The translations under genes were made by a program, and so were the position numbers. A stretch of 64,000 nt of DNA, from assembly GCA_020052645.1 (NCBI GenBank), contig JAGVOQ010000008.1, positions 61,099 to 125,098 of the forward strand. The letters run 5' to 3'. The notes under the pieces are model-generated. The model searched no databases and was not told the DNA's origin. It saw only the letters and a list, made by a program, of their open reading frames with translations. Shown in pieces: positions 1 to 64,000 of this stretch; position 1 is the stretch's first letter; every line of letters starts with the position of its first letter. Source of the stretch: Candidatus Omnitrophota bacterium. GTDB lineage: Bacteria; Omnitrophota; Gorgyraeia; Velamenicoccales; Velamenicoccaceae.

Positions 1-20
1 GATAGAAAGGGGGTATTTAA

Positions 21-1334
21 ATGCGATGGTTGAAGTTTTGGTTTTTTTGTATTTGTTTTTTGAGCTTTTTGACAAGCTTGGTACAGGCTCAAGGGGTCGA
101 CAATTTTAGTGGAAAATTTTTGTCCTGGCATTATAAGCTGGGCTTAGAAGATCGGTTCAGGTATGAGAATAAGGAGAATTTTGATTTTAACAAGAGCACA
201 AAAGACAATGGCGGCTTGATCTTTAATCGCGCCCGTGTCAATATGGAGGCAACGCTTGTTGATGAATATCTTAACGATATTCTTGAATTTTTCGTTGACG
301 GTCTTGATGCGCAGGTGGGTGCTTATCGCCTTAAACCTATGACAAATCAAAAAGACAATTTTGATTTTCATCAGGGTTATCTAAAGATATACAATATCGC
401 CGACTCAAGGATTGATGCGACCGTGGGCCGGCAGGAATTGAAATACGGAAAAGGTCGTTTGATTTGGGCGTCGACATGGGCTAATAGGATTCGCTCTTTT
501 GATGCCGGCGTTCTGCATTTTGCGTCACCTGGCGGATTTTACGGAGATTTTTTATACGGGCAGGATGTTAAATATGATGATTTGAATTTTAATAAGTCCT
601 CGGATAATGAGTTTTTAGGCGGGTTTTACGGCGGATACCGCAAAGAGAGCGTCTCGACTCTTTATGAAGCGTATTTTCTGACACAAATCATAAAATCGGC
701 TACAACAGATACTGAGCGTTATACAATCGGCGGACAATTTGAAGGCAGATTGTTTATGTTTAAAGATGTTTTTTGGAACCTTGAAGTACCGTATCAATTC
801 GGTAAGACGGGACTTGAAGATATCAGCGCTTACGCTATTCACTTTGATCTTTCGAAGGTATTTATGGGCTGGGTGGGCGAGCCAAAAGTCACGCTTGCTT
901 TTGAATTGGCTTCAGGAGATAGAAAAAATGGAAATGGTACGACCAACACTTTTATCCCTCTTTATCAATCAACGCATGATCCTTACGGTATTATGGATTT
1001 TTTTCGTTGGCAGAATATGCGGGAAGTTGAAGCAAGCGTTATTTTTTCTCTAACACCTAAGCTTAAATTGCAGCCGCAAGTAGATTTTTTCTGGCTGGAT
1101 TCAACGAAAGATAACTGGGTGAATTCTTCGGGAACAATATTGCGCAGTGGCACAACAAACAGCGTATCGAGTTTTGTAGGTACAGAAAGTTCGTTGCGCG
1201 TCTTTTATGAGATTGCTAAAAATATAAAATTTGAAGTCGGCTACGCCCATTTTTCTACCGGCGGTTTTGTGCGCGATACCGGCGATGACGATGACGCGGA
1301 CTGGGCGTATTCTCAGATTGTATTTAAGTATTGA
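21..1334 (+). CDS. outer-membrane porin, alginate-export-like beta-barrel
   Basis: 437 aa, signal peptide, repeated amphipathic strands, C-terminal aromatic residue (VFKY); motif VGRQELKYGKGRLI typical of alginate-export-like barrels. Confidence 0.6.
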   Translation: MRWLKFWFFCICFLSFLTSLVQAQGVDNFSGKFLSWHYKLGLEDRFRYENKENFDFNKSTKDNGGLIFNRARVNMEATLVDEYLNDILEFFVDGLDAQVGAYRLKPMTNQKDNFDFHQGYLKIYNIADSRIDATVGRQELKYGKGRLIWASTWANRIRSFDAGVLHFASPGGFYGDFLYGQDVKYDDLNFNKSSDNEFLGGFYGGYRKESVSTLYEAYFLTQIIKSATTDTERYTIGGQFEGRLFMFKDVFWNLEVPYQFGKTGLEDISAYAIHFDLSKVFMGWVGEPKVTLAFELASGDRKNGNGTTNTFIPLYQSTHDPYGIMDFFRWQNMREVEASVIFSLTPKLKLQPQVDFFWLDSTKDNWVNSSGTILRSGTTNSVSSFVGTESSLRVFYEIAKNIKFEVGYAHFSTGGFVRDTGDDDDADWAYSQIVFKY

Positions 1335-1358
1335 TTTTTTTAAAATAGGGAGGCAAGG

Positions 1359-1886
1359 ATGATTCACTTACAATTGTTTTTAGCGTTTTTTAAAATAGGC
1401 ATCTTTGCTATAGGAGGGGCTTATTCTTTTTTACCTTTGACCGAGAGGGAGATTGTTGAAAAATATCACTGGTTGTCTAAATCTGAATTTCTAGATATCT
1501 CCGGATTGGTAAAAATATTTCCGGGTGCCATTTCCGTAAAATATGCGACTTATGTAGGATTTAAAATGGCGGGATATCTAGGGGTTGCGATTGCTAATTT
1601 CGCTAACCTTCTGGCTCCGGCAACTTTTATTATGATCGCGTCAATCTTTTATAATCACACTAAAGCGGTTGCGCCTGTTAAAAGTGCATTTAACATGATT
1701 CAGCTTGTTATTTTTGCCATGATTATTGCCGTTGCTTTCCAGACGGTAGCCATTAAGCAATTGGCGAGTCTGACGTCGATGCTTATTGTTGTTTCTGCGT
1801 TCAGCCTATTTATGTTTACAAGAATAGAACCTGCGGTTATTATTATTCTCGCGGGATGTATTGGGGCAACTTTGAGGTTTCAATAG
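1359..1886 (+). CDS. chromate transporter family protein (half-size ChrA)
   Basis: FFKIGIFAIGGAYSFLPLTEREIVEKYHWLS...LVKIFPGAISVKYATYVGFKMAG matches the ChrA N-terminal motif; 175 aa. Confidence 0.85.
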   Translation: MIHLQLFLAFFKIGIFAIGGAYSFLPLTEREIVEKYHWLSKSEFLDISGLVKIFPGAISVKYATYVGFKMAGYLGVAIANFANLLAPATFIMIASIFYNHTKAVAPVKSAFNMIQLVIFAMIIAVAFQTVAIKQLASLTSMLIVVSAFSLFMFTRIEPAVIIILAGCIGATLRFQ

Positions 1887-1942
1887 GAGCAAAACAGGTC
1901 TTATCCTTTTTGCTTCATTTTATGATATAATTTTAAACGATC

Positions 1943-2782
1943 ATGGCACTCTTAAGAGATTTTAAATTCCATTCACCGGATACTTTGTTGCAGGCGCTTG
2001 CTCTCCTGGAGCAAGCCGATTCGCCTGTGCTTTTGGCTGGTGGAACCTTTGCGTTAAATACTTTAAAGAAGAGTTCTAAATACCCGACCGATGTCATCAG
2101 TTTAAGAAAAATCCCCGAATTAAATGGCATAAAGACTCAAGATAAAGAGCTCTGGATAGGGCCCATGACCCGTATTGATGAATTGATAGGCTCAAGGTTT
2201 ATCCAGGATTCGTTTGTTTGCCTTAAAGAAGCTGCTTTAAAATTAGGCACGACCCCTATACGTAATATGGCGACTATCGGGGGTAATGTTGCCAGCCGTT
2301 TTTATTGGGTTGATCTGCCAGCTGTTCTCATCGCTTTAGGGGCTCGTCTTGAGGTGGTTTCGCAAGATGGCGGGCGTGTCGTCGGTCTCTATGATTATTT
2401 AACTGAGAAGAAACTAAAAAAAGAGATTGTCTCAGGTATTCTTCTGCCGCTGGAGAATAGAGGTGCTTATCATTTTAGGCATACGTGCACAGTGCAGGAA
2501 GTTGATACGCCTTATCTGGGGCTTACATTTTCGTTTACCAGAGGCAAGGAAGGGCTTCTTGATGTACGCGCAGTTGTTAATACAACCTTATCCTTTCCTG
2601 TATTTTTAAAAGGCGTTTCTTCTGTGCTTCAAGGTTTAGGATATAAAGAAATTAGCCTTGATGATATGCGCAAAGCTGTTTGTGAAGATATCAAAAATAC
2701 AAAGCTTGATGAATATCGTATTCAGCTTTTATGCGTGGATATGGAAAATATTTTAAGTTTATTGAATGGGAAGGCCGCATGA
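1943..2782 (+). CDS. FAD-binding subunit of molybdenum hydroxylase (XDH/CODH type)
   Basis: LLAGGTFALNTLKK and TTPIRNMATIGGNVASR FAD-binding motifs. Confidence 0.88.
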   Translation: MALLRDFKFHSPDTLLQALALLEQADSPVLLAGGTFALNTLKKSSKYPTDVISLRKIPELNGIKTQDKELWIGPMTRIDELIGSRFIQDSFVCLKEAALKLGTTPIRNMATIGGNVASRFYWVDLPAVLIALGARLEVVSQDGGRVVGLYDYLTEKKLKKEIVSGILLPLENRGAYHFRHTCTVQEVDTPYLGLTFSFTRGKEGLLDVRAVVNTTLSFPVFLKGVSSVLQGLGYKEISLDDMRKAVCEDIKNTKLDEYRIQLLCVDMENILSLLNGKAA

Positions 2783-2829
2783 ATCTTGTTAGACCTAGGC
2801 CATTGAGCTTTGTATTGGGTCTAGGCGGG

Positions 2830-2975
2830 ATTTTATGAATAAAAGTTTTATTGTGGATAGCTGTTTTTAATCCTCCGCAGAAATCCTTAGGGCTAAAGCC
2901 CTTAGGATGAATGGCGTTGTGCATTTTCTGCTAAAGGAGGAAGCCTTAGGACTTTAAGTCCTAAGGAACTTCACT
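2830..2975. repeat. nested palindromic intergenic element
   Basis: TCCTTAGGGCTAAAGCCCTTAGGA and CCTTAGGACTTTAAGTCCTAAGG hairpins inside outer arms TCCTCCGCAGAAA...TTTCTGCTAAAGGAGG. Confidence 0.7.
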
Positions 2976-2987
2976 AGGTTTAACGGG

Positions 2988-3482
2988 ATGAAAAACATAA
3001 CGCTTAAGGTTAACGGAAAAATTTGTGAATTAGAAGTCCGCGATAGTGAGCTTTTGATAGAGACGCTCAGAGAACGGCTCGGATTTCTTGGGACAAAGTA
3101 TAGTTGTCTTGAGGGAGATTGCGGGGTCTGTACAGTAATTGTGGATGGAAAAAATGTCCTTTCGTGTCTAATGCTTTCTGCGGATTGCGACGGAGCAGAG
3201 GTTTTAACTATCGAAGGGCTTGGAAAAGATGGTGAACCTCATCAATTGCAGAAGTCTTTTGTTGAAAAGGGCGCTGTGCAATGCGGTTTTTGCACTCCGG
3301 GCATGATCCTTGCCGCAAAAGCATTGCTTGATAAAAATCCTGATCCAACGGACAAAGAGATCGAAAAAGCCATAGACGGTAATCTTTGTCGTTGTACGGG
3401 TTATATGAAGATTGTTGAAGCGATTAAAGATGCTTCTAGAAAAATAAAACCCAATGACCAAATCTCAATTTCCAAACGATGA
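2988..3482 (+). CDS. 2Fe-2S iron-sulfur subunit of molybdenum hydroxylase
   Basis: CLEGDCGVCTVIVDG and CGFCTPGMI...GNLCRCTGY cysteine motifs. Confidence 0.93.
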   Translation: MKNITLKVNGKICELEVRDSELLIETLRERLGFLGTKYSCLEGDCGVCTVIVDGKNVLSCLMLSADCDGAEVLTIEGLGKDGEPHQLQKSFVEKGAVQCGFCTPGMILAAKALLDKNPDPTDKEIEKAIDGNLCRCTGYMKIVEAIKDASRKIKPNDQISISKR

Positions 3483-3597
3483 CCAATATCCAATAAGACA
3501 ATTTTTTAATTATCTTATTTTAAAATTTGGCGATTGGTTATTGTGATTTATTTGGGATTTGGAAATTGGTGATTGGAAATTAATTATTAGATTGATA
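3447..3597. repeat. AT-rich inverted repeat between iron-sulfur and Mo subunit genes, overlapping the end of the upstream CDS
   Basis: CCAATGACCAAATCTCAATTTCCAAA... mirrored by TTTGGAAATTGGTGATTGG. Confidence 0.65.
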
Positions 3598-5915
3598 TGA
3601 ATAAAAATAAAACTTTGAGTCCGGTAGGCAAGAGTGTCCCGCGCATAGACGCGCGTGAAAAAGTCTCAGGTGAAGCTAAATATGTTTTTGATATGACATT
3701 CCCAGGCATGTTGGTGGGAAAGATGCTGCGTAGCCCTCACGCGCACGCGAAAATCCTGAAAATTGATACCTCCAAAGCTTTAAAATTAAAAGGTGTTAAA
3801 GCGGTTATCACCGCCGAAGATACATTGAAGATCAAATTCGGCTCTAATGAATTTTTCTTTCCTTATACCGTTGATCAATATCCTTTAGAATTTGAGAAAG
3901 TTCGCTACATCGGTGATGAGATTGCGGCTGTTGCGGCCGTAGATGAAGAGACCGCTAAAGAAGCATTGTCTTTGATTGAAGTAGAATATGAAATTCTGTC
4001 GGCTGTCTTTAACACGGTCGATGCCATGAAACCCGGGGCGCCGCAGATACATTCATCTATGAATAATATCGGCGTCATGCTTCCGGTGAGTTTTGGCAAT
4101 CCTGATAAGGCTTTAAAGGAATCGGATTATGTGCGGGAAGATATTTTTTATTTACAAAGCGCCGCACATTGTGCTCTTGAACCGCATGTTTCTTTAGGGC
4201 AGTATGAAGTTTCGACAAATAAAATAACATTGTGGACATCGACTCAGGCGCCTTTTAAGGTCAGGGAGGCGATGGCCAAGGTTTTAAAGATGGCGACGGC
4301 GGACATCCGTGTCATTAAGCTTAATGTCGGCGGCGGTTTTGGCGGAAAGCTTGAAATGTTGCCCATGGATTTTGCCGCGTGTCTTTTGTCTAAAAAAAGC
4401 GGAGGCCTGCCTGTTAAGATCACATGCTCGCGCGAAGAGGAATTTTCTTTTACTCGGCGCAAACATCCGATGGTATACAAGTTGAAGTCCGGCGTGAAGA
4501 AGGACGGAACCATAATGGCCATAACCGGTGAAGTTATTGCTGATGGCGGAGCTTATTGTAGTTATGGTCCTACAGTGATCGCGGCTGCTATCATGCGTAT
4601 TTTTATGGTCTACAAGATTGAGAATATCCGCCTTATGGGTTTTCGTGTGTATACAAACAATTCTATCAGCGGGGCTATTCGTGGTTTTGGAGGAGTGCAG
4701 TCGGGTTTTGCTATTGAATCTCATATGGATATGCTGGCTCGCGGTATAGGAATGGATTCTATGGAGTTCCGTTTAAAGAATGCCACGGATCCTAATACTG
4801 TGACGGTTAATAAGTTGATTATTTCTTCCAACGGTCTGAAGGATTGTATTAAAAAAGTTGGTGAGGCCTGCGGGTGGAAAGAGAAAAACGGCAAAGATAA
4901 GACGGACGGAGATATTGTTTGCGGTATTGGCATGGGGATTGCGGCGGATGTTATGGGCTCAAAGATGTATAAGTCTCATGAGTCAGCTGGTTCTATTATT
5001 AAGGTGGAAGAAGACGGGTCTGTTTATTTGTTTACCGGCGCGGCAGATACAGGACAGGGATCGGACACGGCTTTGGCCCAGATAGCGGCGCAGGAGCTTG
5101 GGGTGGCTTACGAGAGGATAAGGGTTAAAGCTGCAGACACGGAGACGACACCTTTTGATACTGGTAGTTTTGCCAGCCGTGTCACGTTTATCTCAGGCAA
5201 CGCTACAAAAAATGCGGCAACAGACGCCAAAAAACAGATATTGGAAATCGTCGCTTTAGAATTAAAATGTGATAGTAATGACTTTGATATCCACGATGAA
5301 TGTGTCGTAAAAAAAGCGGATAATTCAAAGATTATGGATTTTGATAAAGCGATACAGCTTTGTTATTCGTTTGATTATGGTCGCTTGATTATCGGCCGCG
5401 GCAATTATAATCCTAAAACGACACCGATAGACTTTAGGACAGGGCAGGGCAATGTTTCCGGCAGTTATAGTTTTGAAGCGCAGGTTGCAGAAGTCGAAGT
5501 GAATAAAAAGACCGGTGAGGTTAGGGTGACAAAAATGTACGATGTCCACGATATCGGCTATCCGGTAAATCCGGCAAGCGTTCATGGCCAGATAGAAGGT
5601 TCGATCGTTATGGGCATCGGGTATACGCTTTATGAAGATTTGAAATTTGATCAAGGCCGGGTGGTGAATCCGTCTTTTTCAAAATACAGGTTACCGCGCT
5701 CAATCGGTATACCGAAAATAGAGTCGATATTTATCGAGACGAACGATCCACAGGGGCCTTTTGGCGCCAAAGGTATGGGAGAATCGTCTTTGCTACCGAC
5801 TGCAGCTGCTATAGCAAACGCAGTTTATGACGCGGTCGGAGTGCAGATCAAAGATTTACCAATTACGCCGGAAAAGGTTTTAAAGGCGTTGAAAGAAAAA
5901 GAGGATAGAGGATAG
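3597..5915 (+). CDS. molybdopterin-binding large subunit, xanthine dehydrogenase/CO dehydrogenase family
   Basis: 772 aa; VGGGFGGK, RGFGGVQ, GQGNVSG, GPFGAKGMGESS motifs. Confidence 0.92.
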   Translation: MNKNKTLSPVGKSVPRIDAREKVSGEAKYVFDMTFPGMLVGKMLRSPHAHAKILKIDTSKALKLKGVKAVITAEDTLKIKFGSNEFFFPYTVDQYPLEFEKVRYIGDEIAAVAAVDEETAKEALSLIEVEYEILSAVFNTVDAMKPGAPQIHSSMNNIGVMLPVSFGNPDKALKESDYVREDIFYLQSAAHCALEPHVSLGQYEVSTNKITLWTSTQAPFKVREAMAKVLKMATADIRVIKLNVGGGFGGKLEMLPMDFAACLLSKKSGGLPVKITCSREEEFSFTRRKHPMVYKLKSGVKKDGTIMAITGEVIADGGAYCSYGPTVIAAAIMRIFMVYKIENIRLMGFRVYTNNSISGAIRGFGGVQSGFAIESHMDMLARGIGMDSMEFRLKNATDPNTVTVNKLIISSNGLKDCIKKVGEACGWKEKNGKDKTDGDIVCGIGMGIAADVMGSKMYKSHESAGSIIKVEEDGSVYLFTGAADTGQGSDTALAQIAAQELGVAYERIRVKAADTETTPFDTGSFASRVTFISGNATKNAATDAKKQILEIVALELKCDSNDFDIHDECVVKKADNSKIMDFDKAIQLCYSFDYGRLIIGRGNYNPKTTPIDFRTGQGNVSGSYSFEAQVAEVEVNKKTGEVRVTKMYDVHDIGYPVNPASVHGQIEGSIVMGIGYTLYEDLKFDQGRVVNPSFSKYRLPRSIGIPKIESIFIETNDPQGPFGAKGMGESSLLPTAAAIANAVYDAVGVQIKDLPITPEKVLKALKEKEDRG

Positions 5916-5929
5916 AATTTTAGGTTACG

Positions 5930-6022
5930 GGAAGTTTCTTAAAGTTACGTAAAGTTTCTTGAAGTTGCAGAAAGCAACTTTAAGCAACCTTAAGAAACCT
6001 CAAGGAACATTACGAAACCTTT
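5930..6022. repeat. inverted/direct repeat in intergenic region
   Basis: GGTTACGGGAAGTTTCTTAAAGTTACGTAAAGTTTCTTGAAGTTGC ... GCAACTTTAAGCAACCTTAAGAAACCT. Confidence 0.6.
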
Positions 6023-6636
6023 TGTAGAATTTTTTCAAATTCAGCGGGTGTATTGAAGGATAAGACAATGCCTTCGTCTTCAACGGGGATTTTTAATATT
6101 TCTTTTTCATGGCGTTGCAGTATTTCTGAAAGAGGCTGATCGTCATTAAGGCGCGTAAGTTCATCGCGCAGGTCCATGGAGAAGAGCGGGGGATGGCCTT
6201 TTTTATTTTGAAATGTCGGCACCAGGATCAGAGGTGCTTGTTTAAGAAAGCAATCGATTACGGTGTCGATGGTTTCAGGCTTGACCAGCGGCAAGTCAAT
6301 AGGTAGAAGTAAAAACCCGTGTGTTTTTGGATCTGTTGCTTTGAGACCTGTTTTAAAAGAAGATGTCTGGCCAAGCTGATAGTTGGTGTTAAGCACGCAT
6401 TTGAGTCGTTTGTTTTTTAAGATATGCGGTTTGATAAGCTCATTGTTTGCACCTAAAACAACAATAATTTCTTCAAGCTTTGTTTCGAGCAGTTTCTTTT
6501 GAGTCAGTTCAATTAAGGTTTGGCCGTTAATTTCGGCCAAGGCTTTAGGACTTTGAAAACGGCGGCTTTCGCCTGCTGAAAGAAGAATGCAGGAAATCAT
6601 AGAAGGATTATAGACCACAATGGAACCCTTGTTCAA
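6010..6636 (-). CDS. molybdenum cofactor nucleotidyltransferase (MocA/MobA-like)
   Basis: ILLSAGESRRFQSPKALAEINGQTLIE NTP-transferase motif; adjacent to XdhC family gene. Confidence 0.85.
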   Translation of the reverse strand: MNKGSIVVYNPSMISCILLSAGESRRFQSPKALAEINGQTLIELTQKKLLETKLEEIIVVLGANNELIKPHILKNKRLKCVLNTNYQLGQTSSFKTGLKATDPKTHGFLLLPIDLPLVKPETIDTVIDCFLKQAPLILVPTFQNKKGHPPLFSMDLRDELTRLNDDQPLSEILQRHEKEILKIPVEDEGIVLSFNTPAEFEKILQKVS

Positions 6637-7417
6637 TAAGATTCTTGAAACTATTCAGAAAAATAACGGTTGCGTGGTTGCGACTGTTGTGGCATCGCGA
6701 GGGTCATCTCCAAGAAAACTTGGCGCTAAGATGGTGATTTCCAAAGATGGTTCTATTTTTGGAACTATCGGAGGAGGCGCGCTTGAAAAATTGGTTATGG
6801 ATGATGGCCGAAAAGCTTTTGCTCAAGGAAAATCTTTTCTTAAAAGTTATTCTCTGGATAAAAAATCGGGTTTGCAGATTTGCGGTGGACGGGTCTCTAT
6901 TTTTTTTGAAGTGGTTCGTCCAGCCAGGCGCTTGGTGATCGCAGGTGGTGGGCATATCGGCTTAGCGCTTTCATTCATGGGAAAATTACTTGGGTTTGAT
7001 ATCGTCCTTATTGATAATCGCCGTGCCTTTGCTTCTAAACAAAGATTTTTTCATGCGGATCAAATTATCTGTGATTCTTATCAAAAAGCATTGAAAAGGG
7101 TTGCGCCCGATAAAAATACCTATATCGTTATTGTTACGCATGGGCACCTTTATGACCAGGAGTGTTTGGAGGCATCTTTAAAAAGTTCGGCCGGCTATAT
7201 CGGCATGATCGGGAGTGCCATTAAAATCAGGAATATTTTTGATGCTTTGTTAAAAAAAGGATTTAAATCTCAGTCATTTAAGCGTGTGTATTCACCGGTA
7301 GGTTTGGATATCGGTGCTGAAACGCCGGAAGAGATCGCAGTAGCGATAGTAGCGCAGCTGGTGCAAGTGTATAGAGAAGATACCTGCCTGCCGGTAGGCA
7401 GGGAAGATAGAAGATAG
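6620..7417 (+). CDS. XdhC/CoxI family maturation protein
   Basis: CVVATVVASRGSSPRKLGAKMVI and VIAGGGHIGLALS Rossmann motif, YIGMIGSAIK. Confidence 0.9.
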   Translation: MEPLFNKILETIQKNNGCVVATVVASRGSSPRKLGAKMVISKDGSIFGTIGGGALEKLVMDDGRKAFAQGKSFLKSYSLDKKSGLQICGGRVSIFFEVVRPARRLVIAGGGHIGLALSFMGKLLGFDIVLIDNRRAFASKQRFFHADQIICDSYQKALKRVAPDKNTYIVIVTHGHLYDQECLEASLKSSAGYIGMIGSAIKIRNIFDALLKKGFKSQSFKRVYSPVGLDIGAETPEEIAVAIVAQLVQVYREDTCLPVGREDRR

Positions 7418-7503
7418 AAGATAGAAGAAGCCTAACAACTAAAATTTTTATCTATTTTCAATTTTCTATTTTCCATCTTCGGAATTTAAACCGGAGGCTT
7501 AGA

Positions 7504-7911
7504 ATGTCTTTAGAAATTATTCAGCAAATGGTTTTAGATGCGGGGATGGGGTATTTGGCAACGTGTGACGGCGACCAGCCGCGCGTGCGGGCGATGATGC
7601 CTGTTCTTATGGATGATGGCAGGTTACTTATGGCGACTTTTCCTAACTTTAAAAAAGTAGGACAGATCACCAAAAATCCAAAAATTGAAATATGTTTTGT
7701 CGACAGAAAGCTTAGCCACTGCCGGATCGAAGGAAAAGCGGTCGTCAGCCAGGATGAGGCTTTGAAAGAAGAACTTTGGAATAAACAGATGATGCTGAGG
7801 CAGTTTTTCCAAGGCGTGGATGACCCCAATTTTGTTTTAATCGTTGTGACTCCCGTAAAAATAAACATGATGAATATCGGAGAGAAGGCGTATCTTGAGG
7901 TTAAAATTTAA
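7504..7911 (+). CDS. pyridoxamine 5'-phosphate oxidase-like FMN-binding split-barrel protein
   Basis: GYLATCDGDQPRVRAMMPV...GQITKNPKIEICFVD. Confidence 0.8.
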   Translation: MSLEIIQQMVLDAGMGYLATCDGDQPRVRAMMPVLMDDGRLLMATFPNFKKVGQITKNPKIEICFVDRKLSHCRIEGKAVVSQDEALKEELWNKQMMLRQFFQGVDDPNFVLIVVTPVKINMMNIGEKAYLEVKI

Positions 7912-7914
7912 ACT

Positions 7915-8274
7915 ATGAAAAAAAATATTGTAAAACATCCCAATCCGCATAATTGCCGTGTGTGCAACAAAGGGGCGTGTTGTGCTGAGGGCGTTGAAGT
8001 TGACCTTTTTGAGGTAGCGCGCATCTTGAAAAAACCACTGGATCTTAAAAAACCTTGGTTTTATTTTATGGGGTCGGACAAAGAATTTCCTTCGGGTTTT
8101 AAATTTTCTACAATATTAAGAGATAAAAGGTGTGTTTTTCAGGATAGTCGTTTTCGATGCCGTATTTACGAGATACGTCCGCGTTTCTGCGCGGAATTCC
8201 CTTTTGAAAATGGCGAAAAAGCCCCTTATTATCATATGTTGTGTCATCATATGAAAAAGAGACGGAAAAAATAG
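7915..8274 (+). CDS. YkgJ-like cysteine cluster protein
   Basis: CRVCNKGACCAEG...CVFQDSRFRCRIYEIRPRFCAEFP Cys motif. Confidence 0.75.
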   Translation: MKKNIVKHPNPHNCRVCNKGACCAEGVEVDLFEVARILKKPLDLKKPWFYFMGSDKEFPSGFKFSTILRDKRCVFQDSRFRCRIYEIRPRFCAEFPFENGEKAPYYHMLCHHMKKRRKK

Positions 8275-8309
8275 CAAAGAACTTTGATTTTTAAAAATAG
8301 GATGGGTTT

Positions 8310-8564
8310 ATGATCGAGACGATTGGTCTGATTGCCGGCATTATCTTACCGCTATGGAATATTCCATTAATTATGCGCATCGAAAGACGTAAGTCGTCTG
8401 AGGATATAAGCTTGTACTGGGCTGTCGGCGTTTGGGCCTGTCTTGTTTTTATGTTTCCTTCGGCGCTTTTTTCTAAGGATATTGTTTATAAAATTTATAG
8501 CATGATAAATATTCTTTTTTTTACGATTGTCATGATTCAAACCGTCAGGTATAGAAAAAGATAA
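8310..8564 (+). CDS. small PQ-loop/SemiSWEET-like membrane protein
   Basis: 84 aa, three TM segments, IIL..WNIPLIMRIERRKSSEDIS. Confidence 0.5.
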   Translation: MIETIGLIAGIILPLWNIPLIMRIERRKSSEDISLYWAVGVWACLVFMFPSALFSKDIVYKIYSMINILFFTIVMIQTVRYRKR

Positions 8565-8576
8565 TCCTTCGACGCA

Positions 8577-8665
8577 GATCCCACCCATGGGCGGGATCTT
8601 TGCTCAGGATTCCGCCCGCAGGGCGGTAAAAAAAGGAATCCTGGGCACGTATGTCCAAGGGGCTC
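8577..8665. repeat. double-hairpin palindromic element
   Basis: GATCCCACCCATGGGCGGGATC and AGGATTCCGCCCGCAGGGCGG...GGAATCCTG hairpins. Confidence 0.6.
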
Positions 8666-8675
8666 CATTTAATCG

Positions 8676-9608
8676 TTGAGGTTTTTAACTTTTAAGGAGA
8701 GAAGATCTATGAGCATGCTTGTTTTGGGAACAACAGCATTAGATACAGTTACGACGCCATCCGGTAAAAGAGTGGCGATGTTGGGAGGGTCGGCGGTTCA
8801 TTTTTCAATGGCCGCGCGTTTTTTTACTCAAGTAAATTTGGTGGCGATTGTCGGGCGCGATTTTCCCAATAAACATATTAATTTTCTTCAAAAAAAGGGA
8901 GTTAATTTAACCTCTCTTATTATCGAGGAAGGCCGGACATTTCGTTGGGAAGGGGAGTACCGGGGGGATTTGAATACAGCTTTAACAAAAAGCACGGAGC
9001 TAGGTGTTTTGTCGTCTTTTAAGCCTCTCGTTGCCGAGACTCAGCGCAATATCAAGAATATCTTTTTAGCCAATGTCGACCCGGATATCCAACAATGTCT
9101 TTTGTCGCATATGCGCACGCCTCAGCTTGTTGGTTTGGACAGTATGAATTATTGGATCGATCATAAGAGAAAATCTTTATTGAAATTGCTGAAAAAAGTT
9201 GATATTTTTGTGGCTAATGACGCGGAAGCCAGGAGCCTTTCAGGTGAGACGAACCTGATTAAAGCGGCTAAGCGTTTGCGTAAAATGGGTTCTTCAATAG
9301 TTGTTATAAAAAAAGGTGAGCACGGCGTTTTGGTGTATTGCGATGATTTTCTTTTTTCGTTGCCGGCGTATCCTATTGAAAGAATCGCAGATCCTACTGG
9401 CGCTGGGGATACTTTTGCCGGAGGTTTTATGGGTTATTTGGCCAAGGTTCAAAGAGTTAACGCGAAAACAATGAAAAAAGCTATTTGCTATGGCACTATT
9501 ATGGCTTCTTTTAATGTGGAGGGCTTTGGTGTCGAGCGCAGCGCGCGAATAACAAAAAGAGATATCGACGCGCGGCTGGCGCAGTTTAAAAAGATGATAT
9601 CATTTTAG
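8676..9608 (+). CDS. PfkB family carbohydrate/nucleoside kinase
   Basis: ADPTGAGDTFAGGFMGYL signature; GGSAVHFS N-terminal motif. Confidence 0.88.
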   Translation: MRFLTFKERRSMSMLVLGTTALDTVTTPSGKRVAMLGGSAVHFSMAARFFTQVNLVAIVGRDFPNKHINFLQKKGVNLTSLIIEEGRTFRWEGEYRGDLNTALTKSTELGVLSSFKPLVAETQRNIKNIFLANVDPDIQQCLLSHMRTPQLVGLDSMNYWIDHKRKSLLKLLKKVDIFVANDAEARSLSGETNLIKAAKRLRKMGSSIVVIKKGEHGVLVYCDDFLFSLPAYPIERIADPTGAGDTFAGGFMGYLAKVQRVNAKTMKKAICYGTIMASFNVEGFGVERSARITKRDIDARLAQFKKMISF

Positions 9609-9723
9609 GGAAGGTAAAAAGACTTATTATAAGAAAGATTTAAGAACATTATTCCTTACTTATGCACTTGCAAATTTTCTCCAGGGCAAGCCGGTGAAAA
9701 TTTGCTTCGTAAGCTGCGGGATT

Positions 9724-9912
9724 AACCCAAAAAGGGTAGACCTGCCTGATTCCAAATAAGGGTAGGGTCTGATCCAGAAAGGATAGTCCTTCCTGGATCC
9801 GCATAAAGGTAGGGTCTAATCCAGAAGGGATAGACCTTACTAATTCCTTAAAAAGGTAGGGTCTAATCCAGAAGGGATAGACCTAACCCAATTCCTTATA
9901 GGGGTAGGGTCT
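9724..9912. repeat. tandem array of four ~47-bp REP-like units
   Basis: Units of 47, 47, 47 and 48 bp, each ending in (G)GGTAGGGTCT and carrying an internal partial palindrome GGTCTAATCC..GGGATAGACC. Confidence 0.8.
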
Positions 9913-9951
9913 AACTTTGTAGGGAAGAAAAATCCATTATAGGCAAAGTTA

Positions 9952-10419
9952 ATGAAGAAGGTCAGAGCAGTGTCATTTAAGAAAAAAGATTTTTCTAATC
10001 TATCTAAGGATGATCACGCGTCCCTTTTAAAGAGATATCTTTTATGGCTTTATAAAACGACGAAGGACGCGTGTGATAAAATCGACAGAAAATTTACGCA
10101 ACTGGAAATTGACAGGCAGATTGAAAAAATATTGGAAAAATCTGTCGATGCGTGCGATCCTGTTTTAAAGCAGGCGCTTGTGCTTCAATTGGGTGAGTGG
10201 AAGGCGTATATTATTGGTAAAGAGGCGGACGCAGAGAGGCTGAAGTTTGATTCTAACGGTCAGCTGGATCCTCACTACGCATTTCTTTGTTTAAAAAAAG
10301 AGGCTGTTGAGCGTTTGATCTTGATGCATTTTGGTCCTAAGGGCTTAAACCAGATAAAAGATCTCTGTGAAGAAGCATCCATAATGAGAATCTTGGAAGA
10401 CACAAGGAGTACTCGATAG
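9952..10419 (+). CDS. hypothetical protein
   Basis: 155 aa ORF collinear with and directly upstream of OmpA-like gene. Confidence 0.6.
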   Translation: MKKVRAVSFKKKDFSNLSKDDHASLLKRYLLWLYKTTKDACDKIDRKFTQLEIDRQIEKILEKSVDACDPVLKQALVLQLGEWKAYIIGKEADAERLKFDSNGQLDPHYAFLCLKKEAVERLILMHFGPKGLNQIKDLCEEASIMRILEDTRSTR

Positions 10420-11153
10420 TGAAAACGGTGAAATATTTCGTTATCTTGATTATATCAGTGTCTCTGTACGGTTGTTGTTCTATAGGAAAAAAGAAGACCG
10501 TAGAGAGCTTGAGCGAACAGCTTCGCGCTACAGGCGAGCTCTTGACTGGTGTTACGCATAAATTCGATTTAGCTCGCGCGGAGAATCTTAATCTAAAAAA
10601 AGAAATTGCTCTTTTTAGAAAGAATCAGGATATCGACTCAAAAAGTTTTATTAAGGCCTCGGAGGTTTTTCAAAATGAACTTAAAAGTGACGGCGCTCAG
10701 GATGACATGGTGGGGATGCAAATAACGGAACGTGGTCTTGTCTTGAGCATTTTAGCCGAAAAAATATTTGTGACGGGAACAGATGATTTAAGCGATGCGG
10801 GAAAAGGTTTTTTAGATAAGATTGTCGCTTTGGTTGAGAAGAGATTTTCTTCGAATTATATTTTTATCGAAGGGCATACGGACAGTCAGTCGCTGGCTGT
10901 TTTTGAGTGGAAATCGGATTGGGATTTTTCATTTGCCCGCGCTCTAAGCGTGCTTAAATATTTTACAGAAAATAAACGTTTGGATCCCTGGCGATTGTCA
11001 GCTTCAGGGTTTGGACAATATCGTCCTTGCGCGACAAATGAAACAAAAGAAGGCCGTCGTCTAAACCGGAGGATAGAGGTTGTTATCTCTCCTCAGAAAT
11101 CAAGGCATACAGAGATGCAAATTCGGCAAGAGGAGGCTTATGGCGTACGATGA
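10419..11153 (+). CDS. OmpA family lipoprotein
   Basis: Lipobox-like LYGC; IFIEGHTDSQSL...RRIEVVISP OmpA C-terminal motif. Confidence 0.8.
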   Translation: MKTVKYFVILIISVSLYGCCSIGKKKTVESLSEQLRATGELLTGVTHKFDLARAENLNLKKEIALFRKNQDIDSKSFIKASEVFQNELKSDGAQDDMVGMQITERGLVLSILAEKIFVTGTDDLSDAGKGFLDKIVALVEKRFSSNYIFIEGHTDSQSLAVFEWKSDWDFSFARALSVLKYFTENKRLDPWRLSASGFGQYRPCATNETKEGRRLNRRIEVVISPQKSRHTEMQIRQEEAYGVR

Positions 11154-11616
11154 TTTGTTTTTGACTCAGGAAGGTTATGAGAAACTAAAGGAAAAGTTGG
11201 ACTATTTGAAAACAACCAAGCGGCGTGATATTTCTAAGCAAATTGAAAAAGCACGGGCTATGGGAGATCTTTCTGAAAATGCCGAATATGATGCTGCCAA
11301 GGAAGCTCAGGCTCATTGCGAGAAAGATATCAGGGACTTGGAAGATAAGTTGGGCCGGGCTCGGATCATTGAGCATGAAAATATCCCCAAGGATAAGGTT
11401 TATATAGGCGCCAAAGTTAAGCTGCGGGATGAAGATTCACAGGAAGAGCTGGAATATTTTCTGGTGTCTCCTCCTGAGGCGGACTATGCGTTAAATAAAA
11501 TTTCAGTTGAATCGCCTATTGGCAAGGCTCTTTTGGGTCGTAAGGTTGACGATCTTGTTGTCATCAAAGTTCCGGCCGGTGAGTTGACGTATAAAGTTCT
11601 TGGTATATCTCGATAG
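11140..11616 (+). CDS. greA: transcription elongation factor GreA
   Basis: ISKQIEKARAMGDLSENAEYDAAKEAQ; ATG at 11140 with AGGAGG RBS preferred over the ORF-track start at 11080. Confidence 0.92.
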   Translation: MAYDDLFLTQEGYEKLKEKLDYLKTTKRRDISKQIEKARAMGDLSENAEYDAAKEAQAHCEKDIRDLEDKLGRARIIEHENIPKDKVYIGAKVKLRDEDSQEELEYFLVSPPEADYALNKISVESPIGKALLGRKVDDLVVIKVPAGELTYKVLGISR

Positions 11617-11629
11617 TCTAAAAACGTGA

Positions 11630-12127
11630 GTGCTAATTTCTTTTAAAATGGATAATAAAAAACAAGGTTTTTTTATTCTGGTTATTTTAAGCGGAGCGCT
11701 TGTTTTTTATTTGGCCGTTCGATTTTTGTCTTTTAATGATGAAGCGCGCCTGCGCCAAATCATTTACGCTGCAACATTGGCCGTTGAGCAGGAAAATATT
11801 CTAAAAGGTGCCTCCTTTATTTCAGAAAGTTATGAGGATAAGAGTAAAAATAAAAAACAGGACATTGTAAAAATTGCCGAAGGAATTTTTAAAAAATTCG
11901 ATGATATTAAAATTGATATTCGTCTTAAGACCGTTGGACTCGAAAAGCGAGAATCCCAAGTCGTTGTTCTTTATAAATGTTATTTCAAAGAGTTGAAAAG
12001 AGATAAAAATTTTTCTGATCAAGGCAAGCTTAAGGTGCATTTCATAAAAGAAAATGCTGGTTGGAGAATAAAGTCTTTTGAATATTCAGGTTTTCAGGAG
12101 ATCATGCTTTGGCAGGGAACCGCATAG
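11630..12127 (+). CDS. hypothetical membrane-anchored protein
   Basis: N-terminal TM segment; DUF-like ketosteroid-isomerase-type fold suspected only. Confidence 0.45.
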   Translation: MLISFKMDNKKQGFFILVILSGALVFYLAVRFLSFNDEARLRQIIYAATLAVEQENILKGASFISESYEDKSKNKKQDIVKIAEGIFKKFDDIKIDIRLKTVGLEKRESQVVVLYKCYFKELKRDKNFSDQGKLKVHFIKENAGWRIKSFEYSGFQEIMLWQGTA

Positions 12128-12167
12128 GCGTATGGGCTAAGCTTTGTTGTTAAAGGAGGAGAGTGTT

Positions 12168-12307
12168 ATGAAAAAAAGTGTCGCACATGCCAAAAGACGA
12201 TTTCTTGCGAAGGCTATTTGTGTACGCCTGTTTCCGCAAAGGATATAACTTGTGATTGGTGCGGTTCTCTTGTTATGGATGCTAGGCATATGTGTGGCAA
12301 GAAGTGA
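12168..12307 (+). pseudogene. small zinc-ribbon protein with apparent -1 nt frameshift in a poly-A tract
   Basis: RBS AGGAGG + ATG followed by 7 A; adding one A gives MKKKCRTCQKTISCEGYLCTPVSAKDITCDWCGSLVMDARHMCGKK*. Confidence 0.55.
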
Positions 12308-12353
12308 GACCCTTCCTTTATTTGGAACCAGTAAGGTCTATCCTATCTGGATT
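12308..12353 (-). repeat. single REP-like unit (reverse orientation)
   Basis: Reverse complement AATCCAGATAGGATAGACCTTACTGGTTCCAAATAAAGGAAGGGTC matches the 9.7 kb units. Confidence 0.75.
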
Positions 12354-12421
12354 GAAGAAAGTAGCTTACATCTGCAATTCGTGCGGGCGTTTAGCGGTGA
12401 GTGCAAAATATCTTTGCGCTC

Positions 12422-13594
12422 CTAAGAAGGTATCTTAAAAGAAGGCATTGAGGAAGAGATATTCGTAATCAGATTTTTAAGAATATTTTTTTCTTTTTCT
12501 CTAATCTTTAATTCTGAAATGAGGCGCGTGGCTTTGCGCTGCAGGCGTACGAGCGTGGCTTGACAATCCTGGTAAGAGCCGCTTTGAACGATCAGATCAC
12601 GGAAACATTCAAGGTCTGATCGTTTTTTATTTTTCTTCGTTAATAATATTTTCAAAAGTTTTTTTTGTTTTTTTCCGAGTTTCTGGTAGGCTCTAAAAAC
12701 AAGTAAAGTTTTTTTGGATTCGTTCAAGTCCGTCAGGATGGGCTTGCCGATTACTTTCTCTGTCCCGAAGAGGTCGAGAAAGTCGTCGTAGAGCTGAAAG
12801 GCCTGTCCGGCCGCCAGGGCCAACGAAGAAAGCTTCTTAACTTCTTTTTGATCGGCTCCGGCCAAAGTGGCTCCCATGATTAGCGGGCACTCGAACGTAT
12901 AGCGGGCTGTTTTTAGGGTATAGTTTAAAAAGATTTCTTTTTGGGTCAGCTTTTCAAGAGGCCGATGGCTGGAGATGACGTCTAAGAATTCGCCAGCCCC
13001 TGTATAGGCGGCAGCCGCAACGAGTTGATGCAGCGCTTGTTCTTTTCGTTTTGGGTCTTCGTCGATAGACAAAAGGGCTTTGATAGCAACGGCATAAAGA
13101 ATGTCTCCGGCTATGATGGCAAGCTTTGGGCCGATTGTTCCTTTGGGATTTATACCCCGCGGCCTAAAATCGCGCCTTCCAAGGCGCGGATGGTTGTGGC
13201 CGCTTGGGCATTCCGCCTTAAAGAAACCCCGGGCATTAGCCCGGGTGGGCTCCATTTTGATTTTCGTTTCGAACAACCGGTGCAATGTCGGTTTGCCGCG
13301 CCTGAGGTCTGAGTTATCGATAACATCATCATGAATGAGCATGAAGTCGTGGAGCAGTTCGATGGCAACACTTGAGCTGTAGAGTTTTTCCTCGTTAATT
13401 CGAGAGCGCTGGCTGTAGCCCGTGTAGGCCAAAATAAACAATAGCGGCCGGACGCGTTTGCCTTTACGCAATACGAATTCCTGCATGTGTTTGAAAAGCG
13501 TGTCTGAAACAAGGTTAAGGTGGTAGCGCTTGTGAATGTCCTTTAAAAGAATCTTTAAGCTTGAATTGATTTTTTTTATCATGAGGTTTGTCAT
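12422..13594 (-). CDS. polyprenyl synthetase (FPP/GGPP synthase family) with an internal repeat-derived insertion
   Basis: FMLIHDDVIDNSDLRRGKPTLHR first DDxx(xx)D region and LYDDFLDLFG second Asp motif; ~40 aa Gly/Pro/Arg-rich insert. Confidence 0.88.
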   Translation of the reverse strand: MTNLMIKKINSSLKILLKDIHKRYHLNLVSDTLFKHMQEFVLRKGKRVRPLLFILAYTGYSQRSRINEEKLYSSSVAIELLHDFMLIHDDVIDNSDLRRGKPTLHRLFETKIKMEPTRANARGFFKAECPSGHNHPRLGRRDFRPRGINPKGTIGPKLAIIAGDILYAVAIKALLSIDEDPKRKEQALHQLVAAAAYTGAGEFLDVISSHRPLEKLTQKEIFLNYTLKTARYTFECPLIMGATLAGADQKEVKKLSSLALAAGQAFQLYDDFLDLFGTEKVIGKPILTDLNESKKTLLVFRAYQKLGKKQKKLLKILLTKKNKKRSDLECFRDLIVQSGSYQDCQATLVRLQRKATRLISELKIREKEKNILKNLITNISSSMPSFKIPS

Positions 13595-13754
13595 TTTTTT
13601 ATACTAGCATAAAAAAATAGAGGGTGCAATAGAAGGTGGGGTGTATGTAAGGTGGCTTAGCATGAAAATGGCTTTTTTTAGCGTAGACCTAAGGATATCC
13701 TTGAAAAGGGATGGTAGTTATAATATGATAGAAGAGTTAAAAAGAGGCTAAAAA

Positions 13755-14906
13755 ATGGGAGATATTGTCATTATTGGAGGCGGCTTTGCAGGATTGGAGG
13801 CGGCCAAGGTCCTTTCTAAGAGGCGCTCAAAGCTTGAACAACGGCGCATTCTTTTAGTGGATGCCAAAAGTCATTTTGATTTTCTGCCTATTTTGCCGGA
13901 TGTGGCCGGTGGACGTGTTGACAAGAACCATGCGTCCATGGAGATGGCACAGTATTTAGAGAATCTTGGCGTTAATTTTAGCCAGGATGAAGTTGTCAAA
14001 ATTGATACGGACAAGAAAGAAATCTTTTTAAAAAGTGATCATGTTTTGTCCTATGAATTTTTAATACTTGCCTGTGGTTCGGTGACTAATTTTTTTAACG
14101 ATGAAAAAATCCAGCGCGTAGCCCTTAAATGTGACACGTCTGACGATGCTCAGATGCTTAAGAATGTTGTAACTACGTATCCAACAAAAAACATTCTTAT
14201 TATCGGTGGCGGGTATACAGGCATTGAGATTGCCAGCCAATTGGCCTGTCTTTTGAAGCGTAAGAAGGTTAAAAAATATAGTTTGAATATTATTGAGAAA
14301 GGTGAGGATATTCTCGGGGTTTTGCCGGGTTGGATGAAGGATTATTGCCGTATCAATCTCTGTTCTCTGAGGGTGCATGTTCATACGGATTGTTTTTTAA
14401 AGGAAGTAAACGACCAAGCCATTAAATTATCCAATGGTCTGGAGTTTTCAAATTATTTGCTTATTTGGACCGCTGGCGTTCAGACTCCTGCTTTTGTGCA
14501 GGAATTAAAACATGATAAAGACAAACAAGGCCGTCTTTATGTCGGAGCCGACCTGTCTTTTGATAAAAATGCTTTTGCGGTTGGAGATACGGCTTGTTTT
14601 AAATATAAAGATAAGCCTCTGCGTATGTCTGTTCAATTTTCTCTTTGTCAGGCACGTGTCGTCGCTTCAAACATCGTCCGTTCTATAGCAAGGAAAAAAA
14701 ATTTGGTTTCTTATAAGCCTTTAGATTTAGGGTTTTTGGTGCCTATGGCTAATAGAAAAGCTTGTGGTAAAATTCTTTTTTTCAAAATTTGGGGGTTTTT
14801 AGGTTGGTTGTGTCATTATGCGATGTGTATTTATCGAAGTCTGTCATCAAAAAATCGTTTGGGTTTAGCGTTTGATGCTATTTCTAGGATGGGAAAAAAT
14901 GATTAA
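13755..14906 (+). CDS. type II NADH dehydrogenase-like FAD oxidoreductase
   Basis: VIIGGGFAGLEAAKVL, ILIIGGGYTGIEIA, FAVGDTA. Confidence 0.88.
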   Translation: MGDIVIIGGGFAGLEAAKVLSKRRSKLEQRRILLVDAKSHFDFLPILPDVAGGRVDKNHASMEMAQYLENLGVNFSQDEVVKIDTDKKEIFLKSDHVLSYEFLILACGSVTNFFNDEKIQRVALKCDTSDDAQMLKNVVTTYPTKNILIIGGGYTGIEIASQLACLLKRKKVKKYSLNIIEKGEDILGVLPGWMKDYCRINLCSLRVHVHTDCFLKEVNDQAIKLSNGLEFSNYLLIWTAGVQTPAFVQELKHDKDKQGRLYVGADLSFDKNAFAVGDTACFKYKDKPLRMSVQFSLCQARVVASNIVRSIARKKNLVSYKPLDLGFLVPMANRKACGKILFFKIWGFLGWLCHYAMCIYRSLSSKNRLGLAFDAISRMGKND

Positions 14907-15993
14907 ATTTGAGAATTATCGTTTGGCTGGTTTATTTTTAGTACTTGTGGCACTTTTTGCATTGTCGGGTTGCGCGACAATCCCATCGGTTGTTCATTTT
15001 CCCTATGAAACGATTAAGATCAAAGATTATCCGTATTTTGCTGTTGTTGATATGTGCGATAACGAAGGCGTGAAATGGGATTATGATCCCTTGAGTAAAG
15101 AAGTCGTTCTTAAGAAAGACGCGACCGAGTTAAGATTATTGGTGGGGAGCAGGGAAGTCTTAGTGGGTTCTGATCTTCAAGCGCTGCCGGCTCCTGTCGT
15201 GATCAGGGATAGTGTTATTTTTGTACCTGTGGATTTAAGAAAATACATTTTTCCGGAATTGCGTTTTGCACCTTTGAAGAAAGTATCTCCCGAGGAAGTT
15301 TTGTTGCGGCCTATTGATACGATTGTCATTGATGCTGGACACGGCGGTATTGACCCCGGGGCTATCGGGCGTTATGGCCTAAAAGAAAAAACTGTTGTTT
15401 TGGATGTGGCTAAGAAGGTGGCTGACCGCTTGAAGCGTTGTGGAATCCAGGTTTATATGTCGCGGCCCGATGATGAATGTACGCTTTTGGCAACGAGGCC
15501 TGATTTTGCTAACAAGAAAAAGGCCGATCTTTTCGTTAGCATTCATGCCAATGCCAATACGTCCCGTAGGATTGAGGGGTTTGAGGTGTATTATTTGGCA
15601 GGGTCCGTGGATGATAATGCGCGCGCCTTATTTGCCGCTCAGAATTATCCGTTGGAAATTGTTGATCAGGAATCCAACCGTCACTCTACGACTTTAAAAG
15701 CGATCCTTTGGGATATGGTTTATTCGGAAAACAGGAGAGAGTCCGTTCTTTTGGCGAGCCACATTAGTGATGTTGTTTCAAAGGATATGAATTTAAACGT
15801 ATTGGCTATCAAGGGCGCTTCTTTTGTTGTTTTGAAAGGAACGCGAATGCCGGCTGTTTTGGTTGAGATCGGTTACATTTCTAATAAAGAAGGGGAAAAG
15901 AAACTGTCCGACTCGGCCTATCGCGAACGTATGGCTGAGGCCATTGCAAAGGGAATCGTTAATTTTAAAAACTATTCGGAAGGGAGAGTCTAG
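14899..15993 (+). CDS. N-acetylmuramoyl-L-alanine amidase, lipoprotein (Amidase_3)
   Basis: DAGHGGIDPGAIGR, SIHANA, EIGYISN; lipobox ALSGC; internal start at 14899 preferred. Confidence 0.9.
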   Translation: MIKFENYRLAGLFLVLVALFALSGCATIPSVVHFPYETIKIKDYPYFAVVDMCDNEGVKWDYDPLSKEVVLKKDATELRLLVGSREVLVGSDLQALPAPVVIRDSVIFVPVDLRKYIFPELRFAPLKKVSPEEVLLRPIDTIVIDAGHGGIDPGAIGRYGLKEKTVVLDVAKKVADRLKRCGIQVYMSRPDDECTLLATRPDFANKKKADLFVSIHANANTSRRIEGFEVYYLAGSVDDNARALFAAQNYPLEIVDQESNRHSTTLKAILWDMVYSENRRESVLLASHISDVVSKDMNLNVLAIKGASFVVLKGTRMPAVLVEIGYISNKEGEKKLSDSAYRERMAEAIAKGIVNFKNYSEGRV

Positions 15994-15998
15994 ATAAC

Positions 15999-16796
15999 GT
16001 GGACAGACCTATAGGAATATTTGATTCAGGTATTGGTGGTTTGACAGTAGTTAAAGAAGTGGTTCGGCTGTTGCCTTTTGAAAACATTGTTTATTTCGGC
16101 GATACGGCTCGCGTGCCATACGGGATTAAATCAAAAGACACGATTATAAAATTTTCGCTTGAGAATACATTGTTTTTGTTAGGGCACGATGTTAAAGTTA
16201 TCGTTATCGCCTGCAATACTTCGTCAAGTTTGGCTCTTCCGGTTATCCGCAAACATTTTAAAATTCCTATTATCGGCGTGATCATGCCGGGCGCTAAAGA
16301 AGCGGTGTACGCCACGAAAAATAAAAAGATCGGCGTTATCGGTACGCGCGCGACCGTTAACAGCGGCGCTTATGAGCAAGAGGTCAAAAAACTTGATCGT
16401 GGCATTAAAGTTTATAGCCAGGCCTGTCCCATGTTTGTCCCGATTGTTGAGGAGGGGTGGACCCAGGATGATATCGCCTATAAAGTTGCCAAAAAATATC
16501 TCGAGCCTTTTAAAAAAAAGGGGATTGATACCCTTGTGTTGGGATGTACACATTACCCTCTTTTAAAATCGGCGATTCAGAATGTTATGGGTCCTGGCGT
16601 GACTTTGATCGATTCAGCTCAGCAGGTGGCGTTAGAGGTTAAACATGTTCTTGCGCAGGAGGGGTATTTAAGAAAAAAACGCATGAAGCCGGCCATCGAG
16701 TATTTTGTTAGTGATGAAGTGGCTATTTTTAAGAACGTGGCAAAAAAATTCTTAGGGAAAGAACTTAAGAATATCCAGAAGGTGCCCAATGTTTGA
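15999..16796 (+). CDS. murI: glutamate racemase
   Basis: PIGIFDSGIGGLTV...VIACNTSS...VLGCTHYPLL. Confidence 0.95.
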   Translation: MDRPIGIFDSGIGGLTVVKEVVRLLPFENIVYFGDTARVPYGIKSKDTIIKFSLENTLFLLGHDVKVIVIACNTSSSLALPVIRKHFKIPIIGVIMPGAKEAVYATKNKKIGVIGTRATVNSGAYEQEVKKLDRGIKVYSQACPMFVPIVEEGWTQDDIAYKVAKKYLEPFKKKGIDTLVLGCTHYPLLKSAIQNVMGPGVTLIDSAQQVALEVKHVLAQEGYLRKKRMKPAIEYFVSDEVAIFKNVAKKFLGKELKNIQKVPNV

Positions 16797-17157
16797 AGTG
16801 ACTGTTGATATGGATTTTAGCGCGGCCCATAACTTAAGAGGTTATCGGGGAAAATGTGAATCTCTTCATGGACATAATTGGAAGGTCCGGGTTGCGGTGG
16901 AGTCAAAGAAACTGGACCAGGTCGGCATGGTGGTTGATTTTAAAATAATCAAAGAATATTTACGAGATATCTTGGACCTTTTAGATCATAAATATCTTAA
17001 TCAAACCTCTTACTTCAAAAAAATAAATCCTACCTCTGAAAATATCGCTAGGCTTATTTATTTAAAGATGAAGGAAAGACTTAAAAAAGATTCTTTAACT
17101 GTTGGTTTTGTTACGGTTTGGGAGACGGACAATAGTTTTGCGACGTATCGTGAGTGA
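16789..17157 (+). CDS. queD: 6-carboxytetrahydropterin synthase QueD
   Basis: FSAAHNLRGYRGKCESLHGHNWKV. Confidence 0.92.
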   Translation: MFEVTVDMDFSAAHNLRGYRGKCESLHGHNWKVRVAVESKKLDQVGMVVDFKIIKEYLRDILDLLDHKYLNQTSYFKKINPTSENIARLIYLKMKERLKKDSLTVGFVTVWETDNSFATYRE

Positions 17158-17843
17158 TTATGAAGAATAAGTTGGGCCCTTTTTTTAAGGATCGGGCTGT
17201 TGTTCTTTTATCCGGCGGTCTTGATTCAGCCACGGTGCTTTATATAGCCAAACAGCAAGGGCATAAAGTTCATTGTCTTGTTTTTGATTATGGGCAAAGG
17301 CATAGGCGCGAAATTTTATCTGCAAGGGCAATTGCGCGTAAGGCGGGATGTCCTGTCACGATGCTAAAAATAAACCTGCCGTGGAAAGGGTCGTCGCTTC
17401 TGGATAAAACATTGAATGTCCCCGAGCATCTAAGCCTGAAAGGCGTTCCGTCAACGTATGTGCCCGCACGCAATACTATTTTTTTGAGCTTTGCGCTTTC
17501 TTTTGCCGAGGCGATTGATGCAGGCGTTATTTTTATAGGTGCCAATTCAATAGATTATTCGGGTTATCCGGATTGTCGTCCAAATTATTTTAAGGCTTTT
17601 CAGCAAATGGCGAACCTTGCAACAAAGAAAGCGACGACAAGAAGAAAAATAAGAATTTGCGTACCGCTTCTTCGCATGACAAAAGCCCAGATTATTAAGG
17701 CGGGCTTAGGCCTGAGCGTCCCTTACGAATTAACATGGTCTTGTTATAAGGGTAGAATCAATCCTTGCGGTTGTTGTGATAGCTGTAGGATAAGGGCCAA
17801 GGGTTTTAAAGAGGTGCGGGAGTTGGATCCGTTGCTGCTATGA
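17154..17843 (+). CDS. queC: 7-cyano-7-deazaguanine synthase QueC
   Basis: VVLLSGGLDSATVL; CPxCGxCDSC-like Cys cluster. Confidence 0.95.
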   Translation: MIMKNKLGPFFKDRAVVLLSGGLDSATVLYIAKQQGHKVHCLVFDYGQRHRREILSARAIARKAGCPVTMLKINLPWKGSSLLDKTLNVPEHLSLKGVPSTYVPARNTIFLSFALSFAEAIDAGVIFIGANSIDYSGYPDCRPNYFKAFQQMANLATKKATTRRKIRICVPLLRMTKAQIIKAGLGLSVPYELTWSCYKGRINPCGCCDSCRIRAKGFKEVRELDPLLL

Positions 17844-18517
17844 ACAAGCAAGCTAAAATATCAGAAATTTTCGAAAGCCTGCAGGGAGAAGGTATTTATC
17901 TCGGGTTCAGGCAGGTTTTTATCCGTTTTTTTGGATGTAATTTGCAATGTGCGTTTTGTGATACGCAGTTGAAAAGTTTCCAAGAATATAGCGTTGACCA
18001 AGTCCGGGATCAGATTTTGAAATTTAAGGATTATCATTCAATATGCCTGACCGGCGGAGAGCCGCTTTTACAGGCAGAATTTATTGAATCCTTATTGGAC
18101 GCGATCAAAGACCTGAAAAAAAAGATTTATTTGGAGACTAATGGAACTCTTTTTAAAGAATTGGAACGCGTGATCGATCGGCTAGATATCATTTCGATGG
18201 ATTTTAAATTGCCGTCGGTGACAAAGAATGGTGATCACTGGAGCGCGCATGAAGAATTCCTTAAAAAGTCTATAGCCAAAGATGTTTTTATTAAAATCGT
18301 TATTGGCCCAGAGGTTGTAAAAACCGAAATTGAAAGATCAATTGAGATCATTAAGGGCCTTCGACCTGAAGCAAGGATTGTTCTTCAGCCCAGCTGGCTT
18401 GATTTCAATCGGGAGCTTCTGTTTTTAATGGAGAGCGTCTGTAACCTTTTTTTAAAGGGCGGTATTCTCCATGTTGAAATAATGCCGCAGGCGCATAAAT
18501 TGGCTCAAGTGAAGTGA
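17840..18517 (+). CDS. queE: 7-carboxy-7-deazaguanine synthase QueE (radical SAM)
   Basis: ESLQGEGIYLGFRQVFIRFFGCNLQCAFCDT, TGGEPLLQ. Confidence 0.93.
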   Translation: MNKQAKISEIFESLQGEGIYLGFRQVFIRFFGCNLQCAFCDTQLKSFQEYSVDQVRDQILKFKDYHSICLTGGEPLLQAEFIESLLDAIKDLKKKIYLETNGTLFKELERVIDRLDIISMDFKLPSVTKNGDHWSAHEEFLKKSIAKDVFIKIVIGPEVVKTEIERSIEIIKGLRPEARIVLQPSWLDFNRELLFLMESVCNLFLKGGILHVEIMPQAHKLAQVK

Positions 18518-18519
18518 AT

Positions 18520-18612
18520 CGGGTAACGGGCAACGGGTATCAGGTATCGGAAAAATAAAAATATTTTATTGTTTGCTGTTGCCAGTTGTCAGATCCCTGA
18601 TGCCTGAAAAAT
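18520..18612. repeat. imperfect inverted repeat between queE and queF
   Basis: GGGCAACGGGTATCAGGTATCGG... vs ...TGCCAGTTGTCAGATCCCTGATGCCTG. Confidence 0.5.
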
Positions 18613-18616
18613 AATT

Positions 18617-19030
18617 TTGGAGATTATTATGAAAAAGAAATCATCTTATGAAGGATTGCAGGAAAATATCAAGATGCTTAAGACGCCGGACATCGAAGTC
18701 TGGACGAACCAATACCCTAAGAATCGCTATGTTGTTCATATAGACATTCCTGAATTTACCTGTATTTGTCCTAAGACTGGATTGCCGGATTTTGGCACCA
18801 TTGAAATCGATTATATTCCGTCTAAAGTTTGTATTGAGTTGAAATCATTGAAAGAATATCTAACGTTTTATCGCTCTATCGGGATTTTTCATGAGCATTT
18901 TACGAATAAACTTATGGATGATTTTTTCCGTGCCTCTAAGCCCCGTTGGGTTAAGATGACTGTTAAGTTTAATCCGCGAGGCGGTATTACAACGACCGTG
19001 ACTCGAGAGCAAGGCTCGTTTAAGGGGTAG
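18617..19030 (+). CDS. queF: NADPH-dependent preQ1 reductase QueF
   Basis: EFTCICPKTGLPDFGTIEIDYIP; ELKSLKEYLTFYR; MKKKSS start at ~18629. Confidence 0.93.
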   Translation: MEIIMKKKSSYEGLQENIKMLKTPDIEVWTNQYPKNRYVVHIDIPEFTCICPKTGLPDFGTIEIDYIPSKVCIELKSLKEYLTFYRSIGIFHEHFTNKLMDDFFRASKPRWVKMTVKFNPRGGITTTVTREQGSFKG

Positions 19031-19054
19031 TTTTTTTAAAAGAGGAAAAACGCG

Positions 19055-19900
19055 ATGAAGAAGATAAATTCTGAAATAATAAGGAGAGCTGTGGCTCATT
19101 TATGCATCGAGGCCAATATCAGGTTGCGTAAAGATGTCCGCGCTGCTTTAAGTCGCGCGATTAAAAGTGAAACTAATCCTCGGGCAAAGAGATTTTTAAG
19201 TCAGCTTTTGGATAATGCCAGGATCGCGCAGGCGGATAAAATTGCCCTGTGCCAGGATACAGGGTTGCCAACGGTGTTTGTTGAAATCGGTCGTGATGTG
19301 AATACGCAGGGCCTGGACATGGATCGTGCCATCCAAAAAGGCATTGAAGATGGATATCGCAAGGGGTTTTTAAGGAATTCCATTGTTTCAGATCCTTTAC
19401 TTCGGCCTCAACCTCCGAAGTTTAGCCCAGGGGTTATCCACTATGATTTTGGTTTGTATCGTGGCTTAAGGATCACTGTGTTACCTAAGGGTTTTGGTTG
19501 TGAAAATAAAACTCAGTTAAAAATGTTTACCCCGACTGTTCCTCTGGAGGAGATAAAAAAATTCATTATATCGGTTGTTAAGGATTCCGGTCCTGATGCT
19601 TGTCCTCCGTATGTTGTGGGCGTGGGGATCGGAGGGAGCGCGGATCAAGCGGTATTATTGGCTAAAAAAGCGTTATTGCGCCCGCTTGATAAATGCAGTT
19701 CTTTAAAACATATCGCGAGTCTCGAAAAAGATCTTTTAAAGAAAATCAATCAAGCTAATATTGGGCCTTTGGGATTGGGTGGAAGAACAACATCTTTGGG
19801 CGTAAGTGTTTTGACTGCACCGACTCATATTGCAGGCTTGCCTGTGGCTGTCAGCATTAGTTGTCATGCATTAAGGAGCGCCAGTGTTTATTTCAAATAA
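19055..19900 (+). CDS. class I fumarase alpha/tartrate dehydratase-like subunit
   Basis: LCQDTGLPTVFVEIG, KGFGCENKTQLKMFTP, VGVGIGGSADQA. Confidence 0.92.
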   Translation: MKKINSEIIRRAVAHLCIEANIRLRKDVRAALSRAIKSETNPRAKRFLSQLLDNARIAQADKIALCQDTGLPTVFVEIGRDVNTQGLDMDRAIQKGIEDGYRKGFLRNSIVSDPLLRPQPPKFSPGVIHYDFGLYRGLRITVLPKGFGCENKTQLKMFTPTVPLEEIKKFIISVVKDSGPDACPPYVVGVGIGGSADQAVLLAKKALLRPLDKCSSLKHIASLEKDLLKKINQANIGPLGLGGRTTSLGVSVLTAPTHIAGLPVAVSISCHALRSASVYFK

Positions 19901-20438
19901 AAAAATTTCAACACCTCTGGATGAGGAAACAATAAAGTCTTTGAAAGCAGGCGATGAAGTGCTTTTAAGCGGAGAAATTTTTACGGCCCGCGACCAGGCG
20001 CATAAGCGATTGGTTGAGATGATCTCTAAAGGTGTTAGTCTTCCCATTGATTTAAAAAACAAAATTATTTATTATTGCGGTCCGACGCGCACAGCTCCCG
20101 GACGCGTGGTTGGATCGTGTGGTCCTACGACCTCCGCTCGTATGGATAGACTTACTCCTCAACTGCTTCAAATCGGACTAAAGGGTATGATTGGTAAGGG
20201 CAGGCGTTCGGATGTTGTGCGGCACTCTATCCGTAAGCATGGGGCAATTTATTTTTTAGCTACAGGCGGAGCTGGCGCTTTCTTAAGCCGACGCGTTATT
20301 TCCGCAAAGCCGATCCTTTTTAAGGAATTAGGGCCTGAGGCTGTTGTGAGGCTTGTTGTAAAAGATTTTCCGTTGATCGTTGGAATTGATTCAACAGGAA
20401 GAGATGTTTTTGAAATGAGGACGTCATTTACGGAATGA
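19884..20438 (+). CDS. class I fumarase beta subunit
   Basis: LSGEIFTARDQAHKRL, GPTTSARMD, ATGGAGAFL. Confidence 0.92.
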   Translation: MFISNKKISTPLDEETIKSLKAGDEVLLSGEIFTARDQAHKRLVEMISKGVSLPIDLKNKIIYYCGPTRTAPGRVVGSCGPTTSARMDRLTPQLLQIGLKGMIGKGRRSDVVRHSIRKHGAIYFLATGGAGAFLSRRVISAKPILFKELGPEAVVRLVVKDFPLIVGIDSTGRDVFEMRTSFTE

Positions 20439-20607
20439 ATATGAACGTAAATGACTGTCCGAATTCACCCTTGCCATTTACTTCGAATATTTTATTAAGG
20501 TACATGTCAAGGATCTAATTCACAGACGTCTGCCGCTGTTACAGCGACAGACTACATTTTACGTTCATTAGGGTTCCGTAAAGTGTCTATTCATTAGAGG
20601 TGGCGAA

Positions 20608-21345
20608 ATGATGCGACAGGATGGACGCGCTAAAGATGTCATGAGAAAAGTTAAGGTAACCCGCAGGTATCTTAAGCATGCCGAGGGATCTTGTTTAATA
20701 GAAGTGGGTGATACAAAAGTCATTTGTTCCGCTTCTGTTGAAGAAACAGTACCGCCATTTTTAAAGAACTCAGGCACGGGTTGGGTGACAGCTGAGTACG
20801 GTATGTTGCCGCGTTCGTGTGAATCGCGGATCAACAGAGATCGTCAGAAATCAGGAAGGACTTTTGAAATACAGCGCTTGGTGGGCAGATCGCTTCGTTC
20901 TGTGGTGGATATGAAGCAATTAGGCGAGAGGACCATTTATCTTGATTGTGATGTGATCCAGGGTGATGGTGGGACGAGGACAGCGTCTATTACAGGAAGT
21001 TTTATTGCTCTTGTGGATTGTCTGGAAACGATCAAGAAAGAAGGCCTGTTGAATAAAATTCCTGTAACAGAATTTATCGCGGCAACTTCTGTAGGTATTG
21101 TCGATGGGGCCATGCTTTTAGATTTAAATTACGCGGAGGATTCTAAGGCGGAAGTTGACATGAACGTGGTCATGGTTTCCAGTGGCAATCTTATTGAAGT
21201 CCAGGGAACAGCTGAACGGAATCCATTTTCAAGGGCACAGATGGATAAGTTGATGGATTTGGCTCAAAAAGGAATATCTCAATTGATCGAGATGCAGCGG
21301 GAATTGCTTAAGGATAGTAAATTTCCAGCTTGCATAAAGGCATAG
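20608..21345 (+). CDS. rph: ribonuclease PH
   Basis: [57 protein letters not shown]. Confidence 0.95.
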
Positions 21346-21352
21346 GTTTTTA

Positions 21353-21955
21353 ATGGAACTGCTGATTGCGACAAGAAACGCCAAGAAGCTTGAAGAGATC
21401 AGGGAGTTATTGAAAGATTTGAATATCATCGTAACTTCTTTGGCGCAATATAAAGACCTGCCTGAAATTATCGAGGATGGCAGGACGTTTGAAGAAAATG
21501 CCGTCATTAAAGCCTGTACTATTGCCCTCTATACAAAAAAGCTTGTTTTGGGAGAAGACTCCGGTTTAGAAGTTAAGGCATTGAATAATAGGCCTGGTAT
21601 TTTTACCGCCAGATACGCAGGAGAGGGCGCAACTGATAAAAAGAACAACCAGAAGTTGTTGCGGGAATTGGAAGGTGTTCCTTTAAAGAAAAGAGGCGCA
21701 CACTATCGGTGCGCGGCGGCTTTGGCAGACGCACAGGGGCTTATCGGCGTTGTTTCCGGAAACTGCCAGGGGTTGATCGGCCTGTCATTGAAAGGGTATT
21801 TTGGATTTGGGTATGATCCATTATTTGTTATTAAAAAATACAACAAGTCATTCGCAGAGCTCGGGCCTTTGGTTAAGCATAAGATGAGCCATCGTTACAG
21901 AGCTCTTAAAAAAGCGCGTGTCATTATAGAAAAATATTTAGATAAGAAGTCTTGA
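21353..21955 (+). CDS. XTP/dITP diphosphatase (RdgB/HAM1)
   Basis: LLIATRNAKKLEEI, EDSGLEVKALNNRPGIFTARYAGE, FGYDPLF. Confidence 0.94.
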   Translation: MELLIATRNAKKLEEIRELLKDLNIIVTSLAQYKDLPEIIEDGRTFEENAVIKACTIALYTKKLVLGEDSGLEVKALNNRPGIFTARYAGEGATDKKNNQKLLRELEGVPLKKRGAHYRCAAALADAQGLIGVVSGNCQGLIGLSLKGYFGFGYDPLFVIKKYNKSFAELGPLVKHKMSHRYRALKKARVIIEKYLDKKS

Positions 21956-21966
21956 AGTTCCAGAGC

Positions 21967-24768
21967 TTACGGAATGAAATTTGAGAAGATGTCGCTGAAT
22001 TTCTTTATGATATTTTCTGCAATAGCCTGAATTTTGTATTTTGGTTCTTTTATCGTTCCTGAGATTTTTATCCCCGTTAAACTTCCTTTTTTAGAAAAAA
22101 TCTGAGCGATTTGTGAACGAACTTCATTTTCTTGGTCCGGCGTTTCTTTTGAGCCTGACTGGATGATCTGCGTGTTGATTAAGAAGTCTAGGTCTCCTTT
22201 AAAAGACATTTTCCCTTCGGCGATCAATCCCATTTCAGGCCCCAGTAATTCGAGATCGTCTGTTTTTAAGAAACCGTCTTCGATGGTGAAGTTGCCTTGG
22301 GCATTAGTAAAGACGATGTTGGTAAAGCGCGGAATTAATAAAAAGTTCCCCAACCCTTTTAATGGATTGAATTCCCACAGGTTTCCTTTTTTAATAAGGA
22401 GCGAACCAACGCCTTTCGCGCTATTAATATCTTGTGTATTTCCTTCTATGGAAATATTCAAAAAACAAGCCCCGTAAAGTGTTTTACTTTTTGCGGGGGT
22501 ATCATTCTTTAAATCATTGAGTTCTAAATCTTTTAGAGTACCGTTTAAGAGATAATACGTTTTATCTTTATGAGATAAATTAAGATTCCCCTTGATCATT
22601 CCCTGGCCTTTGTATGCGTTAAAAGAAAATTCGTTAATATAGCCTTTTTGATTCATCTGGGCATAGTCGAGCTTAACATCTTTGATCGTCAGGTCATAAA
22701 GTTTTAAAGATGCGCTTGTGGCTTTGGTTTTAATGTTCCAGGAGCGTATATCATTTAAAGGGCCTGCGATTTCTGCCTTGAAGGAGCATCGTCCTTGAGG
22801 CTTCATTTGTTTAAAAGTAGCTGAATGGTTTGGCAGTAGGGTTTTTAAGTCGTTCGCATCGACGACCACGCTACCATTTAAGCTTATTTCTTTTTTTGGT
22901 TTGATTTGTCCGTGGATGTCAAAAGTTGAGTTCAGATAGCGTCCTTTTAGAGAAGTAACGATGTAGGTTTCATTTTCTTTTATGAAATTAGTTTTTAAAG
23001 AAATACCTTGGCCTGCAAGGTTTGCATTGATGTGAGGAGTTTTAAATCCTTTTAGGTCTCCTTCAATCTTATAACTTTTTTCTAGATAGCGCGCGTCGCT
23101 GAAATGCCAGCGGATATTCTCTTCTTTAGTATTAAACAGGACAGTGCCTTTGTCTGCGGAAAGTTTATGTTTTAATGTCGGTAGAGTGAGATTGATCTTT
23201 AAAAGTTGTGTTTCTCCTGAGATCACGGGCGGATTTTTTGAGGTGATATCAGAAGCGTAGTGGATTTTGAGCAACGCGGTGCCGTTTAGCTCACAATTAA
23301 GAGCGGGGAACTGTTTGTTAAGAAAGGGTGTTATTTTTTCCAACATGATATCGGCACTTCCCTCAAGTGTTAAGATATTGTTTTTGAAAGTTCCTGTAGC
23401 TGACAGAACGGTATCTAGCGCGCGGGCTTGAATATCTTCAAAAATCAGGTCTGCATTTTTAAACTTAATGGTTGAGTGGAAGCCGGTAATTGTGTCGAGG
23501 GTTTCAATCCCGGAAATATCCGCGTTTTTGATATTAAGGGCCCCTGAATAAGATATGCTTTGATTATTTTCCTGTGTTAACGCTGAAGCGAAAGTGAAGG
23601 AGGTTTCTAAGGTTGCGCGGGTGAGTTTCAGCTTGTCTTTTTCGGCATCTACCTGTGACAAGGTTAAGGCGCCGCTTAAGTGAAATTGGTGCGCCTTGGC
23701 TGTAAAATCGAGTGCCGATTTTTCAATACTTCCTTTTAAATTAAAATCTTTATTAAAAGAAAGAAAGCCATCTTTTAGATCAAGGGTGCCTTGGGATGAG
23801 ATTTTGTTGAGGTCGTTTAAAGGGGATTGGACTGTGATTTGGCTGTTAAAGGAGCTGTTATCGATAGAAAATTCTTCTTTTGCGAGACTGAATGCATCGG
23901 CATCAAACTTTGTTTCAATTTTAAAATTATTATTATCAAGGGCTCCAATGCAGGAAAGATTGTGGATCTTTCCGCTTTTTAATAAGACAGGGAGGTTCCG
24001 ATAATATGGTTCGTAGTTTATGACATCGAGCTCATTTGCTGTCATGTTTATTAAGAGAAGGCTGGGGTTAAAAACATAAGAACCCACCAGGTGCAATTCT
24101 GTTTTTTGATCATTTTTACTAAGTTGAGCAAACCCCTCAAAGTTAAGCTTTTTCCACGAGCCTCTGACTTTTAAGTGTTTTAGATAAAGTTGGATTTCGG
24201 CTTGAGGCGTAATGGCTGCGTCATTAAAAAATACGCGAGAATCGGTAATTTGGATGGTTTGAGCCAATAATTTAATAGAATTAATTTTTTTCTGAATGTC
24301 TGGTGTTTTTTCTTTGGCGGGAACCTCTGGTACTTTATTTTCTTTTTCGAAGAAGTAGCCTATATTTAAAGAACAATCGTTTTCCCTGTTTATGTTTAGG
24401 ACAAGTGATTTAATTTTTATAGAAGGCAGAATGATTTGTTTTTCTTTGAAGAACGGAATAATAAGAAAAGAGACGGTAGTTTCTTTGGCAGAACACAAGA
24501 TGTTGGTTGAAGAACCTTTTTCAAAAATACGTAAGTTTTTAAGGACGATGCCTTGAAAAATATTAAAATCGACATTCTCGATTGTGACTTTGCTTTGGGT
24601 TGTTTCGCAAAGGATGTTTATAATTTTTTCTTTAGCGATGCCTGGAAGGGTTTTTTTGGCAAAAGTGACAAGACCTCCTGCGATAGCGATCAATAAAATG
24701 CCTAAAATTCCCAAAAGGAGTTTCTTTTTCATGTTGTTTATTATAGGTCTCCTTAAAAGATTAATCAA
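21967..24768 (-). CDS. large AsmA/TamB-like protein
   Basis: N-terminal TM, VTIENVDFNIFQGIVLKNLRI, C-terminal AsmA-like NFLLIPRFTNIVFTNAQGNFTIEDGFLKTDDLELLGPEMGLIAEGKMSF. Confidence 0.7.
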   Translation of the reverse strand: MINLLRRPIINNMKKKLLLGILGILLIAIAGGLVTFAKKTLPGIAKEKIINILCETTQSKVTIENVDFNIFQGIVLKNLRIFEKGSSTNILCSAKETTVSFLIIPFFKEKQIILPSIKIKSLVLNINRENDCSLNIGYFFEKENKVPEVPAKEKTPDIQKKINSIKLLAQTIQITDSRVFFNDAAITPQAEIQLYLKHLKVRGSWKKLNFEGFAQLSKNDQKTELHLVGSYVFNPSLLLINMTANELDVINYEPYYRNLPVLLKSGKIHNLSCIGALDNNNFKIETKFDADAFSLAKEEFSIDNSSFNSQITVQSPLNDLNKISSQGTLDLKDGFLSFNKDFNLKGSIEKSALDFTAKAHQFHLSGALTLSQVDAEKDKLKLTRATLETSFTFASALTQENNQSISYSGALNIKNADISGIETLDTITGFHSTIKFKNADLIFEDIQARALDTVLSATGTFKNNILTLEGSADIMLEKITPFLNKQFPALNCELNGTALLKIHYASDITSKNPPVISGETQLLKINLTLPTLKHKLSADKGTVLFNTKEENIRWHFSDARYLEKSYKIEGDLKGFKTPHINANLAGQGISLKTNFIKENETYIVTSLKGRYLNSTFDIHGQIKPKKEISLNGSVVVDANDLKTLLPNHSATFKQMKPQGRCSFKAEIAGPLNDIRSWNIKTKATSASLKLYDLTIKDVKLDYAQMNQKGYINEFSFNAYKGQGMIKGNLNLSHKDKTYYLLNGTLKDLELNDLKNDTPAKSKTLYGACFLNISIEGNTQDINSAKGVGSLLIKKGNLWEFNPLKGLGNFLLIPRFTNIVFTNAQGNFTIEDGFLKTDDLELLGPEMGLIAEGKMSFKGDLDFLINTQIIQSGSKETPDQENEVRSQIAQIFSKKGSLTGIKISGTIKEPKYKIQAIAENIIKKFSDIFSNFIP

Positions 24769-24880
24769 TTGAAAAGGAGGGGGTTAGATGCTAAAATTAA
24801 ATACTCAAAATAGGCTTAAAGGTAGAATTGGTCGAAGAGTAATAAAAAATTTATTGGACTTAGTTTGATTTTTAGATTTT

Positions 24881-24958
24881 CGGGGCGTGGCTCAGCTCGG
24901 CTAGAGCGCTTGCTTTGGGAGCAAGACGTCGCAGGTTCAAATCCTGCCGCCCCGACCA
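24881..24958 (+). tRNA. tRNA-Pro(UGG)
   Basis: Acceptor CGGGGCG/CGCCCCG, anticodon stem CTTGC-TTTGGGA-GCAAG, T-arm GCAGGTTCAAATCCTGC, encoded CCA. Confidence 0.95.
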
Positions 24959-24966
24959 TTTTTTGC

Positions 24967-25198
24967 GATAGAGCAAAAAATGGTCGGGTGTCGATGAGGC
25001 CGTAGCGAGACGATAAGTCGAGCAGGCCGAATCGGCCAAGACACCGCTATGTTCTTTAGATAGAGCAAAAAATGGTCGGGTGTCGAGTGCAAAGCCTCCT
25101 CGAAGGGGATGAGGCCGTGGCGAGACGAGTGCGAAGCCTCCTCGGAAGGGATAAGTCGAGCAGGCCGAATCGGCCAAGACACCACTATGTTCTTTAGA
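24967..25198. repeat. two ~90-140 bp direct repeats downstream of tRNA-Pro
   Basis: Both start GATAGAGCAAAAAATGGTCGGGTGTCGA and end GATAAGTCGAGCAGGCCGAATCGGCCAAGACACC(A/G)CTATGTTCTTTAGA. Confidence 0.85.
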
Positions 25199-25199
25199 T

Positions 25200-25246
25200 A
25201 ACCCAGAAAGGGTGGACCTACCCAATACAAAATAAGGGTAAGGTCC
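25200..25246. repeat. REP-like unit
   Basis: AACCCAGAAAGGGTGGACCTACCCAATACAAAATAAGGGTAAGGTCC, 47 bp, matches the 9.7 kb units. Confidence 0.75.
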
Positions 25247-25359
25247 AAGGGGAAAATTGGTCGTACTAAAGCGAACGTTGTGAGGCGACAAGCCGAACAG
25301 TGAGCGTAGTACCGACAACATTAGATTTTTCGTTTTAATTTTTCATTGTTCATTTATAT

Positions 25360-25394
25360 GCGCCTGTAGCTCAGTTGGATAGAGCAACTGCCTT
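25360..25394 (+). tRNA. tRNA-Arg(UCU) 5' exon
   Basis: GCGCCTG TA GCTC AGTTGGATA GAGC A ACTGC CTT; pairs with the 3' exon at 26097-26135. Confidence 0.88.
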
Positions 25395-26096
25395 TCGCGT
25401 GTTTGCTGCGGATAGCAGACAGGTGATCTTGGGTTAATTAAATTATTAACTTAAGATCAAAGGGAGCCTCTGCATGGAAAAAAAACATGTAGAGTGGATG
25501 CGGCTATATGCAAGGATATCCAGATTAATAATCTGGACAATTTGCAGGCAACCGTAGGTAGTCAGACTAAAATAGCAGGGAAGGAGGTGAAAATGCATCA
25601 TACGAAAGTTAAGGCAGACATTGGTTTGTCTAAGGCAATCGCGGATTTGACGATCAAAGGATATGTCGCTTGTGTTCCTTTGTCCGAGCATCAACCTTAT
25701 GACATAGTGGTTGTCGGACAGGATGGCCGAGTCTATAAGCTTCAGGTGAAATATGCGAGCTTGAAAAATAATAGAACAATCAATGTTGGTTTTAGAAGTA
25801 GTTGGGCAGATAAAAATGGTACGCATATCAGACATTACGCAAAGAATGATTTTGATTACTATGCGATTTATTGTCCTGAGAAAGAAGTAGTGCTTTATGT
25901 GCCTAATGATCCAAAATGTCCTAAAACCATTCGCTTTAACCAGAGTGCTAATAACCAATCACGGAATGTGAAATGGTTTACTGACTATCTAAATTTAAAC
26001 GGGAGTCCTCAGAGACTATACGCCGCACGTCTGAAATGACGAAGACATAGTCCAGACCACAACAGTTAACTGGCCGGAGTAATCCGGAGTGGCAAG
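25395..26096 (+). other. putative group I intron in the tRNA-Arg(UCU) anticodon loop
   Basis: Exons join to a canonical anticodon arm ACTGC-CTTCTAA-GCAGT; terminal G before 3' exon; core-like CAGAGACTATACG...GAAGACATAGTCC (P7-like GACTAT/ATAGTC). Confidence 0.82.
25593..26039 (+). CDS. intron-encoded PD-(D/E)XK homing endonuclease (I-Ssp6803I-like)
   Basis: ~148 aa from ATG with GGAGG RBS; YDIVVVGQDGRVYKLQVKYAS gives the D..QxK nuclease motif; ORF end runs into intron core sequence. Confidence 0.75.
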   Translation: MHHTKVKADIGLSKAIADLTIKGYVACVPLSEHQPYDIVVVGQDGRVYKLQVKYASLKNNRTINVGFRSSWADKNGTHIRHYAKNDFDYYAIYCPEKEVVLYVPNDPKCPKTIRFNQSANNQSRNVKWFTDYLNLNGSPQRLYAARLK

Positions 26097-26135
26097 CTAA
26101 GCAGTGGGTCGGCCGTTCGAATCGGCCCAGGCGCA
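26097..26135 (+). tRNA. tRNA-Arg(UCU) 3' exon
   Basis: CTAA GCAGT GGGTC GGCCG TTCGAAT CGGCC CAGGCGC A; no encoded CCA. Confidence 0.88.
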
Positions 26136-26228
26136 TAATGAATTAGCTTGAGTTCGTTTGTAAACCAGACACCGTTCTCCCGCCAAAAAGCGGCGGGATT
26201 TCGCGGAAATGCACATTATGGTGCTCAA

Positions 26229-26246
26229 GAATCGGCCCAGGCGCAT
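26229..26246 (+). repeat. duplicated 3' end of tRNA-Arg
   Basis: GAATCGGCCCAGGCGCAT, 18 nt identical to 26119-26136. Confidence 0.85.
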
Positions 26247-26283
26247 GTAATTTTCTAGGTTTTTTAAAAGAGGTCAAACACCC

Positions 26284-27426
26284 ATGGCTATTAAAAAAAT
26301 ATTTAAAGTTTTGCTGATTTTGATAATTGTTTTTATTTTATCAGTGGTTGTCCTCTCTGTGTACTTTCTCGCCAACTCTAAAACGATTTTAAGTTCTGAA
26401 TTGAAGAAAAAGCTTGGCGCAGAAGTCAGCTTGTCGGGGTTGCGCGTTGTTTGGCCTGGCGCGCTTGTGATTGATGATTTTTCTATTTCCAAGTCACTCA
26501 CAGTTAAAAAAATTAAAATTGTTCCCAGCATTTTGGGTTTTCTGCATGGAGATATTGTTTTTAATTACATCTTATTAGAGGAGCCTCAAGGAACCATAAC
26601 GCGTCTTCCAGATGGAGTTTTTGATTTCGGCATAACTTTGCCTAAAAAAGAAGTTGTGCCTGTAACCGAACGCGTAGAAGGACAAAAGGCGTCAGGTGGT
26701 TCTAAAAACCCAAAATTTTATTTTAATAAGCTGAAAATCAGGCAAGCAACGCTTGTTTTTATTGACCAGGCGACACCCAGTAAAGAAGAGTTTCGAGCAA
26801 CGTTCGCCAAGCTGGATTTAGATATACATCATCCTTTTGTGCTGAATTTGTCCCGTTTTCATTTTGACGGTCGGGGTGTCCTTGAGGCAAAAGACCGCAC
26901 GCAGGCAGGGACTTTGAAGCTCTCGGGCTGGATTGATATTCTGCCGCGCGATATGGATGGAATCGTTCGTATTGAAATTTCCTCTATGCCGCTTTTTTCC
27001 CCTTATTACAAAAAATATGTGAAGAAGGAAGTTAAATCCGGACGCGCGGTTGTTTCAGCTGATCTTAAGTCAAAAGCCAATGATTTAACAGCGGATTGCC
27101 ATGTGGAGTTAGGGGATATCGTTTTTAAGGAGGAACCTCAAAGCGCTGAAGGGGAAGAGGCTGTTCAGGAGAAGAGTAGCTTTTCTGGTTTTACCTTTGG
27201 GTCTATGTTCGGCGCAGGCGGTTCGACAATTTTTGATTTCATAATTCGTACAAAATTGAATCATCCGAAATTTGAAAGAATAAGCTTAAAAGGAAATTTT
27301 CTGCAGTCGACAGTCAACGCGGTTTTGTCTCAACCACTACCAAAAAATGCCGAAGATTTTAAAAAGATTGGCGAACAATTTGAATCGATCGGCAAGGAAT
27401 TCAAAAAAGTTTTTAAGTCAGAATAA
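26284..27426 (+). CDS. AsmA/DUF748-like envelope protein
   Basis: N-terminal TM then LGAEVSLSGLRVVWPGALVIDDFSIS; two-domain AsmA-like layout. Confidence 0.6.
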   Translation: MAIKKIFKVLLILIIVFILSVVVLSVYFLANSKTILSSELKKKLGAEVSLSGLRVVWPGALVIDDFSISKSLTVKKIKIVPSILGFLHGDIVFNYILLEEPQGTITRLPDGVFDFGITLPKKEVVPVTERVEGQKASGGSKNPKFYFNKLKIRQATLVFIDQATPSKEEFRATFAKLDLDIHHPFVLNLSRFHFDGRGVLEAKDRTQAGTLKLSGWIDILPRDMDGIVRIEISSMPLFSPYYKKYVKKEVKSGRAVVSADLKSKANDLTADCHVELGDIVFKEEPQSAEGEEAVQEKSSFSGFTFGSMFGAGGSTIFDFIIRTKLNHPKFERISLKGNFLQSTVNAVLSQPLPKNAEDFKKIGEQFESIGKEFKKVFKSE

Positions 27427-27452
27427 AACTTAATAAACTTCCGAAACAATCG

Positions 27453-29552
27453 ATGCGCACAGGACTTATCAAAAGAAGAAGCGGCTATTTTATTTTTTTG
27501 TGTCTCTTGCTTTGGGGCACTGCAGTTTATTCTAATTCTTTTTTTGGTTCTTTTCATTTCGATGACGAGCAATGCATTGTCAACAATCCATCACTTCGCC
27601 ATGCGACTGATGTTGTTTCGCTTTGGCGTTATTGGCCTACCCGTTTTGTCACTTTTTTTTCATTAGCCCTGAATTATCATATTGGCGGGTTGCATGTTTT
27701 TGGATATCATGTTTTCAATTTCTTGACGCATGTTGCGACCTCCTGGTTGATTTATGTGTTTGTGCTTTTGACTTTTAAGTCGCCCGAAGTGAAAAAGGAC
27801 AGGATAGCGGCGCATGGCAAGGGAATCGCTTTCTTTGTCAGTGTTCTGTTCCTTGTTCATCCCGTACAAACTCAGTCGGTTGATTACATTATTCAGCGCG
27901 CGACATTATTGGCAGCCTTTTTTTATATGGCGTCGTTATGCTTTTACGTCTTAGCTCGGCAAGAAAGGGTAGAGGGTTTCTCTTGTAACCGGTGGAAAAT
28001 TCTTTATGTGGGTTCTTTTGGTTGCGCGCTTTTAAGCATGTTTTCAAAAGAATTGGCGGTAACATTGCCTTTGTCCTTATGCCTTTATGAATACTTTTTT
28101 TTAAAAAGGGAAAGAAGCTCGCGCCTGAAATGGATGCTTCCTTTTCTCTTTATTCTGTTCGTTGTGCCTTTGACCATGTTCTTTGTCAAGATGTTCTCTG
28201 TCCCGGTGGATCATTTTAAAGAAACGCGCAGGATTGTCTGGGGGTTTTCCGAAGTCGCGCCGTTAGATTATTTTTTAACTCAACTTCGTGCCTTCTGGAC
28301 TTATGGCAGGCTTTTGTTCATCCCGGTGAACCAGAATCTCGATTATGATTATTCATTTTCTAAATCTATTATGTCTCCCGAAGTCTTTATAAGCTTCTTG
28401 GGTATTATTTCATTTTTATATGTCGCGTTCAGAGGAGTCAACAGATACAGGCTGGTTTCTTTCAGCATTTTTTTATTTTTTATTATGTTTGCGCCGTGGT
28501 TTTTCATTGGACTTTTTCCGGAGTCCAGCGTTATGGCGATGATCAACGATGTTATTTTCGAACACAGGCTTTATCTGGGTGTTCTTGCATTTGGTTTTTT
28601 TATTGTCTGCGGATTGTTCTATTTTTTTAATGATTTGAAAGTTTTTAAGAGGGCTGATTCAGCCAGACGGTTTAGGCCTGTCATTGTTATCCTTTTTTCT
28701 CTAAGCATTGTTTTTTCTTTTGCGACCTATCAAAGAAATAAAATCTGGAAAGATGAAGTAACCTTATGGAGCGATGTGATCGCTAAATCACCGGACAAAG
28801 CCAGAGGATACAATAACCGTGGATACGCGTATTTAAAACAAGGCCGCCTGGATTTATCGCTTCAGGATTTTACCATGGCGATAAAAATCCAGCCGGATCT
28901 TGCTAAGGCTTATAACAATCGCGCTCAAGTGTATTTTGATAAAGGTGATTTTAACGCGGCCTTTTTGGATTTTAATAAGGCGATAGAGATTCAGCCGGAT
29001 TATGCTAAGGCTATCAGCAATCGGGCGGCTATTTATCTAAAGGAGGGTCGTTTTGATGAAGCCCTGGCTGATTATAATGAAGCGATCCGCATCGAACCCG
29101 GACTTTCAGGAATTTATAATAATCGCGGCGATGCTTATATGAAAGCAGGGAATACAGACTTGGCTCTTTCTGATTATTCTATTGCTATAGAACTAGAGCC
29201 GGAGTTTGCTTTGGCTTATAGCAACAGAGGGTTTGTTTATTTAAAAAAAGGTGATTACGACAGAGCTTTATCGGATTATTCAAAAGCTATCGCTATTGAG
29301 CCTGATTCTGCTCAGGCCTATAACAATCGTGCAAATATCTATTTTAACAAAGGTGATGTGGCCAGGGCGCTTGTGGATTACGATCGTGCTACAAAAATTG
29401 ATCCTTCTTTTGGTGATGTTTATTATAATCGTGCAGTGCTCTATGTCAGGTTGAATGATACGGGAGGGGTTGAGAGGCAAATTGTTGAGCTGAATCGTCT
29501 CAATCGATATGATCTGGCGCAGAGACTCAAGGATATTATTGATGGAAAATAG
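27453..29552 (+). CDS. TPR protein with N-terminal multispan (TMTC/PMT-like) domain
   Basis: FDDEQCIVNNPSLR; ~6 C-terminal TPRs of the form AYNNRGxxYxxKGDxDxAxxDYxxAIxIxP. Confidence 0.88.
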   Translation: MRTGLIKRRSGYFIFLCLLLWGTAVYSNSFFGSFHFDDEQCIVNNPSLRHATDVVSLWRYWPTRFVTFFSLALNYHIGGLHVFGYHVFNFLTHVATSWLIYVFVLLTFKSPEVKKDRIAAHGKGIAFFVSVLFLVHPVQTQSVDYIIQRATLLAAFFYMASLCFYVLARQERVEGFSCNRWKILYVGSFGCALLSMFSKELAVTLPLSLCLYEYFFLKRERSSRLKWMLPFLFILFVVPLTMFFVKMFSVPVDHFKETRRIVWGFSEVAPLDYFLTQLRAFWTYGRLLFIPVNQNLDYDYSFSKSIMSPEVFISFLGIISFLYVAFRGVNRYRLVSFSIFLFFIMFAPWFFIGLFPESSVMAMINDVIFEHRLYLGVLAFGFFIVCGLFYFFNDLKVFKRADSARRFRPVIVILFSLSIVFSFATYQRNKIWKDEVTLWSDVIAKSPDKARGYNNRGYAYLKQGRLDLSLQDFTMAIKIQPDLAKAYNNRAQVYFDKGDFNAAFLDFNKAIEIQPDYAKAISNRAAIYLKEGRFDEALADYNEAIRIEPGLSGIYNNRGDAYMKAGNTDLALSDYSIAIELEPEFALAYSNRGFVYLKKGDYDRALSDYSKAIAIEPDSAQAYNNRANIYFNKGDVARALVDYDRATKIDPSFGDVYYNRAVLYVRLNDTGGVERQIVELNRLNRYDLAQRLKDIIDGK

Positions 29553-29785
29553 CTTTTGGTCGCAGAAAGGTTTTTTTGCAAAGATACAGCCTTTATTAAA
29601 ATGAGGGTATTTGAGATTGATTTCGTTCGGCAAGTGGTGTAAGATAAAAACGATTTGCTCCTTATCTTCTCTAAGGATAGTATTAATGAATGAAGATAAG
29701 GAGTTGATTCCTGTCAAAAGACAGGAATCAAGAGTTCACTCGTCCACCATTGAAGCAATGGCGGACTCATGAAGAAGGGGGCTGA

Positions 29786-30067
29786 ATGAAGACGAGCAGA
29801 AGCTTGAATGTCCTTGTTGTTATTTTATTTATTTTATTTGGTGTTGTTTATGTTCAGTTTATTAAAGGCATGAAAACAACGGTAAAAACTGTTCAGAATT
29901 TTAACCAGAGGATAAAAGGCTTGGAAGAGACTCAGGAAATCATGAATGCCAAGATGGACATTTTGTTTAAAGAAACTCAAAGTTTTAAGAAAAGTTTAAG
30001 CAGCGGGGGTGGTCCAAAGGAGCCTGCAGTACAGCAAAAATCTACTCCTCCTAGGACAGTCCTTTAA
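29786..30067 (+). CDS. hypothetical small TM/coiled-coil protein
   Basis: 93 aa, one TM plus coiled coil; followed by terminator. Confidence 0.5.
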   Translation: MKTSRSLNVLVVILFILFGVVYVQFIKGMKTTVKTVQNFNQRIKGLEETQEIMNAKMDILFKETQSFKKSLSSGGGPKEPAVQQKSTPPRTVL

Positions 30068-30088
30068 AAATCCTAGGTTTTTTGAGAC

Positions 30089-30122
30089 AATCTCCGTAAA
30101 CAATTTACGGAGATTTTTTTTT
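30089..30122 (+). terminator. Rho-independent terminator
   Basis: ATCTCCGTAAACAATTTACGGAGATTTTTTTTT. Confidence 0.9.
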
Positions 30123-30250
30123 AGAAGGTTAAAAAAGGCATTGTTTCGATTTTGTAGGATTAAAAAGGCTTTTCAGTAAATCTTTCTTTACAGCCTCTGA
30201 AAAGACTGATATTATTGATTTTCTAAATTTGCTTTGATAAAGAATTTTTA

Positions 30251-30358
30251 TGGTGGGTGTAGCTCATCCGCCACTAACACATCGGCGGATGGCCGCTGAC
30301 GTTTTGATAGCGGCCAGCTTGGATGGAGCATCCGTTATTAAAGCGGTAACGGATGGTG
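30251..30358 (+). pseudogene. tRNA-His-like 5' fragment with palindromic insertions
   Basis: GGTGGGTGTAGCTCA + two hairpins + GCTTGGATGGAGCATC, collinear with the intact tRNA-His at 30611. Confidence 0.75.
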
Positions 30359-30361
30359 TAA

Positions 30362-30598
30362 ATGTACGTTTATATTCTTAAAAGCAAAAAAGATGGAAGT
30401 TTTTATATTGGATCGACAAAAGATGTTGTTCAACGGTTGCAGTTTCATAATAGAGGGTTGAATCGCTCGACCAAGGCAAAAATTCCTTGGTCTATAGTTA
30501 AAGTTGAAGAATATAGCGGTGTTTCATTAGCGTTGAAACGCGAAAAATTTTTAAAAAGTGGCGATGGGCGAAAAGTTTTAAAGAATTTGTTACGTTAG
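30362..30598 (+). CDS. GIY-YIG nuclease superfamily protein
   Basis: MYVYILKSKKDGSFYIGSTKDVVQRLQFHN. Confidence 0.92.
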   Translation: MYVYILKSKKDGSFYIGSTKDVVQRLQFHNRGLNRSTKAKIPWSIVKVEEYSGVSLALKREKFLKSGDGRKVLKNLLR

Positions 30599-30610
30599 GT
30601 TTGGAATCAT

Positions 30611-30689
30611 GGTGGGTGTAGCTCAGCTTGGATAGAGCATCTGACTGTGGCTCAGATGGCCGCGGGTTCAAATCCCGTCACCCACCCCA
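30611..30689 (+). tRNA. tRNA-His(GUG)
   Basis: 8-bp acceptor GGTGGGTG/CACCCACC with extra G-1, anticodon GTG in TCTGA-CTGTGGC-TCAGA, encoded CCA. Confidence 0.95.
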
Positions 30690-30726
30690 GTAATTGTAAC
30701 TTGTTGTTCTGCAATGAGTTACATCA

Positions 30727-30763
30727 TGTCACCGACGGTCGACGATCGTCGGTGATTTTTTGT
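30727..30763 (+). terminator. hairpin terminator downstream of tRNA-His
   Basis: TCACCGACGGTCGACGATCGTCGGTGATTTTTT. Confidence 0.8.
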
Positions 30764-30954
30764 CGCAGAAAGCGACACACCGGCCACTCCGATAAGGCCG
30801 GGTGCATCTGGCGACGTCCCTAGGAGTTAGGGCGTTATTATTTTTGGAAATGTGTGAAATAATTCTTAAACATCTCTTCGTCGACAGAGAGGAATTATTT
30901 GAGAGCAAATTTTGGCAAAACAGGCCAAAACCTCTCCTAGTTTATGGTCGCTAG

Positions 30955-30999
30955 CCCAAAAGGGGCAGACCTCCGCATTTCACATAGAGGAGGGTCTAG
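30955..30999 (+). repeat. REP-like unit inserted in repeat copy A
   Basis: 45 nt absent from copy B at the same position; ends in CTAG, which also precedes it. Confidence 0.85.
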
Positions 31000-31177
31000 T
31001 TTATGCCATATTTGTGCCGATATCGGCTCGAATATGTGCATAAATCAGAGAGGTCGATATTTACCACATTCCTGGGTCCTAAGGAATGTTGTTGATTTAT
31101 ATGCGAGATGTCTTATAATAATATCAATAAAAGGCGATGAGGTTCGCCGTATAACCACCACGAAGATTTTGGTTGAT

Positions 31178-31250
31178 GACCTCTACTAATAAAGATTAGT
31201 AGGGGTATTTTTTTAAGCCCCTGCTGATCCAGTGGGGGCTTTCTTATTGT
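31178..31250 (+). terminator. two consecutive terminator-like hairpins upstream of enolase
   Basis: CCTCTACTAATAAAGATTAGTAGGGGTATTTTTTT and AGCCCCTGCTGATCCAGTGGGGGCTTTCTT. Confidence 0.75.
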
Positions 31251-31299
31251 TATTCAAAAGAAAAATTATAAAAAATAGTTTATCAAAAAAGGAGTATAA

Positions 31300-32571
<1,272 letters not shown>

Positions 32572-32628
32572 AATACTATTGTTTGACACGCTGGTAGGGC
32601 TTGCGTTAAGCCGAAAGAAGGCTATTTT

Positions 32629-33003
32629 ATGATTAAGTGGAGTTTTTTGATTATTGGTGGTATTGTTGGGACAGTCGCCCGATATACGTTGGCGGGATTT
32701 GTTTACCAAGTTTTAGGGTCGGATTTCCCCTATGGAACTTTGGTTGTGAATCTTGTCGGTTGCTTTCTGATTGGATTATTTTCGACGCTTGCTGAGGTAA
32801 AATTTCTTCTTGATTCAAATATGAGAGTGCTTCTGATGATTGGTTTTTGCGGGGCATTTACGACTTTTTCAACCTTTATGCTCGAGACAGGGAATTTGAT
32901 TCGTGATGGAGAAACAATGAGAGCTTTTGCGAATGTTTTGCTCAGTTTGGTTGTGGGATTTTTAGTTTTTAGAATAGGCATTTTCTTAGGGGAAGTATTA
33001 TAA
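32629..33003 (+). CDS. crcB: fluoride ion channel CrcB/Fluc
   Basis: GGIVGTVARYTLAG...PYGTLVVNLVGCFLIG...GFCGAFTTFSTF. Confidence 0.95.
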   Translation: MIKWSFLIIGGIVGTVARYTLAGFVYQVLGSDFPYGTLVVNLVGCFLIGLFSTLAEVKFLLDSNMRVLLMIGFCGAFTTFSTFMLETGNLIRDGETMRAFANVLLSLVVGFLVFRIGIFLGEVL

Positions 33004-33022
33004 TGGAAGGGGTGTGTAATTT

Positions 33023-33367
33023 ATGAAAATACCTGCTGAAGGAAAACTTTTAAGAATTTTCATCGGAGAGGCGGACAAGTGGCAAGGAAAGCCTCTTTAT
33101 GAAGAAATAGTTCTTTTAGCCAAAAAAAATGGGATGGCTGGAGCAACTGCTATCAAAGGTTTTATGGGGTTTGGCTGCAAGAGTCATATGCATACAGCAA
33201 AAATTCTTCGTCTTTCTGAAGATTTACCGATAGTTATTGAAATAGTTGACAGTGAAGAAAAGATAAACCAATTTATACCGCATGTTGACGAAATGGTTAA
33301 AGAAGGGTTGGTTACGCTGGAAAAAGCCAATGTTGTTATGTATCGGGCTGATAATTGCAATAAATAA
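33023..33367 (+). CDS. DUF190 family protein
   Basis: LRIFIGEADKWQGKPLYEEIVLLAKKNGMAGATAIKGFMGFG. Confidence 0.92.
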   Translation: MKIPAEGKLLRIFIGEADKWQGKPLYEEIVLLAKKNGMAGATAIKGFMGFGCKSHMHTAKILRLSEDLPIVIEIVDSEEKINQFIPHVDEMVKEGLVTLEKANVVMYRADNCNK

Positions 33368-33373
33368 GTTTTA

Positions 33374-33745
33374 GTTCGAATCCCCTCAGGAGGGGTGAGA
33401 GGATTTGACCTCACCATGATTACTGCTCCCGTGAGAAACCCCAGTAATATCCTTCTCTCGTCGGAAATGGAGAGGTTTAAGGCCATGATTGATTCACTCA
33501 ATCATGGCCTCTTCATGTGTCGCCGTGTCAAAGAGTTAGGCGATTAGTACTTTTAGCCCCGACTAAGAATATTCCGTTGGATCTGCTGTTTACAAAGCCT
33601 CTCTGAATTAGCCGACTTTATCTCTATAATAGGCCAAAACCTCTCCTAGTTTATGGCGGCTAGTTTATGCCATAATTGCGAAGATATCAGCTTGAATATG
33701 CGTATAAATCAGAGAGGTCAGCATTCGTCACATTTCAGGGCCTCC
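33374..33745 (+). repeat. tRNA-associated large repeat, copy B
   Basis: GTTCGAATCCCCTC...CCCCAGTAAT + hairpins + CCTCTCCTAGTTTATGG...CATAAATCAGAGAGGTC...CACATTTCAGG. Confidence 0.85.
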
Positions 33746-33812
33746 AGGAACATAATATATTGACAATACCTCTGTCTTCCGATACTATCCTACAGTAAAC
33801 CAAAAATCGAAT

Positions 33813-34112
33813 ATGTTTAAACATAAAAATAAATTAGCCTTAGCGTTTCTCTTCTTAGCGTTTTTCAGTTTCGCTTTTATTTCTGTTGGCGGTGAATTCC
33901 TCCATAGCAAGGTCCATCACCACCAAGACCAATTCTCCCACGATCAATGTTTTGTTTCCCAACTGCAAGCTCAGGTTTTCACCGTCCAAGCCGCCGTAAT
34001 CTTAGCTTTATTTTTTCTGGTCACAGCATATCTCAAGAAGTTTTACTACGTATTTGTTTTTCAAGCCTGCTATAATCTCCCGTATTGCCACGCTCCTCCT
34101 GTATCCCTGTAG
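33813..34112 (+). CDS. small His-rich membrane protein
   Basis: LHSKVHHHQDQFSHDQC; first gene of the Zn-uptake-like block. Confidence 0.5.
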   Translation: MFKHKNKLALAFLFLAFFSFAFISVGGEFLHSKVHHHQDQFSHDQCFVSQLQAQVFTVQAAVILALFFLVTAYLKKFYYVFVFQACYNLPYCHAPPVSL

Positions 34113-34157
34113 TAAAATTCAGTTTTTTCTTTAGGTTAACCTTGATTAATCGGTGAT

Positions 34158-35477
34158 TTGAATTTTATGAAGGGATGTTCTATGCAAAAACTCTATATAT
34201 TTTTATTGGTATTTTGTCAGATGTGTTTCTTGAAGATTGCTGATGTAGGGGCTGATTTTTCTTTAGAAGAAGAAGTGACGGCCATGAAATCCCAGATGAG
34301 CGTCATGCAGGGTAAAATCGATGTTCTGGAACGCAAAGTGTATAGCCAGGAGGATAAGATCATAGAGCAACAGACGCAGAAACATGCCTATGAAAGGCGT
34401 ATCCAGGAGCTAGAAAGTCAATCGACCCAACAACCGCAAGCTCCTGTTGCGCCATCAATGCCAAGCCGGGTTCCCGGCACCAAGTGGATCCCGGATATTG
34501 GAGCTGTCGCCGATGTTGTTTTAACGGTTGATCATGCCAAGACGGATGATGAGGGAGGAAATCGCATATCCTTGAGAGAATTGGAGCTTGTTTTAGGGAG
34601 CAATGTTGATCCCTATTCGCGGTTGGATGCAACGGTTTCTTTTTCCGATAGCGAAGAGCCTTCTCTTGAAGAAGCATATCTTACGCGTTTCGGCCTTCCT
34701 TTAGAGACAACGGCAAGAATAGGAAAATTCTTGCCGAAAGTCGGCAAAGTCCTCGGGGTTCACCGGGACAGCCTGGATACCGTAGATGAGCCGCTGGTTA
34801 TTACAAAGTTTTTTGGGGCAGAAGGCATGAGCAAGAGCGGTTTTGATCTTACGAAGATGGTCAATATTCCATGGCCCATTACGCATCAATTGACCTTCGG
34901 CGTGCTTGAGGGCGGGAACGGTGAGGACGGCACGGCATTCGGAACGGCAAGAAAAAGGCCGACACTCTACGCTCATTTGAAAAATTATTTTGATATGTCG
35001 GATAGAACAGGTCTTGAGGTCGGGTTCTCTCCCATGTTCGGTTCTAAGGATGAGGGGGCGAACCTTGACGTCCGGGTCTTAGGGGTTGATGCAACGCTGG
35101 TCCATCATCTAAGCGCTAATCAGGATCTTAAGTTTCAGGCAGAGGCTTTTAATCTGGACCGCAAAAAAACCATTGATGATGAAGGCAACTCTCTCGGAGG
35201 TAATTTTTGGGGGACTTATGGCTTGGTGGATTTTCGTTTTCATCCGCAGTGGGCAACGGGTTTTCGTTATGATTATGTTGAGCCGGTGGATAATCCGGCG
35301 GATAACCCTAAAAGCATGGACATGGGTTACACCGGATACCTCGCATTCCATCAAAGCGAGTTTGCTCGATGGCGCCTGCAATATACGCATACAGACTTAT
35401 CGACCGGAAAAGGGGATGATACCGTTTATCTGCAGGGAACTTTTGCCATAGGCGAGCATAAACACAAATTACAATAA
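34158..35477 (+). CDS. coiled-coil outer membrane porin-like protein
   Basis: N-terminal signal + coiled coil, beta-barrel-like C-terminus; precedes metal ABC genes. Confidence 0.55.
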   Translation: MNFMKGCSMQKLYIFLLVFCQMCFLKIADVGADFSLEEEVTAMKSQMSVMQGKIDVLERKVYSQEDKIIEQQTQKHAYERRIQELESQSTQQPQAPVAPSMPSRVPGTKWIPDIGAVADVVLTVDHAKTDDEGGNRISLRELELVLGSNVDPYSRLDATVSFSDSEEPSLEEAYLTRFGLPLETTARIGKFLPKVGKVLGVHRDSLDTVDEPLVITKFFGAEGMSKSGFDLTKMVNIPWPITHQLTFGVLEGGNGEDGTAFGTARKRPTLYAHLKNYFDMSDRTGLEVGFSPMFGSKDEGANLDVRVLGVDATLVHHLSANQDLKFQAEAFNLDRKKTIDDEGNSLGGNFWGTYGLVDFRFHPQWATGFRYDYVEPVDNPADNPKSMDMGYTGYLAFHQSEFARWRLQYTHTDLSTGKGDDTVYLQGTFAIGEHKHKLQ

Positions 35478-35510
35478 GGTTGCCTTATTGAGAAAGAGAA
35501 GAGGGATTTT

Positions 35511-36449
35511 ATGAAATCCATAATGATAAAGCGTTTGCCGTATTTATTCTTCTTAGGAGTTTTGTTTTTATTTTCCATGAGCCCTGAGCGAGTCATGGCC
35601 GCAGAAAAGCCGCTTGAGATCGTGGCCACGCAAGCCTTGTTCGCCGATCTTGTCAAGCAGGTGGGGCAGGACAAGGTGGACGTGAGGGCCATCGCCTCGC
35701 CGAAATTCAATATCCATTTTATTCAACCAAGGCCCAGCGATGTCCGTGATGTCACTCAGGCAGATCTTTATGTGAATGCCGGTTTGGACCTTGAGGCCTG
35801 GTCTGATCCTTTGCTTGAAGCAGTAGGCAGGCCGCAGCTTTTCAGGAGAGGAGAAAGGAACCTTGATCTTTCCAGCGGGATCAGGCTTCTTAAAGTGCCC
35901 GATCATCCCGTGACAAGGGCGGAGGGGGATATCCATCTATTTGGGAATCCTCATTTTCAAATGAATCCGGAAAATGCCAGGATAATGGTTCGGGTGATCT
36001 CAGAGAAACTCAAAGAGATCGATCCTGTCAACGCGTCTTATTATGAAGAAAATGCCAAGGTATTTTTAGGGCGCTTGGACCGAAAGATCGCCGAATGGAA
36101 AAGCTTATGCGCGCATTGCGTAGGCAAGGAAATTATTTCCTATCATGACGATATCGTTTACTTTGCCGATTTTCTTGGTTTAAAAGCTGACCAGGAATTG
36201 GAGCCGAAGCCGGGCATACCTCCTACCCCGAAGCACTTCCAGTTTTTGGAGGATTATGTCAAAGAACATCAGGTCAAAGCGATCGTCCTGCCGACATATT
36301 TTTCGCGAAGTACCGCGGAAAAACTTGCCAAGCGGATAGGTGCTAAAGTCGCCACGATCTGCCAGAATGTCGGCGAAGCGCCCGGCACGGATGATTTTTT
36401 CAGTTTTTTTGATTATAACTTTAAACAGATAAGCGAGGCATTGCAATGA
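35511..36449 (+). CDS. metal (Zn/Mn) ABC transporter substrate-binding protein
   Basis: ZnuA-like IVATQALFADLVKQVG, HFQMNPENARIM, SYHDDIVYFADFLGL. Confidence 0.88.
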   Translation: MKSIMIKRLPYLFFLGVLFLFSMSPERVMAAEKPLEIVATQALFADLVKQVGQDKVDVRAIASPKFNIHFIQPRPSDVRDVTQADLYVNAGLDLEAWSDPLLEAVGRPQLFRRGERNLDLSSGIRLLKVPDHPVTRAEGDIHLFGNPHFQMNPENARIMVRVISEKLKEIDPVNASYYEENAKVFLGRLDRKIAEWKSLCAHCVGKEIISYHDDIVYFADFLGLKADQELEPKPGIPPTPKHFQFLEDYVKEHQVKAIVLPTYFSRSTAEKLAKRIGAKVATICQNVGEAPGTDDFFSFFDYNFKQISEALQ

Positions 36450-37273
36450 ACGCATTTTTTCATATTATGGCTTTACCGTTTCTGGCATGTTTGGTATTGA
36501 CGGGTATCCATGCTTATTTGGGATTCCATGTTATTGAGCGCCAGGTCATTTTTGTGGACTTGGCACTTGCCCAGATAGCGGTCCTGGGGGCAAGTTTTGC
36601 CATTGTCCTAGGGCATGATTTGGACAGTGCTTTATCCTACTGGATTTCTTTGGGTTTTGCGATTATCGGCGCGGCCATATTTTCCTTGACGCGTTTTAAA
36701 AAACAGCGCATCCCCCAGGAAGCTATCATAGGGATAGCTTACGCGGTTTCGGCGGCCTTGCTTATTATAGTGCTTAGCCGTTCCGGAGAGGGAGATGAGC
36801 AGATCAAACAGGCCCTCGTGGGCAATATTCTGCTTGTGACTTTTCCCGAGATCGCAAAAATGTTCGTTGTTTACCTGGTTATCGGGATCATGCATTTTTT
36901 CTTTCGGCATCAGTTTTTTATGATTTCAAAAAATCCGGAGGAAGCTTTTGGCAAGGGATTAAATGTCAGGTTATGGGATTTTCTTTTTTACGTCACATTT
37001 GGTTTTGTCGTGACAAGTTCGGTCAAGATTGCCGGTGTTTTGCTTGTTTTTTCTTTTTTGGTCGTTCCCTCGGTTTGCGCTATACTTGTTTCTAAGACAA
37101 TAGGGGTAAGACTGGCCGTGGGATGGACAATAGGTGTCATCGCGAGCATTTTGGGGATGGCAGCATCTTATTTTCTTGATTTTCCAACAGGGGCCAGTGT
37201 GGTTTGTGTTTTTGGCAGTATTCTTGTTTCGTTGGCTTTAGTAAGGGCGTTGATAGGTAAATTTAATTCCTGA
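36446..37273 (+). CDS. metal ABC transporter permease (ZnuB-like)
   Basis: VIERQVIFVDLALAQIAVLGASFA; SVKIAGVLLVFSFLVVPS. Confidence 0.9.
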   Translation: MNAFFHIMALPFLACLVLTGIHAYLGFHVIERQVIFVDLALAQIAVLGASFAIVLGHDLDSALSYWISLGFAIIGAAIFSLTRFKKQRIPQEAIIGIAYAVSAALLIIVLSRSGEGDEQIKQALVGNILLVTFPEIAKMFVVYLVIGIMHFFFRHQFFMISKNPEEAFGKGLNVRLWDFLFYVTFGFVVTSSVKIAGVLLVFSFLVVPSVCAILVSKTIGVRLAVGWTIGVIASILGMAASYFLDFPTGASVVCVFGSILVSLALVRALIGKFNS

Positions 37274-37278
37274 AAGCA

Positions 37279-37633
37279 GTTCGAATCCCTTAAGAAACCC
37301 CAGTAATATCCTTCTCCTGTAGCAATCGGAGAGGTTAGAGACCATGATTACTACATGTGATCATGGTCTTTTTATGTGTCGAGGTGTCAAAGAGTTAGTC
37401 CACAAGGAACAGACCTCCGCATTCCACATAGAGGAGGGTCTAGGCGATTAGTGATTTTCGCCCCACCTAAGAATGTTCCGTCGGAAATGCTGTTTACAAA
37501 GCCTCTCTAAATCAGCCGATTTTATCTCGGAAATAGGCCAAAGTATCTCCTAGTTTATGCCATATATGCAAAGATATCGGCTCGAATATGCGCATAAATC
37601 ATAGAGGCCAGTATTTGCCACATTTCTGGTCTT
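37279..37633 (+). repeat. tRNA-associated large repeat, copy C
   Basis: GTTCGAATCCCTTAAGAAACCCCAGTAAT...; same order of motifs as copy B. Confidence 0.85.
37399..37443 (+). repeat. REP-like unit inserted in repeat copy C
   Basis: 45 nt TCCACAAGGAACAGACCTCCGCATTCCACATAGAGGAGGGTCTAG, absent from copy B; follows TTAG. Confidence 0.85.
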
Positions 37634-37665
37634 CGATCTTTAGCAGGAATACCTATTTAAAATTC

Positions 37666-37710
37666 TTGACAAAATACATCCTTTACTATATTATTGGCAT
37701 ATGCCAATAA
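37666..37710 (+). promoter_or_regulatory. sigma70-like promoter overlapped by perfect 20-bp palindrome
   Basis: TTGACA-N17-TATTAT and TTATTGGCATATGCCAATAA. Confidence 0.65.
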
Positions 37711-37719
37711 CTAAAAGGA

Positions 37720-38019
37720 ATGTATATGCCTAGGCCTTGCAGATGCAGAAGAATAAGATGTAAGCCTGATACAAATTACTTCAAGCCTCGTGGCATACCT
37801 TTAGATGGTCTTGATGAGGTGAATCTTACTCTGGATGAATTAGAGGCAGTTAGGCTTGCGGATTGGGAAGGACTGTATCAGGAAGATGCGGCTAAGAAGA
37901 TGGATATTTCTCGGCAGACTTTTGGAAACATTATTAATTCTGCCCACAAGAAAATCGCTGACGTTTTATTACATGCCAAGGCGTTAAAAATAGAAGGCGG
38001 CATAATTAAAAGAGTTTAA
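37720..38019 (+). CDS. DUF134 predicted DNA-binding protein
   Basis: MPRPCRCRRI...LTLDELEAVRLADWEGLYQEDAAKKMDISRQTFGNII. Confidence 0.93.
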   Translation: MYMPRPCRCRRIRCKPDTNYFKPRGIPLDGLDEVNLTLDELEAVRLADWEGLYQEDAAKKMDISRQTFGNIINSAHKKIADVLLHAKALKIEGGIIKRV

Positions 38020-38086
38020 TAACTAAGATAACACCCGGCCCTATTGGATAGGCCGGTGTTCTACCTACTGTGGAAGGAGTAGCAAA

Positions 38087-38452
38087 ATGAAGATCTGTAT
38101 TCCAACAGAAACAAATGAGGGTAAGAAAGCAAAAGTGTACGGACATTTTGGTAGCGCACCGTATTTTACTATCGTTGATACAAAAAAAGATTCTGTAGAG
38201 ATTATTGATAATGCCAATCAGCATCATGCTCACGGTATGTGTCAGCCAATGAAGGCGTTAATGGGCGAGAAGATTGATGCTGTGGTTACTGGTGGAATGG
38301 GCGCTAGGGCAGTCCAGGGGCTCAATGAGGGCGGGATCAAGGCTTATCGGGCTATTTCAGGAACAGTTGCAGATATTGTCAGCCAGTTCATTAAGGGCGG
38401 GCTTGAAGAGATTACCGTAAATAATGCCTGTGGCCAACACGGTTGTCATTGA
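38087..38452 (+). CDS. NifB/NifX dinitrogenase FeMo-cofactor biosynthesis-like protein
   Basis: KVYGHFGSAPYFTIVDT; DAVVTGGMGARAVQGL. Confidence 0.9.
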   Translation: MKICIPTETNEGKKAKVYGHFGSAPYFTIVDTKKDSVEIIDNANQHHAHGMCQPMKALMGEKIDAVVTGGMGARAVQGLNEGGIKAYRAISGTVADIVSQFIKGGLEEITVNNACGQHGCH

Positions 38453-38463
38453 AGGGGGTTAAA

Positions 38464-38784
38464 ATGAAGATAGGGGTTATTATTTCGAGTAATGATACAG
38501 AAACAAGCTGGAATGCGCTTAGGTATGCAAATTTCTGTCTTGGGCAGAAGGATGAAGTGAAGGTGTTTTTGACCGGTAAAGGCGTTGAGTGCCAGAAAAT
38601 AAGCACTGAGAAATTTAACACGATTGAGCAGGCAGAGAAATTGCTTCAGGCAGGCGGCAAGATACTTGCCTGTGGCACATGCATCAAATCACGGAACCAG
38701 GAAGGTTCGGAAATGTGTCCGATCAACACCATGAAAGATATGTATGAAATCATCAAAGAGAGCGATAAGGTCGTGACTTTTTAA
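38464..38784 (+). CDS. DsrE-like sulfur-relay family protein
   Basis: MKIGVIISSNDTETSWNALRYANFCL; VFLTGKGVEC. Confidence 0.75.
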   Translation: MKIGVIISSNDTETSWNALRYANFCLGQKDEVKVFLTGKGVECQKISTEKFNTIEQAEKLLQAGGKILACGTCIKSRNQEGSEMCPINTMKDMYEIIKESDKVVTF

Positions 38785-38796
38785 AAGAGGCCGACA

Positions 38797-39276
38797 ATGA
38801 AAAAGATCGTTTTGAGACCAATCGGGATTATAAGAACGCCTTACAAGACGCACAAAGGTATGCCCATTCAGGGAAAATTCAAGCCAGGGGTCAAAGGTAA
38901 AGCAGTTCTCTTTCAAAAATACGCGCAAGGATTGAAAGACCTGGAGGGATTCTCTCATGCAATATTTCTCTGGCATGTCCATAAATCAAAAGAAGAGAGG
39001 CTGCTTACGAAACCGTTCATGGAAGACGTTGTCCATGGAGTTTTCGCCACTAGAAGTCCCCACAGGCCAAACCACATAGGATTTTCCATCGTGAAATTAG
39101 AGAGCGTAAAAGGGAATGTAGTGACATTCTCTGAAGTGGATATGTTGGATAAGACGCCTTTACTTGACATAAAGCCCTACATGGCACAAGTCGATTCAAG
39201 GAAGAATGTCGGGACCGGTTGGGCGCAGAAACACTTGAAAAAAGGCGGAATGCCAAAGCGGGCGATTCACAAATAG
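38797..39276 (+). CDS. TrmO-family tRNA methyltransferase-like protein
   Basis: IGIIRTPYK...VFATRSPHRPNHIGFSIVKL...LLDIKPYMAQVDS. Confidence 0.9.
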   Translation: MKKIVLRPIGIIRTPYKTHKGMPIQGKFKPGVKGKAVLFQKYAQGLKDLEGFSHAIFLWHVHKSKEERLLTKPFMEDVVHGVFATRSPHRPNHIGFSIVKLESVKGNVVTFSEVDMLDKTPLLDIKPYMAQVDSRKNVGTGWAQKHLKKGGMPKRAIHK

Positions 39277-39290
39277 GAATTTCTATAACA

Positions 39291-39306
39291 GTTCGAATCC
39301 CCTCAT
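39291..39306 (+). repeat. truncated start of tRNA-associated repeat
   Basis: GTTCGAATCCCCTC directly followed by RAYT element end. Confidence 0.5.
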
Positions 39307-40400
39307 AAAAACAAAACAAAGGGGTCTAAAAACAAAACAAAGGGGTCAGACCTCAACTTTAGAAACTCATTGACATCTAGATGCTTTTTTATATAATATT
39401 TTCATGGCCAGGCCTTATAGATTGCAAGCCGAAAACTGCCTCTATCACATCACTTCCCGTGGCGACGATCGCAAAAAAATTTTCCTCAACGAAACCGATT
39501 ACCTAAAATTTCTTGAATATCTTAAAAAAGCGAAAGAAAGGTTTCGGTTTAATTTATATGCTTATTGTCTGATGGGCAATCACTATCACTTTCTCCTTGA
39601 GATAACTCAGCCCAATCTATCCAGAATTATGCAATATCTTAATGCCTCTTATACTATTTATTACAATGTAAAGCGTAAACGTACTGGCCATTTGTTTCAA
39701 GGCCGGTTTAAATCAATTCTTGTTGAAGCCGATAGCTATTTTGCAGAACTTACCAGATATATCCATCTTAATCCCGTCAAGGCGAAGATGGTGGAAGTTC
39801 CTGAGCAATACCGCTGGTCCAGCTATAATGCTTATATTGTTAATAGATCAGATGCTCTTGTTGATAAAGATAGGGTAAGAGGATTGTTGGCCATGAGCCC
39901 CGGTCAATATCGCCAATTTGTTTTGGAAGGTATTGAGCACCCCGCTGATCCTTTTAAACATGTTTATGCTGGTTTTATTCTCGGTAGGGTAAAATTCATA
40001 AAAGAAAATCTTGTTCAGCTGCGAGCAGAAGTTGAGTCAAAAGATTTTGCTTATAAAAGGGCGGTCAAAAATATAATAGACCCGGAGAAAATCATTGATG
40101 TCGTTGCGCGTTATTTCAAATTGGATCCTGAACAAATATGCAAAAGTCGAGCTAGGTCAATGACGTCAAAAAAGGCAGCTATATATGTCATGCGGCGTAA
40201 AACTGGCTTAACTAATGCCCAGATTGGAGCAATATTTGGTATGAAGTTTGCTGCTGTCAGTAAGGCTTTTTTAAGTTTTGAGAAAGAAATAGCAGGGGAT
40301 AAGGGGTTAATGAGTATGGTGAAAGAAGTAATTTCTAAAGTTGAGGTCTGACCCTTATTCTTTTACTAAAAGTTGAGGTCTGACCCTTATTCTTTTACTA
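39307..40400 (+). mobile_element. RAYT (REP-associated tyrosine transposase) element with duplicated inverted ends
   Basis: GGGTCAGACCTCAACTTTA (39343-39361) inverted as TAAAGTTGAGGTCTGACCC (40336-40354); end modules duplicated in tandem. Confidence 0.85.
39404..40351 (+). CDS. REP-associated tyrosine transposase (Y1_Tnp)
   Basis: CLYHITSRGDDRKKIF, YCLMGNHYHFLLE (HUH), RYIHLNPVKAKM. Confidence 0.93.
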   Translation: MARPYRLQAENCLYHITSRGDDRKKIFLNETDYLKFLEYLKKAKERFRFNLYAYCLMGNHYHFLLEITQPNLSRIMQYLNASYTIYYNVKRKRTGHLFQGRFKSILVEADSYFAELTRYIHLNPVKAKMVEVPEQYRWSSYNAYIVNRSDALVDKDRVRGLLAMSPGQYRQFVLEGIEHPADPFKHVYAGFILGRVKFIKENLVQLRAEVESKDFAYKRAVKNIIDPEKIIDVVARYFKLDPEQICKSRARSMTSKKAAIYVMRRKTGLTNAQIGAIFGMKFAAVSKAFLSFEKEIAGDKGLMSMVKEVISKVEV

Positions 40401-40580
40401 TTTTTATAAATATTATTAAATCATTGTAAAAAAATGCATCAGGCGATGAATGATGAGCTCTATAAAGTCGATGTTTATGATTTGTGGGAAAAATTGTGAT
40501 TGTTATAATTTTCCCACTTTCCCACTTGACTATATTCCCACTATCTGGTATGCTTTAGGTGGAAAAGGAGGGAAGTAAAG

Positions 40581-40922
40581 ATGAAAACAATAAGAAGTCC
40601 AAAGAAAAACCAGGAAGTGCTTGAGATAAGAGAAGAATTCATGCCGGTGGATACGCGTCCTCTTGACTCAAAGCACAGGATTACCTTAGGTGGCAGGCTC
40701 TACAGGCTTTTAATGTGCAAAATGAAAATTGACTCTTATAAGGTGTTCATAGGCAAAAGTGGAGATATTTTGCTTAGGCCTGCGGTATCCATCCCAAGCA
40801 GTGAAGCCTGGGTCTACAAGAATTCCGAAGTAATCGGCAAGATACGCAAGGGGCTAGAGGAGGCAGGAGATGGCAAGATAGAGAAAGTGGATAATTTAGA
40901 GAAATTCTTGGGTAATTTATGA
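40581..40922 (+). CDS. AbrB-like putative antitoxin
   Basis: Overlaps toxin start; DSKHRITLGGRLYRLL...ILLRPAVSIP swapped-hairpin-like. Confidence 0.55.
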   Translation: MKTIRSPKKNQEVLEIREEFMPVDTRPLDSKHRITLGGRLYRLLMCKMKIDSYKVFIGKSGDILLRPAVSIPSSEAWVYKNSEVIGKIRKGLEEAGDGKIEKVDNLEKFLGNL

Positions 40923-41215
40923 GTTTCTTTTTAAGTTTTACGCCAACCGCCAAGGCAGACCTTAAAGAATTAAAAGAAACAGCGCATCTTCAGAAACGCT
41001 TTAAGGCAGTATTTAAAGCCCTTAGATTCTTGCAAGAAAATCCGCGACATCCTAGTCTGCAAACGCATGAGTATTCTTCCTTTAAAGGGCCTAACGGAGA
41101 AAAAGTTTTTGAAGCTTATGCTGAACAAGATACGCCTGCTGCCTATAGAATATTTTTCTTTTATGGCCGACAGAAAGGCGAAATTGTTATTGTGGCGGTT
41201 ACGCCCCATCCATAA
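40919..41215 (+). CDS. RelE/ParE-like putative toxin
   Basis: FTPTAKADLKEL...AYRIFFFYGRQKGEIVIVAVTPHP. Confidence 0.7.
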   Translation: MSFFLSFTPTAKADLKELKETAHLQKRFKAVFKALRFLQENPRHPSLQTHEYSSFKGPNGEKVFEAYAEQDTPAAYRIFFFYGRQKGEIVIVAVTPHP

Positions 41216-41262
41216 GAGGATAGGAGGGGATTTCGGTTAAGACGGTTAAGTATGATAAAAAC

Positions 41263-41511
41263 ATGAGAATAGAATATGATTTTTCCAAGATGAAGGGTCG
41301 CAAAAATCCATTCGTTCAGCATTTAAAAAGGCAGGTTACAATACGTTTGGGTCAGGATATCATCAAATATTTCAAATCGTTAGCGCAGAAGAATGATGTC
41401 CCGTATCAAATGTTGATTAATCTGTATTTGCGGGACTGCATACAGTCGCGCAAGAAATTAAGCTGGACAAGCGGGGCTGGTGCTAAGGAAAGGGCCGGGG
41501 CGGCTCATTAA
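41263..41511 (+). CDS. BrnA/ribbon-helix-helix antitoxin-like protein
   Basis: KRQVTIRLGQDIIKYFKSLAQKNDVPYQMLINLYLRDCI. Confidence 0.8.
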   Translation: MRIEYDFSKMKGRKNPFVQHLKRQVTIRLGQDIIKYFKSLAQKNDVPYQMLINLYLRDCIQSRKKLSWTSGAGAKERAGAAH

Positions 41512-41564
41512 TTTCTGTATTCGAATTTTTTTTAAGGGGGTGAGGGGATTTGAAAACCTCTCTG

Positions 41565-41860
41565 AATTCGAATCCCGCAAGAAACCCCAGTAATATCCTT
41601 CTCCCGTCGCAATCGGAGAGGTTAAAGGCCATGACTGACACGATCAGTCATGGCCTTTTTATGTGTCGAGGTGTCAAAGAGTTAGGGGATTAACGTTTAT
41701 CGTCTCTACGAAGAATCTTCCGTCGGATATGCTGTTTACAAACCCTCTCTAAATCAGCCGATTTTATCTCAGTATTAGGCCAAAACCTCTCCTATTTAAT
41801 GGTGGCTATTTAATGCCAATATCGTCGGTATTTGGAGCATTATAAGGCCATTAAATAGAA
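41565..41860 (+). repeat. tRNA-associated large repeat, copy D (3' part diverged)
   Basis: ATTCGAATCCCGCAAGAAACCCCAGTAAT...GGCCATGACTGACACGATCAGTCATGGCC...AGGCCAAAACCTCTCCTATTTAATGG. Confidence 0.85.
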
Positions 41861-41990
41861 CCTTAGCCAAAATTTAATAAGATCTTAGAGAGTAAGATTT
41901 TCCTGTGATAGATTATGGTTTAGGTATAGAATACAGCTTAATATCGTATTTGATCATTATCCCAATAAGGCAATATACAAAAAGGCCAGC

Positions 41991-44192
41991 ATGCTGCAGC
42001 TACAAAAAGGATATTTTTATAACAAACTTACTTCGGATCGGAAAGATGATGACGATCTGAGGCAATGTATTGAAGATACAGTATCCAAGTTATTGGTATC
42101 CGATACTAGCCTTAAGAAACCTGGCATTTTACTTGGTAAAATTCAAAGTGGCAAAACTAGAGCTTTTCTAGGTGTCATTGCTTTAGCTTTTGATAGTGGC
42201 TATGACATAACGATTATTCTTACTAAAGGCACAAAGGCGTTGGCAGAGCAAACACTGAAGCGCTTGCATGGAGATTTTGGGTCATTTGAAGACGATGCCC
42301 GAGTCCAGATTCACGACATCATGTCTTTCCCTAAAAATTTAGTTCCCTATGAATTGAGCCAAAAACTCATTATTGTTGCCAAAAAAGAAACAAATAATCT
42401 CAAGCGCGTACTGGCAGCGCTTACTGAAACCTATCCCGATTTAAAAAATAAAAAAATACTCATCATTGATGATGAAGCGGATTTTGCGAGTATAAGTTTT
42501 CATAAAGAAAAAGAAAACGGAATTGTTGAACAAGGAAAGATTGCTAAGCAAATTGATGGAATAAGAACTAAAGTTGAGCAGTCTGATTTTTTGCAAGTTA
42601 CCGCGACTCCATATTCCCTTTATTTGCAGCCCGATGGTGAAGTATATGAAAATGGGCTGTTCCCGCCTAAGCGGCCGGCCTTTACGGTATTGCTTCCTAT
42701 CCATAGAGACTATGTCGGTGGTGATTATTATTTTCTGGAAAGCGAGAAAGAAGATTCGCCAGCTGCCCATGTGTATGAAGAGGCAACTGCGGAAGAGCTG
42801 GATGTTTTAAAAGCTAACAAGATTCTTAAAAGAGCTGACCGCCGAACTTTGAAGATAGAAGAGGTGTTCACAAGTCCTTCTACCAAGGTTCTTAGATTCT
42901 CAATAATGAATTTTATTGTTGGCGCCTGCATTCGGCGCATACAGCAGGAAAATTCGGGACAGAAACAGGAGAATTATAGTTTTGTGATCCATACTGAGCA
43001 GTCACGGACTTCGCATTCTTGGCAAGAAGAAGTCGTAAAGAGGCTTAATGAAGAATTGAAAAAAATTGCTAAGAATGATAAGGATTTGTTCAACAAATTG
43101 GTTAGCGAAGCATACGATGGATTAAAATCTTCTATTGAGCTGGCAGGATTGCAGTTGCCGCAATTTGAAAATGTTTTAGCAGCTGTTTCAAAAGTATTGC
43201 TTGAGGGCATGCTTGTGGTTGAAAAAGTAAATTCTGATAAGGATGTTAAAGCCCTTCTTGACAACAAAGGTCAACTGAAGCTTAGGACACCACTTAATAT
43301 ATTTATAGGCGGCCAGATTTTGGATAGGGGCATTACTATAAAGAATATGATTGGTTTTTATTATGGAAGGAATCCAAAAAGATTTCAGCAAGATACTGTT
43401 CTGCAGCATTCACGGATGTATGGCGCCCGGAGTAAAGAAGATTTGGCTGTTACTCGTTTTTATACTACTCGTGGCATCTATGAAATAATGCGTCGTATTC
43501 ATGAATTTGATAATGCTTTGCGGGAAGCTTTTCTAAATGGTTCTCATGATCACGGTGTTTATTTTATCCGTAAAGATGCGAGCGATAAGCTTGTACCATG
43601 CTCGCCCAGTAAGATCATGATGTCGAATATCACAACTCTTAAGCCATTCAAGAGATTGCTTCCGTATGGTTTTCAAACTGGTTATAAAAGCAACATAAAG
43701 AAAGATATTGAGGATCTTGATAAAGAAATTCTAGACCTTAGAGATCTTCACAAAACAGATCAGATTTTAATACCGATTGAACAAGCGCTTATTATTTTGG
43801 AAAAGATAAAAAATACCTTTGCCTATTTTGAAGAAGGATACGAATGGGACATTAAGTCGCATAAGGCCAGCTTGGAGCATTTGTCAATCAATACAGCTAA
43901 TAATGAACAGCGGGGCAAGGTTTGGGTTTTGGTGAGGACGGATAGAAATAATCGACGCTTAAGAGATGATGGTTTGAGATTTTTTGACGCACCAGATACT
44001 GCACATATTGAAGGGAAAATCGCTAGAGAATTGGCTATCGATATACCAGCTCTGATGCTTTTTAGGCAAAATGGTAGTGATGATCAGGGGTGGAAAGGGT
44101 CACCATTTTGGTGGCCAGTGATTGTTGCTCCTCAGAACACACTAACGTCTATTTTTGCCAGTGATGTTATCGATAATTCGCCGAAGATTTAA
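41991..44192 (+). CDS. Z1-domain ATPase/helicase-like protein
   Basis: GILLGKIQSGKTRAFLGVIALA Walker A; ILIIDDEADFAS; FIGGQILDRGITIKNMIGFYYGR. Confidence 0.85.
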   Translation: MLQLQKGYFYNKLTSDRKDDDDLRQCIEDTVSKLLVSDTSLKKPGILLGKIQSGKTRAFLGVIALAFDSGYDITIILTKGTKALAEQTLKRLHGDFGSFEDDARVQIHDIMSFPKNLVPYELSQKLIIVAKKETNNLKRVLAALTETYPDLKNKKILIIDDEADFASISFHKEKENGIVEQGKIAKQIDGIRTKVEQSDFLQVTATPYSLYLQPDGEVYENGLFPPKRPAFTVLLPIHRDYVGGDYYFLESEKEDSPAAHVYEEATAEELDVLKANKILKRADRRTLKIEEVFTSPSTKVLRFSIMNFIVGACIRRIQQENSGQKQENYSFVIHTEQSRTSHSWQEEVVKRLNEELKKIAKNDKDLFNKLVSEAYDGLKSSIELAGLQLPQFENVLAAVSKVLLEGMLVVEKVNSDKDVKALLDNKGQLKLRTPLNIFIGGQILDRGITIKNMIGFYYGRNPKRFQQDTVLQHSRMYGARSKEDLAVTRFYTTRGIYEIMRRIHEFDNALREAFLNGSHDHGVYFIRKDASDKLVPCSPSKIMMSNITTLKPFKRLLPYGFQTGYKSNIKKDIEDLDKEILDLRDLHKTDQILIPIEQALIILEKIKNTFAYFEEGYEWDIKSHKASLEHLSINTANNEQRGKVWVLVRTDRNNRRLRDDGLRFFDAPDTAHIEGKIARELAIDIPALMLFRQNGSDDQGWKGSPFWWPVIVAPQNTLTSIFASDVIDNSPKI

Positions 44193-45790
44193 AACATTTT
44201 CCATCTATCTTTTTGTTTCTTCCAATCCATTTCTTTAGCAATCTCATTTACTTTATATTCAGGTATTTCAAATATTTTCTTATCAGTGGATAGCAGGTTT
44301 TCTTCCTGAATTTCCGGCGACAAAAATAACATTCCCATAATCTGGCATATCCGCACGTGGCTTATATTAAGCCAGCCCGCCACCTGCTTTAAATCCTTGG
44401 CTTTGCCTTCTGAAATAAGCCCTTGTATCTGATGTGCCAAGAGTAAATTTTGGCGAAGTTGAGGCACGGTTTGCATTGGCTGTTGTCTTGGCGGCATCGG
44501 ATGATACTTCAGCTCATCCTTGCTCACTTCAAACTTAAATGTCTTTTTCTTATCGTTGAGCAGGATTTCAAGAATCCCGTCTTTTCCGTTATACCCAATC
44601 TCTTTAACAAGGCTTTGAAGAATGGTTCGTTTTTCTTCAAGGTTACAAGTATCCCATTCTTTGGGCGTAAGTCTTTGATCTTTAGTTATTTTCATGAGGG
44701 AGTCAAGTACCTTGGTTTCCATAAGCCCGACGTTAACGAGCTTAGTGGGGCAATCTTGATAGCCACGTTTTTGAGCATTCGAGCAGACGTAATGGCAATA
44801 ACGTATTTTGCCGTGTTTGGAACTGTGGGAATAATACATCGATTTATTGCAAGCGGAGCATTTTAAAATGTGGCTTAGAAGGCCGATTTTTTTGCCTGTG
44901 GGAGTGCGAATCTGTGGTTTAGCAGGGTGGGAGTGCAAAGCGTCTTGGACTTGCATGAAAGTTTGGTCATCGAGAATCGGTTCCTGTTCTCCGGGGTAGA
45001 GCGTGCCCTGGTATCTGACCTTTCCTATGTAATGCGCATTGTTCAGGATTTTTTCTATGGATGTAGTCGTGAATCTAACGCCCCCACCGACTTTGTTATC
45101 TGCCATATACCTGATTTTTGTTCTATAGCCTTTCTCATTCACAATTTTAGTCACGGAAAGGAGGGAGCGTTCTTTGAGGTAAAGATCGAAGAGTTCTTTG
45201 ACGATTACCGCCTCCGCAGGATTAACAACAAGTCTATGGTTTTCTTTGTTAAGGTTATAGCCAAGCGGCAGGCTCCCACCGATCCACTTGCCTTTTTTCT
45301 TGGCAGCCCCCATCTTGTCGCGGGTGCGCTCGCTGATGATTTCGCGCTCAAACTGGGCAAAAGAGAGGAGGATGTTCAGCGTCAGCCGGCCCATTGAGCT
45401 ATTGGTGTTAAAGTGTTGAGTTACGGAAACAAAAGTGACCTTATTCTGATCAAAAAACTCGAGGAGCTTGCTGAAATCAAGCAAAGATCTCGATAGCCGG
45501 TCGACTTTATAGACCACAACGCAGTTTATTTTGTCTTCTTTAATATCGGATATGAGCTTTTGTAGGGCAGGACGATCGGTGTTCGCGCCAGTGTAGCCGC
45601 CATCATCGTAGCGATCAGGTAAAACAATCCAGCCTTCGGTTTTCTGGCTCTGGATGTAGCTTTCAGATGATTCGCGCTGGTTATCAAGAGAGGTGAATTC
45701 CCGCTCTAGCCCTTCCGAAGTAGACACACGCGTGTAAATCGCGCATTTATTTTGAGGTTTTTCCTTAGAATCCGAAGAATGAGAATCCAT
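44189..45790 (-). CDS. large serine recombinase
   Basis: CAIYTRVSTSEGLEREFTSLDNQ...VYKVDRLSRSLLDFSKLL; zinc ribbon and coiled-coil C-terminus. Confidence 0.95.
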   Translation of the reverse strand: MDSHSSDSKEKPQNKCAIYTRVSTSEGLEREFTSLDNQRESSESYIQSQKTEGWIVLPDRYDDGGYTGANTDRPALQKLISDIKEDKINCVVVYKVDRLSRSLLDFSKLLEFFDQNKVTFVSVTQHFNTNSSMGRLTLNILLSFAQFEREIISERTRDKMGAAKKKGKWIGGSLPLGYNLNKENHRLVVNPAEAVIVKELFDLYLKERSLLSVTKIVNEKGYRTKIRYMADNKVGGGVRFTTTSIEKILNNAHYIGKVRYQGTLYPGEQEPILDDQTFMQVQDALHSHPAKPQIRTPTGKKIGLLSHILKCSACNKSMYYSHSSKHGKIRYCHYVCSNAQKRGYQDCPTKLVNVGLMETKVLDSLMKITKDQRLTPKEWDTCNLEEKRTILQSLVKEIGYNGKDGILEILLNDKKKTFKFEVSKDELKYHPMPPRQQPMQTVPQLRQNLLLAHQIQGLISEGKAKDLKQVAGWLNISHVRICQIMGMLFLSPEIQEENLLSTDKKIFEIPEYKVNEIAKEMDWKKQKDRWKMF

Positions 45791-46226
45791 TCCAATGGGC
45801 TCCTGTGATTTCGTAAGCTACCGCCGAGAGGCTCTTGTAAAATTTGTCTTTGTATTCAAAACCTTTCTCAAGAATCTTTACATGGTAGTCTCGGCCTTTA
45901 TATTTTTTCTGAATAAGACTGCCGGGTATCGGCAAGCGCTTATCCCTTAAGTGGGGGATAGCGACCACATTCTTACCACCAGAAACAACCTGTGGCCTGA
46001 GCGCCTTATTATTGATCGGATCGTATTTTTCAATAAGCTCAGCAATTCTGGCCTTAACTTCTTCCGAAAGGCCACCATATTTAAGCTCCTGCATACGGTA
46101 GGCGATCTTTCTGATGAGGTGGACCTTGTTGTCCGAAGGCGCCTTCTGGCCACCAAACAACGTCTCGTATTCCGCCTGAAGCTCAGGGATGTTTTTGTTC
46201 TTTAGGGCTGCTATTTTTTCTTCCAT
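45765..46226 (-). CDS. DUF2924 family protein
   Basis: LPIPGSLIQKKYKGRDYHVKILEKGFEYKDKFYKSLSAVAYEITGAHWNGFSFFGF. Confidence 0.9.
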   Translation of the reverse strand: MEEKIAALKNKNIPELQAEYETLFGGQKAPSDNKVHLIRKIAYRMQELKYGGLSEEVKARIAELIEKYDPINNKALRPQVVSGGKNVVAIPHLRDKRLPIPGSLIQKKYKGRDYHVKILEKGFEYKDKFYKSLSAVAYEITGAHWNGFSFFGF

Positions 46227-46373
46227 TGGGCTAGCTCCGTCAGGTCACATATAGCCATATAACCCTGGATATATCAAGGGATTTAGAGAGGTATTTTTTT
46301 GTTGTTAATGTATATTTGGAGCAGTATAATGACTTCAAACTATATGAAATATAAAGAGTTGTAAATATTCCTT

Positions 46374-49364
46374 ATGAAATCCCCCATACTAAATTCTCCA
46401 TATTTAGAACCCTTTCGTCACTTTAAAGCTGACGAGCGCGGTATCACTGACGAAATTTTAGAATTTCGTCGTCCAAGTAGTTTTTACATTCCCGTTCCTC
46501 GGGCAAAGACTAAAGAAAAACAGCTTGAGCTTAATATAGCAGAGGGTGCCTTTGGCAGCGAGCTACAGAAAGAGAACGACTTTATAAATAAGGTCAGGGC
46601 TAAAGTAGCTGATTGGAGGAATAGCGGTTATCAGGGTCTTACGAAAACATCACGAGACCTCCTTGCTTATTGGCGCGATGAAACCAGGGAAAACAAATTA
46701 TTTTTTTGCCAGATCGAAGCATTAGAAACGTTAATGTTTATAAATGAAGTTGCAGAGAGATCAGGCGATAGTTGGATAATTAATGAGCTTAAGAAATCCA
46801 GCACTGATGCTAATCCTGGTTTGTATCGAATGGCCTTCAAGATGGCAACTGGTTCTGGGAAGACTGTTGTCATGGCCATGATTATTGCTTACAACACCCT
46901 CAACAAGATTCGTTATCCGCAAGATATTCGGTTTACTGATGCCTTTGCGATTATCACTCCAGGGATTACTATTCGAGATCGACTTAATGTTTTATTGCCG
47001 AACGATGTTAGCAACTATTATCGAAAACGAGACATTGTTTCTCATCAAGATTTTGAACAACTGCAGCAGGCAGTAATTCTTATAACTAATTTTCATCAAT
47101 TGGAGTTGCGTCAAAATCCTCGTTTTCAAGTCGGTGCAGTTATGAAGGCGGCAGGCCTCATTAAAGATGAAGCAGTCAAGGAGACCCCGGCTACTATGGT
47201 CAATAGAGCTTTTAAAAGTCTACTTGGTAAACCGCGAATAATAGTTATAAATGATGAGGCTCACCATTGCTACCAAGAAAAGCCAGGTGTGGAAAAATTA
47301 GTAGGAGAAGAACGTCAGGAAGCTGATGAGAATAATAAAGCAGCGAGGGTTTGGCTTAATGGGATAGCCGCTCTTTCTAAGAAAGTTGCTCTTAATGGAA
47401 TCATTGATCTTTCTGCGACACCTTATTTTTTAAGCGGCTCTGGTTATCAAGAAGGCACATTATTTCCATGGACAATTTACGATTTTTCGCTTTTAGATGC
47501 TCTGGAATGTGGAGTAGTAAAGATTCCGCGATTGCCAATTGAATCAGATACTATTAGACAAGAAGAAGAGCCCGAATTTCGCAATTTGTGGTTGTATGTT
47601 CGCGATAATTTACCAAAAAAGGGTTTAAAGACAGGAGGGAAAGATTATCTCTCGACGCTTGTCTTGCCGACGAAATTACAAGAGGCGATAGAGTCACTAT
47701 ACGGCAACTATGACCAATACTATCGTCATTATGAAGAAGCAAAGAGAAAGAATCCATCTGTAATGCCTCCTGTTATGATCGTGGTGTGCAATAACACAGC
47801 AGTTTCTGAATTAGTCTATCGATGGATTGCTGGGTATGAGGTTGAGACGGCAACAGGAAGAATCAAAATCGAGAAAGGAAATTTGGAGCATTTCAGAAAT
47901 GAAAATGGAGTACAGTTCCTTGATCGCCCTAATACACTCATTATCGATAGCGCCCAGCTAGAAAGCGGCGAAAAAGTAAATGATGAGTTCAAAAAGATTT
48001 TTGCTAAAGAAATCGAAGATTTTCATAAAGAATATCGCCATCGTTTCCAAGGAAGATCAGAGCCTACTGATGAAGAACTTTTGCGAGAGGTAATGAATAC
48101 CGTAGGAAAGCCAGGGAAACTAGGTGAAAATATTAAATGTGTAGTGTCTGTGTCGATGCTTACCGAAGGCTGGGATGTGAATACTGTTACTCACATTTTA
48201 GGCATTCGGGCTTTCTCGACTCAGCTTTTGTGTGAACAGGTAGTAGGAAGGGCTCTGAGACGTGTTGACTATGGTGTTGATGAAGGGACTGGTCTTATGA
48301 CACCAGAATATGCCGAGGTATATGGCGTGCCGTTTAGTTTCTTAAAATCTGAGGGCGTTACTCCTCCCCAGCCCCCAAAAGTTATCCACCGCGTTCGTGC
48401 TTTGCAGGAGCGTGAACAATATGAAATTACATTTCCGCGCGTTGAAGGATATAGATACGAAATAGATGAAGCGAAGCTGAAAGCCCGATTTACCGAAGAA
48501 TCAAAAACCATTATTGAAAATGAACCTACGGAGGTTACGTCGGGTGGTATTATTGGAGATACAACCGTAGAAAAACTTGAGAAAATAAAAAGCCGCAGGG
48601 AAGGAGAAGTAGTAACACGACTTGCTGAGGCCCTACTTAAACGTTACTATATGGATGCCGACGGAACGGAAAAATACTGGTTATTTCCTCAGCTTAAAAA
48701 GATTTGCGAAGAATATGCAAAGAGTTATGTTGTGTTAAAAGATCGTATGGTCATTGGTTATTTGTCTGTAGGTGAATATTTCTCTGGAGCATTAAGTAAA
48801 ATTCAACAGGGTATTGTAACCGAGAATCTTGCGCAGCAGAAAGAAAAGAAGATACTTCCGGTGCTCGCCCCCTATGATACTTTAGGTTCCACTAGATATG
48901 TGGATTTCTTGACAACTAAAGAGGTGCAGGAGACAGTGAAGAGTCACGTTAATTACATGGTTGCAGATACAAAAGAGTGGGAGCAGGGTGTTGCAACAAG
49001 GCTAGAGCAGATGACAGAGGTTCTATCTTATGTTAAAAATCAGAATTTAGGATTTGTTATTCCATATGAACACCAAGGAGCAGCACATTATTATAATCCT
49101 GATTTTATTGTAAAAATTGAGTTATCTGATAAATCAGTTTTAAATCTGATCATTGAGGTAACCGGTAAGAAAGATGATAAAAAGATAATAAAAATTAAAA
49201 CCGCCCGTGAGTTATGGATTCCTGCAATAAACAATATTGGAAAATTTGGAAAGTGGGCGATTTTGGAAGTTCAGGACATACATGAAGTGCAAAATTTAAT
49301 ACGAGCTGGTTTACAAAGAGGTTTTGATAAATTAGGGAATGATCTATGGGAAGAAAAAGGTTAA
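46374..49364 (+). CDS. Type III-like restriction endonuclease Res (DEAH helicase + PD-(D/E)XK)
   Basis: FKMATGSGKTVVMAM, VINDEAHHC, C-terminal YNPDFIVKIELSDKSVLNLIIEVTGKK. Confidence 0.92.
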   Translation: MKSPILNSPYLEPFRHFKADERGITDEILEFRRPSSFYIPVPRAKTKEKQLELNIAEGAFGSELQKENDFINKVRAKVADWRNSGYQGLTKTSRDLLAYWRDETRENKLFFCQIEALETLMFINEVAERSGDSWIINELKKSSTDANPGLYRMAFKMATGSGKTVVMAMIIAYNTLNKIRYPQDIRFTDAFAIITPGITIRDRLNVLLPNDVSNYYRKRDIVSHQDFEQLQQAVILITNFHQLELRQNPRFQVGAVMKAAGLIKDEAVKETPATMVNRAFKSLLGKPRIIVINDEAHHCYQEKPGVEKLVGEERQEADENNKAARVWLNGIAALSKKVALNGIIDLSATPYFLSGSGYQEGTLFPWTIYDFSLLDALECGVVKIPRLPIESDTIRQEEEPEFRNLWLYVRDNLPKKGLKTGGKDYLSTLVLPTKLQEAIESLYGNYDQYYRHYEEAKRKNPSVMPPVMIVVCNNTAVSELVYRWIAGYEVETATGRIKIEKGNLEHFRNENGVQFLDRPNTLIIDSAQLESGEKVNDEFKKIFAKEIEDFHKEYRHRFQGRSEPTDEELLREVMNTVGKPGKLGENIKCVVSVSMLTEGWDVNTVTHILGIRAFSTQLLCEQVVGRALRRVDYGVDEGTGLMTPEYAEVYGVPFSFLKSEGVTPPQPPKVIHRVRALQEREQYEITFPRVEGYRYEIDEAKLKARFTEESKTIIENEPTEVTSGGIIGDTTVEKLEKIKSRREGEVVTRLAEALLKRYYMDADGTEKYWLFPQLKKICEEYAKSYVVLKDRMVIGYLSVGEYFSGALSKIQQGIVTENLAQQKEKKILPVLAPYDTLGSTRYVDFLTTKEVQETVKSHVNYMVADTKEWEQGVATRLEQMTEVLSYVKNQNLGFVIPYEHQGAAHYYNPDFIVKIELSDKSVLNLIIEVTGKKDDKKIIKIKTARELWIPAINNIGKFGKWAILEVQDIHEVQNLIRAGLQRGFDKLGNDLWEEKG

Positions 49365-51820
49365 CGCCTCGGACTACTGATGCTGCAGCAGTGGCGTCAT
49401 ACAAGCATAAAGATAAAAGGAAGCGGATTCCTACCCAAGAAGAGTCTGTCAAGCTCTCCCCACGTGAGAAGCAGCCTGTAAAGAAAAGATATGATTACGA
49501 TCCTTCTCTGGATCCTCAGTTGATCTGGGCCGGAAAGAAAGAAGCGGGAAGCGAATTCTCTGTTTCTACTGTTCCTATCTACGTCCAGGAAAAAATCGCT
49601 CCAGAAGCAATTATTGCTCGGCTTAAACAAGGAGCCAAGGATGAAATGCAGTTAACGCTTTTTGGAGAGACTACTCAGCAACAGTTTGATAAGGCCGTTG
49701 AGTTCTATAAACATGAAGACAATTGGCAGAATCGCATGATATTGGGTGATTCATTGTTGGTAATGAATAGTCTACTTGAGAAAGAGGGGATGCGCGGTAA
49801 AGTACAGACTATTTACATTGATCCACCTTACGGCATAAAGTTTGGATCGAATTGGCAAGTTAGCACAAGGAAACGTGAAGTAAAAGATAATAAGATTGAC
49901 GATTTTATTCGACAGCCCGAACAGGTGAAGGCGTTCCGTGATACTTGGGAGCTTGGTATTCATTCGTATTTGTCGTATTTGAGAGATCGCTTTATTACTG
50001 CGCGTGAGCTTCTCTCGGAAAGTGGGAGTTGTTTTGTTCAAATTAACATTGAGAATGTTCATTTAGTTCGAAACATTATGGAAGAAATTTTTGATTCAAG
50101 AAACTTTGTAAGTATGATTAGTTTTTCAAAAACAAGCGGTTTTTCAGGAAAATATATTGATTCTGTATCAGATTATTTGCTTTGGTTTGCCAAAGATATC
50201 GATAATTTGAAATATAGGCAATTATATGTACCAAAAGAACCACCTGTCGATGATGCCAATTTTAGATTTGTTTTATTGGAGGATGGAAGCATAAGGAGAA
50301 TGACTGGAGATGAAAGAAGCAATCCCCTGTTGGTTTCTTCTGGGGCACGGATTTTTCGATATGACAATTTAACATCTGATGGTGCTAGTGCAAGTGAACA
50401 AGAATTTTTATTCAAGGGCTCTAAATATTTACCTGGATCAGGATTGCATTGGAAAACAACAATTGAAGGATTGAAACGACTGGCAACCATTGGTCGCATA
50501 GAGAAGGTGGGTTCGCAGTTAGCTTATGTACGTTTTTGGGGTGATTTTCCATTTGTGCCACGCGTTAATAATTGGACTGATACTGCGACAGGCGGGTTCG
50601 GGGATGAAAAATACTATGTGGTGCAAACAACTGCTAAGACTATCGCTCGTTGTGTATTGATGACAACTGATCCGGGAGATTTGGTTTTTGATCCTACTTG
50701 CGGATCGGGCACAACTGCGTTTGTTGCTGAACAATGGGGTAGGAGATGGATAACGGCTGATACATCAAGGGTTGCTTTAGCGTTAGCTCGTAGTCGACTT
50801 ATGACAGCAAAATTCCCTTACTATAAATTAAAAGATAAAAGTGAAATACGACAAGGTTTTGAATATAAGACCGTTCCGCATATTACTCTTGCTTCATTGG
50901 CGAAAGATGAGGCCTCTGAACAAGAAGTGCTCTATGATCAACCTGTCGAGGATAAAGATATTGTTAGAGTGACCGGTCCTTTCACCGTTGAGTCTCTTTC
51001 TCCTCATCGAGTTTCCGATGCGCAAGAAATGGTTTCTTCTGAACGTTTCGTTGAAATTGTCGTAGCGAATCTTTTAAAGGCCGGGGTACAAACTGGCGAA
51101 AGGGGAGCGAGAGTAGATTTTGTTAATTTAGACATTCTCCCAGGTGGGCCTGAGATTCAAGCCTCTGGGGAATATAAAACAGCACAGGGGTTAAAGAAAG
51201 TTGCTGTTGCTATTGGTCCTGAATTTGGTAGTGTTGATGATGATTTTATACGCGATGCAGCTAAAGTAGCTAAGAAATTTTCAGATCTTCTTGTGGTTGC
51301 TGCAACTGCATTCGAGGCATCGGCGTTCTCCGAGTCTTCTGAAGTTGAGAAATTACGCGTAATGAAGGTGAAGATTAATCCTGATCTCTCTATGGGCGAC
51401 CTCCTCAAGAAAACTGGATCAGGTAACTTATTTCTTGCTTTTGGTGAGCCGGACGTAAAAGTTAAACAGACCAAAGAAGGGGTTGTTGTTGAAATAATTG
51501 GCGTGGATATATACGATCCAGTTAAAAGCGAAATTCGTTCCAGCGGATCAGGTGATCCAGAGCATGAAATCGCTGCTTGGTTCATAGATACGAATTACAA
51601 TGAAGAAGCCTTCTTTGTTACTCACGCATACTTCCTCGGAGCAGATAAACCATACGAAAAACTGAAGAAGGCTCTTAAGGCAGATATTAAAGAAGACGCC
51701 TGGGATGACCTTTATTCTACTATTTCTCGTCCATTTTCAAAGCCAAAAACCGGCAAAATCGCCGTAAAGGTCATCAATCACTACGGTGATGAGGTTATGA
51801 AGGTAGTGGAAATTAAATAG
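49346..51820 (+). CDS. Type III-like DNA adenine methyltransferase Mod
   Basis: IYIDPPYGIKFGSNWQ and FDPTCGSGTTAFVAEQWGRRWI. Confidence 0.93.
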   Translation: MGRKRLTPRTTDAAAVASYKHKDKRKRIPTQEESVKLSPREKQPVKKRYDYDPSLDPQLIWAGKKEAGSEFSVSTVPIYVQEKIAPEAIIARLKQGAKDEMQLTLFGETTQQQFDKAVEFYKHEDNWQNRMILGDSLLVMNSLLEKEGMRGKVQTIYIDPPYGIKFGSNWQVSTRKREVKDNKIDDFIRQPEQVKAFRDTWELGIHSYLSYLRDRFITARELLSESGSCFVQINIENVHLVRNIMEEIFDSRNFVSMISFSKTSGFSGKYIDSVSDYLLWFAKDIDNLKYRQLYVPKEPPVDDANFRFVLLEDGSIRRMTGDERSNPLLVSSGARIFRYDNLTSDGASASEQEFLFKGSKYLPGSGLHWKTTIEGLKRLATIGRIEKVGSQLAYVRFWGDFPFVPRVNNWTDTATGGFGDEKYYVVQTTAKTIARCVLMTTDPGDLVFDPTCGSGTTAFVAEQWGRRWITADTSRVALALARSRLMTAKFPYYKLKDKSEIRQGFEYKTVPHITLASLAKDEASEQEVLYDQPVEDKDIVRVTGPFTVESLSPHRVSDAQEMVSSERFVEIVVANLLKAGVQTGERGARVDFVNLDILPGGPEIQASGEYKTAQGLKKVAVAIGPEFGSVDDDFIRDAAKVAKKFSDLLVVAATAFEASAFSESSEVEKLRVMKVKINPDLSMGDLLKKTGSGNLFLAFGEPDVKVKQTKEGVVVEIIGVDIYDPVKSEIRSSGSGDPEHEIAAWFIDTNYNEEAFFVTHAYFLGADKPYEKLKKALKADIKEDAWDDLYSTISRPFSKPKTGKIAVKVINHYGDEVMKVVEIK

Positions 51821-51848
51821 ACAATTTTGGTCCAGATAATCTTAACAG

Positions 51849-52652
51849 GTGGGAGTTCTTAGAGTTATGACTAACAAAATTGCAGGAGTTACATATGATA
51901 AATGGCTCCAAAAACCAGTAAGAAAAGCTGTAACGTCTGCAAGAATAGAAGTTAAGAAATACTCAAATAAAATTATTGCATTTGTTGACGTACTTGGAAT
52001 TACGGCTTTGATAGAGCAGCACAGGAATAATGACGAATATAAAGCAATCGATAAAATCGAAAAAATGAGAAAAATTGTTGAGGATTCAACTAAGATAATG
52101 AAACAAACAAAAAGCGTGGATTTAGAGTATTTACAAATATCCGATTCATTCGTTTTTGTTTGCGATCCCAAAACCGTCATTCTATTAATAGAATTATTAT
52201 CTACCATTCAGATGAGAATAGTTACTGAATGTCGGTTTCTTTTACGCGGAGCGATTACAATAGGTGATGCAATAGTGAGGGAATTCGGTAAATTTATTAT
52301 AGGTCCTGCCTATATACAGGCATATCGACTTCAGGAGAATGATGCGATTTATCCAAGAATTATTGTCGATAAAAGCGTTACCAAAGCAATTAAAAAAAGT
52401 ACTCATTCAATCAAAAGTTATCTACAACGAGATTTAGATAAGGAATTTTTTGTCGATTACATTAAGGTGTATATGAACAAGGAATCATTAAGCAAACAAA
52501 AAATTAAGTCTAGATTGGGACGAGAGGATATCTTCAGATATTTAAAGGATTGTTTCAATGAAAATTATCAAAAAGAAAAACATAATATTAGTCAAAAATA
52601 TGGATGGACTATACAGTACTATAAAAAATTAGAGGTGTGGGAAAATGGATAA
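51849..52652 (+). CDS. hypothetical protein with class III nucleotidyl cyclase-like fold signature
   Basis: FVDVLGITALI...ISDSFVFV...LLRGAITIGDAIVREFGKFIIGPAYIQAYRLQ resembles cyclase catalytic-domain order. Confidence 0.5.
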   Translation: MGVLRVMTNKIAGVTYDKWLQKPVRKAVTSARIEVKKYSNKIIAFVDVLGITALIEQHRNNDEYKAIDKIEKMRKIVEDSTKIMKQTKSVDLEYLQISDSFVFVCDPKTVILLIELLSTIQMRIVTECRFLLRGAITIGDAIVREFGKFIIGPAYIQAYRLQENDAIYPRIIVDKSVTKAIKKSTHSIKSYLQRDLDKEFFVDYIKVYMNKESLSKQKIKSRLGREDIFRYLKDCFNENYQKEKHNISQKYGWTIQYYKKLEVWENG

Positions 52653-54108
52653 TAAAATAAAAGTCGGGAGAAGTATATTAGAAACTATAACAGTTGCGCT
52701 TTACGAAAATCCGATAATCCTTTTTAGGGAATATGTGCAAAATTCACTTGATGCATATAATAGGGCTAGGGATGAAGGTGAAAATATAATAAAAGATTTT
52801 CATGTCGCTATTAATATTGATAAGAAGTGCAAAAAAATCGTAATCACAGATAACGGTTATGGGATTGAAACAAATGGATTATTTAAAGATAGAATGTCAA
52901 GCATAGGAAGTTCGGAGAAGCTAGGAGATAGAACAAAATATATTGGTTTTAGAGGGATAGGCCGAATTTCCGGCCTGTCATTCTGCAAGAGATTAACCTT
53001 CAAAAATAAAGCTAAAAACTCAAATAAAATTCAAAAATGCACATGGGAAGGGGAAAAATATCGCAAGTTATTAGATAATGAAGACGCCAAGGAGGACTTA
53101 CAATCAATTATAAAAAAAATTGTCACTTTTGAAGAAGAGAATACTGGGCACGAAAATAAAAGTGACCATTATTTTGAGGTTACTCTTGAAGAATATTCTA
53201 ATGAAATTGAAATAATGATAGGAGAAAATAAGTTTAAAGAGAAACTAATAAGAATGTTGCCCTTAAAATATAACGACAGCTTCAAGGGCGCTTCGAAAAT
53301 TATAAATAAATATAAGAGTTTTATGAACGAATCGCTGGAAAGGTTTATGGTTGTTGTCAAATATAATGGCGAGGATTTGCTTAAAACCTACGATAATAAA
53401 TTTATACTAGGTTCTGACGTAGTATTTTGGGAAATAAGAGGAAAACAAAAGAGAGATGGTTCTGTAGGAGATAAGATAGGACTTCTATGGTTCACATTTG
53501 ATAGGCACCTCAAATCAAATAACAATGATGAATATTACGGGATATTGACGCGGTCAAAGAATATTTTGATGGGTGCTAACGATACATTTGCTCAAGTCGC
53601 CAATGATAATAAGGAATATGTAACGACATTTAGAGAAATGGCTCAATCGTTGAGGGGCATTTACGGAGAGTTGCTAATAAATTCTCCGTTTTTAAGAGAT
53701 AACTCAAGGCGGGATTGGTTTTTGCCAGATCAGTATTCGATGGATTTGAATAACATAATTACAGATTTCATGCGTAGATTGCATAACTATAGATATTGCG
53801 CTTCAAGATACTTCAGAGCTAAACCATCGAAAAAGCAGGAAGATCTGAAGAAAGCACTTGATGAATTAGTAAATATTAAAGACAATCAAATCGATTACAG
53901 CCATTTTTATAAAAAAGAGACAGAGGAAGAGAAAGAAATTGATAAAGAACTATTCTCTGAACAGGATATTCCTCACGAGAATCAAAGTTTAAAAAAATGT
54001 TATGATATTTTAATGAGAATCATAGAGGAATATTTTAATAAAACAAAAAATCGCGTCTTATTTTTAAAACTCAGGGCACATATTGTGAATCGTTTTAAGA
54101 AAAAATAA
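52645..54108 (+). CDS. GHKL/HSP90-like ATPase
   Basis: FREYVQNSLDAYNRA (N-box), ITDNGYGIE (G1), YIGFRGIGRISG (G2). Confidence 0.88.
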   Translation: MDNKIKVGRSILETITVALYENPIILFREYVQNSLDAYNRARDEGENIIKDFHVAINIDKKCKKIVITDNGYGIETNGLFKDRMSSIGSSEKLGDRTKYIGFRGIGRISGLSFCKRLTFKNKAKNSNKIQKCTWEGEKYRKLLDNEDAKEDLQSIIKKIVTFEEENTGHENKSDHYFEVTLEEYSNEIEIMIGENKFKEKLIRMLPLKYNDSFKGASKIINKYKSFMNESLERFMVVVKYNGEDLLKTYDNKFILGSDVVFWEIRGKQKRDGSVGDKIGLLWFTFDRHLKSNNNDEYYGILTRSKNILMGANDTFAQVANDNKEYVTTFREMAQSLRGIYGELLINSPFLRDNSRRDWFLPDQYSMDLNNIITDFMRRLHNYRYCASRYFRAKPSKKQEDLKKALDELVNIKDNQIDYSHFYKKETEEEKEIDKELFSEQDIPHENQSLKKCYDILMRIIEEYFNKTKNRVLFLKLRAHIVNRFKKK

Positions 54109-54110
54109 AT

Positions 54111-55718
54111 ATGGAAAAAATACTACTCATAGAACCGGACTATAAAAATAAATTCCCGCCGATCGGTCTAATGAAAATTGCTTCATATCACCGCGGCAAA
54201 AAAGATTATGTGGAGTTTTATAAAGGTAAAGCCCCGTACACAAAAATAGTAGATTTTGATAGGGCATATATAACGACATTATTTACTTTCTATTATGACT
54301 GCACAGTTGATACCATACGGCATTATTTAAATTATATGCATAAAGACAATGTCTATGTCGGTGGAATATCTGCCACTTTGCTTGCTGAAAAATATAAAAA
54401 TGAGCTGGGGATCAAAAACGTAATTACCGGACAATTAACTAATTCTTCATCGATAGGATATAATGACTCAATAAATATAGACGAGCTTCCTCTAGATTAC
54501 GACATTCTTGACGACGTCCATTATAAATATCCATCTGGTGATAATATTTTTATTTATACAACGCGAGGTTGTTTAAGGGGATGCAAATTCTGCGCAGTTT
54601 CTAAGTTAGAACCAAAGTTTGAAGATACAAACCATATCATTAATCAAATACAGGCCATTAGGGAAAAATATGGAGATAAACGGAATGTCCTGATCATGGA
54701 CAATAATGTTTTATATTCTCGGGAATTAAATAAAGTTGTGCAAGATTTGAATTCAATTGGGTATATTAACAATACGCCTAATTATATCGAGCCTAATTAT
54801 TTTGAAATCATGCTGGAGAAAATTAAGAGGAGGAAGGAAAATAATAATGAATATGATAATCAAATTGAGGAATTAATGGAATATTTGAATAAATTCAAAA
54901 ATAGAGTCGCCTCGAAGAAGTTATGTAAAAGATATAATGAAATATTAAGTCATATAAATAATGAAGAAAACAAAATTAAAGCTTTTGATGAAGTTAAAAT
55001 GGATACCATCGAAGTCTTAGAAAAATATAGATTCAAACAAAAACTTCAACGGTATGTTGATTTTAATCAAGGGCTTGATGCTAGATTATTGACGAAAGAT
55101 AAAATGAGGATCATGTCTCGCATAGCGGTTAAGCCATTTAGGTTAGCATACGATAGTGTTAAATATAAAAAGGCATATAAAAAAGCTTTTAGCAATGCGT
55201 ATTCACACGGAGTCAGATATTTTTCGAATTACATGCTTTATAATTATAAAGATTCACCTTATGATTTATGGAAAAGGCTATATAACACAATAGTCCTATA
55301 TCAAAACAAAACAGATTTGCAAGGGTTCTCTTTCCCGATGAAGTATGCTCCCATAGATATGACAAATAGGGAATACATTGGTAAAAAATGGAATAAAAAA
55401 TATCTATCCGCTATTAATATTATCTTGAATGTCACAAAGGGTGTTGTCGCTAAAGAGAAAGATTTCTTTTTTGAAGCATTTGGATCTAGTGAAAAAGAGT
55501 ATTTTGAAATTTTATCCATGCCGAATAATTTTATAAAATATAGGATGCTATTCAAAAAAAGTGGCCATATCAGAACATGGAAAAGAAAATATAATAATTT
55601 AAATGGTAAAGAGAAGAAGACGCTTCTGGAATATTTATGTGGTTTAATAGACGGTAATAAAATTAAAAGCAAAAAGATTATTTCAATCATTGAATTATAC
55701 TCAACAAGAAAGCCCTAA
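54111..55718 (+). CDS. B12-binding-type radical SAM protein with large insertion
   Basis: TTRGCLRGCKFCAVSKLEP (CxxxCxxC); N-terminal cobalamin-domain-like LIEPDYKNKFPPIGLMKIASYHR. Confidence 0.85.
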   Translation: MEKILLIEPDYKNKFPPIGLMKIASYHRGKKDYVEFYKGKAPYTKIVDFDRAYITTLFTFYYDCTVDTIRHYLNYMHKDNVYVGGISATLLAEKYKNELGIKNVITGQLTNSSSIGYNDSINIDELPLDYDILDDVHYKYPSGDNIFIYTTRGCLRGCKFCAVSKLEPKFEDTNHIINQIQAIREKYGDKRNVLIMDNNVLYSRELNKVVQDLNSIGYINNTPNYIEPNYFEIMLEKIKRRKENNNEYDNQIEELMEYLNKFKNRVASKKLCKRYNEILSHINNEENKIKAFDEVKMDTIEVLEKYRFKQKLQRYVDFNQGLDARLLTKDKMRIMSRIAVKPFRLAYDSVKYKKAYKKAFSNAYSHGVRYFSNYMLYNYKDSPYDLWKRLYNTIVLYQNKTDLQGFSFPMKYAPIDMTNREYIGKKWNKKYLSAINIILNVTKGVVAKEKDFFFEAFGSSEKEYFEILSMPNNFIKYRMLFKKSGHIRTWKRKYNNLNGKEKKTLLEYLCGLIDGNKIKSKKIISIIELYSTRKP

Positions 55719-56104
55719 TTGTCAACAGGGGCAAAAGTAAATAAGTATTACAAACCTTACCAACTACGATAAATTTAATGATTATATTTAAAAAAGTATT
55801 ACAGGTCGCGATTTTGGGTCGGTAAATGCAACCACATTTCCCTTGTTTTTTACAAAATTTAGTGTATATTTTATTTGTACTTAACCGTACACCTAAGTAG
55901 AATAGTATTTTGGCAATTAACCCAATATAGCTTACCCTACCTAGCTTGATGGCACTTATGTTCGGATAACATAAGTGACCGGCATTCGTGTGAACGCCTA
56001 ACAGCGGCCGCGAGTATGAATACGAGCCAAAATCGTATCCAAACTTGTGTGCCGCTTTTTTGTTTGCCAAAAAAGTGGCACCAACAAAAAATTGGAGGCG
56101 TCAC

Positions 56105-57382
56105 ATGAAGATTCAAAAAGTAAAAGTCTCAGAAATAAACCCTGCCACATACAACCCTCGCAAAGACCTCAGGCCAGGTGATTCCGACTACGAGAAGCTC
56201 AAAGAAAGCATGGACACTTTTGGCTATGTAGAGTTGCTCGTATGGAATCCGCGCACCAAAACCCTCATCTCGGGCCATCAAAGATTGAAAATCCTAATCG
56301 CTCAAGGTGTAACAGAGGTAGAGGTTAGTGTTGTTGATCTGTCGCTTGATATGGAGAAGGCTCTTAACCTTGCCTTAAACAAAATCAGTGGCGATTGGGA
56401 TGAAAAGAAGCTCTCTGAATTGCTGATAGAAATACAAAAGATTCCTGATTTTGATATGGGGCTAACGGGTTTCGAGCCAGCAGAGATAAGCGAGCTCTTG
56501 GATGAGTTTTCTACACTACAGGAGGAAGATGATTTTGATTTTGAAGCTGAGGTCGAATCGATAAAAGAGCCAGTCACTAAAAGAGGCGATTTAATCGAAC
56601 TCGGTCCTCATAGAATATTATGCGGCGATTCATCTGATCCAGATGATGTAAAAATCCTAATGGGAAATGAAAAGGCCGATATTCTGGATTGCGATTTTCC
56701 GTACAACGTAAATTATGGCGGGGGCGCTACGCCAAATTCTAATACTAGACCTAAAAAATCCAGGAAGTGGTCACAGATCTATTCCGATAATATGCCACAG
56801 GCAGAATATGAAGCCTGGATGCGAAAGGTTCTTGTGATAGTAAAACAGCATCTTAAGCCCGGGGTCGCGATCTACATCTGGCAGGGGCATCGGCAATTTC
56901 CCCCGATGTATCAGATTCTTTTGGAACTAGATTTTCACATTTCCTGCGTACTCTGCTGGTTAAAAGAGTGCGGTGTAATAAGCTATGCTGACTATTCTTT
57001 CCGGACGGAACAGTGCCTTTATGGCTGGCTTAAGGGGGCGCCACATTATTGGGCTGGAAAGCCTGGAGAGAATAATGTATGGGAAGTTAAAAGAGACCCA
57101 ACAAAAAGTTATGTGCATCCAACACAAAAGCCCATACAGCTCGCCCAGCGCGCGCTCCAGAATAGCTCAAAGATTAATGATATCGTGCTCGACGTCTTCC
57201 TTGGTTCTGGCTCCGTCCTCATCGGTGCGGAAAGTGTTGGGCGCCGCTGCTACGGACTCGAAATAGATCCGCGATATGTAGACGCATGTGTTCGCCGCTA
57301 TCTCTTGTATATAGGTAAGGATAAGGCTCCGGCGGATCTTGTGAAAAAGTACTGGAAGGAGGAGCAACATGTCAGCAAATAA
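56105..57382 (+). CDS. ParB-like nuclease domain fused to DNA methyltransferase (phage type)
   Basis: VSEINPATYNPRKDLRPGDSDYEKLKESMDTFGYVELLVWN + DVFLGSGSVLIGAESVGRRCYGLEIDPRYVD; ATG at 56105 preferred. Confidence 0.9.
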   Translation: MKIQKVKVSEINPATYNPRKDLRPGDSDYEKLKESMDTFGYVELLVWNPRTKTLISGHQRLKILIAQGVTEVEVSVVDLSLDMEKALNLALNKISGDWDEKKLSELLIEIQKIPDFDMGLTGFEPAEISELLDEFSTLQEEDDFDFEAEVESIKEPVTKRGDLIELGPHRILCGDSSDPDDVKILMGNEKADILDCDFPYNVNYGGGATPNSNTRPKKSRKWSQIYSDNMPQAEYEAWMRKVLVIVKQHLKPGVAIYIWQGHRQFPPMYQILLELDFHISCVLCWLKECGVISYADYSFRTEQCLYGWLKGAPHYWAGKPGENNVWEVKRDPTKSYVHPTQKPIQLAQRALQNSSKINDIVLDVFLGSGSVLIGAESVGRRCYGLEIDPRYVDACVRRYLLYIGKDKAPADLVKKYWKEEQHVSK

Positions 57383-58034
57383 CGCTCAGACAAATAAAGA
57401 GCAGCCAATCCTTACGCTGATTCAAGACATAAAGGATGGCCGCGTAGCGCCTGAAACTATCGATAAGGACTTGCGTCAGCAGTGTGTCGAGGTCTTCTTG
57501 GCTGAGGGCTATTCTATCTCTACGATGGCGCAAATTTTTCAGAAATCCGAAAAAACGCTTCGCAGGGATCTAGATGAAATAAGGCAGCGTAATGCGCTTA
57601 CGCCTAACGTCGAGCTCGCCAAAAAGATTATTGGCGAAATCGTCACTTACACGCGCGTCCATAGAGATCATCTTATGCGTCTTGCGCGTTCAAAAGAAAC
57701 AGGCGTATCCGAGCGGGCGCAGTCTGAGTATTATGCGCATCGTGTGGGGATGGAACTGGTGGAAAAGCTTCAGACGCTAGGATATCTTCCTCTCAAGCCG
57801 AAGACCATTGTGGGTGACTTTACCCATAATATGCAGGTAAGCGACGAAAAATCCTTCGATGAGCTTAGAGTTCAGCTTCTTGAAATCGAGAGGGTAGCTT
57901 TAGAGCAGGGAGAGCTTTCGCCTGAACTCGAAGTTGAGGTAAAAAAGATCAGAGGCCGGATAGAGCAGGCTGAGATTGAAAATAGCATAACAAAGATTTT
58001 GGATCAACAAAAGAAGGAGGTTTCAAATGGTTAA
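57369..58034 (+). CDS. putative phage terminase small subunit/DNA-binding protein
   Basis: STMAQIFQKSEKTLRRDLDEI HTH; immediately upstream of and overlapping terL. Confidence 0.6.
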   Translation: MSANNAQTNKEQPILTLIQDIKDGRVAPETIDKDLRQQCVEVFLAEGYSISTMAQIFQKSEKTLRRDLDEIRQRNALTPNVELAKKIIGEIVTYTRVHRDHLMRLARSKETGVSERAQSEYYAHRVGMELVEKLQTLGYLPLKPKTIVGDFTHNMQVSDEKSFDELRVQLLEIERVALEQGELSPELEVEVKKIRGRIEQAEIENSITKILDQQKKEVSNG

Positions 58035-59589
58035 TCTTGGGTCAATAATACAAGACGTAATAGCGCTTCGCAGGAAATCTGCCAAAGACTTTGCTGCTTT
58101 TCGTAAGCATTACTTTGGTCATAGTACGCCCGATGGCACTTTTCAGAGAGAGCTTACCGGTTTTTTAGCTCAGGCTTCGCAAAAGCGGGGTACGCGGATC
58201 GCCATAGCCGCGCCGCGCGGCTTTGGCAAGAGCATGATTACCACCTGCGAATATGTTATCTATTGCATATGCTACAAGCTTGAGGATTTTATAGTGATTA
58301 TCTCAAGCACGCAGAGTCAAGTTGCAGATTTCTTGCAAAACGTAAAGCGGGAATTTGAGACAAACAAACGCCTCATAAATGACTTTCCTGACGTATATAA
58401 ACCGGATAAAAAAACATCTCTTGAACGCTGGTCTCAGGCCGAAATAGTAACGCCGAATGACGTTAAGGTATTGGCTTTAAGCACGGGGCAACAGATTAGA
58501 GGGAGGCGTTACGGAGAATCACGACCAAGCTTGATTATTCTTGACGATATTGAGACTAATGAAGCGGTCAAAAACCCTGAAAGTGCATATAATCTTGAGG
58601 ACTGGTTAACTAAGGCTGTTTTGAAATCAGGGGATGCAAGCACCAATGTTGCTTTCTTGGGTACGCTCCATCATCACAATTCATTGCTTGCCAAATTCAC
58701 TGATCCGAAACAGGTTCCGGGATGGATAAGTAAGGTTTATAAAGCTGTTATTTCCTATGCCGAAAGAACCGACTTATGGGATAAGTGGTCAAAAATCTAC
58801 TTAGGTCTTGATACCTATAAAGATGAATTTGGTTCTGATGCGGCAAGGGGGTATTTTGAAGCAAATGAAAAAGAGATGTTAAAGGGCACGCACCTATTAT
58901 GGCCGGAGCACAAAAGCTATTACGCGCTTATGGCTCAACGCGAACAGGATGGTCCTCTTAGCTTTGATAGTGAATATCAGAACGAACCGATTAATGAACG
59001 GGACTGTATTTTCAATTTGAAAGATGTTCAGTATCTGGAGGACGTATATGGTTCTGAAGAAGAATTTTTGATGAGAAGAAAAAGGCATTTATTATTCTAT
59101 GGCGCTTGCGATCCAAGCCTAGGGAAAGACCGTGAGGCAGGGGATTTCTCGGCGATTGTAACCGTGGCTATAGATGACGGCACAAGGGCAATATATGTAC
59201 TTGATGTTGATGTAGCTCGTCGCTCGCCAAGCAGGACGATAGATGTAATTCTCGAATACAATAAGATTAGAGAATATGCAAAATTTGGAATTGAGTCTAA
59301 TCAATTCCAAGAGCTTATGGTTGAAGAACTGAGACGTCGAGCCGATGAGACAAGGTGTAATCTCATCGTAAAGGAGATTAATAATACCCATAATAAACAG
59401 ATACGCATTGAAACGCTGCAGCCAATGATTAAAAGCGGTAAGCTTATACTTTCAAAAAAACACAGGGCGCTTCTTGAGGAGATGAGATTTTATCCTAAAG
59501 GAAGACATGATGATGCCCTGGACGCGCTTGAGATGGTGGTTAAGCTCTCGCTCAATTATACTGCTTTTGTGAGGTGTTTAAGCGTCTAA
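58027..59589 (+). CDS. phage terminase large subunit
   Basis: IAAPRGFGKSMITT Walker A, LIILDDIET Walker B, ACDPSLGKDREAGDFSAIV nuclease motif, RHDDALDALEM. Confidence 0.92.
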   Translation: MVNLGSIIQDVIALRRKSAKDFAAFRKHYFGHSTPDGTFQRELTGFLAQASQKRGTRIAIAAPRGFGKSMITTCEYVIYCICYKLEDFIVIISSTQSQVADFLQNVKREFETNKRLINDFPDVYKPDKKTSLERWSQAEIVTPNDVKVLALSTGQQIRGRRYGESRPSLIILDDIETNEAVKNPESAYNLEDWLTKAVLKSGDASTNVAFLGTLHHHNSLLAKFTDPKQVPGWISKVYKAVISYAERTDLWDKWSKIYLGLDTYKDEFGSDAARGYFEANEKEMLKGTHLLWPEHKSYYALMAQREQDGPLSFDSEYQNEPINERDCIFNLKDVQYLEDVYGSEEEFLMRRKRHLLFYGACDPSLGKDREAGDFSAIVTVAIDDGTRAIYVLDVDVARRSPSRTIDVILEYNKIREYAKFGIESNQFQELMVEELRRRADETRCNLIVKEINNTHNKQIRIETLQPMIKSGKLILSKKHRALLEEMRFYPKGRHDDALDALEMVVKLSLNYTAFVRCLSV

Positions 59590-59622
59590 TGGTTCATGGA
59601 ATAGGTAAAAAATACCTTTAGG

Positions 59623-59736
59623 TTTTCAAAAAGGCATGGAATTCTTTTGGAGCAGATGAAGTTTTTTCCGCGGGGAGGTCATGATGTCGGCCTGGACGCT
59701 TTGCAGATGACTGTTGACGTGGCGATCAAGGGTTGA
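59623..59736 (+). pseudogene. C-terminal remnant of a second terminase large subunit
   Basis: FSKRHGILLEQMKFFPRGGHDVGLDALQMTVDVAIKG* parallels LSKKHRALLEEMRFYPKGRHDDALDALEMVV in the intact gene. Confidence 0.85.
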
Positions 59737-59817
59737 AAACGCATCATGATCGTGCTTTATGAAGGCGGCAGATCAGAAGTGTTCTATAACGAATGAGGAA
59801 GAGAGGTGTTGCAAAAC

Positions 59818-60057
59818 TTAGATATTTTTTTCTGCTTCTTTGATGAGCTTGCTTAGCGGTAGGTTTAATGCAGCAGCGATCTTATAGGCAATACCCAGCC
59901 CCGCGTCGACTTTTCCAAGCTCGATTGAACTGACGTATGTCCGATGAATGTTGGCGCGATCGGCGAAATCCTCTTGCGACAAATCCAGCTTATGGCGGAG
60001 TTTTCTGACCGCCATCCCGAACTCTCCCCTAATTTTATTCACCTTGTCTTTTTCCAT
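59818..60057 (-). CDS. XRE-family HTH regulator
   Basis: AVRKLRHKLDLSQEDFADRANIHRTYVSSIELGKVDAGL. Confidence 0.92.
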   Translation of the reverse strand: MEKDKVNKIRGEFGMAVRKLRHKLDLSQEDFADRANIHRTYVSSIELGKVDAGLGIAYKIAAALNLPLSKLIKEAEKNI

Positions 60058-60078
60058 AACTAGAGCTACAATCCCATA

Positions 60079-60112
60079 CTGTAGACAATAAATCTACAGA
60101 CGATAGTCTACA
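60079..60112. promoter_or_regulatory. likely XRE operator
   Basis: CTGTAGA-CAATAAA-TCTACAG and overlapping TGTAGAC...GTCTACA between divergent genes. Confidence 0.65.
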
Positions 60113-60148
60113 AAAATAATCAGTTACTTTGTTTGGGATTGAGGCCTT

Positions 60149-61093
60149 ATGGGGAGAAATAAGAGCGCTAAAATGAGGGGATTATCTGATTTCTTCTTGG
60201 ATCAACTGGAGAAGGGAATCCTTCTGTCGTTACTTGAGTTAGCAAGAAAAGACAGGACCTTATGCCTTGAGATTAGGGAGAACTATATCAATATTTATTA
60301 TCGAGGCGGTAACATTTTGAAGCTTGAGGAAAAGGATGGTGCAAAAGGCGTTTATATGGCCGATTTCGACAGGAATTATCTCGATAAAGCTACGAGCCGA
60401 GTTCCTAAGGATTTACCGAAAGAATTAACTTCATGCGTAGACGTAGAGCAGTGGCTTTCAGCCGTTCCTTTTTTGAAGCATGAAATGGACCTTTGGTTCG
60501 GCAGGAACCCTAAGAATGAGCGCGAATTCCAACAGCTTATCGTGCGTGAAAACAATCTTGATAAATGTGCCAAGAGCACGGATTATTTCATCTGTGACAT
60601 AGAATATGCAAATGACAATGGAAGGTTCGACCTTATAGCCGTACGCTGGCCTTCAAGCGGCGCTGAGCGGAAGTGTAATACGAATATCGGGTTTGCGTTT
60701 ATTGAAATGAAATACAGTGATTGCGCTCTAGCAGGCAATGCTGGGTTAAAGCAACACCTTCGGGATATGAATGAGTTTCTTTCTGATCCGAAAAATTTGC
60801 GCAGTTTAAAAATCGAGATGCGGAACGTATTCAACCAAATGCGTAGGCTTAAACTGATCGATAATCAGAAAGACATTGAAAAATTCAGCAATGAGAAGCC
60901 GGAATACATATTTGTATTAGCTAACCATGACCGGGATTCTTCAATTTTGAAGAGGGAGCTCGAAGAGTTGCCATTAAGCTATCCTAATCTTGAGCTTAAA
61001 TTTGCCGTTAGTAATTTCATGGGATATGGCTTATATAAACAGAACGTCTATGCCCTCGAGGATTTTCTGGTGAGGTTTAAGGAACAGATTTGA
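60149..61093 (+). CDS. PD-(D/E)XK-like nuclease, uncharacterised
   Basis: EREFQQLIVRE...GRFDLIAVRW...IGFAFIEMKYSDCALAGNAGLKQHL (D-x-ExK plus upstream Glu and downstream Q). Confidence 0.65.
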   Translation: MGRNKSAKMRGLSDFFLDQLEKGILLSLLELARKDRTLCLEIRENYINIYYRGGNILKLEEKDGAKGVYMADFDRNYLDKATSRVPKDLPKELTSCVDVEQWLSAVPFLKHEMDLWFGRNPKNEREFQQLIVRENNLDKCAKSTDYFICDIEYANDNGRFDLIAVRWPSSGAERKCNTNIGFAFIEMKYSDCALAGNAGLKQHLRDMNEFLSDPKNLRSLKIEMRNVFNQMRRLKLIDNQKDIEKFSNEKPEYIFVLANHDRDSSILKRELEELPLSYPNLELKFAVSNFMGYGLYKQNVYALEDFLVRFKEQI

Positions 61094-61094
61094 T

Positions 61095-62387
61095 ATGAAA
61101 CTCATAATTCACCGCGGCACCCATGAAATCGGCGGCACTTGTGTTGAAATAAGCACGGATAAGACCCGCATCATAGTAGATTTCGGTATGCCTTTAGTTA
61201 CTCCCCAAAAAGAATCTTTCGATTCAAAGACGCTTATCGGCAAAACCATAGAAGACCTCAAGGGTCTTCATATTCTTCCGGAAATCCAGGGCTTCTACAA
61301 GAATGAGCTAAGAGGGATCGATGCTGTTTTGATTTCTCACGCGCACCTGGATCATTATGGTCTTTTGAATTATATCCATCCCGATATTCCCGTTTATATG
61401 AGTCAGGGCGCGCAGGAGTTAGTAGAGGTTTCAAGAATATTCACGCCCAATAAACTCAATAAGCCAAATGCAAAGGTTATCGATTACAGAAAGTCACTTG
61501 AAATAGGCGATATCAAAGTTACGCCCTATACGGTTGATCATTCTGCCTTTGACGCACTGGCTTTTTTAATCGAAGCTGATGGCAAAAGGATATTCTATTC
61601 AGGCGATTTTAGGGGCCATGGCCGAAAGAGCAAGCTATTCACGAAGATGATCAGCAGACCGCCCAAGAACATTGATTGTCTCTTGATGGAAGGTTCGACC
61701 TTAGGCAGGGAGGAGTGGCTTTATAAAGATGAGCTTGAGGTAGAGAAGGGAATCGGAGAGATCTTAAGGTCGGTAGATAACATCACCTTTCTTTTTGCTT
61801 CTTCACAGAACATTGACAGACTCGTTTCGGCATACAAGGCCTGCCTTAAAACAGACACAGTCTTCGTTATAGATATCTACACGGCCTATGTCTTGGATAG
61901 GTTAAGCAAAGTTTCAAAGCATATCCCTCAATTCAACTGGAAGAATATGCGGGTTAAGTTCTTTCAAAATCAGGCAACCACATTAGCCGATAAAGTCTCG
62001 AAAAAACTTCTGTATTCTTATAATTCCAAGAAGATCGAAATAGAGGAAATAAACAAAAGTAAGAACAAGTTCCTAATGCTTGCGCGGGATAATTCGATCT
62101 TCCCGCGTATTCTGAAAGCCATCGCCGATCCTAAGGGCGCCAAGATCATATACTCCATGTGGGATGGGTATTTGACGGATGAATTTAAGAAATTCTGCGA
62201 AGATAAGGGACTGGTCATTGAAGAAGTCCACACAAGCGGTCACGCAACAATAAAGGACCTAAAGGCCTTCGCGCGCGCTTTAAATCCCAAGATGCTTATC
62301 CCGATTCATACGTTTGAGCCGGACAAATATCCGAGCCTTTTTGATAAAGTTAGGGTTTTAGAAGATGGCGAAGCCATAGAGCTATGA
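61095..62387 (+). CDS. MBL-fold beta-CASP ribonuclease-like protein
   Basis: LISHAHLDHYGLL HxHxDH; YSGDFRGHGRKS; C-terminal HTSGHAT and PIHTFEPDKYPSLF. Confidence 0.88.
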   Translation: MKLIIHRGTHEIGGTCVEISTDKTRIIVDFGMPLVTPQKESFDSKTLIGKTIEDLKGLHILPEIQGFYKNELRGIDAVLISHAHLDHYGLLNYIHPDIPVYMSQGAQELVEVSRIFTPNKLNKPNAKVIDYRKSLEIGDIKVTPYTVDHSAFDALAFLIEADGKRIFYSGDFRGHGRKSKLFTKMISRPPKNIDCLLMEGSTLGREEWLYKDELEVEKGIGEILRSVDNITFLFASSQNIDRLVSAYKACLKTDTVFVIDIYTAYVLDRLSKVSKHIPQFNWKNMRVKFFQNQATTLADKVSKKLLYSYNSKKIEIEEINKSKNKFLMLARDNSIFPRILKAIADPKGAKIIYSMWDGYLTDEFKKFCEDKGLVIEEVHTSGHATIKDLKAFARALNPKMLIPIHTFEPDKYPSLFDKVRVLEDGEAIEL

Positions 62388-62485
62388 GTTGTTGACAAAG
62401 GCGAAAATTAGCGCTATTTTTATGTTATAGATTTGCCGGCAGTGGTGAAGTTAGAAGGGGTAAATCCGCCACTTAAAACAATAAA

Positions 62486-62517
62486 AACCTTCGCCAAAAA
62501 AGGCGGAGGTTTTTTGC
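62486..62517 (+). terminator. Rho-independent terminator
   Basis: AAAAACCTTCGCCAAAAAAGGCGGAGGTTTTTT. Confidence 0.85.
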
Positions 62518-62566
62518 AGCCTATAGATTTGAGAAGGTATCAATAAACAGTCTGGGCATATGTAAT

Positions 62567-63637
62567 ATGAATACCATGAGAACAATTTTATATTATCCAG
62601 CCATAGCAATTCCTCAAGGTGATTGGTTAAAACAAACTCTGTTATATTGGGATCAAGTCGCCAGCATTGTTCCTGCGAGATTCCATACTGAAGTATCGGA
62701 GAATGGAGGAAGATTATTATTAGAAGACCCAACCATTAAATATTTAATAGATGAAAATGCTTATAGAACTATTTGGGCAGATCGCGCATTTTTTAGAGCA
62801 CATCCTGAACATCGTAAAATGGTTGAAGAATTTAATAATATTGTAGATTCTCAGGAATTTATTAATTTCTTGGGTCCTAGTAACAATTGGAAATTGGATT
62901 CTAAGATATTCGCAGATAAAATCTTAGCTGATAGTATAGAATTTCTACAAGAAAGAAAATTAGTTCGCATAGAAGATGACGGATTCGAATATTTCTTAGA
63001 GCGCAAAACGGCTTTATTATATATGTCTTTGCTCGCAAAATATTTAGCAGATCTTGAAGTGTGCTTGACAATTCCTGCAACAGATGTCGAATGTTATAGA
63101 GATTTTATGTATTTCCCAGCAAATGTAAGCAGGAATTCTAACTGTTTAAGTTTAATATTGAAGAATATGCTTCTAATACCAAGGAACGATGTTTCTTTAG
63201 AGGACATAATTAAGTTTAAGAAGCGGAGAAAATTAGAGTTACTAAAGTTTCATGAAGTAATTTGGCAATTTGAAAAAGAATTAGCTGAATCGGATAATGA
63301 AAAAGAAGCCTACGAAGTATGTATGAGATTCAGCGCTCGCATAAAGATTGAAATGGCAGAATTAAACGAAATACTGGATGACGCTAGAATTGCCACAGTA
63401 TTTGGTACGCTTAAATCTTTGATTGATTTAAAATCACCCGCATTATGGTCTACTCTAGGGGCTTTATCTGGGAAAGAGATTATTGATCTGCCAACTAGCG
63501 TTATGTGGGCAGGGGCGGGGGTTGCGGGGGCCGTTCAAGTCGGCGCGCATCTTATAGATGAGCGCAATAAAAAGAGGGCTGCTATGAGAAATTCGGCATT
63601 TTCATATCTATATTATGCTAGCAAAGATTTGTTGTAA
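62567..63637 (+). CDS. DUF6236-like protein
   Basis: ILYYPAIAIPQGDWLKQTLLYWDQVASIVP; C-terminal hydrophobic segment. Confidence 0.6.
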   Translation: MNTMRTILYYPAIAIPQGDWLKQTLLYWDQVASIVPARFHTEVSENGGRLLLEDPTIKYLIDENAYRTIWADRAFFRAHPEHRKMVEEFNNIVDSQEFINFLGPSNNWKLDSKIFADKILADSIEFLQERKLVRIEDDGFEYFLERKTALLYMSLLAKYLADLEVCLTIPATDVECYRDFMYFPANVSRNSNCLSLILKNMLLIPRNDVSLEDIIKFKKRRKLELLKFHEVIWQFEKELAESDNEKEAYEVCMRFSARIKIEMAELNEILDDARIATVFGTLKSLIDLKSPALWSTLGALSGKEIIDLPTSVMWAGAGVAGAVQVGAHLIDERNKKRAAMRNSAFSYLYYASKDLL

Positions 63638-63750
63638 GACACATTATAGGGCTTGTCCACCTTTTTATGCTGGACAAGATGTTTCTCTCTATATCGCAAA
63701 GAGTTACGTTATTTTTGGTCATAAAATAGTGGACAAATAGGACAAAATTG

Positions 63751-63869
63751 GTGAGGGAAAACCTCTCTAAATGGGCAAATTGGCTTGTTTCCTTACATAA
63801 TCAGACCATAATGGAAACGTGACGATTTGGAGAGGTCTGACAGGGTGACATATTCCTGGGACCCCATAT
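63751..63869 (+). repeat. tRNA-associated repeat family, partial copy E
   Basis: AACCTCTCTAAATGGGC...TTTGGAGAGGTCTGAC...CATATTCCTGGGACC resembles the 3' end of copies A-C. Confidence 0.6.
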
Positions 63870-63893
63870 TTTAGTCGAATTTTGGAGGGAAAT

Positions 63894-64000
63894 ATGAAAA
63901 TAACAATTATAAGTTTAATTGCGGCGGTTTGTATTGTGTCATTTGCGTATGCCGAGCGTCCTATTAATGAATTACCGATGTATGGTGGCCAACATAATCC
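63894..64000 (+). CDS. secreted protein, truncated by window end
   Basis: Signal peptide MKITIISLIAAVCIVSFAYAERPINELPMYGGQHN; GGAGGG RBS. Confidence 0.6.
   Translation, partial: MKITIISLIAAVCIVSFAYAERPINELPMYGGQHN

What the first reader, a model, noticed from the sequence alone, without database searches (positions are those of the whole stretch)
51849..55718. Cyclase-fold-like protein + GHKL ATPase + radical SAM: candidate undescribed defence/signalling operon behind a Type III-like RM pair
Seen: three genes are tightly packed (8-nt overlap, then a 2-nt gap) and follow mod by 28 bp on the same strand. The first has FVDVLGI, ISDSFVF and RGAITIGDA..FIIGPAYIQAYRLQ, the order of the class III cyclase catalytic fold with both candidate metal Asp residues. 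The second has intact GHKL N, G1 and G2 boxes. The third has CxxxCxxC. Knowledge: class III cyclases make second messengers in Pycsar-type immunity, and GHKL ATPases occur in bacterial conflict systems. I know of no described system with this trio. Inference: a nucleotide-signal or modification-dependent module.
Basis: partly seen in the sequence, partly recalled or inferred. Interest (0 to 1): 0.86.

Follow-up and report, generated by a model that had tools for sequence, protein, structure and literature searches.

The report
Cyclase, Hsp90-like ATPase, radical-SAM cassette
Three adjacent genes in this uncultured bacterium, encoding a nucleotide-cyclase-like enzyme, an Hsp90-like ATPase and a radical-SAM enzyme, travel together as one mobile unit in several phyla and belong to a widespread, apparently undescribed family of operons that probably protects cells against phages or other invading DNA.

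Summary
The trio is real and is more than chance. The first gene has a class III nucleotidyl cyclase fold: the AF2 model has pLDDT 84, and the 50 best PDB matches listed are all class III cyclase-fold proteins. Both candidate metal Asp residues are invariant in 25 relatives. The second gene is an Hsp90-like GHKL ATPase with intact boxes. The third is a radical-SAM enzyme with strictly conserved cysteines (model pLDDT 95; nearest MgmA, AprD4, MiaB).

Nine loci in Omnitrophota, Nitrospirota, Bacillota and Mycoplasmatota carry all three genes; two more are cut by contig ends. DNA homology between close copies covers exactly these three genes, between unrelated flanks.

The trio is one branch of a larger family. 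In 82 of 96 radical-SAM loci a GHKL gene is co-oriented with the rSAM gene, plus a swappable partner: NurA-HerA, an AAA_15 ATPase with an unknown, DGQHR/ParB, a PIN protein, or the cyclase. The GHKL tree sorts by partner and the rSAM tree does not, suggesting a partner-specific adaptor on a shared rSAM hub.

Defence is inferred from restriction-gene, plasmid and phage contexts, not tested. It is not Pycsar by the evidence here: no Pycsar effector was found. No published description was found, but only open-access papers could be searched.

The parts
51867..52652 (+). Class III nucleotidyl-cyclase-fold protein (ORF also open from GTG 51849)
   Evidence: AF2 pLDDT 84.4, pTM 0.80; 50 of 50 listed PDB matches are class III cyclase-fold proteins; start codon from homology boundary
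51987..51989 (+). Candidate metal Asp 1 (D47 in the numbering from 51849), FVDVLG at end of strand 1
   Evidence: invariant in 25 relatives
52143..52145 (+). Candidate metal Asp 2 (D99), ISDSF in the strand 2-3 hairpin
   Evidence: invariant in 25 relatives; hairpin E92-97/E100-105
52645..54108 (+). Hsp90-like GHKL ATPase, 487 aa; invariant R356 in a PNxRRDxF-type motif
   Evidence: Pfam HATPase_c_3 1.8e-12; profile matches HtpG/Hsp90 in PDB; invariant boxes
54111..55718 (+). Radical-SAM enzyme, 535 aa, N-terminal Rossmann-like domain plus radical-SAM core and helical C terminus
   Evidence: Pfam Radical_SAM 1.4e-8; AF2 pLDDT 94.9; fold nearest MgmA, AprD4, MiaB, RimO
54570..54593 (+). CxxxCxxC iron-sulfur motif (C154, C158, C161)
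   Evidence: conserved in 96-row alignment
51865..55699 (+). Extent of DNA homology shared by close copies (76-83% nt identity) with unrelated flanks: the transferable unit
   Evidence: blastn against L002, L003, L015, L125
46374..51820 (+). Neighbouring Type III-like RM pair (res 46374-49364, mod 49346-51820); context, not part of the unit
   Evidence: NCBIfam BPTD_3080 family, PADLOC MTase_III 6.5e-215

Best explanation
The trio is an autonomous, horizontally moving conflict (most likely anti-phage or anti-plasmid) cassette. It is the cyclase branch of a family in which a radical-SAM enzyme is the shared hub, an Hsp90-like ATPase is a partner-specific adaptor or switch, and the partner gene is the interchangeable output arm. 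Proposed working: the rSAM enzyme modifies a target (nucleic acid, protein or nucleotide) whose state differs between self and invader. The Hsp90-like ATPase reads this state or clamps the partner in an ATP-dependent way. On activation the partner acts: DNA degradation for NurA-HerA, presumably RNA cleavage for the PIN protein, and for this trio synthesis of a cyclic nucleotide or a related nucleotide product that acts on a receptor encoded elsewhere. Shown: predicted folds, conserved active-site residues, conserved linkage in four phyla, cassette boundaries, purifying selection, and sorting of the ATPase tree by partner. Inferred: defence, the order of events, the substrate of the rSAM enzyme, and the product of the cyclase.
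For: Cyclase fold and both Asp. rSAM catalytic motifs near-invariant: CxxxCxFC, MDNN, DFNQGxDAR, SNY, SFPM. GHKL co-oriented with rSAM in 82 of 96 loci, with five or more partner types. HerA identified by PDB profile, E=1.7e-56 to 7f6d; NurA weakly, E=0.008 to the same entry, and independently by the annotation of Marinitoga camini virus 1, where HerA and a Rad50/Mre11-associated exonuclease lie beside an rSAM relative. Cyclase-linked rSAMs form one clade, SH-aLRT 99; the tenth row is G066/L016, whose cyclase is on another contig. GHKL tree sorts by partner: 10 changes, minimum 6, shuffled mean 48; f11-linked rSAMs need 8 changes for 9 rows while f11-linked GHKLs need 1 for 7. One rSAM is often shared by two partner-GHKL pairs. 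Restriction genes beside the trio: Type III-like RM here and in L002, Type IV methyl-directed REase in L018 and L020. Family members on conjugative plasmids and in viral contigs.
Against: No anti-phage activity was measured. No cyclic-nucleotide-binding receptor was found in the operon. The transition-state Asn and Arg of canonical class III cyclases are not conserved (positions 156 and 160), so the reaction may differ or be absent. A cyclase is an unusual output arm next to nucleases. L028 has another gene order. Only the 80 best of 289 genome hits were inspected, chosen by similarity to the window protein.
Confidence: 0.45

Rival explanations
1. A Pycsar-like signalling system with a new effector: the cyclase itself senses infection and makes a cyclic mononucleotide, and the Hsp90-like ATPase plus rSAM enzyme are the messenger-activated effector.
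For: Class III fold and Asp pair; cyclase is the first gene of the trio in 8 of 9 loci; cyclase relatives occur in phage and plasmid settings.
Against: The same GHKL-rSAM pair occurs with NurA-HerA and other partners not expected to make a messenger, so it is unlikely to be a dedicated messenger receptor; no cyclic-nucleotide-binding domain was found; no PADLOC model for a Pycsar cyclase matched any of 25 members.
Confidence: 0.2
2. A modification-dependent system: the rSAM enzyme places a self mark on DNA or RNA, and the GHKL-partner pair attacks or signals against unmarked nucleic acid, as in Dnd or Dpd systems.
For: rSAM fold near MiaB, RimO and MgmA, which modify tRNA or protein; HerA-NurA and DGQHR (DndB/DpdB-like) partners; related rSAM genes in phages.
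Against: No DNA-recognition subunit found; modified substrate unknown; a cyclase is not a restriction activity.
Confidence: 0.2
3. Not defence: a mobile repair, stress or regulatory operon carried on elements.
For: HerA-NurA of Deinococcus is studied as DNA end resection machinery (PMC9960219); no experiment links the trio to phages.
Against: Patchy distribution (2 of 285 genomes of the phylum have a full-length rSAM member), plasmid and viral carriage, restriction-gene neighbours in independent lineages.
Confidence: 0.15

Closest known systems
Pycsar (PycC cyclase with PycTM or PycTIR)
   Same: Single-domain class III cyclase fold with two conserved metal Asp; F-x-D before the first Asp as in AnPycC and EaPycC (PMC11224242); small operon.
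   Different: Partners are an Hsp90-like ATPase and a radical-SAM enzyme, not a cyclic-nucleotide-binding TIR or membrane effector; Asp spacing 52 instead of 44 residues; product unknown.
HerA-NurA machines (Deinococcus radiodurans complex, PDB 7f6d)
   Same: HerA and NurA-like proteins are the commonest partner of the same GHKL-rSAM core in other genomes.
   Different: Absent from this trio; the Deinococcus complex is studied as an end-resection pair, and no rSAM is mentioned in that paper.
Dnd and Dpd DNA-modification systems (DGQHR proteins DndB/DpdB)
   Same: Alphaproteobacterial members pair rSAM-GHKL with a DGQHR protein (TIGR03187 2.1e-41).
   Different: No sulfur-transfer or TGT-like modification genes seen; the modification enzyme, if any, would be the rSAM.
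Viperin (prokaryotic viperins)
   Same: A radical-SAM enzyme in a likely antiviral setting.
   Different: Fold search returns MgmA, AprD4, MiaB and RimO; no viperin structure is among the 50 matches listed, and no viperin model matched in PADLOC.
Hsp90/HtpG chaperones
   Same: N-terminal ATPase domain matches HtpG and Hsp90 profiles; conserved Arg motif resembles the Hsp90 middle-domain Arg (from general knowledge).
   Different: 487 aa, matches cover the N-terminal domain only; scores far below the HtpG cut-off.

Membership tests
Class III nucleotidyl cyclase superfamily | Cyclase homology domain fold | tested here: met
   AF2 model and Foldseek, 50 of 50 listed PDB matches
Class III nucleotidyl cyclase superfamily | Two metal-binding Asp at the end of strand 1 and in the strand 2-3 hairpin | tested here: met
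Class III nucleotidyl cyclase superfamily | Transition-state Asn and Arg (VNxAxRL helix) | tested here: not met
   positions 156 and 160 are not conserved as Asn and Arg; bears on activity rather than fold
Pycsar | Cyclic-nucleotide-activated TIR or membrane effector encoded with the cyclase | tested here: not met
   operon partners are GHKL and rSAM; no cyclic-nucleotide-binding, TIR or membrane effector found by Pfam, NCBIfam or PADLOC
Pycsar | cUMP or cCMP synthesis | not testable with these tools
   needs enzymology
GHKL ATPase (Hsp90-like) | N, G1 and G2 boxes | tested here: met
   invariant E29, N33, D69, G73, G101, G104, G106 in 33 sequences; HATPase_c_3
Radical SAM superfamily | CxxxCxxC and radical-SAM core fold | tested here: met
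B12-dependent radical SAM | Cobalamin bound by the N-terminal domain | tested here: inconclusive
   Rossmann-like N-terminal domain, nearest MgmA and AprD4 folds; no clear DxHxxG motif seen by eye
Anti-phage defence system | Protection against phage | not testable with these tools
   only genomic context available

The most novel reading that the evidence does not exclude
A new class of modular bacterial immunity in which one radical-SAM hub serves several interchangeable output arms (HerA-NurA nuclease, PIN protein, OLD-like ATPase, DGQHR protein, nucleotidyl cyclase), each coupled through its own Hsp90-like ATPase. The window trio is the arm that converts activation into a nucleotide signal.
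Probability: 0.35. Interest if true: 0.93.

Novelty: categorically new. Interest (0 to 1): 0.82.

Why it matters
If the reading holds, an Hsp90-type ATPase and a radical-SAM enzyme form a core on which nuclease, ATPase or cyclase outputs can be swapped. That would link chaperone-like switching, radical chemistry and nucleotide signalling in one immune architecture. It would also give a function to hundreds of operons (289 hits in one scan) whose genes are annotated only as ATP-binding protein and radical SAM protein. Members on alphaproteobacterial plasmids and in cultured Alkaliphilus, Chryseobacterium and Flavobacterium make it testable now.

Tried and rejected
Pfam, NCBIfam and PADLOC gave no assignment for the cyclase, and single-sequence phmmer against PDB gave only chance hits; structure prediction was needed. 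A profile of 14 or 25 relatives reached class III cyclases only at E 0.03-2, not significant on its own. The idea that the RM pair belongs to the unit was rejected by the homology boundary. Viperin-like chemistry was set aside after the fold search. I considered that GHKL and rSAM neighbours might be accidental, and rejected this from the 82 of 96 count. NurA identity could not be confirmed by Pfam; it rests on one weak PDB match and on the phage annotation. A viral structure library search of the cyclase added little. Literature searches found no description of a GHKL-rSAM system, but only open-access papers and no preprints could be searched, and PADLOC is of 2023.

Full report
OBSERVATION. 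The three ORFs are present as described. The cyclase gene is best started at ATG 51867: DNA homology with independent copies begins at about 51865, and the equivalent ATG is the start in L002 and L003. The window lies in a 1.7 Mb draft genome. The phylum is probably Omnitrophota: G066, which is in the same phylum, carries a locus (L125) whose genes match those of L016, titled Candidatus Omnitrophota.

PROTEIN 1. Pfam, NCBIfam and PADLOC have no model for it. With 24 relatives (A4) AlphaFold2 gave a model of pLDDT 84 and pTM 0.80. The 50 best PDB matches listed are all class III nucleotidyl cyclase-fold proteins (E 2.2e-6 and weaker, probability 1.0, target TM up to 0.73). D47 lies at the end of strand 1 and D99 in the strand 2-3 hairpin, the places of the two metal Asp residues, and both are invariant in 25 sequences. 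The Asn and Arg that stabilise the transition state in canonical cyclases (general knowledge) are not conserved (positions 156 and 160). In PycC enzymes the two Asp are 44 residues apart (EaPycC D102/D146, AnPycC D62/D106; PMC11224242); here they are 52 apart. The fold is therefore established by prediction, and activity is not.

PROTEIN 2. HATPase_c_3 (1.8e-12). A 12-member profile matches HtpG and Hsp90. N, G1 and G2 residues are invariant in 33 relatives, as is R356 in the PNxRRDxF motif, which I compare, from general knowledge, with the Hsp90 middle-domain Arg.

PROTEIN 3. Radical_SAM (1.4e-8). Model pLDDT 94.9. Nearest folds are MgmA, AprD4, MiaB and RimO, that is, B12-type and methylthiotransferase-type rSAM enzymes. 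No viperin structure is among the 50 matches listed. C154/C158/C161, MDNN, DFNQGxDAR, SNY and SFPM are near-invariant in 96 sequences. The enzyme looks catalytically competent.

THE TRIO IS A UNIT. Nine loci hold all three genes: window, L015 (Nitrospirota MAG), L017 and L028 (Mycoplasmatota), L018-L022 (Bacillota). Two more are cut by contig ends: viral contig L002, and G066/L016, whose cyclase and rSAM halves lie at the ends of two contigs. Between the window and the close copies, DNA identity of 76-83% lies within 51865-55699 and in no flank, apart from short matches inside the mod gene of L002 (the start is masked by N in L015). Upstream genes differ: an RM pair here, a distantly related RM pair in inverted order in L002 (45% and 32% protein identity), and what looks like a sigma-54-type response regulator in G066. 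dN/dS is 0.05-0.15 in all three genes. In the rSAM tree the nine cyclase-linked rows and L016 form one clade, SH-aLRT 99. L015 is close in sequence to the Omnitrophota copies, so recent transfer or misbinning is possible.

THE FAMILY AROUND IT. A profile of the rSAM enzyme found 289 relatives in genome contigs; the best 80 were read, with 11 viral contigs and alphaproteobacterial plasmids. In 82 of 96 loci a GHKL gene is in the same co-oriented run. Partners: HerA plus a NurA-like protein (most common); an AAA_15 ATPase (PADLOC NsnB 7e-67) with an unknown protein; an unknown 330-aa protein (f11); DGQHR proteins, often with ParB and helicase genes; PIN-like proteins; and the cyclase. HerA is firm (7f6d HerA, E=1.7e-56). 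NurA is weaker (7f6d NurA chain, E=0.008; Pfam silent), but temperate phage Marinitoga camini virus 1 has genes annotated as HerA and as a Rad50/Mre11-associated exonuclease beside a short rSAM relative.

ADAPTOR AND HUB. On the GHKL tree the partner label needs 10 changes (minimum 6, shuffled mean 48); f11-, PIN- and rSAM-upstream-linked GHKLs are single clades. On the rSAM tree labels need 28 changes, and f11-linked rSAMs need 8 changes for 9 rows. Several loci have two partner-GHKL pairs and one rSAM. The labels on the rSAM tree are coarse where a locus has two partners, which inflates that count. I read this as partner-specific ATPases plugged into a shared rSAM enzyme.

CONTEXT AND FUNCTION. 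Evidence for a conflict role: Type III-like RM beside the trio in the window and L002; a Type IV methyl-directed restriction enzyme directly after the trio in L018 and L020 (PADLOC about 1e-222); plasmid and viral carriage; patchy presence (full-length members in 2 of 285 genomes of the phylum); a serine recombinase and a terminase gene near the window copy. This is association, not proof. I rate defence or anti-invader function at about 0.6, and the particular hub-adaptor-output mechanism lower.

COMPARISON. It works in part like Pycsar (cyclase-based) and in part like effector-swapping immune systems, but Pycsar membership fails on the effector test and the product is unknown. No model or paper that I could search describes a GHKL-rSAM system. 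A description in a subscription journal, a preprint or a post-2023 catalogue is possible.

LIMITS. No experiment; best-80 sampling biased to near relatives; many short MAG contigs; models are predictions; coordinates of the metal site could not be superposed.

Noticed in passing
L032, L037, L047, L052, L063 and others (genome contigs): Four-gene operons NurA-like, HerA, Hsp90-like GHKL ATPase, radical SAM, sometimes with a second partner-GHKL pair sharing the one radical SAM gene.
   Followed up: partly
L009-L014 (alphaproteobacterial plasmids, e.g. Novosphingobium pNL1): DGQHR, radical SAM and GHKL operon, often beside PIN-like plus GHKL and ParB/helicase genes, on conjugative and other plasmids.
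   Followed up: partly
L148 (Marinitoga camini virus 1, 37383-41209 of the record): Phage with a short radical SAM relative next to genes annotated as HerA and a Rad50/Mre11-associated exonuclease.
   Followed up: partly
41991-44192 (+): Z1-domain helicase-like protein with similarity to MzaC and to a Type II RM-associated helicase.
   Followed up: no
44189-46226 (-): Large serine recombinase (integrase family) preceded by a DUF2924 gene; the same pair occurs near a GHKL-rSAM locus in viral contig L095, and the recombinase alone near those in L098, L100 and L104.
   Followed up: partly
56102-59589 (+): ParB-DNA methyltransferase fusion, small HTH protein and phage terminase large subunit: a phage remnant just downstream of the trio.
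   Followed up: partly
60149-63637 (+): Unknown 314-aa protein, beta-CASP metallo-beta-lactamase RNase (RNase J-like, with a weaker match to the type VII CRISPR Cas14 model), and a 356-aa protein with a weak LmuC match.
   Followed up: no
L107-L124 (viral contigs): A broad family of about 250-aa cyclase-like proteins in phages and plasmids with unrelated neighbours; the window member matches phrog_23933 but no Pfam, NCBIfam or PADLOC model.
   Followed up: partly
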